64,000 nt of DNA from Cryomorphaceae bacterium (GTDB taxonomy: Bacteria; Bacteroidota; Bacteroidia; Flavobacteriales_D; Sanyastnellaceae): positions 124,001 through 188,000 of the forward strand of contig WGNM01000016.1 of NCBI GenBank assembly GCA_016124575.1, given 5' to 3'. Position 1 is the first letter of the stretch; every line of letters begins with the position of its first letter. The position numbers were made by a program, and so were the translations under genes. The notes under the pieces are model-generated. The model was not told the origin of the DNA. It ran no database searches and was given only the letters and a program-made list of their open reading frames with translations. Shown piece after piece: positions 1 to 64,000 of the stretch.

Positions 1-2
1 CG

Positions 3-857
3 CTCACGCAGATGTCTATTGGATACGAAATCCTACAAACCCCTCTTCAAACATTGACATTTTACAATGCCGTGGCCAACAATGGTACCATGGTTCGTCC
101 GCAGTTCGTGGAATCGCTGCGCAGAAACGGTGAAATCGTTGAACAATTTTCTCCTGAAATCATCAACAAAAGCATCTGTTCACGCTCAACCTTGAACAAG
201 TGTCAGAAAATGATGGAAGGTGTTTGCGAAGAAGGTGGAACTGCCGATTTCATTTTTGCTGATCGCACATACAAGGTCGCGGGAAAAACAGGAACCGCTC
301 GCATCGCCTATCCAGGCGGATATTACCTGCACAGATACCGTGCTTCATTCGTTGGTTACTTCCCTGCCGAAAAACCGAAGTATTCGATTCTTGTGCTGGT
401 GAACGATACCAAGAGCGGTGTCTATTACGGTAGCTCAATTGCCGGACCTGTATTCAGAGAGTTGGCAGATAAGATTTATGCCACCGAATTCGAACTACAC
501 GAAGAAAACGAACAACTGAACCTTGTTGCTGAACACAAACTACCAGCATCGCGAAACGGTTCTCGAGAAGACCTTGAAGCCGTGTATAAGAGCCTCAAAG
601 TGCCATTCTCGCTGGATGCTGCGGAAGACTGGGTGAGCACCACTACCACTGATGACCATGTAGACCTGAAAGGCAAAACCATGACCAAAGGCTTGGTGCC
701 TGATGTCCGCGGAATGGGCCTTCAAGACGCTCTATTCCTCCTCGAAAACAGCGGCTTACGTGTGCAGGTATCGGGATCAGGAACCGTGCGCAATCAATCC
801 GTACTGCCAGGCGCACAAACTAGAAATCACTCCACAATAAGAATAGAACTGTCGTGA
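3..857 (+). CDS. ftsI: Penicillin-binding protein (FtsI/PBP3 type), 3' part, with PASTA domain
   Basis: Septal peptidoglycan transpeptidase that cross-links the division-site wall in the periplasm. The gene is cut by the left edge; the frame is open from base 3 and 284 residues are visible. Seen directly: the C-terminal half of the transpeptidase domain with the KTG motif (KTGT, nt 285-296) and, after a linker, one PASTA domain (about nt 685-854, starting near VPDVRGM). The catalytic SxxK and SxN motifs lie outside the window. PASTA-bearing FtsI is usual in Bacteroidota. Its last bases overlap the murE start by 4 nt, so it opens the dcw operon as visible here. The ATG at base 12 is internal, because it falls inside the conserved transpeptidase fold. 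Confidence 0.93.
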   Translation, partial: LTQMSIGYEILQTPLQTLTFYNAVANNGTMVRPQFVESLRRNGEIVEQFSPEIINKSICSRSTLNKCQKMMEGVCEEGGTADFIFADRTYKVAGKTGTARIAYPGGYYLHRYRASFVGYFPAEKPKYSILVLVNDTKSGVYYGSSIAGPVFRELADKIYATEFELHEENEQLNLVAEHKLPASRNGSREDLEAVYKSLKVPFSLDAAEDWVSTTTTDDHVDLKGKTMTKGLVPDVRGMGLQDALFLLENSGLRVQVSGSGTVRNQSVLPGAQTRNHSTIRIELS

Positions 858-2320
858 TAAAACTGCTGCAAGACATATTGTACAAGTGCCGATTGCAGGA
901 GATCGTGGGAAACACCCATATCGCCATTGAACACCTGTCTGCTGATTCGCGCGATGTAAAACCATTTTCGCTCTTTTTTGCTGTAACAGGCACACAAACA
1001 GACGGACATTCTTACATCCATTCAGCCATCGAAAAAGGAGCAGTCGCAATCGTTTGCGAACGCATACCTGATGAGCGGAAATCACATGTGACATACATAC
1101 AAGTACCAAATGCCGCTGAAGCGCTAGGCATCATTGCTTCCAACTATTTCGATCACCCATCGAAGGAAATAAAACTGATAGGCATTACTGGCACCAATGG
1201 AAAGACAACAGTAGCAACGCTCTTGTACCGATTATTCAGGTTGCTGAACTATAGAACAGGATTGTTGAGTACCGTTGTCAATCGCATCAACGACAAAGCA
1301 TTAGCGGCAACCCATACCACACCTGACGCCATTACTTTGAACCGCTTGTTGCGAGAAATGGTAGATAGTGATTGTGAATACTGCTTCATGGAAGTAAGCT
1401 CACACGCCATTCACCAACACAGGGTTACCGGTATTCACTTCACTGGTGGCGTGTTCACCAACATAACGCACGACCACCTCGACTACCACAAAACCTTCAA
1501 CGAGTATATAAAAGCTAAGAAAGGGTTGTTCGACATACTACCTTCTGGGGCATTCGCCTTGGTGAACAACGACGACAATCATGGTGAGACCATGGTTCAA
1601 AACACGAAAGCGCGCGTACGCACCTTCGGATTAAAAACCATGACCGATTACAAAGCAAAAGTGCTGGAGAATCAATTTACAGGTTTACACCTCTTGATTG
1701 GCGGCAAAGACTTTTACACCAAGATCGTTGGGACATTCAACGCTTACAACCTACTCACCGTGTATGCCGTTGCCGTAGAACTCGCAATTGATCAACTCGA
1801 CATACTCACCACCATGAGTCTGTTAAACAGTGTAGATGGCAGGTTTCAAGTTGTGCGATCGGCAGATGACATATCCGCGATAGTAGACTACGCGCACACG
1901 CCCGATGCTCTCAAGAATGTCCTCTCTACCATCAAAGACGTTCGCACCGGCAACGAAAAAGTAATCACCGTAGTTGGCTGCGGTGGCGATCGCGACAGAA
2001 CAAAACGTCCGATCATGGCACAGATAGCAGCCGATCACTCCGACAAGGTAATACTCACTTCGGATAATCCACGCAGTGAGGAGCCAGAAGCCATTATAGC
2101 TGAGATGCGCGGCGGCTTGGACCCTGTTCAAATGTCGAAAACATTCTCCATTACCGATCGCCGCGAAGCCATACGCATGGCCTGTTCAATGGCATCGCCA
2201 GGCGACATTATACTCGTAGCAGGCAAAGGGCACGAGAAGTACCAGGAAATCAAAGGAGAACGCTTCGATTTTGACGACTTGTCTGAAGTGACCAACTCAC
2301 TAAAAACCATACGTAAGTAG
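854..2320 (+). CDS. murE: UDP-N-acetylmuramoyl-tripeptide synthetase MurE
   Basis: Cytoplasmic ATP-dependent ligase that adds the third amino acid to UDP-MurNAc-L-Ala-D-Glu. The 488-aa length is normal for the family. Seen: the Mur-ligase P-loop GITGTNGKTT at residues 110-119, the central-domain motif around THTTPDA, and a DNPR motif near residue 405. DNPR is the signature of enzymes that accept meso-diaminopimelate, so the wall is predicted to be DAP type. The start is GTG at 854, overlapping the ftsI stop (GTGA), which implies translational coupling. The stop directly abuts the mraY ATG. Confidence 0.96.
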   Translation: MIKLLQDILYKCRLQEIVGNTHIAIEHLSADSRDVKPFSLFFAVTGTQTDGHSYIHSAIEKGAVAIVCERIPDERKSHVTYIQVPNAAEALGIIASNYFDHPSKEIKLIGITGTNGKTTVATLLYRLFRLLNYRTGLLSTVVNRINDKALAATHTTPDAITLNRLLREMVDSDCEYCFMEVSSHAIHQHRVTGIHFTGGVFTNITHDHLDYHKTFNEYIKAKKGLFDILPSGAFALVNNDDNHGETMVQNTKARVRTFGLKTMTDYKAKVLENQFTGLHLLIGGKDFYTKIVGTFNAYNLLTVYAVAVELAIDQLDILTTMSLLNSVDGRFQVVRSADDISAIVDYAHTPDALKNVLSTIKDVRTGNEKVITVVGCGGDRDRTKRPIMAQIAADHSDKVILTSDNPRSEEPEAIIAEMRGGLDPVQMSKTFSITDRREAIRMACSMASPGDIILVAGKGHEKYQEIKGERFDFDDLSEVTNSLKTIRK

Positions 2321-3535
2321 ATGCTATACCACCTATTCACATATCTCGACGACGTTCACAACCTACCGGGTGCCGGACTGTTTCAGTACATCTCTTTCAG
2401 AGCTGCATTGAGCATCATCACCAGTTTGCTAATATCTATGATACTTGGCAAACGCATCATTCAATGGTTGCAATTGATGCAAGTTGGAGAGATTGTCCGC
2501 GACTTAGGTCTTGAAGGACAGATGAAAAAGCAAGGCACTCCTACAATGGGAGGCATCATCATTCTCAGTTCAATCTTGATACCCATACTTCTATTTGCCG
2601 ATCTCACCAACATATACGTCCAAACCATGCTCATTGCCACTGTTTGGCTCGGTTTGATAGGATTCTTAGACGATTATATCAAAGTATTCAGAAAGAACAA
2701 AGCAGGACTTGCAGGCAAATTTAAAGTCGTTGGACAAATTGGCGTTGGGATCATTGTTGGTTCAATGCTCTACTTCTCACCCGATGTAACAATCAAAGAG
2801 CCTGTTTACGACACAGCAGGACAGATAACATCAACAGCCGATTGGTTGGAGATGAAATCGACCAAAACCACTATCCCATTCATCAAAAACAACGAGTTCG
2901 ACTATGTATGGTTGATTGATTGGATGGGAGAAGGCGCATCCGACTATGTGTGGATAGTGTTCATCATGATGGTGATACTCATAGTTACCGCCGTTTCGAA
3001 CGGAGCGAACATGACCGACGGGTTAGATGGGTTGGCTACGGGGACATCGGCCATAATAGGCACTACACTCGCGATACTCGCCTATGTAAGTGGTAACTAC
3101 ATATTCGCCGACTACCTGAATATCATGTACATCCCAAATTCGGGTGAGATGGTAATCTTCATAGCCGCATTTGTAGGAGCCTGTATCGGATTCCTTTGGT
3201 ACAATGCGTATCCCGCCCAAGTTTTCATGGGAGATACTGGAAGCCTAGCTCTAGGCGGAATCATAGCCACCTTCGCCATAGCGATAAGAAAAGAACTACT
3301 GATACCTGTTTTGTGCGGCATCTTCCTCATCGAAAACCTATCGGTGATGATTCAAGTGTCGTGGTTCAAGTACACCAAAGCGCGCACAGGTGAAGGGCGA
3401 CGTGTTTTCCTTATGGCCCCACTGCACCACCACTATCAAAAGAAAAACCTTCCAGAATCGAAGATCGTAGCGCGTTTCTGGATCATTGGAATCATACTCG
3501 CAGTTGTAACCATCGTAACTCTTAAAGTCCGCTAA
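2321..3535 (+). CDS. mraY: Phospho-N-acetylmuramoyl-pentapeptide-transferase MraY
   Basis: Inner-membrane enzyme that transfers phospho-MurNAc-pentapeptide to undecaprenyl phosphate to make lipid I. The protein is 404 aa with about ten hydrophobic segments. Seen: the catalytic [13 protein letters not shown] region (near nt 3000-3045), the [12 protein letters not shown] motif and the APLHHHY motif near the C-terminus. It is longer than the roughly 360-aa enterobacterial form because of an extra loop around residues 150-200, which is common in Bacteroidota. It starts immediately after the murE stop and shares one base with murD (TAATG). Confidence 0.97.
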
Positions 3536-4884
3536 TGGCAGCAAAGCTTACCATACTCGGTGGCGGCGAAAGCGGCATTGGTGCGGCACTGCTCGGACAG
3601 AAAAACGGATATGACGTTTTCGTGTCTGACATGGGCCAAATTACCGACGCACGAAAGGCAGAGCTAACAAGCGCAGGCATAACCTTCGAGAGCGGACAGC
3701 ACACAGAGGAGCGCATTCTAGCATCTGATGAGGTTGTTAAAAGTCCGGGCATACCCGACAAAGCCCCATTGATTAAAAAACTCAAATCGCAAGGCACGCC
3801 AATAATCAGCGAGATTGAATTTGCTGGACGGTATACCGATGCCAAGATAGTTGCCATAACAGGTAGCAATGGAAAAACAACCACCACCCTGCTCACCTAT
3901 CACATACTCAAGAATGCAGGACTGAATGTAGGACTAGCTGGAAACATCGGTAAAAGCTTTGCGCGCAGCGTAGCCGACGACAAATACGACATCTACGTGC
4001 TTGAGTTGAGCAGTTTTCAACTTGACGGCATGTACGCCTTCAAAGCCGATATCGCCATACTTCTGAACATCACACCCGACCATTTGGATCGGTACGATTA
4101 TCAATTCCAGAACTACATCGAATCGAAGTTCAGAATCATCCAAAATCAGACAGAGCAAGACGTATTCATTACCAACGCTGACGACCCCGTGGTGCAAGCA
4201 GAGTTGAAAAAGCACACACTGAGACAACAGTACTTCCCTGTATCGACCTCACAAACATTAGAATCACTAGGCGGCAAAGGTGCCGGCATAGACCAAGACC
4301 AAATACAAATCAACACCCAAAACGAATTATTCATTATGAAAATTCAAGAACTAGCCCTGCAAGGCAAACACAACCTGTTCAATTCAATGGCAGCTGGTGT
4401 AACATCAAGACTGTTCGATTTACGCAAAGAGATGGTGCGCGACAGCTTGATGAACTTTGAAAACGTAGAACACCGTTTGGAGTTCGTTGCCAAAGTTCAC
4501 GGCATTACTTTCATTAACGACAGTAAAGCCACCAACATCAACTCAACGTGGTATGCGCTGGAAAGTGTCGACAAACCAGTTATCTGGATCGCAGGTGGCG
4601 TCGACAAAGGAAACGACTACTCAGAGCTGTACGACTTGGTAAAACACAAAGTAAAAGCGATCATTTGTTTGGGAACAGACAACAGCAAACTGATTGAAGC
4701 ATTTAGCGATAAAGTAGATCAAATTGTGGAAGTGAACAGCGCAAATGAAGCCGTTCGTCAGGCCTATGATCTAGGTTTCGATGGCGACACCGTTCTATTA
4801 TCACCGGCGTGCGCTAGCTTCGATTTGTTCGAAAACTACGAAGACCGCGGACAACAATTTAAAGCAGCAGTGCGCTCGTTATAA
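3535..4884 (+). CDS. murD: UDP-N-acetylmuramoyl-L-alanine--D-glutamate ligase MurD
   Basis: Cytoplasmic ligase adding D-glutamate to UDP-MurNAc-L-Ala. The protein is 449 aa. Seen: an N-terminal Rossmann-like GGGESGIG motif (residues 9-16), the ATP-binding GSNGKTTTT at residues 110-118, the NITPDHLDRY motif, and the C-terminal SPACASFDLFENYEDRG block that is diagnostic for MurD. The start codon overlaps the mraY stop by one base (TAATG). Its place in the dcw order mraY-murD-ftsW is canonical. Confidence 0.97.
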   Translation: MAAKLTILGGGESGIGAALLGQKNGYDVFVSDMGQITDARKAELTSAGITFESGQHTEERILASDEVVKSPGIPDKAPLIKKLKSQGTPIISEIEFAGRYTDAKIVAITGSNGKTTTTLLTYHILKNAGLNVGLAGNIGKSFARSVADDKYDIYVLELSSFQLDGMYAFKADIAILLNITPDHLDRYDYQFQNYIESKFRIIQNQTEQDVFITNADDPVVQAELKKHTLRQQYFPVSTSQTLESLGGKGAGIDQDQIQINTQNELFIMKIQELALQGKHNLFNSMAAGVTSRLFDLRKEMVRDSLMNFENVEHRLEFVAKVHGITFINDSKATNINSTWYALESVDKPVIWIAGGVDKGNDYSELYDLVKHKVKAIICLGTDNSKLIEAFSDKVDQIVEVNSANEAVRQAYDLGFDGDTVLLSPACASFDLFENYEDRGQQFKAAVRSL

Positions 4885-4892
4885 GGAGAACC

Positions 4893-6089
4893 ATGCAAGC
4901 AATATTCAATAAAATACAAGGCGATAAAGTCATTTGGATGGTGACATTCTTGCTGTCTATTCTATCATTGCTTGCCGTATACAGTGCGATTTCTACCCTT
5001 GCTTTCAAGGCTGGTGGAAACTCACTTGGTTTCTTATTCAAGCACTTATCGATGTTCGGAATCGGCTTCCTGGTCATGTTTGTTGTCCACAAAATCAACT
5101 TCAAATATTTCTCTCGAGCCTCACAGATCCTCATCTATGCTGCAGCGGCACTTCTCGTGCTGACATTGGTTTTCGGTTCGAACATCAACGATGCAAAAAG
5201 ATGGATAACCATTCCTGTGATCGGATTATCGTTTCAGACATCCGATCTCGCAAAGATCGTCCTCATCACCTTTTTGGCGCGTCAATTAAACCACTACCGC
5301 ACCAAACTGCATGAGTTCAACACAGGTATCCTTCCAATTCTGGCGGCACCGGTAGTTATTTGCGGATTGATTTTGCCAGCTAACTTTTCTACAGCAGCCA
5401 TGTTATTCGCAGTGTGCTTTCTCATGATGTTTATTGGCGGAGTTTCTATACGACACCTGTTTCAAATTGCCGGCCTGGGTGTTGCCGGCTTGGTCGCAGT
5501 GTTCCTCGTTGGAAAAGCTGTTCCTGATTCGTTTCCCCGACTCGACACATGGATTCACCGTATTGAGAATTTCACAGAGCCAAACGCTGAAGGTAACTAC
5601 CAGTCAGACCTGGCACAAGTGGCCATATATCGCGGAGGGGTAATTCCATCTGGACCAGGAAGCGGATCTTCTCGCAACTATCTGCCCCACCCCTATTCAG
5701 ACATGATCTACGCCTTTATAATTGAAGAATATGGCGCCATATTCGGTGGCTTAGGCGTGTTATTTTTATACCTCATTTTACTATACCGAAGCATACGTAC
5801 CGCTACACGTTGTCCGAAGCACTTCGGTGGACTCCTAGCCCTTGGTCTATCATTTCTCCTGGTCATGCAAGCCATCATAAACATGGCCGTAGCAGTGAAA
5901 TTATTCCCAACTACCGGACAACCATTACCACTGGTAAGTATGGGAGGAACTTCAATCGTTTTTACCTGCTTAGCAATCGGCATGATTTTGAGCGTTTCGA
6001 GAAGCGTTTACAATACCGAAGAGTGGGAGCAAGAAAACACTGATTCACCGTTGGATTCAGACAATAACACAGCAGCCCATGCCTCTTGA
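4893..6089 (+). CDS. ftsW: Division-associated peptidoglycan polymerase FtsW (SEDS family)
   Basis: SEDS-family integral membrane glycosyltransferase that polymerises lipid II at the septum with FtsI. The protein is 398 aa with about ten membrane segments. Seen: the NDAKRWI motif near residue 105, the large periplasmic loop around residues 210-260, and the C-terminal GQPLPLVSMGGTS block typical of SEDS proteins. A clear Shine-Dalgarno-like AAGGAGA precedes the ATG at 4893, unlike most neighbours, which start by overlap. The gene runs 11 nt into murG. Confidence 0.95.
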   Translation: MQAIFNKIQGDKVIWMVTFLLSILSLLAVYSAISTLAFKAGGNSLGFLFKHLSMFGIGFLVMFVVHKINFKYFSRASQILIYAAAALLVLTLVFGSNINDAKRWITIPVIGLSFQTSDLAKIVLITFLARQLNHYRTKLHEFNTGILPILAAPVVICGLILPANFSTAAMLFAVCFLMMFIGGVSIRHLFQIAGLGVAGLVAVFLVGKAVPDSFPRLDTWIHRIENFTEPNAEGNYQSDLAQVAIYRGGVIPSGPGSGSSRNYLPHPYSDMIYAFIIEEYGAIFGGLGVLFLYLILLYRSIRTATRCPKHFGGLLALGLSFLLVMQAIINMAVAVKLFPTTGQPLPLVSMGGTSIVFTCLAIGMILSVSRSVYNTEEWEQENTDSPLDSDNNTAAHAS

Positions 6090-7179
6090 TCGCATTATCA
6101 TAAGTGGTGGCGGAACAGGAGGCCACATATACCCTGCCTTGGCTATCGCCGATGAGATTCGTAGGCGCAACCCAAACTGTGAAATACTTTTTGTGGGCGC
6201 CAATGGGCGGATGGAAATGGAAAAAGTACCCCAAGCTGGGTATCGCATTGAAGGGTTAGACATAGCAGGGTTAGAAAGAAAAATTTTCAGCAAAAAAAAT
6301 CTAGGTTTCTTGCCTCGTGTGATACGCAGTGTCCGCAGGTCGAAACAAATCATCAAAGACTTCAACCCACAGGCAGCCATTGGAGTCGGCGGATATGCCA
6401 GTGGTCCGCTGCTTTTTGCAGCAACTAAAAAAGACATACCGACACTGATACAAGAGCAAAACTCATATCCTGGAATCACCAATAAAATACTATCAAAGCG
6501 CGTAGATTGTATCTGCACAGGCTTTGAAGACATGTCGAAATGGTTCCCAAAAGAAAAAACCATTTACACCGGAAATCCACTTCGAAACGTGTTTAGCGGA
6601 GGTAACATAACCGATGACGACTACGCAGAATTCGGCTTGGAACCTGGAAAGAAAACCCTCTTTGTGATGGGTGGAAGCCTGGGTGCAAAATCACTGAACG
6701 ATGCCGTTCGGCAAGCAGCCAGCATGTGGAAAGACGAAAACATGCAAGTGCTTTGGCAAACAGGGACAAGATTTTTAGAGAGCAACACAACATTCGTAAC
6801 TGAAAACAATCATAACCATTTGCATCCCATTGGATTCATCTCATCGATGAACAAAGCATACGGAATTGCTGACATCATTGTTAGCCGTGCAGGAGCCATG
6901 TCGATTGCAGAGCTCGCCATGATTGCCAAGCCAACAATCCTTGTCCCTTCACCCCATGTTGCTGAAGACCACCAAACACACAACGCCAAAGCCATGACCG
7001 ATAGCGGCGCGGCGTTGTTGATAAAAGATGCAGACGTTGTGAACGCACTTGGCGCTTCCACATCCGCGCTGATGCGCGACGACAATCGGAAAACACAAAT
7101 GCGCAATTACATGCAAGTTTTTGCTAAACCACAGGCCGCGGCAGCCGTTGTCGACGAGCTACAAAAACTATTGCCATGA
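6079..7179 (+). CDS. murG: Undecaprenyl-PP-MurNAc-pentapeptide GlcNAc transferase MurG
   Basis: Membrane-associated GT-B glycosyltransferase (GT28) converting lipid I to lipid II at the inner face of the cytoplasmic membrane. The protein is 366 aa. Seen: the N-terminal GGGTGGHIYPALA motif (residues 10-22), a second-domain GGSLGAKSLN motif and the SRAGAMSIAEL/HQTHNA sugar-nucleotide-binding region. It overlaps ftsW by 11 nt and murC by 4 nt (ATGA), so it is translated as part of the same operon. Confidence 0.97.
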   Translation: MPLDRIIISGGGTGGHIYPALAIADEIRRRNPNCEILFVGANGRMEMEKVPQAGYRIEGLDIAGLERKIFSKKNLGFLPRVIRSVRRSKQIIKDFNPQAAIGVGGYASGPLLFAATKKDIPTLIQEQNSYPGITNKILSKRVDCICTGFEDMSKWFPKEKTIYTGNPLRNVFSGGNITDDDYAEFGLEPGKKTLFVMGGSLGAKSLNDAVRQAASMWKDENMQVLWQTGTRFLESNTTFVTENNHNHLHPIGFISSMNKAYGIADIIVSRAGAMSIAELAMIAKPTILVPSPHVAEDHQTHNAKAMTDSGAALLIKDADVVNALGASTSALMRDDNRKTQMRNYMQVFAKPQAAAAVVDELQKLLP

Positions 7180-8549
7180 TCCGATTGACTGAACTTGAAG
7201 TCGTTTATTTTATCGGAATAGGCGGAATAGGCATGAGCGCCTTGGCTCGTTACTTTCACCAACATGGCAAAACGGTCATGGGATACGACCGCACCTCATC
7301 GCCGCTCACCACAGAACTTGAGATGGAAGGAATTAGCGTCCACTTCTCCGACATGGTGAACGACCTACCCCACATCATTCGGCATACCCCAAAAGAAAAG
7401 CAACTCATTGTATACACTCCTGCAATTCCCTCAAACCACGGAGAGTTGAACTGGTTTAGAGACAACGGATATGCAGTGCATAAAAGAAGCGAAGTATTGG
7501 GTTGGATCACCAACCAAGGAAGGAGCATTGCTGTTGCTGGTACACATGGAAAAACAACCACATCAAGCTTTGTGGCACACCTTCTATACTCCTCAGACCA
7601 CGGATGCAATGCCTTTTTAGGCGGAATTACCTCGAACTATTCAACGAACTTTTTGTTCTCTAGCGCCGATGCATGGAACGTCATTGAAGCCGATGAATAC
7701 GACCGATCGTTTCTAGCTTTGACCCCAGAAATTGCTGTTATAACATCGATAGACCCAGATCATTTAGACATCTATGGCACAGCAGAAGAGATGCGCAGCA
7801 CCTACCGGGATTTCGCAAAATGCGTAAAGGCGGGAGGAATATTGCTCTTGAACGATCAAATCGACACTCACGGATTTACAGACTACCGCACCTATGGATT
7901 AAGTGATCATGCCGATTTTCGCTGTTCGCGGATACTGATAGAAGGGGCAAAGACATATTTCGACTTCGTTCATCCAGAAGGAATAATAGAAGATTTAGAA
8001 ATCTCGATGCCCGGATTTCACAACCTCAACAACGCATGTGCCGCTATAACAGTCGCCGTTTTGAGAGGGGTTGACGCCAATAATATAAAACAAGCATTGA
8101 AAAGCTTTCGTGGCATTGCTAGGAGGTATGAGTACCGTGTAAACTCTGAAAACCACGTTTACATTGACGATTATGCGCATCACCCAACGGAAATAACAGC
8201 AACAATTCAAGCTGCCCGCGCTAGCTATCCAAATAAAAAAATCACCGGAATTTTTCAACCACACCTGTTCAGCAGGACCCGTGATTTTGGAGACGAATTC
8301 GCTGAAAGCCTTGATTTACTTGACAAAATCATACTGCTCGACATTTATCCCGCCAGAGAAGAACCCATTTCAGGAATTGATTCACAATGGTTATTGGATA
8401 AAATAGTGAATAGCAACAAAAAACTGGTTTCAAAAACCCAGTTATTAGATGCGTTAAAATCTGACCCACCTGAAGTCCTGTTAACACTGGGTGCTGGCGA
8501 CATTGACCGATTGGTAGGACCGATTGGTGAGTGGATGAAAACATTGTAA
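7176..8549 (+). CDS. murC: UDP-N-acetylmuramate--L-alanine ligase MurC
   Basis: Cytoplasmic ligase adding the first L-alanine to UDP-MurNAc. The protein is 457 aa. Seen: the N-terminal FIGIGGIGMSALA motif that binds the UDP-sugar, the P-loop GTHGKTTTS near residue 125, the EADEYDRSFL motif, the IDDYAHHPTEI block and FQPHLFSRT. All are MurC hallmarks. The start overlaps the murG stop (ATGA). Only 3 nt separate it from ftsQ. Confidence 0.97.
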   Translation: MIRLTELEVVYFIGIGGIGMSALARYFHQHGKTVMGYDRTSSPLTTELEMEGISVHFSDMVNDLPHIIRHTPKEKQLIVYTPAIPSNHGELNWFRDNGYAVHKRSEVLGWITNQGRSIAVAGTHGKTTTSSFVAHLLYSSDHGCNAFLGGITSNYSTNFLFSSADAWNVIEADEYDRSFLALTPEIAVITSIDPDHLDIYGTAEEMRSTYRDFAKCVKAGGILLLNDQIDTHGFTDYRTYGLSDHADFRCSRILIEGAKTYFDFVHPEGIIEDLEISMPGFHNLNNACAAITVAVLRGVDANNIKQALKSFRGIARRYEYRVNSENHVYIDDYAHHPTEITATIQAARASYPNKKITGIFQPHLFSRTRDFGDEFAESLDLLDKIILLDIYPAREEPISGIDSQWLLDKIVNSNKKLVSKTQLLDALKSDPPEVLLTLGAGDIDRLVGPIGEWMKTL

Positions 8550-8552
8550 CGA

Positions 8553-9320
8553 ATGAAAAAAATAGTCAATATCAGTTTGTGGGTGCTCCTGTTTGCGGGG
8601 GTATCACTGCTGCTTGGCTTTTCATTGGCTGAACGGAAAGATGCACGTTGCTGGAAAATTGAAGTAGAGGTAGAACAACTGAGTGGATTGTACTTCATTG
8701 ATTCTGATGCAGTAAAGTCTCAATTGCTTTCGCTCGGCGATCCAATTTTAGGCACGCTTCTCGACTCACTCGACATCTCTAGAATGCATGAAGCCTTGAT
8801 GTTGATGCCATCGGTTAAAAACGCAGAGGTATTCACATCGAACGACGGACGCTTGCTTGTAGAAGTTTCTCAAAGAACTCCCCTTTTCCGCGTGTTGAAC
8901 AGCGACGGTAGCAGTTTTTATGTCGATATCGACGGCAGAAGAATGCCACTGAGTTCAGAGTACACAGCACGTGTGCCCATCTTAACAGGAGCCGTAAACA
9001 TTCCATTCAGCGTGCTAGAATCGAATGCCTCGAGAGAAGATTTGTTAGAAGACGCGATAGAACTTTTTCGGTTTATTGAAGCAGACCCCTTGTGGAGTGC
9101 ACAAACCGAACACATCGTAGTAACCCATCACGACGAATTTGAGATTGTACCACGTGTAGGCGCTCATCGCATACTATTGGGAAATACAGATCATTTGTAC
9201 GATAAGTTTGCGCGATTGCGTTCATTTTATGACGCCATGGTGCTTGAGAACAATTTGAATAAATACAAAAGAATCAACCTGAAATTCAGAAATCAGGTGG
9301 TTTGCGAACGATACTTTTAA
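8553..9320 (+). CDS. ftsQ: Cell division protein FtsQ
   Basis: Bitopic inner-membrane division protein that links the early and late divisome. The protein is 255 aa. Seen: one N-terminal membrane segment (residues about 5-25), then a periplasmic part with a degenerate POTRA-like region (residues about 35-110) and an FtsQ-type beta domain. Sequence conservation is low, as is usual in Bacteroidota, so the call relies on size, topology and the position between murC and ftsA. Confidence 0.85.
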   Translation: MKKIVNISLWVLLFAGVSLLLGFSLAERKDARCWKIEVEVEQLSGLYFIDSDAVKSQLLSLGDPILGTLLDSLDISRMHEALMLMPSVKNAEVFTSNDGRLLVEVSQRTPLFRVLNSDGSSFYVDIDGRRMPLSSEYTARVPILTGAVNIPFSVLESNASREDLLEDAIELFRFIEADPLWSAQTEHIVVTHHDEFEIVPRVGAHRILLGNTDHLYDKFARLRSFYDAMVLENNLNKYKRINLKFRNQVVCERYF

Positions 9321-9330
9321 CCTGCCGGTA

Positions 9331-10674
9331 ATGACACACAACACAACATCACAAAACCAATCGGAACAGCCGATCGACCAGTCTGACATCATTGTTGGAC
9401 TCGATATAGGCACCACCAAAATAGCATGTTTGGTTGGTCGCCGAACTGAGAACAACAAAGTTGACTTGCTTGGTTACGGAATCAGTGAATCGCTGGGAGT
9501 AAACCGCGGGGTAGTATCGAACATAGAAAAGACCGTAACTTCTATTCGTACAGCAATAACTGAGGCAGAGAAGAACTCTGGCGTTGAAATAAAAGTGGTA
9601 AATGTGGGCATTGCCGGACAGCACATAAGCAGCATACAGCACCGCGGTTTATTGACACGTAACAATTTGGAAGATGAGATCAGCAAAAGCGACATCGAAG
9701 CTTTGATCAACGACATGACCAAGTTGAGCATGAATCCTGGTGAGCAGATCATTCATGTTTTACCGCAGGAGTATACTGTAGATAACGAACAAGGCATAAA
9801 AGACCCTGTCGGCATGTCGGGCATTCGTTTGGAAGCGAACTTCCACATCATTACTGGTCACGTTGCAGCAGCACGCAACATATACCGCTGTGTAACGAAA
9901 GCAGGATTGCAGGTCGACAACTTGGTTTTGGAACCATTGGCATCATCGGAAGCTGTATTGACGGAAGAGGAGAAAGAAGCAGGCATAGCTTTGGTTGACA
10001 TTGGTGGTGGTACAACAGACATTGCCATCTTCCAAGACGGCATCATACGTCACACAGCCGTTATTCCATTTGGAGGTAATGCAATTACCGACGACATCAA
10101 GCAAGGCTGCACCATCATGCGCTATCAGGCTGAAATGCTGAAGAAGAAGTTCGGTTCTGCTTTGTCGCTTGAGATGAAAGACAACGATGTAGCCGTTATT
10201 CCGGGCTTGAAAGGGCGTGAGCCAAAAGAGATAAAACTTACCACCTTGGCCTCGATTATACAAGCTCGGATGGAAGAAATAATTGAGCACGTATACTTCG
10301 AAATAAAGAGCTCAGGGTTTGAGAAGAAACTTATAGGCGGCATTGTTATCACTGGAGGTGGAAGCCAGATGAAGCATATCACGCAACTCTTCCAATACGT
10401 AACGGGAATGGATTGTCGCATAGGTTATCCGAATGAACACGTTTCGAAATCGCCGAACAAAGAATTGTTTTTGCCAATGTTCTCCACTGGTATTGGATTG
10501 GTGATGAAAGGCTTCGAAGGACACTCCACACATGTGAGCGAGTCGAAACCGGCTGAAAAAGAGGTTAAAACAATTGAAAAACCAATTGAGCAACCCATTG
10601 TAAAGCAAGAGAAACGAGGTATGACAGCTTTCTTGAATGCCGTTCGCGACTGGTTTGAAACTGAAGAAGAATAA
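9331..10674 (+). CDS. ftsA: Cell division protein FtsA
   Basis: Actin-like ATPase that tethers FtsZ to the membrane. The protein is 447 aa. Seen: phosphate-1 motif GLDIGTTKIACLVG near residue 23, the SHS2/1C subdomain (about residues 100-180), phosphate-2 motif VDIGGGTTDIAIF near residue 220, the adenosine motif GGIVITGGGSQM near residue 330, and a C-terminal amphipathic helix (FLNAVRDWFE) suited to membrane attachment. A charged linker precedes the helix. It is the last + strand gene of the cluster; a terminator follows at 10701-10722. ftsZ, normally next, is found inverted at 13059-14846. Confidence 0.96.
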   Translation: MTHNTTSQNQSEQPIDQSDIIVGLDIGTTKIACLVGRRTENNKVDLLGYGISESLGVNRGVVSNIEKTVTSIRTAITEAEKNSGVEIKVVNVGIAGQHISSIQHRGLLTRNNLEDEISKSDIEALINDMTKLSMNPGEQIIHVLPQEYTVDNEQGIKDPVGMSGIRLEANFHIITGHVAAARNIYRCVTKAGLQVDNLVLEPLASSEAVLTEEEKEAGIALVDIGGGTTDIAIFQDGIIRHTAVIPFGGNAITDDIKQGCTIMRYQAEMLKKKFGSALSLEMKDNDVAVIPGLKGREPKEIKLTTLASIIQARMEEIIEHVYFEIKSSGFEKKLIGGIVITGGGSQMKHITQLFQYVTGMDCRIGYPNEHVSKSPNKELFLPMFSTGIGLVMKGFEGHSTHVSESKPAEKEVKTIEKPIEQPIVKQEKRGMTAFLNAVRDWFETEEE

Positions 10675-10700
10675 TTATTTTGCAACTAGAATATGAGAAA

Positions 10701-10722
10701 GCCCGCTTGTCGGGCTTTTTTT
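10701..10722 (+). terminator. Rho-independent terminator after ftsA, shared with convergent esterase
   Basis: Inverted repeat GCCCG-CTTGT-CGGGC followed by a run of seven T. It ends the dcw operon on the + strand. The T-run contains the TAA stop (read on the minus strand, 10721-10723) of the convergent esterase gene. On the minus strand the same stem is followed by TTTCTC, so weaker bidirectional action is possible. Confidence 0.85.
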
Positions 10723-11863
10723 ATTGAGCACACGCAGTGCCAAAGTAATTCAAGAACTCCAGCATATCAGAAACATTGATAAAACCATCTCCATTAAAAT
10801 CAGCCTGACAAGAGGTAGAAGGTTGAATACCTAGAGAAGCGCAAGGAGGCACAGCATTCAAATCGACGTTCATGCCTGAAGTGCACAACCCACACATTTC
10901 ACGTTTCATAAAGCAAGAAGCACGTGATACCAGCGACAATTGTGGCCATGTGCAGTGACCCACTGAAAGTTGAACCGTGTTGAGCTCGCTACAGACCCCA
11001 TTGGCAGTGAGCGTCTGGTAGATTAAAGAAGAGCCTTGGGCAGCAGGAAAACTGGTGCACCCGAGGCATCCAAGCATATATCCATTGCTGTAAGGCACAA
11101 CACAATCTCCATCATCATGAAAAGAGATAACCGGTATTGTTGCGCCATTGAGCACACCAACATTAGGCACAGCCCCACAATCATTTACAACACCCCGAAT
11201 TGTTACATCCACATCGAGGCTGTTCCCAGAATTGAACAAACCACCCGAAGCAGCCTCAGCATTTGGTGCAAAAGCATTGGCTTCCGCTTGGTCCATAAAC
11301 GCGCTGCACAGCGCTGTTATCGACCCTGCACTTTGTCCGCCCACAAACACCCATTCCTCATCAATCCCATACACATCTTGTTCCGATACTAGAAATCTGA
11401 GTGCTGCATGCGCATCCTGCACCGCATTGTATGCTGCCCTGCGAAAAGCATTGCTTAAACCACCGCACACACCGCACAAAAAGATTCCCGAATTCGGGTC
11501 ACAGCCCCACCCCAGGCGATACGTTATTGTTGCCGCCACAAATCCACGTTTCGCGAATTCATTGCACATAAAATTCATCTCATTGCGAGAACCAGATTGA
11601 AATCCGCCCCCATGAATCATCACAATTAACGGACGATTGGCAACAGGATCGATACCTGGATCGGGCATCCACACATCCAGTTTCAGCGATTGATCGACAC
11701 CTGTTAATTGATGCGTAGCAACCGCATATTCAACATCTGGTATTACCACCACTTCATTATCAGAGAACACAGGTGAGTTGCTGTAGCGTTCAGAAAGACA
11801 TTGGCTTTGAGCCGAAAGAGCTGAAGCAGTGAACAGGCACAAACAAAAAAGAATCAGTCGCAT
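10721..11863 (-). CDS. Secreted alpha/beta-hydrolase (esterase/lipase) with C-terminal dockerin-like EF-hand
   Basis: Probable exported carboxylesterase of the carboxylesterase/BD-FAE type. The protein is 380 aa from the ATG at 11863, chosen because a signal peptide (MRLILFCLCLFTASALSAQ) follows at once; an in-frame ATG at 11905 would place it 14 residues inside. Seen: oxyanion motif HGGGF near residue 95, nucleophile elbow GGQSAGS (G-x-S-x-G), a likely catalytic His in GHCTWP, and many Cys residues suggesting disulfides. The last about 25 residues form one dockerin-like calcium loop (D-x-N-G-D-G-x-I-N) and end FGTACAQ. The same type of tail ends the 1383-aa protein at 30528-34679. No T9SS domain was seen. 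It sits between ftsA and the inverted ftsZ-yqeY block. Confidence 0.82.
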   Translation of the reverse strand: MRLILFCLCLFTASALSAQSQCLSERYSNSPVFSDNEVVVIPDVEYAVATHQLTGVDQSLKLDVWMPDPGIDPVANRPLIVMIHGGGFQSGSRNEMNFMCNEFAKRGFVAATITYRLGWGCDPNSGIFLCGVCGGLSNAFRRAAYNAVQDAHAALRFLVSEQDVYGIDEEWVFVGGQSAGSITALCSAFMDQAEANAFAPNAEAASGGLFNSGNSLDVDVTIRGVVNDCGAVPNVGVLNGATIPVISFHDDGDCVVPYSNGYMLGCLGCTSFPAAQGSSLIYQTLTANGVCSELNTVQLSVGHCTWPQLSLVSRASCFMKREMCGLCTSGMNVDLNAVPPCASLGIQPSTSCQADFNGDGFINVSDMLEFLNYFGTACAQ

Positions 11864-11974
11864 CGTATTTGGTTCAGGATATTGAAGATACGCAAACCCA
11901 TTCAAAAAGAAACCTTTTGTAAGATTCCACGTAGTAAAACAGTAAGAAAACGCCTACACTTAAAATTTCAAATT

Positions 11975-12502
11975 ATGAATATGTTCTTTACCCTGATCAC
12001 AGCTACAATCATCGGAGCTGCTGGATCATTGCAACCTGCAAGCTCAAAGCATGTCTTAATCCACGGAAGCACAGTAGAGCAAGTTTACAATACCGACAAT
12101 GTGGCCAATGCTCCCGAAGTATGGGTGATCATCAATCGTGACGATGAAGAGCTTTATTGCGCGTTTAAAACAGATTCAAAAGGAGAATATGAATTCAACC
12201 TACCGGTTGGGCACCGCTACGAATTACTTTATGGCGGGGAAGATTTCGTAAACAAAAAAGTCGTTATTGACGCTACCGACACACCGGAAGTGCGCCGCGG
12301 ACATACCGTAAAAATGAACATGTCGCTTTTTCGTCCGATTGAAGAAGTGGATTATTCCGTTTTAGAGACTCCACTTGCCGAATTTAAATACGACAAAATG
12401 AGTAAATCTTTATCGCCAGACATGATACAGGTTGAAGATATGCTTTTCGCCATCGACAAAGTGTACCGCAAATCGGAAAAAGCAGCGAGAAAGAAGAACT
12501 AG
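11975..12502 (+). CDS. Secreted hypothetical protein with carboxypeptidase-regulatory-like beta-sandwich
   Basis: Function unknown. The protein is 175 aa from the ATG at 11975, chosen because the following residues (MNMFFTLITATIIGAAG) resemble a signal peptide; an in-frame ATG at 11882 would put about 30 basic residues in front. Residues about 40-125 (APEVWVIINRDDEELY... DSKGEYEFNLPVG...) resemble a CarboxypepD_reg/Cna-B-like fold, common in Bacteroidota envelope proteins. The C-terminus is Lys-rich. It is divergent from the esterase (111-bp gap) and convergent with yqeY, overlapping it by the 4 bases CTAG. Confidence 0.7.
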   Translation: MNMFFTLITATIIGAAGSLQPASSKHVLIHGSTVEQVYNTDNVANAPEVWVIINRDDEELYCAFKTDSKGEYEFNLPVGHRYELLYGGEDFVNKKVVIDATDTPEVRRGHTVKMNMSLFRPIEEVDYSVLETPLAEFKYDKMSKSLSPDMIQVEDMLFAIDKVYRKSEKAARKKN

Positions 12503-12948
12503 CCTAAGATTGCGCGAACCATTTCATTGATCGCCTTTCCATCGGCTTTGCCTGAAAGCTCCTTTGAGGCTACGCCCATTACTTTGCCTATATCGGCCAT
12601 AGACACTGCACCAACCCTTGCGATGATTTCCTCCATGTGGGTGCGCAGGTCTTCAGACGACATTTGCTCTGGTAGGTAAGCCTTGATTATTACCGCTTGC
12701 GACATTTCTTCTTCGAACAGGTCATCACGGCCTTGCTCTTTGTAAATTGTTGCAGCTTCAATGCGTTGTTTGTAAAGCTTGTTCAACACCTTCATGGCTC
12801 CGGCATCATCAACAGACCCGTCAGCGCCTTCTTTGGTCATTTCAAGCATCAATTTCGATTTCACATCACGCAAGGCAGAAAGTTTACTTGCTTCGCGGGC
12901 CTTCATAGCCGTTTTGATGTCTTCGTTGATTTGTTCAGAGATTGTCAT
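12499..12948 (-). CDS. yqeY: GatB/YqeY domain protein
   Basis: Small helical protein of the GatB/YqeY family, related to the C-terminal tRNA-binding part of amidotransferase subunit GatB; the precise role is unsettled. The protein is 149 aa from the ATG at 12948 (MTISEQINEDIKTAMK); the ATG at 12987 would add 13 atypical residues. The family-typical segments KLSALRDVKSKL, AYLPEQMS and DIGKVMGV are present. In Bacteroidota it usually follows ftsZ directly, as here, but a strong terminator (13011-13041) lies between them. Confidence 0.93.
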   Translation of the reverse strand: MTISEQINEDIKTAMKAREASKLSALRDVKSKLMLEMTKEGADGSVDDAGAMKVLNKLYKQRIEAATIYKEQGRDDLFEEEMSQAVIIKAYLPEQMSSEDLRTHMEEIIARVGAVSMADIGKVMGVASKELSGKADGKAINEMVRAILG

Positions 12949-13010
12949 AAAGGAAAGTATTGGCCTCAAAAGTACAAAACGCAGCACGACAATTTTGATT
13001 ATTTAATCAT

Positions 13011-13041
13011 AAAAAAAGGGGTCTTATGAGAACCCCTTTTC
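13011..13041 (-). terminator. Bidirectional terminator between ftsZ and yqeY
   Basis: Perfect inverted repeat AAAAGGGGT / ACCCCTTTT with a 9-nt loop. On the minus strand the stem is followed by seven T, so it should end ftsZ transcription 18 nt after the stop codon. yqeY would then need its own promoter or read-through. Confidence 0.85.
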
Positions 13042-13058
13042 TATGCGTAATAACCTTA

Positions 13059-14846
13059 TCAGTCTACATTGCGATGCAAGTAGCTATTGTCTTCTTTGAG
13101 CTGTGCTCTTTTGTTGCCATCACCATCATTTTCTTCACTTAAAGTAAATTTAGAAACGATGCTTTCAGATGAATGCGGCGTTTCATCGAGGGTAATGTTG
13201 CGGCGCACGAAAGCAGGCTCACTTTCAAGATCGTTGATTCCACTTGGGGACTTCAACCTCATTGTAAGCTCACGGACACGTTGTTCACGTTCACGGTTGC
13301 GAGCGATAAGTTCTTGACGAGACGGACGATCATCTTCTATTTCGCGTTTTTGCTCAGCAATAGGCAATGAATCAGTTACCTCATCGGCATTGCGCATAAT
13401 TTCACTACCATCTAAAGACAAAAAGCGAAAGGAAGTTGACTCTTCTTGCTTGTTCTCTTTTTCTTCGAAGCGGATGGCATCAAACTCTTGAGAGCGGAGG
13501 TGGATTTCGTTGTCTGCTTCTTCTACTTCAGGGGCAGACCATTCTTCCTCCAAAGCGTTCAAAGCTGCTGCTTCGATATCTTCTTCAGTAAAAAGCAGAG
13601 GTTGCTCTTCTTTCTTCAAAGGGATGTCGAACGTAAATTCCACAGTACTTTCCTCTTTCGAAACGATTGGATCTACTGGAGCTGCTGGAATGTGCGGTGT
13701 TTCTTGGGTTTCAGCTTTCAAAAAAGGTTCTTCTTCAATTTTGCTGATAGGCTTAGAAACTTCAGTAGGCGATGCGGTAGGACTTACAAGTTCTCTTGCA
13801 TTGTCTGTAGGCAAGTACATTTTCTTCACTGCAGGTTGTGCCGCTGGCATGCCTGCATCAACCTTGTTGGTTTTGAAACCAGTTGCTATAACCGTCACAC
13901 AAAGATCTGACCCAAGGGAAGCATCGTTTCCATAACCCCAGATCACCTCTGCACTTTGACCAGCGCGTTCTTGAATATAATCAGTGATTTCGGTGATTTC
14001 GTCCATAAGGACTTCTTCTTCACCGAAAGTAATGTTTAGCAATACGAAGTTCGCACCTGTGATATCGTTGTCGTTCAAAAGAGGCGATTCAAGTGCCTGA
14101 GCCACAGCCATCATTGCACGACCTTCACCAGAAGCTTTTCCACTTCCCATTATGGCCACGCCGCTGTTGCGCATCACCGTGTTGACATCGTTCATATCGA
14201 CATTGATTTCTCCCGTAAGAGTTATCACCTCGGCGATTCCTTTTGCTGCAGTGCACAGCACCTCATCAGCGTGATCGAACGCACGCTTTAAAGGCAAGTT
14301 GCCATATAGCTCGCGGAGCTTATCATTTCGGATCACCAAAAGCGTATCTACAGCTTCGCGCATTTCCTCTAGACCTTCATCCGCTTGTTGTCCGCGACGT
14401 TTCCCTTCAAAAACAAACGGAATTGTCACAATACCAACTGTAAGAATCCCCATTTCACGAGCAGCGCGAGCGATCACTGGTGCGGCCCCTGTTCCGGTTC
14501 CACCGCCCATACCGGCAGTTACAAAAACCATGGTTGTGTTTCCGCCGATAATGGCTTTCACATCATCGAGGTTCTCTACTGCTGCATTGCGACCGACTTC
14601 AGGAATCGATCCAGCACCACGTCCCATGGTTAAGGTTTCCCCGAGTTGAATTTTGATTGGCACAGGACTAGAATCCAACGCTTGCGAATCTGTATTGCAG
14701 ACAATGAAATCAACACCTTTGATTCCTTGCTCGTACATGTAGTTAACGGCATTGCTTCCGCCACCGCCTACACCGATCACTTTTATGATCGAAGATTGCT
14801 CTCGCGGTAAATCAAACCGCATCATATCAAAAAACTGGTCTTCCAT
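13059..14846 (-). CDS. ftsZ: Cell division protein FtsZ with long C-terminal linker
   Basis: Tubulin-like GTPase that forms the Z ring. The protein is 595 aa, against about 380 in E. coli. Seen: GVGGGGSNAV near residue 26, the GTP-binding GGGTGTGAAPVIA near residue 115, and the NVDMNDV T7-loop region. After the globular domain (about residue 320) comes a roughly 260-residue acidic, low-complexity linker with basic, Arg-rich stretches near residues 520-550. It ends in the conserved Bacteroidota C-terminal peptide NSYLHRNVD that binds FtsA. It is on the opposite strand from ftsA and the rest of the cluster. Its leader carries a long inverted repeat (14850-14930). Confidence 0.97.
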   Translation of the reverse strand: MEDQFFDMMRFDLPREQSSIIKVIGVGGGGSNAVNYMYEQGIKGVDFIVCNTDSQALDSSPVPIKIQLGETLTMGRGAGSIPEVGRNAAVENLDDVKAIIGGNTTMVFVTAGMGGGTGTGAAPVIARAAREMGILTVGIVTIPFVFEGKRRGQQADEGLEEMREAVDTLLVIRNDKLRELYGNLPLKRAFDHADEVLCTAAKGIAEVITLTGEINVDMNDVNTVMRNSGVAIMGSGKASGEGRAMMAVAQALESPLLNDNDITGANFVLLNITFGEEEVLMDEITEITDYIQERAGQSAEVIWGYGNDASLGSDLCVTVIATGFKTNKVDAGMPAAQPAVKKMYLPTDNARELVSPTASPTEVSKPISKIEEEPFLKAETQETPHIPAAPVDPIVSKEESTVEFTFDIPLKKEEQPLLFTEEDIEAAALNALEEEWSAPEVEEADNEIHLRSQEFDAIRFEEKENKQEESTSFRFLSLDGSEIMRNADEVTDSLPIAEQKREIEDDRPSRQELIARNREREQRVRELTMRLKSPSGINDLESEPAFVRRNITLDETPHSSESIVSKFTLSEENDGDGNKRAQLKEDNSYLHRNVD

Positions 14847-14849
14847 GGG

Positions 14850-14930
14850 ATGAATATTTAACTGAAAATGAGGACGTTCCTATAAAAACAGACAGTCCAC
14901 GTCAGTGTAGGCAAGAAAATAAATATTCAT
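14850..14930. promoter_or_regulatory. Nested inverted repeats in the ftsZ leader
   Basis: A perfect 11-bp inverted repeat (ATGAATATTTA at 14850-14860, TAAATATTCAT at 14920-14930) encloses a second shorter pair (GACGT at 14873-14877, ACGTC at 14899-14903). The proximal arm begins 3 nt upstream of the ftsZ start. It could be an RNA structure covering the start region or a paired operator. The AT-rich outer arms make chance occurrence possible. Confidence 0.4.
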
Positions 14931-15053
14931 GCAGCAAACACAAGAAGTTTTGAAAACGATTCACTCGCGAATGTTGAAAAGTGGAGGGTGCTGGAATTAG
15001 GTTTTTCCAAACCTGCATTCCGTTGAAAATCGAAATTGATTCAAACCTGTCTA

Positions 15054-15839
15054 TTACACCAGATTTCGAGCTGCTTTCACAACCATTATTACCCCGGCAA
15101 AAACCATGGCAGCCGTAACCCAGACAAGAAATTGACGGTTCGTCATTTTAAGCAGCATCTTTTTACCGAAATAGTTACCGAAAAAAGCGCCAGCTCCGAC
15201 GGCAGATCCTGCTGCAAGCACATCGTAACTGAGAAGCCCCAAAGCATAATAGGTGGGTATTTGTATCAAAGCAACAGCAAAAGAGTTGAATGCTTTTGTG
15301 GCTACCAAAGCCTCCTTCGTAACACCATAATTAATAAAGAATGGATTTAAGACAGCACCTGTAGCGCCTGCAACAGTGCTTAACGCAGCGACAAAAAATC
15401 CGAGAATGGGAAAAGCCCGCAAGTGCATTGAGAACGACTGCTCTTTTTTCCCAAGATTATATTGGAAAAGCGACGATATTAAAAACAAACCCAATAGGAG
15501 TTGCACCCAATCGAGATTCAAGCCTTTCAATAGCCATCCGCCGACCAAGGCGCCCAACAAAGCACCTGGCAAGTAGGCATAAACAACGGGCCATACGATG
15601 TTTTTCCAGAAAAGGAAAATACGGGCTGGGCGGCCTATAAAATTCCCAATATTGATGATGGGAGCCACAGCATTTGCTGGAGCAAAAAAAGAAACAAAAG
15701 GCACCAGTAACATGGCTCCACCACCGCCTGAAATGGTTGAAAAACCAAATGCGATTAGTCCACCAAGAAACAGCAGAAAATACTCCAAACCTATGCTTTG
15801 AAAACCGAGTCTAAAGATTCGAACCCTTTGAATTCCCAA
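15054..15839 (-). CDS. TauE/SafE-family sulfite/anion exporter permease
   Basis: Integral membrane permease of the TauE/SafE family, generally linked to export of sulfite or sulfonates. The protein is 261 aa with about eight hydrophobic segments. The family-typical first segment (GGLIAFGFSTISGGGGAMLLVP) and the repeat-like second half (STVAGATGAVLNPFF) are visible. The ATG at 15839 overlaps the upstream VOC gene by 49 nt; a TTG at 15788, 3 nt after that gene's stop, gives a shorter protein starting just before the first membrane segment and is a good alternative start. The substrate cannot be read from the sequence. Confidence 0.85.
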   Translation of the reverse strand: MGIQRVRIFRLGFQSIGLEYFLLFLGGLIAFGFSTISGGGGAMLLVPFVSFFAPANAVAPIINIGNFIGRPARIFLFWKNIVWPVVYAYLPGALLGALVGGWLLKGLNLDWVQLLLGLFLISSLFQYNLGKKEQSFSMHLRAFPILGFFVAALSTVAGATGAVLNPFFINYGVTKEALVATKAFNSFAVALIQIPTYYALGLLSYDVLAAGSAVGAGAFFGNYFGKKMLLKMTNRQFLVWVTAAMVFAGVIMVVKAARNLV

Positions 15840-16207
15840 ACATTCTGATCAGGATCTGTGATCATGAAAACACGCTGCTCACCGGGATCGCCAGGCATCA
15901 GGGTTTCTGGACCATAAGAAAACGGAACACCTGCCTCTTGAAGTTTGCTTGAGAGTTTGTTCCAAACAGCCATCTCGAGTATAATTCCAAAGTGACGCAG
16001 AGGATATCCCAAACTAGGGTGAAAATGTTCAGAAGCTGGACGCAAAGAATTGCCGACCTCTTGAATCGTTATCTGATGTCCAAACAAATTAACATCCAGC
16101 CACCCCGGACCGGTTCTGCCAAGATCCGCTTTTAGAACGCCAGTAAAAAACCTACGCATCGATTCGAGGTTATTGGTTGGCAGAGCGATATGAAAAAGTG
16201 CATTCAT
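15791..16207 (-). CDS. VOC-family (glyoxalase/bleomycin-resistance fold) protein
   Basis: Single-chain vicinal-oxygen-chelate fold protein of 138 aa, probably a metal-dependent lyase, dioxygenase or binding protein. Seen: the N-terminal FHIALPTNNLESMRRFF pattern, an internal HFGIILE strand with a likely metal-ligand His, and the C-terminal FMITDPDQNVWEFKGF pattern (Glu ligand) that defines the family. The substrate is unknown. It is followed by the TauE-like gene with a small overlap, so the two are probably co-transcribed. Confidence 0.82.
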   Translation of the reverse strand: MNALFHIALPTNNLESMRRFFTGVLKADLGRTGPGWLDVNLFGHQITIQEVGNSLRPASEHFHPSLGYPLRHFGIILEMAVWNKLSSKLQEAGVPFSYGPETLMPGDPGEQRVFMITDPDQNVWEFKGFESLDSVFKA

Positions 16208-16322
16208 AGAAACACGATTATTTGCACCTTTTACGCGGTGCTGATTTGAAGGTTCTCATTCGAGATGTAGAAGTTCGTTCAATTCGGATTTGATTGGCAA
16301 ATCAGAATGCAACTCTTATCAA

Positions 16323-18107
16323 CTAAACCTTGTCAATGATGCCCATGTGCTGCATTAACCACGTCGCATTCATGGTTTTGCACACGCCAGTCTGGAGCGT
16401 GTAGTCGAAGCTCAAATCGTCATTTTTTATGTAGGAAGCAAAATGATTGTTGGTTACACCACTCACATCGTTCTCTAGTTCACACAGCGACGTATCGTGC
16501 GTTGCTACCAGCGTCAAGACTTGCTGTTTCGCTAACTTCATCACGAACGCCTTCGACCCAGCCTCTTTATCTTTGGAGTTGGTGCCCTTTAAAATCTCAT
16601 CGAGCAAAACCAACGTATTCGGAGCTCTTTTGACCTCTTCGAGCAAATGCACCAACCTCTCCAATTCAGCAAAGAAATACGACTTACCCGATTGAAGCGA
16701 GTCGCGCGTGCGCATTGAAGAAAACAGCCTGACATCTCCAATAACGGCAGATACAGCAACCACTGGCGCACCAATCTTTGCTAGAAGCACATTTACACCA
16801 ACCATGCGGAGGTAAGTGCTTTTTCCGGCCATGTTGGCACCTGTAAGAATTATCACAGGCTCCTTTTTAGAAATCGAAAAATCATTCCGCACCTGATTCT
16901 TAGAAAGCATCAAAGGATGTCCGCCCCCTTCAATAATCACCTCCACCCCATCGCTATGCCTTGCCCACGTAGTTTCATCGCGGAAATTGGCTCTGAAACA
17001 AGCTATAGACATCAAACCTTCAACTTCCGACAAAGCATCAAACCATTGTTCAGCCTCATTTCTGAACTTCCTTCTCCAAACCGAAGCGCGGTGGGCATTT
17101 CTCAAATCTGCCAGGTACAAAGCATTGGTGACAATCGCTGCGAATACATTGTTTCTTTGATCAGTGTCTGACGAAATCTTGGCCAACGTTTTCATGGCCG
17201 ACACCCCATTTTTGAGCGTGTTGAACGCACTGGAACTTGCAAATATTGCATCATCCGCGCTGCATGCGCGATGAAAAAGAAGCGAAAACGAGTTGAGCAT
17301 TTCGACCTGCTTGCCCAAAGCCGTTGCCACACGATTGACGCGAGGCAAAAACGCACCCGTGATTGAAAGCGGCACTAGCCAATAGAGCAGCAGCAGTTGC
17401 GAGCTCACCACCTCGGCAAACGACAGAACGACCCCGAACAGTCCGTACACCGGCGCTATTTTCAGCAACCACCCCACATTTGGAATCGCGTCAGATTCAT
17501 TCAGCCACTCTTTGAATCGCGACACATCTTTCTCGCTTGCTACTTGCAAAAGCGAAGCTGCTTGAAGATTCAATCTCCAGGCATGGTTCATCGACATTGC
17601 CTCCACAGCTGCATTGCGAGAGATTAACACATCACGACTTCCGCCTGCCGTGAGCATTTCATTTGCCAGCCATCTTTTTCCCAGCACATCGTGCGATCTA
17701 TTGACTACCCCAAAAAGCGATTGGGCGCCAAATACATCCAAGTCGTGCACCCATGCGTGGGCCTCCAAAGGCGCCTCAACCCTCCAATCTACTTGTTGGC
17801 CTTTCAACGCACCAAGTTCATTTTTTATGCACACTTCCAGTGCTCTCGCTTGCTGCAGTCCATTCTCAACTTCACCAGCTTTTCTGACAAAAAACAAAAA
17901 AGCAACGACTAACGGAGCAGCGCCCCACAACCAAAAAATGTCGTTCGAAAAGGCAAAATAAACGCACGTCGAGAAAACTAGAAATAGCAGCACCCTAGCG
18001 ATTACAATGTTTCTGCGCAACGACTGCAACCGTGTGAGCTCCTCATTGTTGCGCCCCAAAAATCCCGAATAAACCGACTGCATCTCCATGGCAGCCAAGG
18101 TAATCAA
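16323..18107 (-). CDS. Membrane-anchored MutS-family ATPase
   Basis: MutS-related protein of 594 aa that lacks the N-terminal mismatch-recognition domains. Seen: two hydrophobic segments at about residues 35-75, a further hydrophobic pair near residues 215-255, a MutS core-like helical region, and a complete C-terminal MutS ATPase domain with Walker A GANMAGKSTY (near residue 422), Walker B LVLLDEILKGTNS and the VATHD switch. Such membrane-bound MutS homologues are common in Bacteroidota and have no established function; a role in mismatch repair is unlikely given the membrane segments. Starts at 18089 or 18083 are also possible. Confidence 0.85.
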   Translation of the reverse strand: MITLAAMEMQSVYSGFLGRNNEELTRLQSLRRNIVIARVLLFLVFSTCVYFAFSNDIFWLWGAAPLVVAFLFFVRKAGEVENGLQQARALEVCIKNELGALKGQQVDWRVEAPLEAHAWVHDLDVFGAQSLFGVVNRSHDVLGKRWLANEMLTAGGSRDVLISRNAAVEAMSMNHAWRLNLQAASLLQVASEKDVSRFKEWLNESDAIPNVGWLLKIAPVYGLFGVVLSFAEVVSSQLLLLYWLVPLSITGAFLPRVNRVATALGKQVEMLNSFSLLFHRACSADDAIFASSSAFNTLKNGVSAMKTLAKISSDTDQRNNVFAAIVTNALYLADLRNAHRASVWRRKFRNEAEQWFDALSEVEGLMSIACFRANFRDETTWARHSDGVEVIIEGGGHPLMLSKNQVRNDFSISKKEPVIILTGANMAGKSTYLRMVGVNVLLAKIGAPVVAVSAVIGDVRLFSSMRTRDSLQSGKSYFFAELERLVHLLEEVKRAPNTLVLLDEILKGTNSKDKEAGSKAFVMKLAKQQVLTLVATHDTSLCELENDVSGVTNNHFASYIKNDDLSFDYTLQTGVCKTMNATWLMQHMGIIDKV

Positions 18108-18149
18108 AGAACGAATAACCCACCATTCACATTTTTTGACATATTCATG

Positions 18150-18180
18150 TTGCTACAATATATGTATCTACATATATTTG
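18150..18180 (+). promoter_or_regulatory. Bacteroidota-type promoter of marR-yceI
   Basis: TTG at 18150-18152 and TATATTTG at 18173-18180 (consensus -7 TAnnTTTG) are separated by 20 nt, fitting the Bacteroidota -33/-7 spacing. The -7 box overlaps the palindromic operator. Transcription would start almost at the marR GTG codon, so the message would be nearly leaderless, or translation starts further in. Confidence 0.6.
18157..18178. promoter_or_regulatory. Perfect palindromic operator, probable MarR site
   Basis: AATATATGTA-TC-TACATATATT is an exact 10+2+10 inverted repeat lying between and over the promoter elements just upstream of a MarR-family gene. The position and symmetry are what is expected for an autoregulated MarR dimer. 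Confidence 0.75.
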
Positions 18181-18184
18181 TCTC

Positions 18185-18667
18185 GTGAAAATAGAAGACG
18201 CCATCAAGCAATCGCACTTCAAGAGTGAGTATCAGAAACTGGTAATCAACCTAATGCATACAGTAAGCATACTCAGTGTGAATCAGCAGCGGTTTTTTAA
18301 ACCGTATGATTTAACTGGGCAGCAGTACAACATCTTGCGCATATTGCGAGGGCAGAAAGGGAATCCGATAGGCGTATATGATTTGGTGGATCGCATGTTA
18401 GACAAGACATCGAACACAAGCAGATTGGTTGAGAAGCTGCGTCAAAAAGGCTTATGCGACAGGAAGATATGTGAGAACAATCGTCGCCAAGCGGAGGTTA
18501 CCATTACTGAGAAAGGTTTGGCGCTTTTGAGACAACTTGATCCCGAGATCAATTCATTTGAGACCGAGTTTCTCGGGGTTTCAGAAGATGAAGCGAAGCA
18601 AATGAATGCCCTTTTAGAGAAGGTCAAAATAGGATTTAATCAACACGAAATACAAATAAGTAAATAA
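18185..18667 (+). CDS. MarR-family transcriptional regulator
   Basis: Winged-helix dimeric repressor of 160 aa. Seen: an N-terminal dimerisation helix, then the MarR wHTH: LTGQQYNILRILRGQ, the recognition-helix region DKTSNTSRLVEKLRQKGL and the wing (RQAEVTITEKGLALL). The start is GTG at 18185; no ATG lies nearby. It is followed after 7 nt by a yceI homologue, so the pair is one operon controlled by the palindrome at 18157-18178. The ligand is unknown. Confidence 0.92.
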   Translation: MKIEDAIKQSHFKSEYQKLVINLMHTVSILSVNQQRFFKPYDLTGQQYNILRILRGQKGNPIGVYDLVDRMLDKTSNTSRLVEKLRQKGLCDRKICENNRRQAEVTITEKGLALLRQLDPEINSFETEFLGVSEDEAKQMNALLEKVKIGFNQHEIQISK

Positions 18668-18674
18668 CACAGAC

Positions 18675-19280
18675 ATGAAAAAAGTTTTTTTAACCATGAT
18701 GACAGCGTTTGCTGTATTTTCAATGACTGCTGCAGATGGTGGTCCAGAGCGTTTGCAAGTAAACACTGATCAGACAACCGTTAATTGGGTTGGTAAAAAA
18801 GTTACCGGCAGTCACCAAGGCGTTTTGAGTCTGAAATCAGGCGTAATTTCTCTTATTGACGGGAAAATTGATGCTGCGACGGTAGTTATCGACATGACTT
18901 CAATCAAATGCACTGATGAGGGCATGGATGCTGAGACAAAAGGGAAATTGGTTGGACATTTGAGTTCACCAGACTTCTTTAACGTTGCTGAGCATAACAC
19001 AGCGCAGTTTGTAATGACCTCTTTCAAATCTCAAAAAGGAGATAACGGGGCGAATTACTTGGTAACTGGGAAATTGACAATCAAAGGCATTGCACAAGAA
19101 ATTAGTTTTCCTGCGAAAGTGACAATCAAAAACGGTTCAGTAGTAGCCGAGGCTGATTTTACAATTGACCGCACCAAGTGGGACATCCGCTACGGGTCGG
19201 GGAGCTTTTTCGACGGTTTGGGTGATAAAGTGATTTACGACGACATGAATATCAGCTTCAAATTGGTTGCTGAGGCATAA
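18675..19280 (+). CDS. YceI-family exported lipid-binding protein
   Basis: Periplasmic or exported lipocalin-like protein that binds isoprenoid-type lipids in characterised relatives. The protein is 201 aa with a signal peptide (residues 1-20, MKKVFLTMMTAFAVFSMTAA). The YceI beta-barrel follows with typical strands (TVNWVGKKVTGSHQGVLSL, VVIDMTSIKC, HLSSPDFF, FDGLGDKVIYDDMNISF). It lies 7 nt after marR in the same operon and ends before a shared terminator. MarR-YceI pairs are frequent in Bacteroidota and often linked to stress responses. Confidence 0.93.
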   Translation: MKKVFLTMMTAFAVFSMTAADGGPERLQVNTDQTTVNWVGKKVTGSHQGVLSLKSGVISLIDGKIDAATVVIDMTSIKCTDEGMDAETKGKLVGHLSSPDFFNVAEHNTAQFVMTSFKSQKGDNGANYLVTGKLTIKGIAQEISFPAKVTIKNGSVVAEADFTIDRTKWDIRYGSGSFFDGLGDKVIYDDMNISFKLVAEA

Positions 19281-19320
19281 TCTTCAAAGAAGTCCAACTT
19301 CTAAAGTTATAGAAGAAAAA

Positions 19321-19348
19321 AACCATCCTTTAAGGGTGGTTTTTTTTT
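19321..19348 (+). terminator. Terminator after yceI, overlapping the convergent gene's stop
   Basis: Stem AACCATCC-TTTAA-GGGTGGTT (one G-T wobble) followed by a long T-run. The TAA stop of the minus-strand gene (19347-19349) lies at the end of the T-run. A run of A on the left side gives a T-run on the minus strand too, so it should work in both directions. Confidence 0.85.
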
Positions 19349-20153
19349 ATTTTTTCTTTGGTTTTGCCTTTTTCAAATCGGCCTTTTCATGGAAAAAGTA
19401 GCGCAGATCAACAGTGAAATACGTACCATTCAGTTCAACCACATTTCTTTTAATGGCATCTGCATAAGTCAGCACAGATTCGCTGTTGGCCATGGTTCCA
19501 AAGGGTCGATGAAAAGTAACACCCAGATAATAATATCCTGACTCTTTGGTGCGGTATTCAAACCCATAATTCGCCTGAATGGCAATTTGAGCCCATCTTC
19601 TCCGCGCCGTAAACTGTTCGAAATCGTATTCCACAGTATCTATCCGTTGGGAAGTATTTGAGAACGTATTGCTGGGATAGGTATCGATGGATAGTCCACC
19701 AGAACCATTCATCCACCAGCGATCGCTAAGGGGCACATAAAACAGCACTTGAACAGGCAATTCATAGCCGATAAACGAATAATCGATTGTTGCATCTAAT
19801 CCATTCTCTAGCTCCAACATGTTCACCCGATAATTTCTACGAAGCAGATTGATGCCTGACTCAATTGAGATTGACTTTGTCAATCCCCAGCGAATCACCA
19901 TTCCGAAACTAAGACTTGGACGTGGCTCCCATTGTGCGGAGAACCCATTATTTTCGCCCCCAACCGATTCGAACCCAACAAACTTATTGGGCACGATTGG
20001 TCGCACCTGAATTCCGAAAGTTGTCACATTTTCTTGGGCATATGTCACCCTTGCACAGCATAGAGACGATATCACCAAAATCGCTAGTGCGATTTGATGT
20101 ATCCGATCACAGCCAGTGCCAAGAAGGCTCCAGTAACGATTAAGAGTGTCCAC
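19347..20153 (-). CDS. Outer-membrane beta-barrel-like protein
   Basis: Probable small outer-membrane beta-barrel protein of 268 aa. Seen: a hydrophobic signal-like stretch (residues about 20-40, ending VTYAQE), then alternating amphipathic strands rich in aromatic residues (SFGMVIRWGLTKSISIESGINLL, YELPVQVLFYVPL, WAQIAIQANYGFEYRT, YYYLGVTFHRP, YFTVDLRYFF). The C-terminus is very Lys-rich. The ATG at 20153 overlaps the upstream gene by 70 nt and puts an unusual 20 residues before the signal core; the true start may be later at a non-ATG codon. No specific family was recognised. Confidence 0.65.
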   Translation of the reverse strand: MDTLNRYWSLLGTGCDRIHQIALAILVISSLCCARVTYAQENVTTFGIQVRPIVPNKFVGFESVGGENNGFSAQWEPRPSLSFGMVIRWGLTKSISIESGINLLRRNYRVNMLELENGLDATIDYSFIGYELPVQVLFYVPLSDRWWMNGSGGLSIDTYPSNTFSNTSQRIDTVEYDFEQFTARRRWAQIAIQANYGFEYRTKESGYYYLGVTFHRPFGTMANSESVLTYADAIKRNVVELNGTYFTVDLRYFFHEKADLKKAKPKKK

Positions 20154-20413
20154 TTCAGAAATGTGCTTTTAATAAACGGTCGGCGGTATTTCGCATGGAC
20201 CAAATAGTTCATTTTCAACGCGTAGTCAAGATAACTCTTTTTCACCCCAAAAAGTGTTTGAGGAGGGTCTGATTCATCGTCAAAAAACCGCTCAAAATCT
20301 ACACTTCCATCTTTCAAAAGGAGTGCAAAATAGTCGGCATGTTCATTTTCATGGAAGATAAAAACCATGTACCTGTTATCAGCCTCGTGCTCGTGATAAT
20401 TGACAAGTCTCAT
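20084..20413 (-). CDS. Small hypothetical protein with C-terminal membrane anchor
   Basis: 109 aa, function unknown. The soluble N-terminal part (residues 1-80) is rich in His, Glu and aromatics (NYHEHEADNRYMVFIFHENEHADYF); residues about 87-106 form a single C-terminal membrane helix (WTLLIVTGAFLALAVIGY). Its start overlaps the nitroreductase stop (ATGA) and its end overlaps the barrel-protein gene, so it belongs to an operon 21554 to 19347. Confidence 0.6.
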   Translation of the reverse strand: MRLVNYHEHEADNRYMVFIFHENEHADYFALLLKDGSVDFERFFDDESDPPQTLFGVKKSYLDYALKMNYLVHAKYRRPFIKSTFLKWTLLIVTGAFLALAVIGYIKSH

Positions 20414-20997
20414 TCAGTTACCCATTCAGCAACATACTCTAGCGGCTTGCGATGCGAACGAGGCCAGTCGCCACTTGGGTATCCCATATAAAACAAACCC
20501 AAACATTTATCAGCCGGATCCAGTCCTAAAAAGTCACGCATTTTATCTGTATAAATAAACCCTGGCGACGACCAAAATCCACCCAATCCATAAGCAGTGC
20601 ACGTTAAGTACATATTCTGAACTGCGCAAGCTACAGCTTCGATTTCCTCTATTTCCGGCACCAAACCATTTGGATCCCGTTTCATGCTAACAGCTATGAT
20701 GACAGATGTTTTCAGTGGTCGATCTCTAAAACGGTCGTACTTCTTCTCACTGAACTTCTCAGCCGGTGCAAAATCTTTGTACATCGCTGGAAGCACCTCA
20801 CTTAGCTGTTTAAGTCCGTCTTCCATAAACACCTTAAACCTCCAAGGCTGGGTTAAACCATGAGAAGGGGCCCATGTTGCATTCGTAAGGATGTTTTGAA
20901 CGATTTCCTTGTGCACCTTGCGTGTTGAATATTCCTCGGGCATGAGTGATCTCCGATTGCGGATCACTTCATTTATCTCACTCAAATTGTATTTCAT
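20410..20997 (-). CDS. Nitroreductase-family flavoprotein
   Basis: FMN-dependent NAD(P)H oxidoreductase of the nitroreductase family, 195 aa, cytoplasmic. Seen: an N-terminal RNRRSLMPEEYS flavin-binding pattern, NATWAPSHGLTQPWRF, and the C-terminal LGLFYMGYP pattern. The start is taken as the ATG at 20997, which overlaps the preceding stop as ATGA; an ATG at 21006 would add three residues. The physiological substrate is not evident. Confidence 0.88.
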   Translation of the reverse strand: MKYNLSEINEVIRNRRSLMPEEYSTRKVHKEIVQNILTNATWAPSHGLTQPWRFKVFMEDGLKQLSEVLPAMYKDFAPAEKFSEKKYDRFRDRPLKTSVIIAVSMKRDPNGLVPEIEEIEAVACAVQNMYLTCTAYGLGGFWSSPGFIYTDKMRDFLGLDPADKCLGLFYMGYPSGDWPRSHRKPLEYVAEWVTE

Positions 20998-21554
20998 GCT
21001 TTCCACTTAATATTACAACCCATACTTGGTTTTTGTCCGTTTGGCGACGGCTCCTCCCCTCTCACCAGTAAATCCAACACTTCACGTATCGAGCTTCCAT
21101 CAACGGGGACATCAAGCGAAGGTCGTGAACCATCGAACTCACCTCGATAAACGCAGATACCCTTACCATTGAAAACAGCAAAATCTGGAGTACAAGCGGC
21201 ATCGTAGGCTTTGGCTACATCCTGTGACTCATCGAACAAATAAGGAAAAGGGAATTTTCTTTCACGCGCAAACTCCACCATCTTTTCAGGACCATCTTGC
21301 GGGTAAAGCACGATATCATTGGCTGATATTGCGACAAATCCAATATCTTTAACCTGATAGTCGTTCGCAAGTTGTACCAAAGCATCTATCAGGTGGACAA
21401 CGTATGGACAGTGGTTACAGATGAACATAACAACCGAACCGTTTTTGCCTCGTATGTCTTCAAAAGTGATTATTTCCTTTGAAGTCACATCCTGGAGTGA
21501 AAAATCAGGAGCTTTGAATCCAAGCGGTATTTGTGAAGTTGGAGTTAGTGCCAT
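20994..21554 (-). CDS. Thioredoxin-fold protein (AhpC/TSA-like) with CxxC
   Basis: Cytoplasmic thioredoxin-like protein of 186 aa, family often annotated as thioredoxin or redoxin. Seen: N-terminal LGFKAPDFSLQDV typical of AhpC/TSA proteins, then VVMFICNHCPYV with a C-x-x-C centre (CNHC) near residue 46, and the cis-Pro region TPDFAVFNGKG. The start MALTPTSQIPLG is family-like. Its start codon overlaps that of the divergent gene on the other strand. It is the first gene of the minus operon ending at 19347. Confidence 0.85.
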   Translation of the reverse strand: MALTPTSQIPLGFKAPDFSLQDVTSKEIITFEDIRGKNGSVVMFICNHCPYVVHLIDALVQLANDYQVKDIGFVAISANDIVLYPQDGPEKMVEFARERKFPFPYLFDESQDVAKAYDAACTPDFAVFNGKGICVYRGEFDGSRPSLDVPVDGSSIREVLDLLVRGEEPSPNGQKPSMGCNIKWKA

Positions 21555-23280
21555 GAGTGCAAAAATACTGAATATTAGAAGTGCTTGTGATAAACTTTAC
21601 ACACTGTCTGCTCATTTCACAACTCTTATCTTTTTCCTTCTTACGATCAGCAGTTCTGCACAAGTAGAAAAGGTAAGCAACGAAAGCGGTGGAGAATTCA
21701 GAACGACATTCGAACGATTGGTGAGTGATACAACCGTGAAGCATGGCGAATACACTGTGTACTTCAAACAGATTAAAGTTGTAGAAGGGAATTACGATTT
21801 TAATTACATGACAGGCACCTGGAGATTCTACTATCCACTTTCAGGAGAATTAAAATCACAAGGCACATATTTGAATGGAGAGCAAGTGGGGGTTTGGAAT
21901 TTCTATTATCCAAACGGCAGCGTAAAGGCTAAGAAAGATTACGACAAGACCAAAACTACAGAATGGTTATCGTTTTACAAGAATCAAAACCTTCGCAGTC
22001 GCCTGATTTTTAAAAATGACCTCTTGCACTATGCCTTTGCCCTTTCGCCCCGAGGAGACACACTGGTTATAAAAGACTTCGCCTATCACAAAGAGATTAG
22101 CACAAACGTCAAAACCTTCTATCCAGGCGGATTGAAGAGTGCAACATACCGATACAACCTACCTTCGAACTCTGCCAACCTCTACCTGCATACTTACAAC
22201 GGCCACCCTCTATTTTCGAAGTTATTGCAAGACGACGGCCTCAACTGCAATCTTGATTTCAAATTAAATGGCAGCTTCCGGACCTATCATAAACGTGGCT
22301 ATTTGAGGGAGCATTACATTTTCGACAATGGCAGATTGACTCAAGTATTGGATATGACAACAAAATTTGGGAATCAGCTCGACAAAGGCAACTTTTATGA
22401 AGGCAACGGTGAATTGCTGCAATACAATGCCAACAAAGAGCTCATTCGTAAAACAACTTACCTGGATGGGGTATTGAACGGTTCTTTTCAAGAGTTCGAA
22501 TCCGCAACTAAGAAGACACACTCCGTTTTAACAGGCGAGTATAAAAATGGAAAGCCTTGTGGAAAATGGAAGAAGTTAGACGCATTCTTCAAACCTGAAT
22601 TCGAGCTTATTTTTGAGAACGACAGCATTGTATATTTTCAAGAGTGGTATAAAAGCGGAGGTGTTGGAGCCAACGGTCGATATTTGAATAAAAGACGTCA
22701 AGGAGAATGGGCGCGGTTTGATATTTACGGTGATACCCTGTCTGTAGAAAATTATCAACTTGGCCTCAAAGAAGGCGAGTTCCGAGACTATTTATTAAGT
22801 GAAAAGCTTCGAAGTGGAAAGTATCGCAAGGGAGCTAGAAACGGCATATGGCGAAGTTACAATATGAGCGGTTTGCCAACATTTGAAGAAAAGTATACTT
22901 CGATAAGCGCGCTAGAACATTCACAGTCGTTTGACCTATTTATACCTTCAGCGATTTCCATTCCCGCTAGAAGTGGAGGATTTCGTCGGTCTTCACCACA
23001 AATAACAGGTTCAACGCTTGATTATTTTTATTTCGACGGACAAAGATTTGAAGTATACATCGCCATAGACCGGGAGATTTCTGGTGATTCAAATTTCCGA
23101 ATTTCATTCGATGACAACGGGTTTGTACGAACCATATCACACTTGGCTTCGAACAAAGAAGAATTTCTTTTTTACGCCCTCGATCACCTGCTACACATGC
23201 CAATTTTGGAGCCCTGCTCAATAGATGGATTACCAATCGGAGATAGCTGCAATATTTCCTTTTTCTTTGTACCAATATGA
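21553..23280 (+). CDS. Secreted MORN/YwqK-like repeat protein
   Basis: 575-aa secreted protein of unknown function built from YwqK/MORN-type repeats (pattern G-x-W-x-x-Y/F-x-x-x-G-x-L/V-x-x-x-x-x-Y). Seen: N-terminal hydrophobic signal (LYTLSAHFTTLIFFLLTISSSAQ), repeats such as GVWNFYYPNGSVKAKKDY, GKWKKLDAFF and GIWRSYNMSGLPTFEEKY through residues 80-460, then a C-terminal part with Cys (EPCSIDG) and aromatic strands. The ATG at 21553 is chosen because earlier in-frame ATGs lie inside the divergent thioredoxin gene. The SDR gene follows with ATGA overlap. The database name 'YwqK family antitoxin' should not be taken as proof of a toxin-antitoxin role. Confidence 0.72.
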   Translation: MSAKILNIRSACDKLYTLSAHFTTLIFFLLTISSSAQVEKVSNESGGEFRTTFERLVSDTTVKHGEYTVYFKQIKVVEGNYDFNYMTGTWRFYYPLSGELKSQGTYLNGEQVGVWNFYYPNGSVKAKKDYDKTKTTEWLSFYKNQNLRSRLIFKNDLLHYAFALSPRGDTLVIKDFAYHKEISTNVKTFYPGGLKSATYRYNLPSNSANLYLHTYNGHPLFSKLLQDDGLNCNLDFKLNGSFRTYHKRGYLREHYIFDNGRLTQVLDMTTKFGNQLDKGNFYEGNGELLQYNANKELIRKTTYLDGVLNGSFQEFESATKKTHSVLTGEYKNGKPCGKWKKLDAFFKPEFELIFENDSIVYFQEWYKSGGVGANGRYLNKRRQGEWARFDIYGDTLSVENYQLGLKEGEFRDYLLSEKLRSGKYRKGARNGIWRSYNMSGLPTFEEKYTSISALEHSQSFDLFIPSAISIPARSGGFRRSSPQITGSTLDYFYFDGQRFEVYIAIDREISGDSNFRISFDDNGFVRTISHLASNKEEFLFYALDHLLHMPILEPCSIDGLPIGDSCNISFFFVPI

Positions 23281-24041
23281 GAACAATAATTATTACTGGT
23301 GCCGGAAGCGGCATGGGACGAGCGACAGCTTTGCAACTATCGCAAGACAGCAACGTGCAACTGGTGTTGATTGGCAGACGAAAAGACAACCTAGAATCTG
23401 TCTTACGCGAAACCCAAAACAGTGCTCAACATATTGTGCTAAGCACCGACATCGGCAACAAAGAAGCATTTCAGGCTGCCTTCAAGACAGTGAACCCTGA
23501 AAAAATGAATATCTGCGGCTTATTTGCGAATGCAGGCATTGGTGGGGAAAACCACTACGGCGACGACGACAGATGGGATGAAATCCTTCGTGTGAATTTA
23601 AACGGCACCTACAACTCCATCATGGAATGTCTGCCCCATTTGCGAAAATCCAAAGAACCCTTCAAGCATATTTTGATCACATCTTCCTGCCTCGCGCGTT
23701 TCGGAGTTCCAAACTATACCGCATACTGCACTTCCAAAACAGGCTTATTGGGACTTACAAGGGCTTTGGCGGTGGAGCTATCAACAGACAATATACTTGT
23801 CAACGCCTTGTGTCCGGGTTGGGTTGAAACCGACATGGCCAAAGCAGGCATACAGAAATTGGCTGATCACACCGGCAAGAGTTACGACGACAGCTATTCA
23901 GAACAAATGGGCTTTGTGCCGCTTGGCCGAATGAGTTTACCGCAAGAAATAGCGAATTTGGTTGAGTTTCTTTTCAGCGGAAAGCAGAATTCAATGACTG
24001 GACAAGGTATAGATATAAACAACGGATCCTTCATGCAATGA
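23277..24041 (+). CDS. Short-chain dehydrogenase/reductase
   Basis: NAD(P)-dependent oxidoreductase of the classical SDR family, 254 aa, cytoplasmic. Seen: TGAGSGMGRA (T-G-x3-G-x-G) near residue 7, NAG motif (FANAGIGG), catalytic Ser in ITSSCLARF and Y-x-x-x-K in YCTSK, then LCPGWVETDM. The substrate is unknown. The start overlaps the upstream stop (ATGA) and its own stop overlaps the next gene (ATGA), giving a three-gene operon 21553-25405. Confidence 0.92.
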   Translation: MRTIIITGAGSGMGRATALQLSQDSNVQLVLIGRRKDNLESVLRETQNSAQHIVLSTDIGNKEAFQAAFKTVNPEKMNICGLFANAGIGGENHYGDDDRWDEILRVNLNGTYNSIMECLPHLRKSKEPFKHILITSSCLARFGVPNYTAYCTSKTGLLGLTRALAVELSTDNILVNALCPGWVETDMAKAGIQKLADHTGKSYDDSYSEQMGFVPLGRMSLPQEIANLVEFLFSGKQNSMTGQGIDINNGSFMQ

Positions 24042-25405
24042 GACAAGTCATCACCCTCCTACTCTGTTTCTTTTCCACGGCGCAAGTTAGTGCTCAACCA
24101 GACTCACTTTTAGTGTCTAAACTTTATGAAGAAGCCCTCGGACGAGGAGAATGTTATGAAAACCTCCGTGTGCTGTGTAAAGACATTGGGCATCGCCTAA
24201 GCGGTTCTGAGAGTCTTGTCACAGCCATCTCTTGGGGAGAGCACTTACTCGCCTCCTACGGGGCGGATGAAGTGGAGTTGCAGAGAGTTAACGTCCCCCA
24301 TTGGTCGAGGGGCACCAAAGCGCAAGCAACGTTTAAAAGCAAGAAAGAAGAGGGATTGCTGCGCATAACAGCTTTAGGCGGATCGGTACCAACGGAAGGC
24401 ATGCTAACAGCGCAAGTAATCGAAGTGAAGCGCCTTGAAGAACTCGAAAAACTAGGAGAATCGCAGATTAAAGGGAAAATTGTGTTGTTCAACCGCGCCA
24501 TGGACCCACTCATGATTAATACAGGCTCAGCTTATGGTGGCGCCTTTGATCAGCGTTCTGACGGCGCTTCCACAGCGGCTAAATACGGAGCTGTTGGCGT
24601 GTTGGTGCGATCATTAACCCATGCACTTGACACCTTTCCTCATACAGGGAGCATGACCTATCGAGAAGGCGTGTCGCCCATTCCGGCCGCTGCAATATCG
24701 ACCGTTGATGCCGATCGATTGCACCAGTCTATTCAGGCTGATCCTACAACCCAGGTTTCAATGGACATGGATTGTATTAAATACGAAAATCGAGATCAAG
24801 CCAACGTTATAGCAACACTGCGAGGCAATGATAAGCAAACAGGAGAGCATGTGATTGTGCTTGGCGGACATTTGGATTCATGGGATATTGGCGAGGGTGC
24901 ACACGATGATGGCGCAGGCATTGTGCATGTGATCGAGGCATTGAGAATTATGAAGGCCATTGGGTATCAGCCACGACATACGATACGAGTTGTGCTGTAT
25001 ATAAACGAAGAAAACGGCAACCATGGCGGCATCACCTATGCTGAGCAAGCTGAAAAGAACAAAGAAACACACATAGCAGCAATAGAAAGTGATTCTGGAG
25101 GTTTCACTCCACGCGGATACAATACAGAATGTGGAGACACCTTGTATCACGCCTTAACAGCTTGGATAGAGAATCTAGAAATGTACGGCATCCACCAAGT
25201 CAAGCGGGGATGGAGCGGCGTTGATATCCGCCCATTAAAACCACAAACTACCAATTTGTTTGGCTTTATACCTGACGGACAGAGATACTTCGATTATCAT
25301 CACTCCAATCGCGATGTTTTTGAGAATGTAAACAAACGCGAATTAGAATTGGGAGCCGCCTCGATAGCTGCGCTAGCGATATATTTGGACAATTATCTGC
25401 CATGA
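24038..25405 (+). CDS. M28-family zinc aminopeptidase, exported
   Basis: Exported di-zinc aminopeptidase of 455 aa. Seen: signal peptide (residues 1-19, ending VSAQ), a PA-domain-like insertion (about residues 95-230), then the M28 catalytic domain with GGHLDSWD (His ligand), AHDDGAG (bridging Asp), NEENGNHG (catalytic Glu and ligand), ESDSGG (Asp ligand) and DYHHSNRD (last His). All five metal ligands are present, so it should be active. The start overlaps the SDR stop. A strong terminator follows at 25444-25476. Confidence 0.92.
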   Translation: MRQVITLLLCFFSTAQVSAQPDSLLVSKLYEEALGRGECYENLRVLCKDIGHRLSGSESLVTAISWGEHLLASYGADEVELQRVNVPHWSRGTKAQATFKSKKEEGLLRITALGGSVPTEGMLTAQVIEVKRLEELEKLGESQIKGKIVLFNRAMDPLMINTGSAYGGAFDQRSDGASTAAKYGAVGVLVRSLTHALDTFPHTGSMTYREGVSPIPAAAISTVDADRLHQSIQADPTTQVSMDMDCIKYENRDQANVIATLRGNDKQTGEHVIVLGGHLDSWDIGEGAHDDGAGIVHVIEALRIMKAIGYQPRHTIRVVLYINEENGNHGGITYAEQAEKNKETHIAAIESDSGGFTPRGYNTECGDTLYHALTAWIENLEMYGIHQVKRGWSGVDIRPLKPQTTNLFGFIPDGQRYFDYHHSNRDVFENVNKRELELGAASIAALAIYLDNYLP

Positions 25406-25443
25406 GGGGAGCATTCGAAACGTTTATTTCGGTAGCAAAAAGA

Positions 25444-25476
25444 AAGGTCATTGAATCAATGACCTTATTTTTTTTT
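25444..25476 (+). terminator. Bidirectional terminator after the M28 peptidase
   Basis: Perfect 10-bp stem AAGGTCATTG / CAATGACCTT with a 3-nt loop, followed by ATTTTTTTTT on the + strand. The TAA stop of the convergent minus-strand gene (25475-25477) lies in this T-run. On the minus strand the stem is followed by TCTTTTTG, so it can serve both genes. Confidence 0.9.
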
Positions 25477-26377
25477 AGTAGCGGAGACAATAATTAATAT
25501 CTCGTTTTTGAAACTTCGGATCTAAACCACCTTTTGGGGGGATAGGTTGGGTAAGGAATTTCAAATATTCATCTGTTATTTCCCCTGATATTCGCTCTGG
25601 AAGAGCATCAATATAGAATGCTGCAAGTCCATTATTTAAAGAATACAGATAAGTTATTGATTCTCGCTTTCCGTTGACTGTGATCACTTTTCTATCGAGA
25701 TAGTAGGCATCCGTTTTACGATCTCTCAAAGCTAATTTTAGATTATCATTTTTAACAATTTTCAAGTTTTTTATGTTTAGTGCTTTGAAATTTGTCCGTT
25801 TGGTTTTCTGTGTAAGATTCAAAGAATCCACATAAAGCATTCTTTTGTCTCCAACCCATTCTCCCTCCTGCATTTTGATGCTTAAAACTTCGGAATCTTG
25901 CGTAGACAAATTCCAGTTTAGCAGATCATTCACAGATGCCAAATAAGTAACGAGCATGTGTGGCACAAACTTATCTTTATCGATTATGACACGTGCCAAA
26001 AACGGAACCTTCGCTGGCCACATCATCATTCCATTTTTTGCTTTCGCCACTGAATTCCATTTTTTACTTCCTTGAAAAGCAAAAATCCCGAGTAGTGAGT
26101 CTCCATCGTTCATAAACATAACCGGAGCAACGATGACCACATTGGTATCGATGATCACATTTTGATTTGCTCTTGTTTGTCGGGGATCAAGCACAGTACC
26201 CAAATTCCATTTATCGGCAATGTCTGCCTTTGATTGTTGGGTAAAAACATCATCAAAACCGATAAAAGCGACCTTCTTACTATTGATCCATTCGGCATTG
26301 ATATTTGATTGCACTTCTTGAGCGAAAGAAGGGAGGAGTATAAGAGCAAAAGCGATGGTTGAGAATATTCGAATCAT
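25475..26377 (-). CDS. Secreted protein of unknown function
   Basis: Not recognised. The protein is 300 aa from the ATG at 26377, chosen because the next residues (MIRIFSTIAFALILLPSFAQ) are a clear signal peptide; the in-frame ATG at 26470 lies within the terminator of the upstream gene. The mature part is mixed alpha/beta with a basic stretch (KTKRTNFKALNIKNLKIVKN) near residues 195-215 and few Cys. A GGLDPKF motif is near the C-terminus. No sorting domain of the T9SS type is visible. It is transcribed alone, between two hairpin terminators. Confidence 0.6.
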   Translation of the reverse strand: MIRIFSTIAFALILLPSFAQEVQSNINAEWINSKKVAFIGFDDVFTQQSKADIADKWNLGTVLDPRQTRANQNVIIDTNVVIVAPVMFMNDGDSLLGIFAFQGSKKWNSVAKAKNGMMMWPAKVPFLARVIIDKDKFVPHMLVTYLASVNDLLNWNLSTQDSEVLSIKMQEGEWVGDKRMLYVDSLNLTQKTKRTNFKALNIKNLKIVKNDNLKLALRDRKTDAYYLDRKVITVNGKRESITYLYSLNNGLAAFYIDALPERISGEITDEYLKFLTQPIPPKGGLDPKFQKRDINYCLRY

Positions 26378-26432
26378 ATCTATAAACTTTAGTGGATACG
26401 GGCAAAAAGCACGCCACAAGTACGTCTTCATA

Positions 26433-26465
26433 AAAAAGAAAACCCGCTGCCAAGGCAGCGGGTTT
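26433..26465 (-). terminator. Terminator after the 1321-aa T9SS protein
   Basis: Perfect 11-bp or longer stem AAACCCGCTGCC / GGCAGCGGGTTT with a 2- to 4-nt loop, followed on the minus strand by TTCTTTTTT. It lies about 20 nt after the stop codon at 26487. Confidence 0.92.
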
Positions 26466-26486
26466 CCCAATATAATCAGTTAACGA

Positions 26487-29400
26487 TTATTTCTGAATTA
26501 CCAGACGCTCAGTCTGAACATCAGAACCAACGTTGATTTTCACAGTGTAAACACCAGAAGCTAGTCCGTTTAGAGACAATACATTCTGCATGTTAGCGCC
26601 AGAAACAGCGATTTGCTCGCTCATTACAAGGCTACCCATACCATTGAAGATATCTACAGTGATGCGATCAACATCAGCAGCGATGTTATTTACATTGATG
26701 TAAACCAATTCACCGTTGTTAGGGTTCGGGTAAAGAGGTTCAGTCGTTACATCAGTAACGTCAAGACGCTCAGCACTTTCTTCATTAACAACTGGAGAAG
26801 CGATAGTACCTTCCATGTTAACAGGTCCGATGATTGACAACAATTCAGCAACACCTGGAAGCGTTACCGCACCGTTTGCGAATTCAGGCTTAACCGTTAC
26901 GCTGTACACAGCTCCTGGGATAAGACCTGGGATAGTGTTCAAGCGGATGAAACGGTTAGAAGAACCACGCAAGTGAGTGATAGGCAATTGGCTACCATCT
27001 GTGATAGAGAATGTCCAAGTCCAATCTACAACACCACATACGAATGGAGTAGCAGCTACGAAATCACCTAGGAAGTGAGGACCGTAGTTCGCTTGGTTGT
27101 CAGACGTACGAAGCTGAGTAGCAGGAACTGGGCTAACCACGATAGAACATGGCTCATCACCTAGGACAGCGATATCTTCGCCATCACCGTTACCATCAGT
27201 AAGGTTCCAAACAGCATCGATAGATACATCGTATGTATCATCCCATCCAAGACCAGCAACGTTAGAAAGCACTACGAAAGTGCTAGCACCGCCGCTTTGG
27301 TAATCGTAAGTGATACCAGAAGTCTGAGAAGTGAAGTGGAAGATGTAATCATCAGAAGATACCCAGTCAGCTTTGAACAAGTTACACAAGCTGTAAGGAC
27401 CTGAACCATAGTCACAACGTGTATCAGGAATAGCCTGAACACAGATGTCAAATGGAGCTGGACCAGAAGTTGCGAAGTATGGAGCCACACGCACAAGGTA
27501 AGTATCACCTGCAGTTAGGTCACCAATGTTCAATACTTCATTGTCTCCTGTGAAAGATACGTCTTCGATATCAACAGGGTTGTTAGAAGCATCTTGAAGC
27601 TCGATCAAAGCATCAAAGTCAGCACCAGTCATTTCGATACGAACACCAGAAGTAGTTGCTACGAAAGAGTACCACAAGTCAAGAGCTGAAGTACGGTAAG
27701 TAGCTTCTGGAGAAGCGATAGTAGCTTCGTTAACGTCACCAGAAAGACCAGCACAAACACCAAGACCATTCACTGGAAGGGCGTAAGCCAATTCAGGAAG
27801 TTCGTTGATACATGGACCAGCTACACAAGAACCATCGTCTAGAGTAGCAGCAGCGTCGTAGTTACAAGCAGTTGGGTCAGTACAACCCAATACTGGACAA
27901 GAACCAGTAGCGCCGAAGTCGAGGTATATAGTAAGAACGTTAAGGTCATCAGCGTTCAATACAGTAAGTGATGCAAATGCAGAACCATTTACTGAAATTT
28001 CAAGTGAACCGCCGTTCCATCCGTCACCGAAAGTATCAGAGATTTCGAATGAGTAACAACCGCTAACAAGACAAAGCGCGAAGTCAGCAGAGAAACCATC
28101 ACCAGAGGCAACGCTTACACCACCACCGTCGAACAATTCCCAAACAATTTCCTCTGGGAAGATACCGTTTACAACTTCTACTTCAACCAGGTTGTCGATA
28201 CAGAAGATACAAGATCCATCATCAACAGTTGCAGCTGCATCGTAGTTTGTAGCACCAGCATCAGTACAACCAAAAATTGCAAGAATACCACAGTATACAT
28301 CGTAGTCAAGAGCAGTAGACAAACCACTAGTACAGCTACCAGTATTATCGCTATCGATTTCAATAGTAATTGCACCAGTAGTTGATTGAACAACTAAACC
28401 TGCAACATCACCATCACCCGAGAACAATTCTGCGCCTGTGTTATCAATACCATCATAAATGGTAATGAAGTCCCAACCGATTTCAAAAGTTCCAGCATTG
28501 AATACAAGAACAACTTCATCACCTGGGTTAGCAGCAACGTACGTGAAATAAGTCAACTCGCTGTTTCCGTAGCAGTAAGTGTAGTTATCTGCAGTAGTTG
28601 GAGCACATGAAGGTACGATACAAGAAGCATCATCAAGAGTAGCAGCTGGGTTGTAGTTAACAGCGTTAACATCAGTACAACCAAGAACAAACTGACAAGC
28701 AAGCTCTGAAATGCTGTAGTTCAAATCAACTGTACCAACTTGACCCTGGTAACCATCAACTTGCAGGTAGTAAGTACCAGCAGGAAGAGCGCCACATGCA
28801 AGGTTTAGCAAAGAAAGCAAACCACCTCCGTTATCATCATCACAAGCTACTTCGTTGAAAGCAGCATCGTAAATAACGAACTGAGTATCAGACCAACCTA
28901 CTGGGTTTACTGTTTCGAAAGAAATTTCAGCATCAGCAGTAGTTGTGAATGTGTACCAGATAGAAGACTGTTCAGCATCACCAAGGAAGTGACAAGAACC
29001 GTTCAAACCTTCGTTCTGACAAGCAGCAGTGTTATCTATAGAGATGGTACCGGCGCCAGAAAGAGTAATTGCACCAGCAGCAAGGTCATTCGCTACAGGG
29101 AATACACAAGTACCATTGTCAGAAGTTGCAGTAGCATCGTAGTTACATGCAGCAGCGTCAGTACAACCAGGGTTGTCAAGGATACCACAGTAAACATCAT
29201 AATCCAAAGCATCACCACCAAAACCATCTTGACAGTTGTTAGAAGTGTCAGAGTCAATTTCAATAGTAACAGCTCCTGTAGTAGAAACTACAACAACACC
29301 AGTTAAATCACCGTCTGTTGAGAAAAGTACAGCACCTGAGTTATCAGTACCATCATAGATGGTAATGAAATCCCATCCTATCTCACCACCACCAGCGTTG

Positions 29401-30452
29401 AAAACAACGATAACTTCATCACCTGGGTTTGCACCAACGTAAGTGAATGTTGTTAATTCATTGTCACCGTAGCAGTAAGTGAAGTTATCAGCAGTTGTTG
29501 GAGCACAAGTAGGAACGATACAAGAAGCATCATCGATAGTTGCAGTCGCATCGTAGTTGATAGCGTTCGCATCAGTACAACCTGCACATGAAACGAATTC
29601 ACATGAAGCATCGTCGATTGTTGCAGCAGCATCGTAGTTACAAGCACCAGCATCAGTACAACCTGCACATGAAACGAATTCACATGTACCATCGTCTAGA
29701 GTTGCAAGTGCATTGTAGTTACAAGCAGCAGCGTCAGTACAACCTTCGATCTCTACAACCACAGGAGGGAAAACACAAGACGGACAAGCCTCTTCGAATC
29801 CAGTCTGAGCTGTGATAGGAGAACCTATACAATCAAAACTACTTACATAGTCAACACGACCTCCCGGTTGTACACCACCAACAAAAACCTGAAGGTTGAT
29901 GTTGTATGTGATCTCACCTGAAGTTGTGAATTGACCAAGTAGAATGCGGTTGTTTGGACCTGATGGAAGAGAAGTTGCAGAAGTTGGAAGCGTGTAAATT
30001 ACAGCATCTTCAGCAACTAAACTAACACCAGCAGCCACGGTACCTACAGAAGGTGTGTATGGATCACCAGGAACAGTCGCTACGGTAGCAACATCGGCAG
30101 CTCCTGGAACTGTATTACAACCAGCTCCAACGGTTACCCATGAATCAGCTTCATACAATGGGAAGAACCCAAAGAAACCGCAGTTAATTTGACTTCCTAG
30201 AACAGAACCAAAACCATCATTGTGGAAACTGGTTGTTGTTGAGATGTCCAATGGGTGACAACCCAAAGTTGCGAAAATCGCCGTAAGCTTATCTGTAGCT
30301 TGGTTCATTTCAGCGTAAAGGCGGTAAGTGGTCGTGCCTGAAGGCTGTGTACCAATTGTCATCGTATAAGGCTCGAGGACAACCTGATTCAACTGTGCCA
30401 CACTCGTGAGAGCAACCCCCACCGCAGCGAAAAACATTAATAGTTTTTTCAT
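26487..30452 (-). CDS. Giant T9SS-secreted Cys-rich repeat protein with CUB-like modules
   Basis: 1321-aa extracellular protein, function unknown, probably adhesive or structural. Seen in order: signal peptide (1-19, ending SVAQ); an N-terminal beta-rich region (20-230); seven copies of a Cys-rich motif (GCTD-x2-A-x-N-Y-x4-A-x-x-D-D-x-S/T-C); two CUB-like modules (each around CAPTTADN...IGWDFITIYDG, ending YDVYCGI); PPC-like beta modules; one DTFGDGWNG module; and a C-terminal T9SS type A sorting domain (about 1245-1321, EPLYPNPNNGE...GLASGVYTVKI...ERLVIQK). T9SS exports the protein across the outer membrane and removes this domain. Cys is almost always TGT and Asn mostly AAC, suggesting codon bias for high expression. 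It lies 75 nt downstream of a related giant gene. Confidence 0.88.
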   Translation of the reverse strand: MKKLLMFFAAVGVALTSVAQLNQVVLEPYTMTIGTQPSGTTTYRLYAEMNQATDKLTAIFATLGCHPLDISTTTSFHNDGFGSVLGSQINCGFFGFFPLYEADSWVTVGAGCNTVPGAADVATVATVPGDPYTPSVGTVAAGVSLVAEDAVIYTLPTSATSLPSGPNNRILLGQFTTSGEITYNINLQVFVGGVQPGGRVDYVSSFDCIGSPITAQTGFEEACPSCVFPPVVVEIEGCTDAAACNYNALATLDDGTCEFVSCAGCTDAGACNYDAAATIDDASCEFVSCAGCTDANAINYDATATIDDASCIVPTCAPTTADNFTYCYGDNELTTFTYVGANPGDEVIVVFNAGGGEIGWDFITIYDGTDNSGAVLFSTDGDLTGVVVVSTTGAVTIEIDSDTSNNCQDGFGGDALDYDVYCGILDNPGCTDAAACNYDATATSDNGTCVFPVANDLAAGAITLSGAGTISIDNTAACQNEGLNGSCHFLGDAEQSSIWYTFTTTADAEISFETVNPVGWSDTQFVIYDAAFNEVACDDDNGGGLLSLLNLACGALPAGTYYLQVDGYQGQVGTVDLNYSISELACQFVLGCTDVNAVNYNPAATLDDASCIVPSCAPTTADNYTYCYGNSELTYFTYVAANPGDEVVLVFNAGTFEIGWDFITIYDGIDNTGAELFSGDGDVAGLVVQSTTGAITIEIDSDNTGSCTSGLSTALDYDVYCGILAIFGCTDAGATNYDAAATVDDGSCIFCIDNLVEVEVVNGIFPEEIVWELFDGGGVSVASGDGFSADFALCLVSGCYSFEISDTFGDGWNGGSLEISVNGSAFASLTVLNADDLNVLTIYLDFGATGSCPVLGCTDPTACNYDAAATLDDGSCVAGPCINELPELAYALPVNGLGVCAGLSGDVNEATIASPEATYRTSALDLWYSFVATTSGVRIEMTGADFDALIELQDASNNPVDIEDVSFTGDNEVLNIGDLTAGDTYLVRVAPYFATSGPAPFDICVQAIPDTRCDYGSGPYSLCNLFKADWVSSDDYIFHFTSQTSGITYDYQSGGASTFVVLSNVAGLGWDDTYDVSIDAVWNLTDGNGDGEDIAVLGDEPCSIVVSPVPATQLRTSDNQANYGPHFLGDFVAATPFVCGVVDWTWTFSITDGSQLPITHLRGSSNRFIRLNTIPGLIPGAVYSVTVKPEFANGAVTLPGVAELLSIIGPVNMEGTIASPVVNEESAERLDVTDVTTEPLYPNPNNGELVYINVNNIAADVDRITVDIFNGMGSLVMSEQIAVSGANMQNVLSLNGLASGVYTVKINVGSDVQTERLVIQK
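27812..29744 (-). repeat. Seven GCTD...DDGSC coding repeats (1321-aa protein)
   Basis: Seven dispersed copies of a roughly 26-residue unit beginning GCTD and ending D-D-x-S/T-C, each followed by a short Cys-bearing spacer. Three copies are adjacent at about 29500-29744; the others separate larger domains. They are similar at DNA level (recurrent GTCAGTACAACC on the + strand), so they could recombine. Confidence 0.85.
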
Positions 30453-30480
30453 AGTGCTAGAATATATAGTTAATGAGCGA

Positions 30481-30519
30481 AAGATTGTCCGGACCCGGAA
30501 TTGAGTCCGGACATCTTTC
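30481..30519 (-). terminator. Long hairpin between the two giant genes
   Basis: Inverted repeat AAAGATTGTCCGGAC / GTCCGGACATCTTT with one bulged base and a 10-nt loop, in the 75-nt gap between the genes. On the minus strand it is followed only by the weak T-run ATCTTTCGC. It may be a partial terminator or an RNA-stabilising element allowing graded read-through into the 1321-aa gene. Confidence 0.6.
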
Positions 30520-30527
30520 TGATTTGG

Positions 30528-33500
30528 TTAGATACAAGTTGTACCGAAGGCACCTAGGAACTGAAGAAGGTCACCAGCGTTGATGATACCGTCTCCGTTC
30601 AAGTCTTCAGGACAAGGGTTAGCAAGATCGAAAGTACAAGACTGATCGTCGATAGACGCAGCAGGATCGTAGTTTACAGCTGTAGGGTAAGTACAACCTG
30701 AACAAGTGTCGTATGTACACGCTTCACAGTCTGCAATGTTTGCAGCTGGATCGTAGTTACAAGCAACAGGCTCAGTACAACCAACAACACACGCACCTGA
30801 ACCTACAGAGAAGTTCACGTTCGCGTTTGCACCACCAGCAACAACACCACTGTTAGTACCGAACAATGTCCAGCTAACTTCACCAGGGAATGTACCAGCA
30901 GTAACGTTCAATGTGTAACATCCGTCAGCAAGACAAAGGATATCAGTTCCAGTTGAGAAACCGTCACCAGACTGAGCGTTGTCAAGGTCACCGCTAGCAA
31001 CGAAAGTTCCGTCGATAGTGAAGATCTCATAAACAGCTCCGTTCCATCCATCACCGAATGAATCGTTCATCGCGAAAGTCACACAGTTGTCGTAACAACA
31101 AGACAAATCTTCGATAGTTGCTGTAGCGTCGTAGTTACAAGCAGCAGCATCAGTACAACCTGCACATGATACGTATTCACAAGAACCGTCATCATCAGTT
31201 GCAGCAGCATCGAAGTTACAAGCACCTGGGTCAGTACAACCACAGATAGCACCTCCGATAGAGAATCCGATGCTAACACCGCCACCGCCAGCAGCGATAA
31301 CGTTTCCTAGTTCGTCAACCAAGCTAAAGCTAGCTTCAGCTACGAACAAACCACCATCGATGATGATGTTGTAACAACCATCCTGAAGACAGATAAGGTC
31401 GAAACCGTTATCAGCACCTAGGAAGTTATCTTCGTCTACAGTGTAAAGTGCACCGTCAAGATCACCAGTAGCTACTACAGCACCTAGACCGTCAGTGATG
31501 GTGTAAACGTTACCGTTCCATCCGTCACCGAATGAGTCAACCATATCCAACTTAAGTGGAGTACCAGGACCACCGCCACAAGTATCAGAGAAGTAGTCAC
31601 AAGAACCATCTTCTACGTTAGCAGCAGCGTTGTAGTTGTATGCAGCAGGGTTAGTACAACCAAATACCACAGGCTCACAAGCGATAGACATGTTGAACAA
31701 ACCGTTATCATCAGTGATAGGGTTAGCATCAATATCTTCAGCACCTACGTAGATGTAGTAAGAAGCACCAAGTACAGAGATGAAAGACACCTCAGCGTCA
31801 TCTTGATCGAAGAAACCACATGAACCGAAGTCAGTAGTTTCAGAAGCGAAACCTGCTGGAGTAGCGTCAACACAAGTAAATCCTGCGATACAGTCACCTT
31901 CCCATACGTTGATTTTAGAATCGATTACAGATCCACAAGTAGAGATTGTAACTAGATCACCAGTACCAGTGTAAGTGTACCAAACACCTGAACCTGGAGT
32001 AGCGTCACAAGCAAGACCAAATGGAGCACCAATAGCCGTTGCACCACCAGTAGAACCAGAGATGTTATCACCACAAGAAACAGTAGCAGCATCAGCACAC
32101 TCGTTCAATGGGTTCACAACACCTGCGTAGTCACAAGAACCATCGTCAGTGTTCGCACCAGCATCATAGTTGTTCGCAGAAGGGTCAGTACAACCGAAGT
32201 ACACACCAAGTACATTCAATTCGTAATCGCCACAAGCCAAAGGCTCAGTAGTGAAGATTGAGAAGAAGTAATCAGTGTTCGGAGTCAACGTCAAGAAATC
32301 GCCGATATCACCAGCACACTGGCCAGTAACAAGACAACCTACGAAATCAACAGGAGCAGCACAGTTACCTGTGTAGAACATCAAACCTACGTTACCACCG
32401 CTTACGTTAGTTACGTCGAAGAAGAAAGTATCGAAGTCAGATGAGTTAAATGAGTACCATACATCGTAAGCAGTTGCGAAACCAGCAGCGAAGTTTGGAG
32501 CTCCAGAAGGACCTGCACAACAAAGAGACTCAGTGATAGTAAGACCAGAAACAACTGGTTGAGCGTTAGCACAATCATCATTTGATGGGAATGCACCACA
32601 GTTAACACAAGCTACATTTAGAGTGAAATCACCACCTGTTGCAAATCCGAATTCAGAAACCAAGATGAAGTAGTCGTTACCTGTAGAAGCGTTGAACGCC
32701 ATTTCAGAAAGGAAGCTACCAGCACCACAACCATCGTCGTTTGCAGCAACACAAACTAAGTTGTTGCAATCAGGAGCACCTAGGTAAACGTGAATTTTAG
32801 TATCAGTAACACCAGTTGAGTTACAAAGGCTCAAGAACACTTGCTCATCAGCATCAGCATTGTAAGAGTACCAAACACCTGGGGTGTCGATATCGATACC
32901 AGAACAAGTAGCACCAATCAAACCTTCGTTATCGGTAGCGTTTTCTAGAGTTCCAGCAACAGACAATCCACAAGTAACAGCTTCTGCTGAACAAACATCG
33001 TTGTTAGCAGGAGGACACAAACATGAACCATCATCGATAGTTGCAGAAGGGTTGTAACCGATACAGTTAGAATCAGTACATCCTGAGAATCCACAAGTAC
33101 CAGTGAAACCGAAGTCTACGTTCAATGAAGCAGGAGCGCCACCAGAACCGTAGTTGTTTCCAAGCTGGTCAGTCAAAGACCAAGAAACTTCACCAGGGAA
33201 AGTACCGCCAGTAACATTGAACACATAACAACCAGGAGCCATACAGAAAGCGTCAGTTCCTACAGTCAAACCGTCGCCAATAGCAGCAGTATCAAGAGTT
33301 CCAGAAGCGATCAAAGCACCACCAGTAGTAGTCATTGAATATGTTGCACCGTTCCATCCGTCACCGAATGAGTCAACCATGTCAACAATCATCAAGATTT
33401 CACCACCAGCACAGAAGATACATGAACCATCGTCGATAGTTGCTGTAGCATCATAGTTTGTAGCCAATGGATCAGTACAACCAGCGCATGAAGTGAATTC

Positions 33501-34679
33501 ACAACCGAAGTCGAAATCTGCTGCAGCGTCGAAGTTACAAGCAAGAGGGTCAGTACAACCAGGAGTACAACCACCGTTTACAACAAGAAGGTCAGTACCA
33601 ATTGAAGCACCGTCACCTGAAGCAGCAGTATCAAGATCACCCGTAAGGATTGTTGAACCACCCTGAGTAAATGTGTAAACAGCGCCGTTCCATCCATCTC
33701 CGAATGAATCGAACATGTTGAAATTGAAACAAGCGTCAGTTAAACACAAAGAGAACGTTCCAACGGCACCGTTAGCGATTAGGGCTCCACCAAGATCAGT
33801 CAACGTCCAGCTAACCTCTGCAGGGAATCCACCACCAGTTACGTTCAAAGAAATACAGTTGTCAAAACAACATGAACCATCGTCGATGGTGTTGTCAACT
33901 TCGTAGTTACAAGCAAGTGCATCAGTACAACCGATACATGAGTAATCACAACCAATGTTGATAGTTGCACTAGCATCGAAGTTACAAGCTGCAGCATCGG
34001 TACAACCTTGACAAGACAAGTACTCACATGAACCATCGTTCGTGTTCGCAGCAGCGTCAAAGTTACAAGCGATAGGATCAGTACATCCAGGAACCGCTAC
34101 AGAGAAAGTAATTGACCATCCTCCAGTTACAGTACCAGCATCACCACCAGCATCATCATAAAGAAAAAGAGTCCAATCACCGTCTGCTACATCACCACCA
34201 AAAGTGCTGAAGAATGTAGCAGCACCAGCAGGAGCCGGTTCAGCATAAACTGCCGGTGCAGGTGCTGGCATACCATCAGCTCCTCCGTTGTTGTACGGAC
34301 GGTAAGAACCTGAAGGGTTTACCGTAAGGTTCATAGCTGTTGCAGCTCCATCAAAGAAAGAGTAGTTAACGTTTACAACGTCAGTTCCACTTCCAGCATC
34401 AGACATAACAATCATTGCATCACCGTTCGGAGCAACCAACATCACGTCGATGTCACTTGGCCAAGTGTGAGAAAGTCCGTTAAGATCAACTTGAACAACA
34501 CCGATAGCCGCAGGGCCACCAGCAACAGTAATTGTAGAAGAGTAAGGCGTAAACGGCCCAGCAGTGGTGCTTACCGAGAAGCCCGCTGCATTAGAGTAAG
34601 TCTGCGCAATTGCAGACCCTGAAAGTAGCATCCCGAGGGAGCAACAGACAGAAAGTAACAACAAATAAGTCTTGTTCAT
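30528..34679 (-). CDS. Giant secreted Cys-rich repeat protein with dockerin-like C-terminal tail
   Basis: 1383-aa exported protein, function unknown. Seen in order: signal peptide (about 1-25, ending AIAQ); an N-terminal proprotein-convertase P-domain-like region (about 30-190, with SDIDVMLVAPNG and DWTLFLYDDAGGDAGTVTGGW); twelve GCTD...DDGSC repeats; four modules containing DSFGDGWNG, three of them near FPGEVSW-like strands; and three PPC-like modules with VWYS/VWYT motifs (about 560-960). It ends with one dockerin-like EF-hand (DLNGDGIINAGDLLQF) and FGTTCI, not a T9SS domain. The same tail type ends the esterase at 10721-11863. Cys codons are almost all TGT. A promoter fits at 34703-34735. 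Confidence 0.87.
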   Translation of the reverse strand: MNKTYLLLLSVCCSLGMLLSGSAIAQTYSNAAGFSVSTTAGPFTPYSSTITVAGGPAAIGVVQVDLNGLSHTWPSDIDVMLVAPNGDAMIVMSDAGSGTDVVNVNYSFFDGAATAMNLTVNPSGSYRPYNNGGADGMPAPAPAVYAEPAPAGAATFFSTFGGDVADGDWTLFLYDDAGGDAGTVTGGWSITFSVAVPGCTDPIACNFDAAANTNDGSCEYLSCQGCTDAAACNFDASATINIGCDYSCIGCTDALACNYEVDNTIDDGSCCFDNCISLNVTGGGFPAEVSWTLTDLGGALIANGAVGTFSLCLTDACFNFNMFDSFGDGWNGAVYTFTQGGSTILTGDLDTAASGDGASIGTDLLVVNGGCTPGCTDPLACNFDAAADFDFGCEFTSCAGCTDPLATNYDATATIDDGSCIFCAGGEILMIVDMVDSFGDGWNGATYSMTTTGGALIASGTLDTAAIGDGLTVGTDAFCMAPGCYVFNVTGGTFPGEVSWSLTDQLGNNYGSGGAPASLNVDFGFTGTCGFSGCTDSNCIGYNPSATIDDGSCLCPPANNDVCSAEAVTCGLSVAGTLENATDNEGLIGATCSGIDIDTPGVWYSYNADADEQVFLSLCNSTGVTDTKIHVYLGAPDCNNLVCVAANDDGCGAGSFLSEMAFNASTGNDYFILVSEFGFATGGDFTLNVACVNCGAFPSNDDCANAQPVVSGLTITESLCCAGPSGAPNFAAGFATAYDVWYSFNSSDFDTFFFDVTNVSGGNVGLMFYTGNCAAPVDFVGCLVTGQCAGDIGDFLTLTPNTDYFFSIFTTEPLACGDYELNVLGVYFGCTDPSANNYDAGANTDDGSCDYAGVVNPLNECADAATVSCGDNISGSTGGATAIGAPFGLACDATPGSGVWYTYTGTGDLVTISTCGSVIDSKINVWEGDCIAGFTCVDATPAGFASETTDFGSCGFFDQDDAEVSFISVLGASYYIYVGAEDIDANPITDDNGLFNMSIACEPVVFGCTNPAAYNYNAAANVEDGSCDYFSDTCGGGPGTPLKLDMVDSFGDGWNGNVYTITDGLGAVVATGDLDGALYTVDEDNFLGADNGFDLICLQDGCYNIIIDGGLFVAEASFSLVDELGNVIAAGGGGVSIGFSIGGAICGCTDPGACNFDAAATDDDGSCEYVSCAGCTDAAACNYDATATIEDLSCCYDNCVTFAMNDSFGDGWNGAVYEIFTIDGTFVASGDLDNAQSGDGFSTGTDILCLADGCYTLNVTAGTFPGEVSWTLFGTNSGVVAGGANANVNFSVGSGACVVGCTEPVACNYDPAANIADCEACTYDTCSGCTYPTAVNYDPAASIDDQSCTFDLANPCPEDLNGDGIINAGDLLQFLGAFGTTCI
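30637..34088 (-). repeat. Twelve GCTD...DDGSC coding repeats (1383-aa protein)
   Basis: Twelve copies of the same 25-27-residue Cys-rich unit found in the neighbouring protein. Some are degenerate: the second lacks the DDGSC end (INIGCDY), the fourth ends DFDFGC, the sixth has lost the usual ACNY (SNCIGYN), and the eleventh ends ADCEAC. Copies occur singly or in blocks of three between larger beta modules. Confidence 0.85.
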
Positions 34680-34702
34680 CTGTTTTGGTTTTGGTTAATA
34701 CA

Positions 34703-34735
34703 CAAATTTATCGGGGGTCATCCCCCCTCCTCAAA
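34703..34735 (-). promoter_or_regulatory. Bacteroidota-type promoter with palindromic spacer
   Basis: On the minus strand TTTG (34735-34732) and TAAATTTG (34710-34703) are 21 nt apart, matching the -33/-7 consensus. The start codon of the 1383-aa gene follows after 23 nt. The spacer carries GGGGG-TCAT-CCCCC (+ strand 34713-34726), a candidate operator. Confidence 0.65.
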
Positions 34736-34919
34736 TCCGGCAAGCCGGTCCTAAGCTTTTAAATGTATTCGGTTATCTGCTTCACGAACTGCGTGCCACA
34801 GGACCGAAAACGAACTAAGTGACTGAAAACCTGATAATTAGCTTCAGATCCATTTCTTCTATTTTTTCCCAAATTTGGAAACTCCCTCTCAATTTGAATC
34901 GTTTGTTAGTATAGTCAGG

Positions 34920-34938
34920 TGTAGGAGGCTGTCCTACA
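34920..34938. other. Hairpin TGTAGGA-N5-TCCTACA
   Basis: Perfect 7-bp inverted repeat with a 5-nt loop, followed on the + strand by TTTTACTTTT. No + strand gene precedes it. On the minus strand it lies about 140 nt past the end of the XrtF operon and lacks a T-run. It may protect the 3' end of that transcript. Confidence 0.4.
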
Positions 34939-35075
34939 TTTTACTTTTAGCACCCTAAATTTACCAAACATTCGCATACTTCACCAAGAAAATTGAAAAA
35001 AAAACGACGAACGGTTTAACCGTTATTAAACAAAAACATGCCATTTACAGGTAGAATCAGCCCTTTCAGCTAAAA

Positions 35076-35558
35076 TCACCACATTTCTGAGTGCCAACTT
35101 TTCTTGAATGTGACCAGAAAATTGTGCTTTAGAGCCCCTAAAGTTTGAACTGTGGTATCAAAAACAAGCGTCTCATCTGTTACAACTCCTCCTTTTCTTT
35201 TCGCCCAGAAGTCATGAATCGGATCACAAACGACACTTTGTCCATTCATATAACAAACAAGCATGCGATTAAACAGGTCCAAGCCATACTTTTCGCCGAT
35301 CTCTTTCATTACTCGAACAGAGTCGTCGATAGAGCACCCAGATGCAGGAGCAGTTTCTTCATTCACTGATAAGACAATAAATCGATTGTAAAGAATCGAC
35401 GATGCCGCTTGCAGTGGTTGTCCGTGAGCCTTCCACCCCCCCGTAAACCGTGTCAAAAGTTCTTGAATCTGAGCAACTTCATCTGTGATCAGCTCGCGAT
35501 TTGACTGGTAGATCCAGATACGGGCATCATCTGGTAAACTATTCATGTCCATTTTCAT
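35076..35558 (-). CDS. Conserved flavobacterial protein (often misnamed ABC transporter ATPase)
   Basis: 160 aa, cytoplasmic, function unknown. Relatives in Bacteroidota are commonly annotated 'ABC transporter ATPase', but there is no Walker A or B motif or ABC signature here. Seen: the family-like N-terminus DARIWIYQSNRELITDEV, the middle block ASGCSIDDSVRVMKEIGEKYGLDLFNR and the Cys of SGCS. The start overlaps the stop of the XrtF-associated gene (ATGA), so it is translated with the exosortase operon and may be functionally linked to it. Confidence 0.78.
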   Translation of the reverse strand: MKMDMNSLPDDARIWIYQSNRELITDEVAQIQELLTRFTGGWKAHGQPLQAASSILYNRFIVLSVNEETAPASGCSIDDSVRVMKEIGEKYGLDLFNRMLVCYMNGQSVVCDPIHDFWAKRKGGVVTDETLVFDTTVQTLGALKHNFLVTFKKSWHSEMW

Positions 35559-36094
35559 GCAGTATTATTGTTTTTCAAAAAGAACAGCGCAGGAAGATAC
35601 AATACAATTATGGGCATCGGACTTTGCAAAAAGCCAAGCAGCTCTCTTCCGACATTGTACATCGCTATTTCATGCTTCCAAAAAAAGTACATTCCGAAAA
35701 ACAATGCTACCGTGGCGATCATACCTATATATATGTATCTCAAGAAAACCATTAACGCTTCTCTTCTGAGAATGTTCTTAATCGCAAATCGATTGAGAAC
35801 AAAATAGAACCCAACCAGGATTATGGCAATACCGTATTTGATAACAGCTAATTGTTTCGATGTAAAATTGGCTAGTTGGTTTATTGTAGAGTGACTATAG
35901 TAATAATCGTATGGTGCGTTATAGTCCATTTTCGACAACTCTTTCAGACGATCATCAGGAGAGAGCATGTTGTAATTCGGGACGTATGCAATGTGATCAA
36001 TAAACCAATTGATATTGACCTTGAGCCATTCTTGAAAGAAGCCAACCGCAATAAAGATGAGCACTACAATCACTCTTGGAATCCACTCACGCAT
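35555..36094 (-). CDS. Exosortase F system-associated membrane protein
   Basis: 179-aa inner-membrane protein recognised as the partner normally encoded next to exosortase XrtF in Flavobacteriia. Seen: an N-terminal membrane segment (residues 6-22), a soluble loop rich in Tyr and Asn (residues 35-75, NAPYDYYYSHSTINQL), then three further membrane segments (about 84-103, 120-140, 155-173). It overlaps xrtF by 8 nt and the following gene by 4 nt. The function is unknown; it may assist substrate recognition or transfer. Confidence 0.85.
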   Translation of the reverse strand: MREWIPRVIVVLIFIAVGFFQEWLKVNINWFIDHIAYVPNYNMLSPDDRLKELSKMDYNAPYDYYYSHSTINQLANFTSKQLAVIKYGIAIILVGFYFVLNRFAIKNILRREALMVFLRYIYIGMIATVALFFGMYFFWKHEIAMYNVGRELLGFLQSPMPIIVLYLPALFFLKNNNTA

Positions 36095-36626
36095 TCGCTA
36101 CTTTTTTCAGAGGAGAGAATTTCTGAATCCATACATACCACAAACCAATCACTGCGCTGTAAACCAGTATAGTGAACGTGTAGTCGTGATTAAAATCGAG
36201 CCAACTCGGATTCACGTCGACGATGATAGCCAAGGCAGCTACCCGGAGAATATTCAAAACATGAATGGCCATTACCCCTATCGGGATGAACCAAGCTTTG
36301 TGCTTGATTGGCCCGGGGAATGCAATTATAAAAATGGCAAAAAGTGCAAAGAGCACTATGCCGTCGCAAGGAGCGCCGACGGTTACACCGAGTGAATCTT
36401 CAATTCCGACATGGGTTTTCCAGACAGGATCGTTGTAGGCAATAAGTGAATATCCGAGAAACGACAAGAAGATTTCTACCCCACGAACAATATTGTCGAC
36501 GATCCACTCATCGAAATTGGTTTTTCCTCTGAGCACAAACTCGTACAGGATGTACCAAAATATATAGGCAGTAGTCACAAAAACAAGAAATCTCAACAAA
36601 GGATTCTCACGGAACTTTAGACTCAT
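36087..36626 (-). CDS. xrtF: Exosortase family protein XrtF
   Basis: Membrane transpeptidase-like cysteine protease of the exosortase/archaeosortase family, expected to cut a C-terminal sorting signal and attach the new end to an envelope molecule. The protein is 179 aa with about five membrane segments. The catalytic triad is visible: Cys87 in GAPCDG, Arg128 in NILRVAA and His147 in FNHDYT. The short length matches the XrtF subfamily of Flavobacteriia. It overlaps the substrate gene upstream by 4 nt (ATGA) and the XrtF-associated gene downstream by 8 nt. It is divergent from the glycan cluster, which fits the general link between exosortases and exopolysaccharide loci. Confidence 0.92.
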   Translation of the reverse strand: MSLKFRENPLLRFLVFVTTAYIFWYILYEFVLRGKTNFDEWIVDNIVRGVEIFLSFLGYSLIAYNDPVWKTHVGIEDSLGVTVGAPCDGIVLFALFAIFIIAFPGPIKHKAWFIPIGVMAIHVLNILRVAALAIIVDVNPSWLDFNHDYTFTILVYSAVIGLWYVWIQKFSPLKKVANA

Positions 36627-36844
36627 TCTCCTTTTTTGTAGAGCTGGTATGCTTTTTTACCACCTAGTGCAATACCTGCGGCGACTAAAAGGCTAACACC
36701 TCCATCAATAGGACATGGCGGGCCAAAAGGAGGGCCACATGGTGTGCCTCCGCTATCTGGGAAAGGGGCGGTTTGAGCAAAACTGCTGATAGGCAATAGA
36801 AACAGGGCTACAAACGCCAAACTTAAAAATACTCTTTTCATCAT
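36623..36844 (-). CDS. PID-CTERM sorting-domain protein, predicted XrtF substrate
   Basis: 73-aa exported mini-protein. Seen: signal peptide (1-24, ending SSFAQ), a mature stretch of only about 20 residues rich in Pro, Gly and two Cys (residues 36 and 44), the motif PIDGG at 45-49, a hydrophobic helix (50-62) and a basic tail (KKAYQLYKKGE). This tripartite end is the PID-CTERM sorting signal. The start at 36844 is chosen because it begins the signal peptide (a second ATG follows at 36841); the longer in-frame extension to 37045 would run into the divergent kinase gene. It overlaps xrtF by 4 nt, so enzyme and substrate are co-translated. Confidence 0.85.
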   Translation of the reverse strand: MMKRVFLSLAFVALFLLPISSFAQTAPFPDSGGTPCGPPFGPPCPIDGGVSLLVAAGIALGGKKAYQLYKKGE

Positions 36845-36864
36845 GACAACATGCCTTTGAGGTT

Positions 36865-36872
36865 CAAATGTA
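36865..36872 (-). promoter_or_regulatory. -7 box of the XrtF operon promoter
   Basis: TACATTTG on the minus strand matches TAnnTTTG and lies 20 nt before the ATG at 36844. No convincing -33 TTTG was found at the expected distance. Confidence 0.5.
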
Positions 36873-36933
36873 CAAAAATCGAATGAGTGGTATACATCCG
36901 AAAGAATATTGTTCCCTCTTCGTTTTGCATTGC

Positions 36934-36941
36934 TATATTTG
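36934..36941 (+). promoter_or_regulatory. -7 box of the glycan-cluster promoter
   Basis: TATATTTG matches TAnnTTTG; a TTG at 36909-36911 lies 22 nt upstream. It sits 12 nt before the ATG at 36954, which argues for that start over the in-frame ATG at 36909. Together with the box at 36865 it makes a divergent control region for exosortase and glycan genes. Confidence 0.55.
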
Positions 36942-36953
36942 TGCCGCACAGAA

Positions 36954-39368
36954 ATGCATATGGCCGAACCGAAAGCCTCCATATTTGATCCCGAAGACCT
37001 GCGGCCAATATTTAAGTTTATTGGTAAAAACTGGGTTTTGCTCATGCTTTTGCCCGCGTTGGCCTATTTCATCGCGAATTTTTACACCCACAGGTTAGCC
37101 GATATTTACGCCGCTCAAGCAGAGATACTGTTAAAATCTCAAGAAACCTACGACTACCAGTCGCAGATATACAGCAATTTGGGGTATTACTCATTGCTGG
37201 CAGACGTCACCAACCAGCAGCGCGTAATTTCTTCGTACGACATCGTTTCGAAATCGATGAAGAAGCTGAATTTCAATATCAGCTACTATTTGGTAGGGCG
37301 AATACGCACTTCACAAGTCGACAAAATAGATGCGCTAGAAATTGAAGCCGATGTTGACCGCTTTGCCCCCTATTTGCGAAACTTGCCCATCAACATAAAA
37401 GTACTAGACCTCGACCACTACTCTTTTTCATACGAGATAAACGGGAAAACCATCCAGAAAGAGTACTCCTTCGGTGAAGCAGTTGAAGAAATCGATTACG
37501 CCTTAAGAATCGATAAAACAGCGCTTGTAAACGAAGGGACAATTGAAAAAATTAAGGAACAAGACTTCCAAATCCGCGTTCATACCAATGATTACCTCGT
37601 AAACAAGTACAAGAGCAACTTCTTTATTAAGAACGTTGAGTATACGAGCATCTTAAATCTTCAAGTGCAAAATGAGTTGCCGGAAAGGGCGCGCCGGTTT
37701 TTAGACACCCTTTCGAACGTATATATCACGTACACACAAGAGACTAGAATCTCTGTGAACGAAAATACGCAACGTTATATCGACAAGCAGCTCAGTGAGT
37801 TGACGTTTATTTTGGACTCCTTGGAGTATATGCTGGAAGACTTCAAAGACAAAAATCGCATTTTGGATTTGAATAAAGAGCAGCAAGAATATTTTCGGAG
37901 TATGGTGGAGCTTGATAGCGACAAGCGCAAGTTGGAATTGCGACTTGAGTCGATGCGCGCCATGGAAGCATTTCTATCAAAAGGTTTGGAGGAAGCCGCC
38001 TTGCCCCCCTCATTTTACATGTTCGAAGAAGATTTGATTCTGCAGGAGCAGGTGAACCAACTTTTCAACCAGAAAGTTGAACGCAGTCAGAAGCTATTGA
38101 ATTACAAAGACGGTCACGTAGAGATTACCCGATTGGACTCTTTGATCAATACAGTTAAGCTTGGCATTTATAAGTATACCCGCGACACCAAAGACGCTGT
38201 TTTATCGAAGATGCGCGACACAGATGCTCAGATAAACAAATTGGAGTACAAGCTGCAGCAGATACCGAAATCGCAGCGCGACATCTTGGGAATTGACCGC
38301 AAATTGAAGGTCAACGAAAGTTTGTACATCTTCCTCTTGGAGAAAAAAGCCAGCACCGTAATCGCGCGGGCAGCAATACTTCCAGAAGCAAGCTTGGTTG
38401 AGGAATCTCGCTCCCTTGGAGTTGTCGGCCCAAACAAAGAACGCACAAAATATTTCGCCATTGGCGGAGGATTGATATTCGCCGTTTTGATAGGTTTGGT
38501 TCGTTTGATATTCTTTGAGCGCATAGAAAATACCCGAGAGTTGAAAAGCATCACCAACATGCCTGTTATTGGTGGAGTGCCCAATTACAATGAGATCAAC
38601 ACCGACCCGATTGTCATTTTGAGTTCACCGCGATCAAATGTCGCAGAAGCTTTTCGCTCAGTAAGAACCAACCTTCAATACCTCCTTCAAGACGATGGCC
38701 CGAAAGTTATTTTGGTAACATCGCTGCACCCAGGAGAAGGTAAAACATTCACATCCAGCAATTTAGCTGCTGTTCTTGCAAAAGCGGGAAAGAAAGTAAT
38801 CCTTCTCGATTTCGACATGCACAAACCGAAGGTGCACAAGACCTTCCAGTTGGAGAACGTATCGGGAGTATCTACCTACCTCATCAACAAAACAGACCTG
38901 TCATCATGTACCATACAATCTCAGGTCGAGAATCTTGAGATCATCACAGCAGGTCCCGTTCCACCCAACGCCTCTGAGCTAGTTTTAAGTGAGCGCGTAG
39001 GAGAAATGATACACGACCTGAAGCAGAAATACGACTTTTTGATTGTCGACACACCACCTTTGATGCTGATTAGTGACTCTCTTGTGCTTATGAAGGAAGT
39101 AGACACCGGAATATTCGTTATGAATACCGAGAAAGCTTCGAAACAAGGGGTACGCTATTTAGAGGAAGTGCTTGGACAAAATAACCTCGAGCACGTATCG
39201 ATATTACTGAACAACATCAAGCAAAAGCGCTGGAAGTACTATTATGGCAAGTATGCGTACCGATACGGGTATGGTTACGGGTATGGTTACGGGTATGGTT
39301 ACGGCTATGGATACGGCCAAGGCTATGGAGGGGAGAAAAAAGAAAAAGGCGGCAAGTCAAAAAAATAG
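36954..39368 (+). CDS. Wzc-type polysaccharide co-polymerase / BY-kinase with Tyr-Gly tail
   Basis: Inner-membrane tyrosine autokinase controlling polymer length and export of surface polysaccharide. The protein is 804 aa from 36954 (or two residues shorter from 36960). Seen: N-terminal membrane segment (about 20-40), Wzz-like periplasmic domain, long coiled-coil region (about 250-470), second membrane segment (about 500-520), and a BY-kinase domain with Walker A GEGKTFTSS, Walker A' ILLDFDMHKPK and Walker B FLIVDTPPLM. The C-terminus holds a run of YG pairs with more than ten Tyr, the expected autophosphorylation cluster, encoded by 12-bp repeats. It leads the glycan cluster and faces the XrtF operon. 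Confidence 0.93.
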   Translation: MHMAEPKASIFDPEDLRPIFKFIGKNWVLLMLLPALAYFIANFYTHRLADIYAAQAEILLKSQETYDYQSQIYSNLGYYSLLADVTNQQRVISSYDIVSKSMKKLNFNISYYLVGRIRTSQVDKIDALEIEADVDRFAPYLRNLPINIKVLDLDHYSFSYEINGKTIQKEYSFGEAVEEIDYALRIDKTALVNEGTIEKIKEQDFQIRVHTNDYLVNKYKSNFFIKNVEYTSILNLQVQNELPERARRFLDTLSNVYITYTQETRISVNENTQRYIDKQLSELTFILDSLEYMLEDFKDKNRILDLNKEQQEYFRSMVELDSDKRKLELRLESMRAMEAFLSKGLEEAALPPSFYMFEEDLILQEQVNQLFNQKVERSQKLLNYKDGHVEITRLDSLINTVKLGIYKYTRDTKDAVLSKMRDTDAQINKLEYKLQQIPKSQRDILGIDRKLKVNESLYIFLLEKKASTVIARAAILPEASLVEESRSLGVVGPNKERTKYFAIGGGLIFAVLIGLVRLIFFERIENTRELKSITNMPVIGGVPNYNEINTDPIVILSSPRSNVAEAFRSVRTNLQYLLQDDGPKVILVTSLHPGEGKTFTSSNLAAVLAKAGKKVILLDFDMHKPKVHKTFQLENVSGVSTYLINKTDLSSCTIQSQVENLEIITAGPVPPNASELVLSERVGEMIHDLKQKYDFLIVDTPPLMLISDSLVLMKEVDTGIFVMNTEKASKQGVRYLEEVLGQNNLEHVSILLNNIKQKRWKYYYGKYAYRYGYGYGYGYGYGYGYGYGQGYGGEKKEKGGKSKK
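39264..39311 (+). repeat. 12-bp tandem repeat encoding the kinase Tyr-Gly tail
   Basis: Three identical units TACGGGTATGGT and a fourth with two changes, in frame, each encoding YGYG. Copy-number change would lengthen or shorten the tyrosine cluster without a frameshift. Confidence 0.9.
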
Positions 39369-39389
39369 ACAAAACCTTCAACAATCACT

Positions 39390-40028
39390 ATGGTTTCACT
39401 TATAATCACCACGTACAATTACGCGCAATTTGTTGAACGTGCGATACGAAGTGGATTGGATCAATCGCTTTCGCGCGATCAATATGAGATCATTGTTGTA
39501 AACGACGCCAGCACCGATCTTACCGAGCAGGTACTTGCCAACTACGAAGAAGAAGTCCGCATCTTTAATTTAACAGAAAACGTTGGTCTCGCTGCAGCTC
39601 GGAATTTCGGCATACGCAAAGCGCGCGGACAATTCATTGTTTTTTTGGATGCCGACGACTACATACATCGCGATCTTTTGCGCGTAGAGAAGTTATTTCT
39701 CGAGGAGAACAATACCCTCGACGCCGTTTCAACGGATTATTATTTGGTAGATGAACGCGGGAAACACCTGCAGCATGTTAACGCCGAACAAGAACCAATT
39801 GCTTGTGGTGTAATGTTCAGGAAAGACTTTTTGTTCAATATTGGTTTGTATGACGAAAAATTTCGGGCCAGAGAGGAGGAAGACTTGCGAATTAGATGGA
39901 CCCATAAATACAGTATTTACAACATTATTTTACCACTTTACCGATACAGGATGCACGACTTGAACCTCACAAAAGACCAACTTGCGATGGATCAAGGAGC
40001 TGAGCGATTAAAAAACAAACACAAGTAA
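39390..40028 (+). CDS. Glycosyltransferase family 2
   Basis: Inverting GT-A glycosyltransferase, cytoplasmic or membrane-associated, 212 aa, at the short end of the family. Seen: N-terminal VSLIITTYNYAQFVERAI, EIIVVNDASTDLT (nucleotide binding), GLAAARNFGIRKARG and the D-x-D-type FLDADDYI, followed by the acceptor-side REEEDL motif. Donor and acceptor are not predictable. It follows wzc by 21 nt. Confidence 0.9.
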   Translation: MVSLIITTYNYAQFVERAIRSGLDQSLSRDQYEIIVVNDASTDLTEQVLANYEEEVRIFNLTENVGLAAARNFGIRKARGQFIVFLDADDYIHRDLLRVEKLFLEENNTLDAVSTDYYLVDERGKHLQHVNAEQEPIACGVMFRKDFLFNIGLYDEKFRAREEEDLRIRWTHKYSIYNIILPLYRYRMHDLNLTKDQLAMDQGAERLKNKHK

Positions 40029-40030
40029 GC

Positions 40031-40636
40031 ATGAATGTCTACAAATCTGAACGCATTTATCTTCGACCTCTTGATGTGAATGACGTAACAGAAAGGTATT
40101 TAGGGTGGCTGCGCGATGGAGATGTGAAAGCCTTTTTGGAAGTTGACGGCAACACATTGACCTTAGATGATATTCGTGAGTACATCGCAGAAGGACCACG
40201 CACTGGTTCTTATTTTATGTATGCGATTTGTTTGAACAACACCGACATACACATAGGCAACGTAAAAGTCGGGCCTATAAACAAAAAACATCTCATATCT
40301 GACCTACCTGTTGTAATCGGCGACAAAGAATTTTGGGGACAAGGTATTGCCGTTGAGGCCATTAAACTTGGAAATGAGATAGCTTTTAAAGAGCACGGAA
40401 TCAGAAAGTTACACGGACAAATCTACCGAAACAACATAGGCAGTATTAAAGCCTATTGCCGAGGAGGTTGGATTGTAGAAGGACTAATTAGAGGTCGGTA
40501 TTTGGTTGATGGCGAATCAATGGATCAAGTTATTGTGAGTTGCAACAACCCCGATTTTTTTCCATCTGAACACGACCAATACACAATAGATCATTTGATT
40601 GAGCTTCAAGAGTTAAGAAAAGCTAGCATTTCATGA
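40031..40636 (+). CDS. GNAT-family N-acetyltransferase, sugar-modifying (PseH/RimJ-like)
   Basis: Acetyl-CoA-dependent N-acyltransferase of 201 aa. Seen: SERIYLRPLDVNDV (RimJ/RimL-like start), HIGNVKVGPI, the acetyl-CoA pyrophosphate loop GDKEFWGQGIAVEAI and the C-terminal GIRKLHGQIYRNNIGSIKAYCRGGW. Context (next to SpsF-like, aminotransferase, SDR and NeuB-like genes) suggests it acetylates an amino-sugar on the way to a nonulosonic acid, as PseH does. It shares ATGA with the next gene. Confidence 0.82.
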   Translation: MNVYKSERIYLRPLDVNDVTERYLGWLRDGDVKAFLEVDGNTLTLDDIREYIAEGPRTGSYFMYAICLNNTDIHIGNVKVGPINKKHLISDLPVVIGDKEFWGQGIAVEAIKLGNEIAFKEHGIRKLHGQIYRNNIGSIKAYCRGGWIVEGLIRGRYLVDGESMDQVIVSCNNPDFFPSEHDQYTIDHLIELQELRKASIS

Positions 40637-41388
40637 CCATTGCCATACTACAAGCCCGCATGGGATCGAGCAGGCTACCTGGAAAAGTTCTTCGAGATTT
40701 TCAGGGCAATACGATTTTGGGTCATTTAATTTCTCGGTTACGACCTTCGCAAACGGTTGATCATTTCGTAGTGGCAACTACATTGAATGCTGAAGACGAC
40801 GCCATAGAAGCATGGTGTAAGCTGAACAACGTTGCTTGTTATAGGGGCAGCGACTGGGATGTATTGGATCGTTTTTGGAACGCTGCAAACAGTTTTTCTA
40901 ACGCTCCTGATACGATAGTCCGCATTTGTTGCGACAACCCCTTGCACTCATACAAAGTGCTCGATTTCGTAGTTACAGAATTCCAAAAGGCTGGAACCAC
41001 CTATTTCTCGAACTCGAATCAAGAGCCCGAATATGTAGAAGACGGCTTTGATGTAGAAGTATTTACATATGCCGCACTGCAAGAAGCCCAAGAAAAAGCT
41101 ACCTTGATGAGCGAGCGCGAGCATGTTTGTCCGTACATCAAAAAGCACTTTCCATGCGCATGGAAAAAAGCCGACCCCGACTATATGTTCAAACTTTCTG
41201 TGGACACAGAGAACGATCTTGCTGCTGTTTCACGGATATTTGAAGAACTAAAAGACATACAAGATTTTGGCATCCACGAAGTGACCAAATTACTGAAGCA
41301 GAAACCAGAAATATTGGAATTGAATCGTGAAAGCGAGATCAATTCCGGGTTTAAGAAATCAATCAATGAAGACCGAAAAGTGAAATGA
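40633..41388 (+). CDS. SpsF-like cytidylyltransferase-family protein
   Basis: Nucleotidyltransferase-fold protein of 251 aa of the SpsF/CMP-KDO-synthetase-like group found with NeuB-type genes. Seen: AILQARMGSSRLPGKVL with the conserved R-x-x-S-x-R-L-P-G-K, VVATTLNAEDDAI and the ICCDNPL block (metal/substrate Asp). It probably activates a keto-sugar with CTP, but SpsF proteins are poorly characterised. It overlaps the GNAT gene (ATGA) and the aminotransferase gene by 4 nt. Confidence 0.82.
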   Translation: MTIAILQARMGSSRLPGKVLRDFQGNTILGHLISRLRPSQTVDHFVVATTLNAEDDAIEAWCKLNNVACYRGSDWDVLDRFWNAANSFSNAPDTIVRICCDNPLHSYKVLDFVVTEFQKAGTTYFSNSNQEPEYVEDGFDVEVFTYAALQEAQEKATLMSEREHVCPYIKKHFPCAWKKADPDYMFKLSVDTENDLAAVSRIFEELKDIQDFGIHEVTKLLKQKPEILELNRESEINSGFKKSINEDRKVK

Positions 41389-42728
41389 GCACGACAAGAA
41401 CACTTCCGCATATTGACCATTTCGAGAAGAGCGACGAATACCGCCGCGTAATTCACAACCTCATTCCCGGAGGGGCGCATACCTATTCGAAAGGCGACGA
41501 TCAATTCCCTGTGCATTCGCCGGCTGCTATCACCCACGGTAAGGGAGCCTATTGTTGGGATGTAGACGGAAACAAATTCCTCGACACCTTGATGGGATTG
41601 ACATCTGTTTCTTTGGGACATGCCTACGAGCCCGTCATTGCTCGGGTTCGCGAAGAATTGGAGCGTGGATCGAATTTTTCTCGTCCATCAGTGCTTGAGC
41701 GCGAGATGGCAGAGCGTTTTTTGGCTTTGGTGCCGCAGCACGACATGATCAAGTATGCGAAAAACGGATCAGTGGTGACCACCGCTGCCATTAAATTGGC
41801 AAGAGCTTACACAGGAAGAACTCTGATTGCTCGTCCGGCAGAGCACCCCTTCTACTCATACGACGATTGGTTTATAGGCTCTACAGCATGTGATTTCGGC
41901 GTACCGCGGGAGATCAAGAACATGACAGTCATGTACAAACAAGACGACTTAGCCGATTTGGAGCGCTTGTTCAACGAATACCCTGGCCAGGTTGCATGTG
42001 TGATAAGTGAGCCAGAGAAGTGGATACCGCTTGAAGACGACTTTTATCAGAAAGCCATAAAGCTTGCTCATGACCACGGCGTGTTGTGGATCATGGACGA
42101 GATGATTACCGGATTTAAGACCGACTATCCGGGAAGCATAAAAAAATTCAACGCCGAGCCCGACATGGCAACATGGGGAAAAGGAATTGCAAATGGATTT
42201 TCATTTTGTGCCCTGACGGGAAAGAAAGAGATCATGGAGTTGGGCGGTATAAACCGTGAAGGAAAGCCAAAACTCTTTTTGGTTAGCACCACTCACGGAG
42301 GAGAAACACATGCCATTGCTGCAGGCTTAGCGACCATGACCGTTTTCGAAAACGAACCCGTGATAGCACACAACCACAAAATTGGCGACCATTTTATTTC
42401 GGGAGCAAAACAACTCATTGAAAAACATGGCTTGCAAGACATTTTGAAGCTTACCGGATTTAACTGGAGTGTTGGTTTGGCAGTGATGAATCGCGCAGGG
42501 CAGGCCGACATGGATTTGAGAACCCTTTTCATGCAAGAAATGATTCAACGCGGGATTTTGTACCAAGGCATTTTATCGCCGTGTTATTCTCATACCGTAG
42601 AAGATATCGATTGGATGCTTGCAGCATTTGATGAAAGTTGTGACGTATTGAATCGCGGATTGGAAGACGGGGTGCATAAACACCTTGTTGGTCCGTCGAT
42701 AAAACCTGTATTTAGAAAATTCAATTAA
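41385..42728 (+). CDS. Class III PLP aminotransferase (glutamate-1-semialdehyde-aminotransferase-like)
   Basis: PLP-dependent aminotransferase/aminomutase of 447 aa. Seen: the GGAHTYSKG N-terminal motif, KNGSVVTTAAIKLARAYTGR (PLP phosphate region), IMDEMITGFKTDY (PLP-binding Asp) and WGKGIANGFSF with the Schiff-base Lys. It resembles HemL, but the glycan context and the neighbouring SpsF-like and NeuB-like genes argue for action on a keto-sugar. It overlaps both neighbours (4 nt and TAATG). Confidence 0.85.
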   Translation: MSTTRTLPHIDHFEKSDEYRRVIHNLIPGGAHTYSKGDDQFPVHSPAAITHGKGAYCWDVDGNKFLDTLMGLTSVSLGHAYEPVIARVREELERGSNFSRPSVLEREMAERFLALVPQHDMIKYAKNGSVVTTAAIKLARAYTGRTLIARPAEHPFYSYDDWFIGSTACDFGVPREIKNMTVMYKQDDLADLERLFNEYPGQVACVISEPEKWIPLEDDFYQKAIKLAHDHGVLWIMDEMITGFKTDYPGSIKKFNAEPDMATWGKGIANGFSFCALTGKKEIMELGGINREGKPKLFLVSTTHGGETHAIAAGLATMTVFENEPVIAHNHKIGDHFISGAKQLIEKHGLQDILKLTGFNWSVGLAVMNRAGQADMDLRTLFMQEMIQRGILYQGILSPCYSHTVEDIDWMLAAFDESCDVLNRGLEDGVHKHLVGPSIKPVFRKFN

Positions 42729-43552
42729 TGGAACCATTGAGAACCACTGATGCCTTTGCAATTGACTTCAGAAAGAAGTTTGAATTGGGAGGTAAAGTTA
42801 TCGTTGTAACAGGCGCTTGTGGCTTGGTTGGACGCGCTTTTTGCGAAGCCATTTCGCAGTTTGGCGGACATGTAGTTGCAGTAGATATTCCTGCTGCCGA
42901 GCCTGAGAAATTCGCCGCCGTTTTGGAAGAGCGCCATGGCCGCAAGATGCTTGGTGTTTCATTGAACGTTGGCGAACGCGCAGAGGTAGAGCAATTAAAA
43001 GCCACAATTCTATCGAATTTTGACCGCATAGACGGTTTGGTGAATGCCCATCAGAACAAATCGCACCTCAAATTCGAGTCGTTTGAATGTGTTACCGATG
43101 ACAATTGGGATACCGTTGTGCACATCAATCTAAAAGGCACTTTTTTGACTTGCCAGATATTGGGAAGTTGGATGGCAGAAAATGGGGGTGGCAGCATCAT
43201 AAACATACCGTCGACGTATAGCGTAGTTGCTCCAAACCAAAACCTTTACAAAGGAACAAGTTTGGGTTGTCCGGCTGCATACAGCGCCTCGAAAGGCGGT
43301 ATCGACGCGCTTTCGCGATATCTCGCATCCTACTGGGCGTCGCGAAAAGTACGCGTTAACATGATCACCCCGCATGGCGTGTGGAACAACCACGAAGCAC
43401 AATTTGAAGAAAATTTCGCCCGATTCTCACCCATGGAGCGATTGAGCTACAACCATGAGGTAGCGGGCGCATTGATATATTTACTTTCGGATGCATCATC
43501 TTATGTAACAGGCGACAACATGCTTGTGGAAGGTGGTTGGACCGTTTGGTGA
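42728..43552 (+). CDS. SDR-family sugar oxidoreductase
   Basis: Classical short-chain dehydrogenase of 274 aa, NAD(P)-dependent. Seen: VTGACGLVGRAF (T-G-x3-G-x-G variant ACGLVG) near residue 24, Y-x-x-x-K in YSASKGG, a post-catalytic block NMITPHGVWNN that differs from the common PG motif, and the C-terminal YVTGDNMLVEGGWTVW. It starts at the overlap TAATG with the aminotransferase and probably oxidises or reduces the same intermediate. Confidence 0.85.
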   Translation: MEPLRTTDAFAIDFRKKFELGGKVIVVTGACGLVGRAFCEAISQFGGHVVAVDIPAAEPEKFAAVLEERHGRKMLGVSLNVGERAEVEQLKATILSNFDRIDGLVNAHQNKSHLKFESFECVTDDNWDTVVHINLKGTFLTCQILGSWMAENGGGSIINIPSTYSVVAPNQNLYKGTSLGCPAAYSASKGGIDALSRYLASYWASRKVRVNMITPHGVWNNHEAQFEENFARFSPMERLSYNHEVAGALIYLLSDASSYVTGDNMLVEGGWTVW

Positions 43553-43562
43553 TACCAGCACT

Positions 43563-44615
43563 ATGAAACTAACTACATTTTTGGATCAATATGATCCGCG
43601 TGTTTTGACACGACCATATATTATTGCGGAAGCAGGAGTGAATCATGAAGGGTCGATGGAATTGGCCAAACGACTCATAGATGAAGCCGCTGAAGGAGGT
43701 GCTCATGCTATCAAGTTTCAGACCTACAAGGCTGAGACCATAGCGAGTAAAGACAGTCCGTACTACTGGGACATCACCAAAGAGCCTACTCAATCGCAAT
43801 TTGAGCTTTTCAAGAAATACGACTCATTTTGGAAGAACGAGTACGAAACCCTTGCGCGTTATTGCGAAACAGCCGGTATTGAATTCATGAGTACCCCGTT
43901 TGATGTTGAGTCAGCTCATTTTTTGAATGACATGATGTCAGTATTTAAAATATCCTCATCCGACATCACCAACCTGCCCTTCATAGACATCATGTGTGGG
44001 TTTGGCAAACCGATTATTCTTTCTACCGGAGCATCGTATTTGTGGGAAGTACAGCAGGCTGTGGAGACCATAGAAAAGCATGGCAACAAACTGTGTTTGA
44101 TGCATTGCGTTCTGAACTATCCGACACAAGATCCGAATGCGCATTTGGGCATGATAAAGTCGTTGATACGCCATTTCCCTGACCACGTGCCTGGATACAG
44201 TGACCATACCCTTCCGAAAGACATGGAAGTAATGAAGATGGCAACCTTGTTGGGTGCTGCCGTGATTGAAAAGCACTTCAGTCATGATAAGACCCTGCCG
44301 GGGAATGACCATTACCACGCCATGGACAAAGAAGACATGAAGCATTTCAACGCCATCATGGACCGCACCTTTGAGCTACTGGGCAGTTTTAATCTCACAG
44401 CCTTGCCTGGCGAAGAGAAAGCCCGTCAAAATGCCCGTCGCAGTTTGGTTGCCAACAAAGAAATTCCGGCGGGCAAGAAAATTGAAGCCGCCGACCTTAC
44501 GTGGAAACGTCCGGCAAAAGGAATCAGTCCGAGACACTACACCGAAGTGCTTGGCAAAACCGCAGCACGCGACATCAACGAAGACGAAATACTACAGTGG
44601 AATGACCTACAATGA
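43563..44615 (+). CDS. NeuB-family nonulosonate synthase (full length)
   Basis: Condenses a 6-deoxy or N-acetylated hexosamine with phosphoenolpyruvate to make a nine-carbon sialic-acid-like sugar. The protein is 350 aa from the ATG at 43563 (MKLTTFLDQYD); an ATG at 43524 lies inside the SDR gene. Seen: TIM-barrel start YIIAEAGVNHEGSMELAKRLID, AIKFQTYKAE, the FMSTPFD block, GYSDHTLP and EKHFSHDKTLPGNDH, then a C-terminal antifreeze-like SAF domain (about residues 285-350). It could act as NeuB, LegI or PseI; the exact sugar is not decidable here. It overlaps the next gene by 14 nt. Confidence 0.9.
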   Translation: MKLTTFLDQYDPRVLTRPYIIAEAGVNHEGSMELAKRLIDEAAEGGAHAIKFQTYKAETIASKDSPYYWDITKEPTQSQFELFKKYDSFWKNEYETLARYCETAGIEFMSTPFDVESAHFLNDMMSVFKISSSDITNLPFIDIMCGFGKPIILSTGASYLWEVQQAVETIEKHGNKLCLMHCVLNYPTQDPNAHLGMIKSLIRHFPDHVPGYSDHTLPKDMEVMKMATLLGAAVIEKHFSHDKTLPGNDHYHAMDKEDMKHFNAIMDRTFELLGSFNLTALPGEEKARQNARRSLVANKEIPAGKKIEAADLTWKRPAKGISPRHYTEVLGKTAARDINEDEILQWNDLQ

Positions 44616-45888
44616 GGAGCGAGCACAAGAAATAGAAGACTATTTTGACCGCTTGTGGCCCATTTGTCGGAGTCTCACAGGGCAAGGAGTGCGCGATAGT
44701 TTGAAGATTCTCTCCGCATTGGTACCTATGGACATCCACCGCGTAAAAAGTGGGAGTCAGGTATTTGATTGGACCATACCCAAAGAGTGGAACATCCGCG
44801 CAGCGTATATAGAAACCCCTGACGGGCGGAGAATAGCCGACATAAGTAAAAACAACCTACATGTTATAAACTATTCGACCCCTGTAAACGCTGAGATTGC
44901 CTATGCTGACCTTGTAAGTCGCATACGCACCCTACCTGATCAACCCGACGCCATACCTTATGTGACCTCATATTACAACGAAACATGGGGCTTTTGTTTA
45001 TCGCACAACGAGTTTAAAACACTGCCTACCGAGGGAGTTTACCGCGTTTTTATAGACAGCGAACTCACCGACGGATTTTTGGATTATGGCGAAGCAGTGT
45101 TGCCTGGCAGCAGCGATCAGGAAGTCCTTTTCTCGACCTACGTTTGTCATCCGAGCATGGCCAATAACGAATTGAGTGGCCCCTTGGTGCAAGCCTTTTT
45201 ATACCGAGAGATCGCAAAAATCAAGAATCGTAAGTACACCTATCGATTTGTATTTGCTCCAGAGACCATTGGAGTAATCGCATATCTCGACCGCATCGGT
45301 CAGCACCTCAAAGAAAAGCTAGTGGCTGGATATGTCATCACTTGCATTGGCGACCGAGGCGGGTTTACCTACAAACAGTCGAAATGGAAAGATTGTGCGG
45401 CCGACAGGATAGCCAAGCACGTTTTAAAGCACCAAGAAGAGCCCTTCGAGATAATACCCTTCAGCATAGGAGGCAGTGACGAGCGACAGTATTGTTCACC
45501 TGGCTTTAATTTACCTGTAGGATCGTTGATGCGCACCATGTACCAGCGCTTTGAGGAGTATCACACCTCCCTCGACAACAAAGAATTCATATCGTTTCCG
45601 CATTTGGATCGCAGCGTAGCCGTTTACAGCCAAATCGTGAAGGCATTGGAATTAAACGAAACGTATGTAAACTCAATTCCATACTGTGAGCCACAGCTCG
45701 GAAAACGGGGCATGTATCCATCCAGCATAAATCCAGATTTCCAGCGAGAATCAGTTCATAACCTCATGCATTTTTTAACTTACGCCGATGGCCGGCACGA
45801 TATGATAGAGATAGCTGAGTTGCGTGACCGATCGATTTTCGACTTCGCAGACATCATTCATCTTTGTCGTGAAAAAGGCCTCATTTAA
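44602..45888 (+). CDS. DUF4910 / aminopeptidase-like zinc hydrolase of glycan clusters
   Basis: 428-aa protein of the DUF4910 (older DUF2172) type, an M28-like zinc peptidase fold seen repeatedly in surface-polysaccharide loci; its reaction is unknown, perhaps deacylation or amide cleavage of a sugar. Seen: YFDRLWPICRSLTGQGVRDSL at the start, the DWTIPKEWNI block, a metal-like STYVCHPSMANNELSG motif, FAPETIGVIAYL, GDRGGFTYK and GGSDERQYCSPGF. The ATG at 44602 is used because upstream in-frame ATGs lie inside the NeuB gene. It is tightly coupled to NeuB upstream. Confidence 0.82.
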   Translation: MTYNEERAQEIEDYFDRLWPICRSLTGQGVRDSLKILSALVPMDIHRVKSGSQVFDWTIPKEWNIRAAYIETPDGRRIADISKNNLHVINYSTPVNAEIAYADLVSRIRTLPDQPDAIPYVTSYYNETWGFCLSHNEFKTLPTEGVYRVFIDSELTDGFLDYGEAVLPGSSDQEVLFSTYVCHPSMANNELSGPLVQAFLYREIAKIKNRKYTYRFVFAPETIGVIAYLDRIGQHLKEKLVAGYVITCIGDRGGFTYKQSKWKDCAADRIAKHVLKHQEEPFEIIPFSIGGSDERQYCSPGFNLPVGSLMRTMYQRFEEYHTSLDNKEFISFPHLDRSVAVYSQIVKALELNETYVNSIPYCEPQLGKRGMYPSSINPDFQRESVHNLMHFLTYADGRHDMIEIAELRDRSIFDFADIIHLCREKGLI

Positions 45889-45890
45889 GT

Positions 45891-47354
45891 ATGTTAAAAT
45901 TCATTTTTAAAAATGCTGCCCTTTATACCATAGCGAACCAGATTCCCATGTTCGCGAATTTGATATTGCTTCCCATTATTAGCAAATTTCTCAACAAAGA
46001 AGATTACTACATATTTGGAACCGTGCTCGCATATGGAGGAGTAATCAGTGTTTTTAGCAATTTCGGCTTGATACCCTCCTTTCAGAACGCCTTTTTCAAA
46101 GAGCGGGAAAATTTTAAATCTAGATATGGAGATTTGATGTACTTCTTAATTCGGTATCGCATTTTGTATACCGCCGTGCTTGCAACAGTGATTTACACAT
46201 TCTTCAAAGACGATTTAACACCCGGTAGGCTTTTCGCTGTTATCTTCTTGTATGTCACCCCTTCTATGTTCTTAGACTTGTATAAAACCTTAGGATTGCG
46301 ATATTATCAGTTCAACCACCGACATTCAGAAGTCCATAAAATTACACTTCTAAGCGGTATAATTACAGTTATCTCAACCTTCACAACCGTTTATATCCTC
46401 GAGCTACATTACTTCGGTTGGTTTATTTCCTTGTTCATTGGAAACGTCTTTCAGGGCATGTATTTCAGGTACAAGCTGCGCACCGTAGAGCAACTATTGC
46501 CAGCTAAAGATCCCGACAGAGCATATATTAAATCATGCATACGTTTTGGGCTGCCCACCATACCGCACAACTACAGCAGTTATTTATTAAACACCGCCGA
46601 CCGATTGATATTGGATCAGTATAAAACCGCTGGCGACGTGCAAAGCGGCGACATAGGCCTGTATAACGTAGCGTATGGATTTGCAGGTTATTTCGACAAT
46701 TTGAACGGACAAATAAACAGCGTAGTATCGCCCATATACTTCGACATGTTTGCTAGAAACGACAACAAAGCCAACCACATCGTAAGACAAATGACCTTCG
46801 TTTGGTTTGCGATAATACTTGCCATGGCATTTTTGCTCTCCATTTGGTCGAAAGAGATCTTTTATTTGCTGTACATTCAGAATACCGATCAATTGCAAGA
46901 CGCATATAAGTATTCTATATTTCTATTTATGGCATTTACATATCGCCCCATGTATGTGGCTGCTGTAGACAGAGCCATCTTCAACGAACGCTCATTAGGT
47001 CTGTTAAAAATATCACTTGCAGCTGGCATTCTAAACGTAGTTTTAAATATCATATTTATTCCATTCTACGGAGTACAGGCGGCCATATTCGCTACCTTTT
47101 TGGCTTATATGTACCAAGGATTTTCAGGGCATTTTTTCAAAGATTTCAGAAAGTACATCACCTTGAAGTATTATCCCATAGTCATGCTGCTCATCATCTT
47201 TCTTGTTAGTGCAGCAGCGTGGTGGATAGTCGAATTTGCGATTTTATCGAAAGTCCTATTAACGGCCACATTGCTACTGGGTATTGTCATCTTCTATTAC
47301 AAATTCGGAAAATCGTTCATTTCAAACCTCAACCACGTGAAGCACCATGGCTGA
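45891..47354 (+). CDS. Wzx-type polysaccharide flippase
   Basis: Integral membrane protein of the MATE/MOP superfamily (oligosaccharide flippase), 487 aa with about 12-14 hydrophobic segments, moving undecaprenyl-linked oligosaccharide to the periplasm. Seen: N-terminal YTIANQIPMFANLILLPIISKFL, and charged loops with RFGLPTIPHNYSSYLL and DRLILDQYK typical of flippases. It overlaps the next gene by 8 nt. No separate Wzy-like polymerase was recognised in the window. Confidence 0.88.
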   Translation: MLKFIFKNAALYTIANQIPMFANLILLPIISKFLNKEDYYIFGTVLAYGGVISVFSNFGLIPSFQNAFFKERENFKSRYGDLMYFLIRYRILYTAVLATVIYTFFKDDLTPGRLFAVIFLYVTPSMFLDLYKTLGLRYYQFNHRHSEVHKITLLSGIITVISTFTTVYILELHYFGWFISLFIGNVFQGMYFRYKLRTVEQLLPAKDPDRAYIKSCIRFGLPTIPHNYSSYLLNTADRLILDQYKTAGDVQSGDIGLYNVAYGFAGYFDNLNGQINSVVSPIYFDMFARNDNKANHIVRQMTFVWFAIILAMAFLLSIWSKEIFYLLYIQNTDQLQDAYKYSIFLFMAFTYRPMYVAAVDRAIFNERSLGLLKISLAAGILNVVLNIIFIPFYGVQAAIFATFLAYMYQGFSGHFFKDFRKYITLKYYPIVMLLIIFLVSAAAWWIVEFAILSKVLLTATLLLGIVIFYYKFGKSFISNLNHVKHHG

Positions 47355-48732
47355 TGCACTCTTCACCACCTTAAATTCCTTTGTGGAAGGAAAATTGAAC
47401 GACCCTGAGCTTACGCAAGGACGCCAATTCAACTATTATAAAGTTGTACAGCACGCCCTAGTTTATTCGCAACTAAACGCCAACAACAAACTCATAGCCA
47501 ACAACATAGGCAAACCTGTATTTCAACAGCGCGCCAAGTATAGGCTGAAAGGACTTTTACGAAACACACCTCCTGTTGAGAAACTTTCAACCTACCTAAT
47601 CATTGAAGGCGGCAGGGCCGTGAAAGACGAGCGAGGAGAATACGTTTCTGTATTTTTTCACCACATCAAATCATTGTTTAGGCGAACAGAGTACAGTATT
47701 GTGGAGAATCGAGTGCAATCGGAATTGGAAGAATACGACGTGCACCTTTCAGCATTGCAGCAATTGGGCAATCGGTCATTGGCAAAAGAAGAAATTGTCA
47801 TTTTGCGCGACATCAACCACGTTTATCGCAAGCTAGAGACATCGAAAAACTTCACAGAGGTCGAATTGCGTTACATCTCCAGCGCCTTTCACATCTTCTT
47901 CGAAGACTACCACCGGTATTACCAGTTGCTCGATGGATCGGAAGTTAAGATCGTGTTCAGCGAATCGCATTATCACAAAGAAGGGCTGATAGCTGCAGCC
48001 AAGCAAAAAGGCATACTGTTCATAGAATTGCAGCACGGATTGATCTCCCGGAAAGACCTTTATTACGTTTACGGCCAGCACCTTCGCGCCCATGCTGACA
48101 AAGCACTTTTCCCCGACAAAGTTTTCGTTTTTGGAGCATATTGGAAATCGATGCTACTTGATGGCAGCGAGCATGACCCGGAGAACATTATAGTCACTGG
48201 TGACTATAGTTATTCTCAGACAAAAGAGATTACTGGCGACAAGCAAAACATCATTTTTATTGGCGCGCAGAAAAACATGGGAGAGTATTACGTGCCCTAC
48301 ATACAATTTCTGCTCGACAGCATAATACCGCAGCATCCCGAATGGGAAGTTTGGGTGAAGCTGCACCCTTTTGAGAAAGATCCTGCGCAATACCATCAGT
48401 TGGCGCAACACCCGAAACTGAAGATTTTCGGCAACGAATCTAGTCTGCACCACATTTTAAGTGTTTGTAAGATCCAAATCAGCATTTACAGCACCACCTT
48501 TTACGACGCTTTGGGCTATGACGTCTTAAATTTATCGTTGCAATCGTATTCACAAAGTGCTGATTACGCAGCCGACATGGTGCACGAAGGCATAGCCTTA
48601 GCCTTGGCAATTGGCGAAGACCCCGTAGAGAAATATGCCACGACAGGAATTCAATCGATGCTTTCGAGAGAAGACATTTACGCCACCTTCGACCCGGATA
48701 ACTTCAAAAAAATCATCATAGAATTAAGTTGA
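47347..48732 (+). CDS. GT-B-like putative nonulosonate/capsule glycosyltransferase
   Basis: 461 aa, family not firmly recognised. The C-terminal half (about 280-450) looks like a Rossmann sugar-nucleotide domain, with IIFIGAQKNMGEYYVPYI, VKLHPFEKD (an HP motif as in bacterial sialyl- and polysialyltransferases) and ISIYSTTFYDALGYDVLNL. The middle holds FIELQHGLISRKDLYY, resembling capsule glycosyltransferases. No signal peptide or membrane segments. It may transfer the nonulosonic acid made by this cluster. It follows the flippase with an 8-nt overlap. Confidence 0.6.
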   Translation: MADALFTTLNSFVEGKLNDPELTQGRQFNYYKVVQHALVYSQLNANNKLIANNIGKPVFQQRAKYRLKGLLRNTPPVEKLSTYLIIEGGRAVKDERGEYVSVFFHHIKSLFRRTEYSIVENRVQSELEEYDVHLSALQQLGNRSLAKEEIVILRDINHVYRKLETSKNFTEVELRYISSAFHIFFEDYHRYYQLLDGSEVKIVFSESHYHKEGLIAAAKQKGILFIELQHGLISRKDLYYVYGQHLRAHADKALFPDKVFVFGAYWKSMLLDGSEHDPENIIVTGDYSYSQTKEITGDKQNIIFIGAQKNMGEYYVPYIQFLLDSIIPQHPEWEVWVKLHPFEKDPAQYHQLAQHPKLKIFGNESSLHHILSVCKIQISIYSTTFYDALGYDVLNLSLQSYSQSADYAADMVHEGIALALAIGEDPVEKYATTGIQSMLSREDIYATFDPDNFKKIIIELS

Positions 48733-48799
48733 TGTGATTTTTCCTTAACTTTCAGACACAGCAGGTTGTTGACCTCAACCAAACTAACTCTTGAAGATA

Positions 48800-50488
48800 A
48801 TGAAAAAGCACATTTTGGGATTAACCACGATGCTTATTAGCCTATTTTCCATTGGCCAGGAAAATCCGGGTACAGCAGTAAACATAGTACTTTCCGATTA
48901 TTTATTCAACACATACAACAGCGTTTCATGCACCACCGCAAGTGGCAGTTTGGGAAGCTCTGGTTCTGGTGTTGCAGTTTGTGCTGGTACCGATGCAAAC
49001 GACGTTTGGTATCGTTTCACCTCGAACACACAGGCGGTTCGGATATCAGGAACTACATCGACATTTGATATGGTTTTGGAAATAATTGCAGTAACAGGAA
49101 TGACGAGTATGGCCTGTCAAGACGCCGTTGCTGGAGTTGGAGGAGAGACACTACGTGCTTCAGGCCTAACAATTGGCCAAGACTATTATTTGCGGATACA
49201 TTCTAGCAACGGAACTGCTGGTTCGTTCAGTTTTTGTGCTGAATACCTCCCTTCCGCATCTGTGCGAAACGGCTGGTACCCTGTTTTCACCCCAGACGAC
49301 GGACTTCCAGGATATAAAATCAATCAGAACGTTGTCCGCACTACATACACCCCCTTCAACGGCCTAATTCAAGGAACAAGATGGATGTTTGAGGACACTT
49401 CAAACGGGGATCAGTTCGTATATACCGTGACTGGAACCAATGGCGTAGTTAGTTTGAATACCATCGGCGGCTTGTGTTTTGGAAAAACATACGATGTTTC
49501 CGTTGAACTTAGGGTCGACAATTTTTGGTGTGGATATTCAGTAGTTCGGCAGATCTACACGGAAGCTGTCCCTACTACCACCGTTGAGCCAGCCTATGTT
49601 GGTCTAACATACGATTTAAGTCAAGACATAAAAGCGATTTTTGTAGGGTCAGGACAGAACTTAGAATGGCGATTCATTACGAACAACAACAACGACACCA
49701 TATTGCATTCTGGCCTTAACTCATCTAGCCACGCCTATTTCAGCGACATGGATTGCATGCGCTACAACCGCATTTATACCGTTGAGGTGCGAGCTGAGTA
49801 TTGCGGCGTTTTTGGACCCTGGAGTGCACCTGTTGTTATCATCATAGAGCCTTTGCCCTATGTCAACGTCTTGCCACAATATTGCAACACCACCCAATTT
49901 CCTGGTGTGACCTTAATTTGCGACTTTCTTGAGATTGTAGATTCCTACGCCTGGCAGCTCACCCCTATTCAAGAAGGCGACCCCACCATGACCCCCATTG
50001 GTCCGGCCATTGTGACCTATTCTGTGAATACTACAGCCCTCTACTTGTTACCATTGGGATTGCAGTTCGGAACGACCTACCGCGTTGGAGTAAAGCCCCT
50101 ACTCGGGACACTTGACTCATGCAACGACCCACAAGAAGGAGATTATGGATTCTTTTGTCCGATTACTATAGGAAATCCAACTGCACCTCCAATTCTTCCG
50201 CGCAGCGTATATTTTGACAGCGATGCCCGTATTGGAGAATTGGGAGTGTTCCCAAATCCAACAACCAATGGAATGGTAACCCTATCATTGCAAGACATAC
50301 ATGTATCTGGAGAGGGAAGCGTAGAAGTATACGACCTACAAGGAAAGCTTGTCTGCGCCGACTATTTTGCCGCATTGGAAGAAGCCACTTTCATCGAATT
50401 AAACTTGAGTGATCAGGCGCCAGGCAAATACAACATCGTGCTTCACGGCAATGGATTTAAGCAAAGCACATCTGTTGTGGTTCAATAA
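48800..50488 (+). CDS. T9SS cargo protein inside the glycan cluster
   Basis: 562-aa exported protein with no enzymatic domain recognised. The ATG at 48800 is chosen over a TTG at 48791. Seen: signal peptide (1-20, ending SIGQ), a PPC-like module (about 25-155, DANDVWYRFTSN), repeated fibronectin-like regions (VRTTYTPFNGLIQGTRW; LGLQFGTTYRVGVKPLL) that resemble the C-terminal third of the 1321-aa protein, and a T9SS type A sorting domain at the end (VFPNPTTNGMVTL...APGKYNIVLHG...STSVVVQ). It is flanked by the only sizeable gaps in the cluster (67 and 96 nt), so it may have its own promoter. Confidence 0.85.
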   Translation: MKKHILGLTTMLISLFSIGQENPGTAVNIVLSDYLFNTYNSVSCTTASGSLGSSGSGVAVCAGTDANDVWYRFTSNTQAVRISGTTSTFDMVLEIIAVTGMTSMACQDAVAGVGGETLRASGLTIGQDYYLRIHSSNGTAGSFSFCAEYLPSASVRNGWYPVFTPDDGLPGYKINQNVVRTTYTPFNGLIQGTRWMFEDTSNGDQFVYTVTGTNGVVSLNTIGGLCFGKTYDVSVELRVDNFWCGYSVVRQIYTEAVPTTTVEPAYVGLTYDLSQDIKAIFVGSGQNLEWRFITNNNNDTILHSGLNSSSHAYFSDMDCMRYNRIYTVEVRAEYCGVFGPWSAPVVIIIEPLPYVNVLPQYCNTTQFPGVTLICDFLEIVDSYAWQLTPIQEGDPTMTPIGPAIVTYSVNTTALYLLPLGLQFGTTYRVGVKPLLGTLDSCNDPQEGDYGFFCPITIGNPTAPPILPRSVYFDSDARIGELGVFPNPTTNGMVTLSLQDIHVSGEGSVEVYDLQGKLVCADYFAALEEATFIELNLSDQAPGKYNIVLHGNGFKQSTSVVVQ

Positions 50489-50584
50489 CTAGAAAAGTGA
50501 ATTAGAATTGTTAGAAACTTACGCCTCCGACTGGTCATTTTCCGAGGTCAAAACGGCAATTTTGCATTGGAAACGAATCCATTG

Positions 50585-51676
50585 ATGAGCAACCTGAAGT
50601 TTAAGACATTTCTTTCTGACGAAGGCTACGGACATATTGTGAGGCAGCGCGCCATCATTGAAGCCATGCGGAGTTTGAATAGCGATCTCGACATTACCAT
50701 TCAAACATCTCGACATCTTGAAGCTGCCAAGCACCTGATCAAAGGGGTTAAAACCATTGATCGATATAACAACATCACCTGGCACAAAGGTCAGAATGGC
50801 TCACCCGATCTCGATTTGATTTTCAATGAATACGAAACCTATTTTGACCGATCGGTAGCATTTGTCGAAAATGAATTGGCCGAATGGGAAGGTTACGACT
50901 TTCTCATTTCAGACTTCGTTTATGAAGCATTTCCACTTGCCATGCGACAAGGAGTGCCTGCATTTGGCGTTGCGCATTTCACCTGGGATTGGTTTTTTGC
51001 AAAGCTCTATCCCCCGCCCATTTCAACCAAAGTAATGAATAGCTTCTTTAGGATGGCCAAGCAGGCAACAGCCCTGTATTTTCCACCATTTACGCCTGAA
51101 GAAATATTGCGTTACTACCACGAAAATGCCATTCAAGTTCCTTTGATCATGCGATCAGAGATCAACCACAAATCCACTGCACCCAACAGTAAGTTCAAAG
51201 TACTGATTATGGATAGCGGTGCTGGCGTATTGCGACAATCGATATTAAAAGCAATGAGAGCAGTAGAAGAACTCACAGATTTTGAGTTTTTCGTATCCTC
51301 GAATCTCGATATCGAGCAAAGCAACATATCGTTTATTGACAAAGACGAACTCATGGTTGACTACATTGGTGAAATGAACCTTGTTATTGGCAGAGCTGGC
51401 TTCAATACAATTAGTGAGTGCATTGGACTACGAACGCCCATGTTGCTTATTGGAGAAGCCATGAATCCCGAAATGAACGAGAACATCTTGAACTTGAAAC
51501 GCGAAGGATTGGGAACATTCATCAGCATGGAAACATTTGAGACCGGATTGAATGAATATCTGCCTCATTTCCTTGATCACGAATACAAATCGTTGCTGCT
51601 CAACATGCAGAACCATGAACTACCTGTTGATGGCGCACATGTGATAGCTAGCAACATACTCGACAGGTTACAATGA
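50585..51676 (+). CDS. MurG/PseG-like GT-B glycosyltransferase
   Basis: 363 aa from the ATG at 50585; a TTG at 50567 is less likely. Seen: N-terminal FLSDEGYGHIVRQRAI (G-x-GH-x-x-R, as in PseG and MurG-like proteins), the FGVAHFTWDWFFAKLY block characteristic of a GT-B subgroup also found at the N-terminus of arabinokinases, and a C-terminal IGRAGFNTISECIGLRTPMLLIGE nucleotide-sugar motif. It may be a glycosyltransferase or a PseG-type UDP-sugar hydrolase feeding nonulosonate synthesis. The NeuA-like gene follows with ATGA overlap, which favours a link to nonulosonate. Confidence 0.72.
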   Translation: MSNLKFKTFLSDEGYGHIVRQRAIIEAMRSLNSDLDITIQTSRHLEAAKHLIKGVKTIDRYNNITWHKGQNGSPDLDLIFNEYETYFDRSVAFVENELAEWEGYDFLISDFVYEAFPLAMRQGVPAFGVAHFTWDWFFAKLYPPPISTKVMNSFFRMAKQATALYFPPFTPEEILRYYHENAIQVPLIMRSEINHKSTAPNSKFKVLIMDSGAGVLRQSILKAMRAVEELTDFEFFVSSNLDIEQSNISFIDKDELMVDYIGEMNLVIGRAGFNTISECIGLRTPMLLIGEAMNPEMNENILNLKREGLGTFISMETFETGLNEYLPHFLDHEYKSLLLNMQNHELPVDGAHVIASNILDRLQ

Positions 51677-52263
51677 GAACGATTGCCATCATTCCCGCCC
51701 GTGGCGGATCTAAGCGACTGATTGGGAAAAACATATACCCCCTGTTTGGAAAACCCCTATTGGCCTATACCATAGAAGCACTGCAAGCATGCGACTTTGT
51801 TGATGACATATACGTAAGTTCTGATGACGCGGCAATACTTGATGTGGCAGAAAAATGGGGAGCGAAAGGATTGAAACGTCCGGCTGAACTTGCCGACGAC
51901 AAGACCCCAAAAATAGTCGCCATACGCCAAGCCGTTGACGACCCAATTGTACTTGCAGAAGGAGAAGTAGAAAACGTAATTGTAGCTCAAGCAAATTCTC
52001 CGGAGCTGACGGCTGAAGATTTCAAACGCGGGTATGCCTTGATGACCGACCATCAATTGTGGGAAGTGATGAGTGCCGATGCGAATGGCGTGCAAAATGC
52101 AGCCTTTCGAATTGTTAAAAGACACGCATTGTTCAACACCTTTCTGAGCGCGCATTGCGGATTTGTGGTAGCGAACAACATCGACGTGCACACCATAGAA
52201 GACATTCACGCATTGGAGGCAGACCCAGTTTTCAAAGCCAAACAACACCCAAACGCCCAGTAA
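51673..52263 (+). CDS. NeuA-like CMP-acylneuraminate synthetase, short form
   Basis: Activates a nonulosonic acid with CTP to give the CMP-sugar donor. The protein is 196 aa, shorter than the usual 220-230. Seen: AIIPARGGSKRLIGKNI (CTP-binding start), YTIEALQAC, the DIYVSSDDAAI block and PAELADDKTPK. The middle QANSPELTAEDF replaces the more common QPTSPL motif. It could be NeuA, PseF or LegF. It overlaps the MurG/PseG-like gene upstream and is one base from asnB. Confidence 0.85.
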   Translation: MRTIAIIPARGGSKRLIGKNIYPLFGKPLLAYTIEALQACDFVDDIYVSSDDAAILDVAEKWGAKGLKRPAELADDKTPKIVAIRQAVDDPIVLAEGEVENVIVAQANSPELTAEDFKRGYALMTDHQLWEVMSADANGVQNAAFRIVKRHALFNTFLSAHCGFVVANNIDVHTIEDIHALEADPVFKAKQHPNAQ

Positions 52264-52264
52264 T

Positions 52265-54088
52265 ATGTGTGGAATAGCAGGGTACATCGGTCGTTCAAGA
52301 CCCAATGAAGACAAAATTCAACGCGCATTAGCATCGATGAATCAACGTGGGCCCGATGCAAAAGGGGAGCTCACGATTGACGCGTCTGCAGGCAGTGTTG
52401 TTTTACTGCATGCCCGGCTGAGCATCATCGACCTCGACCCCCGCTCGAATCAGCCCTTTAGCAGAGGCCCCGTGCAACTCGTTTTCAACGGTGAAATATA
52501 TAACTACCTAGAAATAAGGAGAGAGCTTGAGCAGTTGGGACATCAATTCAGCACCGATTCAGACACCGAAGTGCTGGTTTACAGCTACTTGCAATGGGGC
52601 GTTTCGTGCACAGATCGCTTTGAAGGCATGTGGGCATTTGCCTTGTACGACGAGCGCAATCAAACAGTTTTGTTATCAAGAGATCGATTTGCAGAGAAGC
52701 CATTGTATTTGCACCGCACCAGCGACGGTATTTACTTCGCATCGGAAGTAAAAACCCTGATGCAGCTAAGCGGGAAAAAATTCGAAATCAACCACGACCA
52801 TGTCTTGCGCTACGTAGTGAACGGACATAAAGCATTATACAAAACAGAGCAAACCTATTTCCACGAAGTAGAAGAGCTGCCGGTAGCCACCAACCAAATA
52901 GTAGGATTGGACGGTAGTTTTTCGCGCAGCAAATATTGGACACCCGCATTGAAAGAGCAGGTGATGAGCATGGAAGATGCCATAGCAGGCACCCGAGAGC
53001 GACTTATCGACAGTGTAAAACTCCGCATGCGATCTGACGTCCCCCTTGCTTTTTGTCTGTCGGGCGGCGTTGACAGCGCCAGTCTGGTATCTATCGCCGC
53101 AAAAGAATTTAACGTCACTGCGCACACCTTCTCCATCATCGACAACGACCACCGTTACGACGAATTTGAGAACATACAAGCCACCATTGACGACACAGGG
53201 TGTGAAAGCACCAAGATCATATTGGCACCTGGGGAAGAAAACATCGACCGACTGGAATCATTGGTTGCTTATCACGATGCGCCAGTGGCAACCATATCGT
53301 ATTTCGTTCACTCCTTTTTATCGGAGCAAATTGCCAAGAACGGATTTAAGATTTCGATCAGCGGGACGGCTGCTGATGAACTGTTTACAGGATACTACGA
53401 CCATTTCGTGCTGCATCTGTATGAAATGCGCAATCATCCTGATTTTCAGCGCTACAAATCAGAGTGGGAGACCTACCCCTTGCAATTTGTCCGCCATCCC
53501 GACTTTAGAAAATTCGATTTGTATTTCGACAACCCCGGCAAGCGCGACCACATTTACTTGAACAACGACGAGTTCAGGTCGATGCTCAACAGCGATTTCA
53601 ACGAACCCTTCACCGAGACGAAGTATTGCGATTCATTGCTACGAAACCGCATGATGAATGAGCTCTTTCATGAAGTGGTTCCTGTTATACTTCATGAAGA
53701 CGACCTCAATTCAATGATGTTTTCGATTGAAAATAGAAGTCCGTTTCTCGATCGCTCCCTCTTTGAATGGGCATACAGCATCCCTTCAAGTTTATTGATC
53801 GACCAAGGGTACAACAAGCACATACTCCGAGAATCGATGAAAGGCATTTTGAACGATCAGGTGCGGTTGTCGAGAGAGAAAAAAGGCTTCAACGCCTCCA
53901 TCAATTCCATTTTTGATTTTAACAACGCCAAGCACCGCTCCTATTTCCTCGATGATTCAGCTATATTCGAGTATTTCAATCGCGAAAAAATCGAGCACAT
54001 GTTGAATAAAGGCGACTATCCGAATTCGTATAAGAAGTTCTTATTCAATTTCATCAATGCGAAGATCTTTTTGGAGCAGCATCGTTAA
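52265..54088 (+). CDS. asnB: Glutamine-dependent asparagine synthase-type amidotransferase
   Basis: 607-aa class II glutamine amidotransferase. Seen: catalytic Cys2 (MCGIAGYIG), NQRGPDA and FNGEIYNY glutaminase motifs, then the synthetase domain with PP-loop CLSGGVDSASL near residue 262 and SISGTAADELFTGYYDH. In glycan clusters such proteins often amidate a sugar carboxylate instead of aspartate, and the setting next to nonulosonate genes makes that likely. Sugar and position are unknown. Confidence 0.88.
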   Translation: MCGIAGYIGRSRPNEDKIQRALASMNQRGPDAKGELTIDASAGSVVLLHARLSIIDLDPRSNQPFSRGPVQLVFNGEIYNYLEIRRELEQLGHQFSTDSDTEVLVYSYLQWGVSCTDRFEGMWAFALYDERNQTVLLSRDRFAEKPLYLHRTSDGIYFASEVKTLMQLSGKKFEINHDHVLRYVVNGHKALYKTEQTYFHEVEELPVATNQIVGLDGSFSRSKYWTPALKEQVMSMEDAIAGTRERLIDSVKLRMRSDVPLAFCLSGGVDSASLVSIAAKEFNVTAHTFSIIDNDHRYDEFENIQATIDDTGCESTKIILAPGEENIDRLESLVAYHDAPVATISYFVHSFLSEQIAKNGFKISISGTAADELFTGYYDHFVLHLYEMRNHPDFQRYKSEWETYPLQFVRHPDFRKFDLYFDNPGKRDHIYLNNDEFRSMLNSDFNEPFTETKYCDSLLRNRMMNELFHEVVPVILHEDDLNSMMFSIENRSPFLDRSLFEWAYSIPSSLLIDQGYNKHILRESMKGILNDQVRLSREKKGFNASINSIFDFNNAKHRSYFLDDSAIFEYFNREKIEHMLNKGDYPNSYKKFLFNFINAKIFLEQHR

Positions 54089-54093
54089 ATTTG
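54086..54093 (+). promoter_or_regulatory. Possible internal -7 box before the second NeuB-like gene
   Basis: TAAATTTG matches TAnnTTTG and overlaps the asnB stop, 22 nt before the ATG at 54115. A TTTTTG upstream is too close (12 nt) to be a standard -33 element. Confidence 0.3.
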
Positions 54094-54114
54094 CAACCAC
54101 GAAAAACACACAAC

Positions 54115-54822
54115 ATGTTTATTATATCAGAGATTTCACCTCAATTTAGTGGAGACTTGGCCACAGCCGAGCAGATGATTTTACAATCGAAACTCGGAGG
54201 AGCAGAGGCGATAAAAGTGCAATTGTACGAGCCCGAGCAGTTCAACAAGCCAGAGAGTCACCGCATGAGTTTTGAGGAATTGAAGCACTTGCAGCAATTT
54301 GCGAAGCATCATGGCATCGATTTGTTTGCCACCCCATTTGCTCCAAAATTCTTGGACTGGTGTGTTCAGCTCGATATGAAATACATGAAAGTCGCTGCGC
54401 GGATGCACGTCAACTTCCCTGAATTGACGCGAGACATCATGAGCTTGAAGAAGCCAACATTCGTTTCTATACCTGCCGACATGGCCAAAGAAGACCAAGA
54501 TAAAATTGAGATCGTTGACCACGCCATTTATTTGTACTGCGTAGTTAAATATCCAACCTTGGTTGAAGAATTTGAAATGCCCGACTTCAACAACAGTCGC
54601 TTTCACGGCATTTCAGACCACACCTTGGGCAATTCAGCAGCTATGTTTGCCTCTGCCCATGGCGCAAATTATTTAGAGAAGCACTTCACCTTGCGCAACT
54701 CATTTCAGCGCACAGGAGAAATGGCTCACCTGTGTTCAATGACCATGGAAGACCTTGCCATGATTAAGAATACGGCCATGGAATTTGAGACTTTGCGACG
54801 CGTAACAGGAATGAATGGCTGA
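54115..54822 (+). CDS. Short NeuB-like protein lacking the SAF domain
   Basis: 235-aa TIM-barrel protein related to nonulosonate synthases. The ATG at 54115 (MFIISEISPQFSGDL) is chosen over a TTG at 54091. Seen: ISEISPQFSGDLATAEQMI, AIKVQLYEPEQF, DLFATPFAPKFLDW, the HGISDHTLGNS block and YLEKHFTL. The C-terminal SAF domain of full-length NeuB is absent and the protein ends soon after the barrel. It may be an active variant needing a partner, or have a different substrate. It overlaps the next gene by 8 nt. Confidence 0.8.
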   Translation: MFIISEISPQFSGDLATAEQMILQSKLGGAEAIKVQLYEPEQFNKPESHRMSFEELKHLQQFAKHHGIDLFATPFAPKFLDWCVQLDMKYMKVAARMHVNFPELTRDIMSLKKPTFVSIPADMAKEDQDKIEIVDHAIYLYCVVKYPTLVEEFEMPDFNNSRFHGISDHTLGNSAAMFASAHGANYLEKHFTLRNSFQRTGEMAHLCSMTMEDLAMIKNTAMEFETLRRVTGMNG

Positions 54823-56143
54823 GGAAATACGTCAGGCGACAGCATCATTTCACCAACTGCGCAAAGCGGGAAAAACGACAGACGAAGGACTGGCATATCG
54901 GTGCATGTCTGAAAATGTCTCCTACCGCTTAACCAAAGCAGAAGCATCTGATATCTTCATCGGTATCCGCATGTTTATTCGCATGTTGCGGCTTATGCGC
55001 AGCGGCGGACAAACCTACAAAACCCTTGCAGGCACCAGCGGCAACGCCATATTGGAGTGCAACTTCGTTTATGAAGAGTTGGAGCAACAGTATATAGAAA
55101 AGCAAAGTGGTGAAGCACCATCCTTTTTTATTTCGAAAGAAGATTTGCCTCGGGCAATGTCGTCAGTACGAGAGATGATGCATTACTCCTGGTTTGCCAT
55201 TTGGCACCTCATCCGCAACGTGTTTGCGAAAAACCGAGGAAATGTAGCCATGCAATTGGTGTTTGTAGCAGAGAGCGCCGCATTGTTGAAACTTTGCAAA
55301 CAACTGAAAATAAGGAACTTGTATGATTTCGCTCCTTATTTAATCGATTCCAATTGGGCGTATTTGCTTTGTCGAAGCAGCATTTCAAACTACTGTAAAC
55401 TCCCATCGCCAGGACCATTATACACCCACAACCACACCTTGTTGTGCGACACCCTAATTTTGAGCAACCACTATCAATTTGAAGAAGTTGCTAAGTACAG
55501 CGAAGTGAAATTCAAGCACATAGAGAAATGGCTGCCTGAATATGCATTTACTTACATCGATCGCTATTTGGCACAACCCGCAACCATTGAGAAAACCATC
55601 GGGTACTATTCACATGGCGGTTGGCTGCGGGCGCAAGAGCAGCATGCCGATGACGGATTGAACATACCAGCTGCAGAGCATATTTTATTGCAACACCTCG
55701 CCCAGTTTATTTCAGAGAATCCAGATTTTACAGTTACCATCTTCCCACATCCGCGCGAGCGAAAAGAAGAAATTTGGGACCGCACACTCGCCTATTACTC
55801 AGGTTATTTCGAGAGCGAACAGCAATTCAAGATCATCGAAAAAGACATACGTACGGCGCATAGTTTCGAAAAAGTAGACATCGCAATGGCTGCATTTAGC
55901 ACCATACTGTACGAGCGCCTTTTTTGCGGTTACAAAACCTTTATTGGCAATTACGGCATCCCGAATTTCCCCATGTCGGGATCGACCTTGAATGCCATTT
56001 GTTTCAACAATTACGACCATTTGCAAGAGCTCATCCTGCGTGCGGCAGGGATTTCGAACAACACATTCTTTGAAAGCTTCGGCTTAAAAGATTATAAGTT
56101 CGATCACTATCCTTACTTTTCAGACCATGATCGCAATAGTTGA
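54815..56143 (+). CDS. Putative GT-B glycosyltransferase with HP motif
   Basis: 442 aa, family not firmly recognised, cytoplasmic. The N-terminal half is helical; the second half contains YYSHGGWLRAQEQHADDG (a glycine-rich strand turn), TVTIFPHPRERKEE (HP motif as in sialyl- and polysialyltransferase-like GT-B enzymes) and IAMAAFSTILYERLFCG. The layout resembles that of the 461-aa protein at 47347-48732, but similarity is weak by eye. It could attach the sugar made by the adjacent NeuB-like protein. It overlaps hisH by 17 nt. Confidence 0.55.
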   Translation: MAEEIRQATASFHQLRKAGKTTDEGLAYRCMSENVSYRLTKAEASDIFIGIRMFIRMLRLMRSGGQTYKTLAGTSGNAILECNFVYEELEQQYIEKQSGEAPSFFISKEDLPRAMSSVREMMHYSWFAIWHLIRNVFAKNRGNVAMQLVFVAESAALLKLCKQLKIRNLYDFAPYLIDSNWAYLLCRSSISNYCKLPSPGPLYTHNHTLLCDTLILSNHYQFEEVAKYSEVKFKHIEKWLPEYAFTYIDRYLAQPATIEKTIGYYSHGGWLRAQEQHADDGLNIPAAEHILLQHLAQFISENPDFTVTIFPHPRERKEEIWDRTLAYYSGYFESEQQFKIIEKDIRTAHSFEKVDIAMAAFSTILYERLFCGYKTFIGNYGIPNFPMSGSTLNAICFNNYDHLQELILRAAGISNNTFFESFGLKDYKFDHYPYFSDHDRNS

Positions 56144-56735
56144 TTACGGATTAGGAAATTTGGCATCAGTGCGCAACATGCTTAAAAAAGCGGGCGCATC
56201 GAGTGAAATTACCCGCGACCCCGACCTCATCTTGAAGGCCGATCGTGTTATTTTACCGGGTGTAGGCGCCTTTGGCCTTGGCATGGCGAACCTGCACAGC
56301 TTCGAACTTGTGGAAGTGCTAAAAGAAAAGGCGCAAACCGGCAATCCGATGCTTGGAATTTGTCTGGGCGCACAATTGATGACCACATTCAGCGAAGAGA
56401 ACGGCTGCAACGGACTGAACTTCTTTGATGCGCGCACAAGCAGATTTCCGAATAATGGCGACTTAAAAGTGCCGCATATGGGATGGTCGAACGTCACCAT
56501 AGAACAGTCTGAGCACCCCTTATTTGCAAGCATTGCTTTACCCCCGCGCTATTATTTCGTTCATAGCTATTACATGCATGCCAAGAGCGAGAGCGACCTG
56601 CTTTGCAGTTGTCGATATGGCTTGAGTTTCGCTGCTGGGCTTGCCAAAGACAATCTTGCCGGAGTTCAGTTTCACCCCGAGAAAAGCCATGTCTTCGGCT
56701 TACAACTCATGAAGAACTTCATTGCATGGAAATGA
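56127..56735 (+). CDS. hisH: HisH-type glutaminase subunit (sugar amidination)
   Basis: Class I glutamine amidotransferase releasing ammonia, 202 aa. Seen: IVDYGLGNLASVRNML, the oxyanion and nucleophile region LGICLGAQLM (catalytic Cys), and FHPEKSH (catalytic His and Glu). The whole triad is intact. It lies directly before a HisF homologue and an N-acetyl sugar amidotransferase, not in a his operon, so it most likely supplies ammonia for sugar modification as HisH2 does in Pseudomonas O-antigen loci. Confidence 0.9.
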   Translation: MIAIVDYGLGNLASVRNMLKKAGASSEITRDPDLILKADRVILPGVGAFGLGMANLHSFELVEVLKEKAQTGNPMLGICLGAQLMTTFSEENGCNGLNFFDARTSRFPNNGDLKVPHMGWSNVTIEQSEHPLFASIALPPRYYFVHSYYMHAKSESDLLCSCRYGLSFAAGLAKDNLAGVQFHPEKSHVFGLQLMKNFIAWK

Positions 56736-57493
56736 ATCAACGGGCGAGGATTATACCTGTGCTGACCATAGATCAGCAGAAATTGGTAAAAACCGTGAAG
56801 TTTAAAAATCCGAACTACATAGGTGACCCCATCAATGCGATTAAGATTTTCAACGATAAAATGGTGGATGAAATCGTTGTTTTAGACATCACCGCATCGG
56901 CGCAAGGGCGCGAGCCCAATGAAAAACTCATTTACGAAATGGCGGGAGAGTGTTTTTCACCCTTGGGATACGGAGGAGGGATAACCAGCTTTGATCAAGC
57001 CTCCAAAATATTTTCGCTTGGTGTAGAGAAGATCATCTTGAACAGCATAGTCAACACCAAGCCTCAACTCATCAGCGAAATAGCCAATGCCTTTGGCAGT
57101 CAGAGTGTTGTGGTTAGTCTTGATGTAAAGAAGAAGTTTCTATCTGGCATACGTCCGCATTTTACCTCAGGAAAAAGCGCCAGTACAGAGAGCATTGTAG
57201 AATTTGCGAAGCGCATAGAATCGTTAGGAGCCGGTGAGATATTCGTACACGACATCGAGCGCGACGGCACCTTTACTGGTTACAACCGCGAACTCATCAA
57301 ACTTGTTGCTGGTGCTGTTTCGGTTCCTGTTGTGTCTTGTGGCGGGGCATCGGGACATACAGAAATGTTCGACATCATTTCAGAAACAGGGGCATCTGCA
57401 GCAGCAGCGGGAAGTGTATTCGTATACAAAGGACAAAACACCAATTCGATACTAATTTCATACCCAACACCAGCCGACATAGTTCAGCATTAA
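56732..57493 (+). CDS. hisF: HisF-like subunit with altered catalytic site
   Basis: TIM-barrel partner of HisH, 253 aa from the ATG at 56732 (ATGA overlap); an ATG at 56726 would add two residues. Seen: RIIPVLTIDQQKLVKTVKF at the N-terminus, where histidine-pathway HisF has an Asp (RIIPCLDV); here the position is Thr. The second conserved Asp is kept (VVSLDVKKKF). Also visible: GDPINAIKIF, GYGGGITS and a phosphate-binding CGGASG. Loss of the first acid suggests no cyclase activity, only an ammonia channel for the next gene's product, as in HisF2 proteins. Confidence 0.85.
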   Translation: MNQRARIIPVLTIDQQKLVKTVKFKNPNYIGDPINAIKIFNDKMVDEIVVLDITASAQGREPNEKLIYEMAGECFSPLGYGGGITSFDQASKIFSLGVEKIILNSIVNTKPQLISEIANAFGSQSVVVSLDVKKKFLSGIRPHFTSGKSASTESIVEFAKRIESLGAGEIFVHDIERDGTFTGYNRELIKLVAGAVSVPVVSCGGASGHTEMFDIISETGASAAAAGSVFVYKGQNTNSILISYPTPADIVQH

Positions 57494-57556
57494 CCCCACT
57501 GATGAGGTGGAATATTTGTAGCTTTGTCGGCATCAATTAGGACTGATCTAGCACCA

Positions 57557-58723
57557 ATGAGCGAAGTACGAGTTTGTACAAAAACAGTGATGGATAACAT
57601 TGCGGACCCCGACATCACATTCGATGAAAACGGCGTCTGTAACTATTACTATCAATACCAGCGCAGAGTAAAAGATTTCTACATTGGCGGAGAGAAAGGT
57701 GAAAAAGAGCTAGCCACCCTATTTGAAAACATCAAAGCAGAAGGAGCTGGAAAGAAGTACGATTGCATAACAGGTGTGAGCGGCGGAGTAGACAGCACTT
57801 ACATGATTTATTTGTGTAAAAAGTACGGATTACGTCCGCTTGTGGTGCACCTCGACAACGGTTGGAATTCAGAGATTGCCAATCAGAACATCAACAATAT
57901 AATCGATAAGAGCGGGTTTGACTTGCACACCCATGTAATAGACTGGGATGAGTTTCGCGATTTGCAGACATCCTTTTTGAAAGCCTCCGTCATCGATTTG
58001 GAATTAACATCCGATCATGCCATTTTCGCCGTCATATACAAGCTTGCACAGAAGTATAAAATCAATTATTTATTGAACGGCTTTAACATCACAACCGAAG
58101 GCATACTTCCGAGCTCATGGCGTTGGTTTAAGTATGATTGGTTGAACATAAGCGCCATTCAGAAAAAGTTTGGTTCAGTAAAATTGAAGACCTATCCCCA
58201 CATCAATTTTGGGAAGAAAATTTACTACGACCTATTGAAAGGGATGACCACCGTTTTGCCCTTGAACTACATCGATTACGACAAAGCCGAGGCCAAGCGC
58301 GTTATACAGGCTGAGTTGGGGTGGAGAGATTACGGCGGCAAGCACTTTGAGAGCATCATCACACGCTTTTATCAAGGGTATATTTTGCCTGAGAAATTCA
58401 ATGTAGACAAGCGCAAAGCACATTTATCGACATTGATAGCATCAGGTCAAATATCGCGTGAGCAAGCCTTGAGAGAATTGGAAGAGCCAGCTTATGACGC
58501 CACCATGTGCGCCGAAGACAAAGAGTTTGTGCTCAAAAAGTTTGGATTTAGTGAAGCCGAGTTCGACGCCATAATGAAAGCGCCCGTAAAGGCCCACACC
58601 GACTATCCGAGCTACATTACAGCACATTACAAGTACCACGAAAATATAATGAAATCGATTTCGCCATTCACTCGCTTCGTAAAGAAAGCCATTGGGATTA
58701 AGCGCGAAAGCAAAGCATACTGA
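57557..58723 (+). CDS. N-acetyl sugar amidotransferase (WbpG/PseA family)
   Basis: PP-loop ATPase of 388 aa converting an N-acetyl to an acetamidino group with HisH/HisF-derived ammonia. The ATG at 57557 is used; a TTG at 57524 is less likely. Seen: CTKTVMDNIADPDITFDENGVC at residues about 6-27 and PP-loop TGVSGGVDSTYM near residue 75, with GFNITTEGILPSSWRW later. In relatives the first block carries two C-x-x-C pairs; here the second Cys of each is Thr and Tyr (CTKT, CNYY), so zinc binding is probably altered. A possible -7 box TAGCTTTG lies at 57519-57526. Confidence 0.9.
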   Translation: MSEVRVCTKTVMDNIADPDITFDENGVCNYYYQYQRRVKDFYIGGEKGEKELATLFENIKAEGAGKKYDCITGVSGGVDSTYMIYLCKKYGLRPLVVHLDNGWNSEIANQNINNIIDKSGFDLHTHVIDWDEFRDLQTSFLKASVIDLELTSDHAIFAVIYKLAQKYKINYLLNGFNITTEGILPSSWRWFKYDWLNISAIQKKFGSVKLKTYPHINFGKKIYYDLLKGMTTVLPLNYIDYDKAEAKRVIQAELGWRDYGGKHFESIITRFYQGYILPEKFNVDKRKAHLSTLIASGQISREQALRELEEPAYDATMCAEDKEFVLKKFGFSEAEFDAIMKAPVKAHTDYPSYITAHYKYHENIMKSISPFTRFVKKAIGIKRESKAY

Positions 58724-58724
58724 A

Positions 58725-59738
58725 ATGGATAAACTTCGATTCGCCATAGTGGGATGTGGCAGTATAGGCAAACGCCATATTGCGGTAATAGATGCCGAAG
58801 AAAATGCTGTTGTAGTGGCCATATGCGACAACGACGAGACAAGAGGACAGGAACAAGCCGACTTGTATCATTTGCCCCTCTACTCAGATTTTCAGACCAT
58901 GCTAAACGAGGTTGATGCCGACATAATCAGCATTGCTACACCTCACCACCTGCACGCTGAAATGTCGGTACTTGCAAACAACGCCGGTTTTGACGTCTTG
59001 GTTGAAAAGCCCATGGCTCTAAGTCGCGTTGACTGTGTCCGCATGAACGAAGCTGCAGAAAAAGCAGGAAAAAACCTGTGGGTAGTGAAGCAAAACCGCC
59101 ACAACGTGCCCGTTCGATTGGCAAAAGACGCCATCGACAAAGGGCGCTTGGGTAAGATTTTCATGATCAAGTGCGATATACTTTGGAACCGTTACCAAGG
59201 ATATTACGATGATTCTCCTTGGAGAGGAAACAAGGAATTGGAGGGAGGAGCACTCTTCACACAAGCCAGCCACTTCATCGACCTACTCATTTGGTGGTGC
59301 GGTGATGTAGTTGAAGCCCTCGGACATGCCGAAACACAGAATCACAATATCGAAACCGAAGATTCTGGTATGTCGATACTAAAATTCAGCAACGGCGCCA
59401 TTGGCTCATTGGTGTGGACCACCTGTGTTTACAACAAAAACTACGAAGGCAGCATCACCATTGTTGGAGAGCGCGGCACAATTAAAATCGGCGGTAAATA
59501 CCTGAATAAAATTGAGTATTGGGATGTTGAAGGATACCCATTGCCTGAAGGCATAGAGTTTACAGACAAACCTAATGCTTATGGAAAATACCAAGGCACG
59601 AGCTCGAACCACGATAAAGTGATAAAAGCCATTGTAGACCGAGTAAAACATGGTGGCACCGACACCGTAGATGGATTTGAAGGGATGCGTTCAGTGGCTG
59701 CGATTGAAGACATATACGCATCTGTTCGCCATGACTGA
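58725..59738 (+). CDS. Gfo/Idh/MocA oxidoreductase (WbpB-like)
   Basis: NAD-dependent sugar dehydrogenase of 337 aa. Seen: N-terminal Rossmann IVGCGSIGKRHI, the ATPHHLHAEM and VEKPMAL (catalytic Lys) motifs, and the second-domain block GGALFTQASHFIDLLIWWCGD with its likely catalytic His. By position before WbpD- and WbpE-like genes it should oxidise C3 of UDP-GlcNAcA to a 3-keto-uronate, like WbpB. It begins 1 nt after the amidotransferase stop and overlaps the next gene by 8 nt. Confidence 0.87.
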   Translation: MDKLRFAIVGCGSIGKRHIAVIDAEENAVVVAICDNDETRGQEQADLYHLPLYSDFQTMLNEVDADIISIATPHHLHAEMSVLANNAGFDVLVEKPMALSRVDCVRMNEAAEKAGKNLWVVKQNRHNVPVRLAKDAIDKGRLGKIFMIKCDILWNRYQGYYDDSPWRGNKELEGGALFTQASHFIDLLIWWCGDVVEALGHAETQNHNIETEDSGMSILKFSNGAIGSLVWTTCVYNKNYEGSITIVGERGTIKIGGKYLNKIEYWDVEGYPLPEGIEFTDKPNAYGKYQGTSSNHDKVIKAIVDRVKHGGTDTVDGFEGMRSVAAIEDIYASVRHD

Positions 59739-60189
59739 GCCAAAGAAATACCGGGCGAGCATTCGCGATGTAGAATTTGGAGAGGCGGTTACCATCGTTG
59801 AGCCATGCAACTTATATGAATGCTTCATTGGCGATAATTCCTTTGTAGGACCATTCACCGAAATTCAAAAAGGTGTGCGAATAGGTAGCCATACCAAAAT
59901 CCAGTCGCATACCTTCATTTGCGAGTTGGTCACCATAGGAAATAACTGCTTCGTAGGTCATGGAGTGATGTTCATAAACGACCTTTTCAGTGAAGGAGGG
60001 CCAGCGGGAGGCGATGCCTCAAAATGGAAAACGACACACATTGGAAACCACGTTTCTATCGGCAGCAATGCCACCATTTTGCCCATCGCTATATGCGACC
60101 ACGTCGTGATTGGCGCAGGTGCTGTTGTAACAAAAAACATTGTCGAACCTGGCATTTACGCCGGAAATCCGGCTAAAAAACTACGCTAA
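59731..60189 (+). CDS. Left-handed beta-helix N-acetyltransferase (WbpD-like)
   Basis: Hexapeptide-repeat acyltransferase of 152 aa, trimer-forming, acetyl-CoA dependent. The ATG at 59731 is chosen; an upstream ATG at 59671 lies inside the previous gene. Seen: repeats such as IGDNSFVGPFTEIQKGVRIG, IQSHTFICELVTIGNNCFVG, and ISIGSNATILPIAICDHVVIGAGAVVTKN-type ending. Between WbpB- and WbpE-like genes it should acetylate the 3-amino group to give a diacetamido-uronic acid. Confidence 0.88.
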   Translation: MTEPKKYRASIRDVEFGEAVTIVEPCNLYECFIGDNSFVGPFTEIQKGVRIGSHTKIQSHTFICELVTIGNNCFVGHGVMFINDLFSEGGPAGGDASKWKTTHIGNHVSIGSNATILPIAICDHVVIGAGAVVTKNIVEPGIYAGNPAKKLR

Positions 60190-61286
60190 TGAAAGTCCCT
60201 TTCGTTGATCTTTTCGCTCAATACGAGCGTTACAAGCAAGAAATAGATTCTGCAATGTCTGACGTGATTCGTGAGGCTTCTTTCATCGGAGGTCCTCACG
60301 TATCTTCCTTCGAGAAAAATTTCAGCTCATATGTCGGCAACGAACATGTAATAGCATGCGCCAACGGCACCGATTCACTTGAGATTTTATTAGAAATCTT
60401 CGGTGTTGGTCCAGGCGACGAAGTCATCATCCCTGCGATGTCGTGGATCTCAACATCAGAGTCGATAGGCACCAAAGGAGCTACCCCTGTTTTTGTTGAT
60501 GTCGATGAATTCTATACCATCGACGTTAGTCAGATAGAAAATAAAATTACCGAGCGCACCCGGGGCATCATCCCCGTGCATTTGTACGGATGTGCTGCCA
60601 ACATGCCAGAAATAATGAAGATTGCTGAAAAGCACGATCTTTTTGTTATTGAAGATTGTGCGCAGGCGCATGGTGCTGAATATGGAGGTAAGCGCATCGC
60701 GACATTTGGACATGCATCGAGTTTCAGTTTTTATCCGGGAAAGAACCTAGGCGCCTATGGTGATGCCGGCGCAATGAGCACCGACAATCAAGAAATAGCG
60801 AATACTGCTCGAATGATTGCCAACCATGGTCAGTTGAAGAAACACACCCACCTCATGGAAGGTCGCAACTCAAGATTGGATGGGATTCATGCTGCGGTTT
60901 TGAACGTGAAATTGAAATACGTAGAAGAGTGGACGGAAGAGCGACGTAGGAATGCAGACCTGTATCGCAAGCACCTGCAAGGAGTTCCTGTTGTAGTGCC
61001 AACAGAACCTGAGGGAGGTCGGCATGTGTACCATTTGTTTGTAATCCAAGTTGGGAACAGAGAAGGGTTGTCTGCCCACTTGGCTTCAAAAGGCATTTCA
61101 ACAGCCATACACTACCCCACTCCACTGCCATTTATGCCATGCTATGCAGGCTTGGGCCACACTGAATCAGAATTCCCGCGTGCAGCCGCAGCCGCAGACC
61201 GCATCTTATCATTGCCCATGTATGCTGAATTGAGCGAAACACAAATTGAATACGTAGCCAACAGCATCAAAGAGTTTTATGCCTAA
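60189..61286 (+). CDS. DegT/DnrJ/EryC1 aminotransferase (WbpE-like)
   Basis: PLP-dependent sugar aminotransferase of 365 aa. Seen: VPFVDLFAQYERYKQEI at the start, ANGTDSLEI, EDCAQAHGAEYGG and the Schiff-base Lys in SFYPGKNLGAYGDAG. By context it installs the 3-amino group on the 3-keto-uronate made by the WbpB-like enzyme. The P. gingivalis homologue of this type (PorR/WbpE group) is needed for A-LPS, the T9SS anchor. It overlaps the WbpD-like gene (TAATG) and the next gene by 8 nt. Confidence 0.93.
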   Translation: MKVPFVDLFAQYERYKQEIDSAMSDVIREASFIGGPHVSSFEKNFSSYVGNEHVIACANGTDSLEILLEIFGVGPGDEVIIPAMSWISTSESIGTKGATPVFVDVDEFYTIDVSQIENKITERTRGIIPVHLYGCAANMPEIMKIAEKHDLFVIEDCAQAHGAEYGGKRIATFGHASSFSFYPGKNLGAYGDAGAMSTDNQEIANTARMIANHGQLKKHTHLMEGRNSRLDGIHAAVLNVKLKYVEEWTEERRRNADLYRKHLQGVPVVVPTEPEGGRHVYHLFVIQVGNREGLSAHLASKGISTAIHYPTPLPFMPCYAGLGHTESEFPRAAAAADRILSLPMYAELSETQIEYVANSIKEFYA

Positions 61287-62526
61287 AACAATACTGATTG
61301 CATGTTTTGACTTCCCTCCCAATGAAGGCATTGGTGGACGTAGGTGGGCAAAACTTGCAAAAGGATTGGCAGATGCAGGATGGCAGGTTCATGTATTAAA
61401 AGCTGACCCCGCTGGAAATTCGGAAACTTCGGGATGGGACGACGATGCAAACACCGCGGGCATAACCGTGCATAGTTTGCCGAGAACCTACCCCGAATTT
61501 GTTTCTCACCCGAAAGGAAGCCTCATTGATAAGATACGCTACAGACTTGCCATACGGAAGTTAAAAAAGATTGAATCTGGCACCATTTACGACATCGCCA
61601 TAGGGTGGAAAAATGTCTTTCAGCAAAAAGCAATTGAAGTAATTCAAAAGCACAACATCACCGCACTTGCCGCTACGGGAGCACCATTTAATTTGCTTTA
61701 TTTCGCAACCCAACTCAAAGAATCGTTTCCCAATTTAAAAGTCCTTTGCGACTATCGCGACCCCTGGCTCACAGCTCAGAACTATGGCATGAAAGGGCTT
61801 GAGAAAAGTCGGATGGATGCCGAAATCAAAAAGCAAGAGTACATATTCAAACACGCCGATTGGGTTACCTGTCCGAACGACTTCCTCTTGCAAGAAATAA
61901 AAGATACCGCCAAAGAAAAGCCGCGGGCTCAATTCAGATCGCTGACACATTTTTATGACCCCGCCGACCTAGCGAACTACCTAAACAGCGAAGATTCGAA
62001 GGGAGAAAAAATAAGAATTGTATACGGCGGCGCCATCTACATGGGGATAGAAGGTACTTTGCAGAGTTTAAACCAAGGACTGAACCAGCTCAAGGAGTCG
62101 AATCAGGAAATGTACAATCGACTCGACATACGGTTTTACACACCACATGTCCACCACGCTCCTATTTTCGCTGGACACCCATGCGTGACGTTTTCGCCTA
62201 CCATTGGCAAAAGATTTTTCACAGAATTGAGACAAAGTCATGCTGCGATGATCTTTTTGGCTGATCATAACAAAAACTACTTGACAACAAAATTTTTCGA
62301 ATACCTCCCCTTTAAAGCACCGCTGTTGTATTTCGGAGAGCAAGGATATGTATCAAACTTCATTCAAGACAACAACCTTGGAGTTTACGTTCAAGACCCC
62401 TTGACAGAGCTATTACCAGCACTTGAAAAAGTATCGACAAGTAGTTATAACTTTAACCAGAACTTTGACGCAAGCCAATTTAGTTTGGAGCAGAAAGCCC
62501 AAGAGCTGATTAAACTGTTCGAATGA
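61279..62526 (+). CDS. Glycosyltransferase, GT-B (family 4-like)
   Basis: 415-aa putative retaining glycosyltransferase. Seen: the N-terminal CFDFPPNEGIGGRRWAKLAKGL motif, CDYRDPWLTAQNYG, and a C-terminal region AAMIFLADHNKNYLTTKFFEYLPFKAPLLYFGE with the K-F-x-E-Y-L motif and EX7E-like acids. The donor is not predictable. It overlaps the neighbouring genes by 8 nt and 4 nt (ATGA). Confidence 0.82.
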   Translation: MPKTILIACFDFPPNEGIGGRRWAKLAKGLADAGWQVHVLKADPAGNSETSGWDDDANTAGITVHSLPRTYPEFVSHPKGSLIDKIRYRLAIRKLKKIESGTIYDIAIGWKNVFQQKAIEVIQKHNITALAATGAPFNLLYFATQLKESFPNLKVLCDYRDPWLTAQNYGMKGLEKSRMDAEIKKQEYIFKHADWVTCPNDFLLQEIKDTAKEKPRAQFRSLTHFYDPADLANYLNSEDSKGEKIRIVYGGAIYMGIEGTLQSLNQGLNQLKESNQEMYNRLDIRFYTPHVHHAPIFAGHPCVTFSPTIGKRFFTELRQSHAAMIFLADHNKNYLTTKFFEYLPFKAPLLYFGEQGYVSNFIQDNNLGVYVQDPLTELLPALEKVSTSSYNFNQNFDASQFSLEQKAQELIKLFE

Positions 62527-63737
62527 AGATTATTTACTTTTCGCCTCATCCATATTTGTACGCAGATATCGCATCTGGTCCGGGTGCGCACATGCGCGAA
62601 ATGATGGCTGCGTTTAAGCGTGCCGGACATGAAGTACTGCCCGTTATTATGGGCGAAGAGATAAAAGGTAAAGATTGGATTGGGCAGCAAGATTTCAAGT
62701 ACGAGACATCTTTTAAGGCCAGAATAAAACGAAAAGTACCTCGACTGCTTTGGGAAACCGTCAAAGATTTTCGACTGCAACAACACGACAGGAAGGCCAA
62801 GCGTAAATTGCTAGCGGCGATACGAACTTTTCAACCCGACATGATTTACGAGCGCGGCTATTACATGATGCTCTCGGGCATAGAAGCAGCGAATGAAGCA
62901 GACATTTTCCACGTCTTCGAAATGAATGCGCCATATCCAGAAGAACGCATCTTGATGGAAGGCAGCAGTTTAATGCTGAAAAGAGCAGCCAAAAACGAAA
63001 GAATGCAGCTCGATCAAAGTGATTTGATAGTTGTGGTTTCAACTGCACTTTTAGACTACACAAAAGCCCGACTGAATGGCAATGGCGACAAAATAATTGT
63101 CACACCAAACGCCATCGATACCGCTCCACAAATATCTTCCCAAGCTGAAAAAAGCAAGTTGAAAAAGCGCTGGAACATTCCTGAAGATGCTACTATTTTT
63201 GGATTTGTGGGCTCTATTTTTCCTTACCACGGCGTAGATAAATTGATCGATGCGTACAATAAACTCTTAAAAACGCATTCGAACATCCACCTTTTGATAG
63301 TAGGCAATGGGCACGCCTTGAATAGTTTGAGAAAGCAAGCCATGGACTTGGGAATTCACGACAACGTCAGCTTTACAGGTGGTGTTTCATATTTAGAAGC
63401 TCCAGATTTCATTCAAATTATGGACATTGCTGTTATGGCCAATTCTAACTGGTATGGCTCTCCAGTAAAAATATTCGAGTATGGTGCTGCTGAAAAAGCT
63501 ATCATTGCACCAGATGTTTCACCTTTGCGTGATGCTCTTCAAAACGGTGTAGACGGAATCTTGGTGACGCCTGATCAAGAAAATCTTGTAACAGCGATGC
63601 GAACAATGCTCGAAGACTTGCCTTTGAGAAATCGCATGGCCAAGCATTTCAAAGATAAAGTGATAATAGAGCATACGTGGGATTTAATGTCTGAAAGAAT
63701 ACTCGAAACGGCCAAGAAAATGTTGAGTGAATCATGA
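62523..63737 (+). CDS. Glycosyltransferase family 4
   Basis: 404-aa GT4-type retaining glycosyltransferase. Seen: N-terminal GPGAHMREMMAAFKRAGHEV, VVVSTALLDYTKARL, IVTPNAIDT, GSIFPYHGVDKLIDAY and the EX7E block IFEYGAAEKAIIAPD. It overlaps the previous and next genes as ATGA, so all three glycosyltransferase genes at the end of the window are co-translated. Confidence 0.9.
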   Translation: MKIIYFSPHPYLYADIASGPGAHMREMMAAFKRAGHEVLPVIMGEEIKGKDWIGQQDFKYETSFKARIKRKVPRLLWETVKDFRLQQHDRKAKRKLLAAIRTFQPDMIYERGYYMMLSGIEAANEADIFHVFEMNAPYPEERILMEGSSLMLKRAAKNERMQLDQSDLIVVVSTALLDYTKARLNGNGDKIIVTPNAIDTAPQISSQAEKSKLKKRWNIPEDATIFGFVGSIFPYHGVDKLIDAYNKLLKTHSNIHLLIVGNGHALNSLRKQAMDLGIHDNVSFTGGVSYLEAPDFIQIMDIAVMANSNWYGSPVKIFEYGAAEKAIIAPDVSPLRDALQNGVDGILVTPDQENLVTAMRTMLEDLPLRNRMAKHFKDKVIIEHTWDLMSERILETAKKMLSES

Positions 63738-64000
63738 AAATCGCAATACTAACAGACGGTATTTATCCCTTCGTGATTGGCGGTATGCAAAAGCACTCGT
63801 TCTATCTCACCAAGTTTCTTGTTGGTTTGGGAGCAGAAGTAACCTTGGTGCATTGTGTCCATGCAAAAGAACTTCCAGAGCGGACAGATGTGCTTCAAGC
63901 CATGGACTTGGATGAAGATTGCAGTCTAGAAGTGATTTGTCTACCATTTCCCGACGGAGGCAAACTACCTGGCCATTACCTCAAATCGAATTACTTTCTT
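63734..64000 (+). CDS. Glycosyltransferase family 4, 5' part
   Basis: The first 89 residues are visible, running off the right edge. They read as an N-terminal GT4 Rossmann start: MKIAILTDGIYPFVIGGMQKH, then FYLTKFLVGLGAEVTLVHC. The glycine-rich GGMQKH loop is the donor/acceptor loop of GT4 enzymes. It shows the glycan cluster continues beyond the window. Confidence 0.8.
   Translation, partial: MKIAILTDGIYPFVIGGMQKHSFYLTKFLVGLGAEVTLVHCVHAKELPERTDVLQAMDLDEDCSLEVICLPFPDGGKLPGHYLKSNYFL

Follow-up and report, generated by a model that had tools for sequence, protein, structure and literature searches.

Exosortase X (XrtX) and the PID-CTERM signal are already named NCBIfam families, and the literature search turned up neither cleavage nor linkage nor phenotype for any XrtX; among the exosortase papers since 2019 in the matches listed, none treats XrtX by name. 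For a related pair, deletion of xrtF or of its partner gene causes Flavobacterium johnsoniae to lose surface colonization and biofilm formation, as stated in the available part of the report (PMC10936215), and the targets of XrtF are described as not yet known in the accessible portion of another paper (PMC12188702). An exosortase transpeptidase function, in which the cut protein is passed to an acceptor, was proposed for EpsH in the part of the paper available to us (PMC1569441), and the accessible portions of the exosortase papers cited here name no acceptor of a bacterial exosortase. A two-Cys mini-peptide core, PID-CTERM and the motif CWPPPC were not found in the literature searched, with subscription papers mostly outside its reach.

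The window analyzed here is a stretch of 64,000 nucleotides from a Cryomorphaceae bacterium (contig WGNM01000016.1), the genome of which has a size of 3.68 Mb and is rated 100% complete. A sequence-only reading of this DNA described an operon of four overlapping genes. All four are present on the minus strand, with overlaps of 4, 8 and 4 bases, although the fourth gene is not a specific part of the system. The features of the locus are:

36623..36844, minus strand: PID-CTERM mini-protein gene, 73 aa (NF046080, 38.9 bits, cut-off 26; omega 0.035 against the relative L212)
36776..36844, minus strand: predicted signal peptide, residues 1-23 (from the sequence, judged by eye)
36713..36775, minus strand: predicted mature core, residues 24-44, 21 aa with two Cys (from the sequence; identical in L212)
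36626..36712, minus strand: PID-CTERM tripartite signal, residues 45-73, consisting of PIDGG, a hydrophobic stretch and a basic tail (NF046080 over residues 45-67)
36087..36626, minus strand: exosortase X gene (xrtX), 179 aa, with Cys87, Arg128 and His147 (NF046081, 185.5 bits, cut-off 170; conservation)
35555..36094, minus strand: XrtX-associated membrane partner, 179 aa, all-helical model (NF046082, 39.1 bits, below the cut-off of 75; recurrence across loci; pLDDT 90.6)
35076..35558, minus strand: 160-aa protein, a syntenic neighbor (present in the order with and without XrtX)
36865..36872, minus strand: TAnnTTTG box, 28 nt before the mini-protein gene (from the sequence; same position in L212)
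36960..39368, plus strand: Wzc-type chain-length tyrosine kinase, divergent, first gene of a polysaccharide cluster (TIGR01007, 179.5 bits, cut-off 108.05; Wzz and AAA_31)

The enzyme was initially labeled exosortase F, a name that had to be replaced because the curated cut-offs identify it as XrtX (185.5 bits against 170 for NF046081) and rule out XrtF (81.5 bits against 90 for TIGR04128). It also exceeds the cut-off of the exosortase/archaeosortase superfamily (TIGR04178, 55.8 bits, cut-off 23) and stays below that of the EpsH-type exosortases (PF09721, 11.9 bits, gathering score 25.7). The residues Cys87, Arg128 and His147 are as claimed, being kept in 100, 101 and 101 of 101 XrtX sequences, respectively, and the XrtX of L212 is 92% identical to the window enzyme. 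No solved structure was found for XrtX by sequence at E 1.

The 73-aa PID-CTERM mini-protein itself was confirmed by its NF046080 score. The longest frame of the first gene encodes 140 aa (37045-36623), and the start at 36844, which gives 73 aa, is the one that opens a signal-peptide-like stretch; signal cleavage sites throughout were set by rule or by eye rather than with a trained predictor. Residues 24-44 read QTAPFPDSGGTPCGPPFGPPC and are followed by PIDGG (residues 45-49), the hydrophobic stretch and the basic tail. Comparison with L212 gave eight synonymous and one non-synonymous difference (omega 0.035, for a very short gene), and the sole amino-acid change is at residue 6, within the signal peptide, so that the mature peptides are identical. 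The mini-protein gene is under purifying selection. The TAnnTTTG box 5' of the gene is presumably a Bacteroidota -7 type promoter element. A scan for promoters and terminators gave a result near chance level, and an Rfam search of window positions 30000-45000 returned no match.

What is new here is that the mini-substrate is widespread in the class. In a sample of 395 genomes of the class, XrtX was found over the cut-off in 101, and a strict core filter could read 78 of the 101 loci, with at least ten of the 23 dropped loci showing a mini-protein by a looser rule. The predicted exported core in these 78 loci has a median length of 22 residues (range 8-33) and consists of 38% Pro and 19% Gly. 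Exactly two Cys occur in 75 cores, none in two and four in one, and 69 of the 78 genes are located no more than 100 nt from xrtX and in the same orientation. The tiny product rich in Pro and Gly with two Cys, as it had been read from this one window, is a recurrent feature across class loci. Among 80 named loci, a mini-protein with a Cys pair is found just upstream of xrtX in 64, a count that required a Cys pair and is therefore silent on Cys frequency (a different filter gave 61). A CWPPPC loop is present in 54 of the 78 cores and is retained where the PID motif is changed to PVNGG or PINNG. In a table built from lists copied by hand, a degenerate DNA pattern for CWPPPC occurs in 76 of the 123 class genomes with a strong XrtX (138 bits or more) vs. 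16 of the 272 others, and the reversed pattern, used as a control, in 11 of 395. The subgroup of the window has a longer loop before PIDGG (e.g., CGGPFGPAC or CDGPFGPVC), and the CWPPPC pattern had no match in 15 sampled genomes of its order, that of the window included.

Three further observations concern these searches. A PID-CTERM match at G188:C1:2167132-2167203 falls within an open frame of 995 codons, and thus not every protein with the signal need be small. An 88-codon frame around position 1345 of L042 (minus strand) has QGFPCPDPDEPCDPDDVNV before PFDGG in the genome G381, which matches the XrtX model weakly at best (E 5.3e-18); other exosortases of Bacteroidota may have mini-substrates too. 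Seven MAG records titled Chryseobacterium gleum (L217, L220, L221, L222, L238, L240, and L252) have XrtX loci like those of uncultured Flavobacteriales, and this label looks doubtful.

The claim of a single substrate was upheld, as the window's genome contains one PID-CTERM match even at E 10. In the class sample, a PID-CTERM match occurs in 183 genomes at E 0.01 and in 158 over the cut-off. According to tables built from hand-copied lists, such a match is found in 115 of the 123 strong XrtX genomes vs. 68 of the 272 others, and in 60 of these 68 the XrtX model has a weaker match, probably to another exosortase. XrtX occurs in 32 of 60 genomes sampled from the order, and PID-CTERM over the cut-off was found in 25 of the 32 and in 0 of the other 28, one of which has a sub-threshold hit in a frame of 1434 codons.

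Genomes with the exosortase and without any PID-CTERM, the case that the sequence-only reading had set against its own claim, do occur by the PID-CTERM model, in part because variants are missed. In the class, eight of the 123 strong XrtX genomes have no match to the model; four of these carry a variant that the model missed, and of the remaining four, three have a completeness of 86% or less. In the order, the match is absent from seven of the 32 XrtX genomes, three of which have a variant by profile. When the 15 XrtX genomes missed by the PID-CTERM model across the two samples were re-examined with a purpose-made mini-protein profile, seven were found to carry the mini-protein. The profile did not find a mini-substrate in G430, G437, G439, and G340 (98-99% complete) or in G148, G153, and G122 (86, 67, and 65% complete), and G400 has a small Cys-rich protein directly upstream of xrtX. 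The profile left five of the 15, each at least 98% complete, without a mini-substrate, and in one of these five a Cys-rich protein takes its place. G437 and G439 keep XrtX together with its partner; in these two genomes, which belong to the window's own family, the pair (loci L300 and L301) is located away from Wzc. A small protein with five or more Cys replaces the two-Cys mini-protein at L259:2973-3194, L270:9756-9980, L239:9649-9936, and L303:4594-4917.

The third gene had been described as a membrane partner, which its position and profile match support, although its score misses the NF046082 cut-off (39.1 bits against 75), as does that of its L212 relative (46.3 bits). Relatives of the partner were found in 85 of the 101 class loci and in 79 of the 80 named loci. 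Its predicted model is all-helical (pLDDT 90.6) and had no match in the PDB at E 0.001 or better; the best Z of 7.3 from a second look is not telling for a helical bundle. The fourth gene had been counted as another partner, and this part of the description was abandoned. It is a core gene found in 54 of the 60 order genomes (30 of the 32 with XrtX and 24 of the 28 without), which rules it out as a specific part of the system. It follows the partner within the close clade (36 of the 80 named loci within 4.5 kb, 33 on the same strand) and was found in only four of the 101 class loci. Searches at E 1 placed the protein in no NCBIfam or Pfam family and gave no solved structure by sequence, and its predicted model (pLDDT 96.1) had no structure match at E 0.001. 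Similar proteins are annotated as 'ABC transporter ATPase'.

In most loci, xrtX and a Wzc-type gene are divergent, and the gene neighborhoods suggest surface polysaccharide. A Wzc-type gene occurs in 71 of the 101 class loci, in 65 of them on the opposite strand, and lies within 4.5 kb on the opposite strand in 63 of the 80 named loci. In the window, Wzc is the first gene of a long cluster, which also contains glycosyltransferase, NeuB, cytidylyltransferase-like, aminotransferase, flippase and hexapeptide-transferase genes. The cluster, at 39390-63737, includes two NeuB-type genes (43524-44615 and 54091-54822), two cytidylyltransferase-like genes, a weak QueC-like hit and glutamine amidotransferase domains, a gene content that suggests synthesis of a nonulosonate-type sugar; a protein with a T9SS tail is also encoded inside it (48791-50488). 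In the order, a Wzc match of at least 430 bits was found in 37 of 60 genomes, comprising 30 of the 32 XrtX-positive genomes and seven XrtX-negative ones, and the two other XrtX genomes have shorter matches at contig ends. A strict tie between Wzc and XrtX is ruled out by the XrtX-negative genomes. All seven come from one family, of which eight genomes were sampled, and carry the same Wzc subclass, and the XrtX profile found no exosortase in the stretches read around their Wzc genes. The polysaccharide machine thus does not need XrtX.

A large protein is encoded in 52 of the 101 class loci, most often just upstream, and a T9SS type A sorting domain was detected at E 0.01 in 41 of the 41 tails scanned from this family of 54 members. 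The protein is missing between Wzc and the mini-protein gene in the window and was not found elsewhere in its genome with one divergent query, a result that shows little. Two large secreted proteins are encoded downstream of the operon, one (30528-34679) containing Cys-rich, CTDPxACNYDxxAxxDDGSC-like repeats and lacking a T9SS tail by Pfam, the other (26487-30452) with a C-terminal T9SS sorting domain.

Outside the class, 20 XrtX loci (5.5 to 8 kb) contained no PID-CTERM by the rule used and no match to the partner, Wzc or fourth-gene queries. One to seven PID-CTERM matches are present elsewhere in 20 of 21 such genomes. The cores, read in 15 of the 20 loci, have 11-16 residues, typically QPGLPxxPxQA, and are Cys-free in all 15. 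The divergent neighbor of xrtX is a Wza-type export protein in both loci scanned. Very small substrates and polysaccharide genes thus recur with XrtX in and outside the class, and the Cys loop and the adjacent, mostly one-to-one pairing are marks of the class.

From the genes, families, conservation, selection and linkage to Wzc and the partner, all of which are computed, we infer a course of events, with its two cleavages, disulfide, transfer, acceptor and role. XrtX and PID-CTERM would form a unit with one dedicated mini-substrate, the peptide of which is cut and joined to an envelope or polysaccharide acceptor and serves polysaccharide or surface assembly; we give this reading a probability of about 0.5. 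The 73-aa precursor would be exported by Sec and trimmed by signal peptidase, and XrtX, probably helped by the membrane partner, would then cut at or near PIDGG by means of Cys87, Arg128, and His147. The released peptide of about 21-26 residues, rich in Pro and Gly, is probably closed by a Cys-Cys loop, and its new C-terminus would be joined to an amine of an envelope lipid or of a glycan handled by the Wzc system. Both the cut near PIDGG and the transfer to an acceptor are drawn by analogy with the transpeptidase model of EpsH. A peptide of about 21 residues can hardly act as a scaffold, and the end product may be a small peptide anchor or cap. This is our first choice, followed by a signal, an uncut regulator and a Cys-lipidated peptide. 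Points against it are the genomes at least 98% complete that keep XrtX without a detectable mini-substrate, the Wzc subclass of the XrtX-negative family, the missing T9SS neighbor in the window's locus and the different loop in the window's genome.

The small size would also suit a signal or a regulator. Signal peptidase and XrtX might release a Pro-rich, disulfide-looped peptide as a secreted signal, with control of the divergent polysaccharide cluster as one output. The product of about 20 residues, the one adjacent processing enzyme and the intergenic region shared by the mini-protein gene and the divergent Wzc gene are consistent with this possibility. Signals usually differ between close relatives, whereas the core of the mini-peptide is widely conserved, and no receptor or sensor gene was seen in the recurrent clusters around the 101 XrtX loci, which are partly named; we consider a signal unlikely. 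The mini-protein could also remain intact in the membrane as a small bitopic protein and regulate XrtX, Wzc or the partner, its CTERM-like appearance reflecting a membrane anchor only. L53, A56, G57, G61, and K64, which lie in the membrane segment and tail, equal the core in conservation, a point in favor of such a regulator, but in the order PID-CTERM exceeds its cut-off only together with XrtX, and the pairing in the class is also what an enzyme and its substrate predict, which makes an uncut regulator improbable. It is still harder to credit that a lipid is attached to one of the two Cys, the proposal made for MYXO-CTERM proteins, before XrtX cuts to yield a tiny lipopeptide: all 42 aligned mini-proteins share the first Cys, 74 of the 78 cores place a Cys two or three residues ahead of PID, and MYXO-CTERM cleavage needs a conserved Cys according to the available part of that report, but the substrates of XrtX genomes outside the class are Cys-free in 15 of 15 and myxosortase is a CPBP-type protease, an enzyme class other than that of XrtX (PMC11980579).

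The usual logic might even be reversed, with the glycan or glycolipid as the cargo and the peptide as its label. XrtX would then use minimal precursors, with Cys-free cores of 11-16 residues in some lineages and Cys-loop cores of about 22 residues in the class, to cap or anchor exopolysaccharide, and the PID-CTERM mini-proteins would be tags put on sugars instead of proteins to be sorted. We regard this version as doubtful. If the peptide does tag a glycan, a new kind of peptide-sugar link in the envelope of Bacteroidota would follow. For finding an exosortase acceptor by mass spectrometry, one adjacent substrate whose core has about 21 residues offers a very simple case.

Among the described systems, MYXO-CTERM/myxosortase resembles the window pair in having a CTERM with a conserved Cys near the cut and differs in its enzyme class and in its dozens of substrates per genome, as far as the accessible text describes them (PMC11980579). 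The PEP-CTERM/EpsH system shares the tripartite C-terminal signal, the Cys/Arg/His enzyme and a location among exopolysaccharide genes, according to the available part of its description (PMC1569441), whereas the window enzyme stays below the Pfam EpsH gathering score (11.9 of 25.7) and its only substrate is a mini-peptide with little Ser and Thr. With the F. johnsoniae XrtF (TIGR04128), the likeness is in the exosortase family and the adjacent partner gene, but the window enzyme falls below the XrtF cut-off (81.5 of 90). The closest system is XrtX/PID-CTERM (NF046081, NF046080, and NF046082), for which the window enzyme and signal are over the cut-offs and the gene order is as in relatives, while the window partner is below that of NF046082. 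Genomes of this class mostly have a single substrate, usually encoded next to xrtX and containing two Cys, whereas outside the class there are one to seven matches per genome, none near xrtX in the loci read and Cys-free in the 15 read. The window pair is a member of this named family, and the original observation holds once the enzyme is renamed and the fourth gene is left out.
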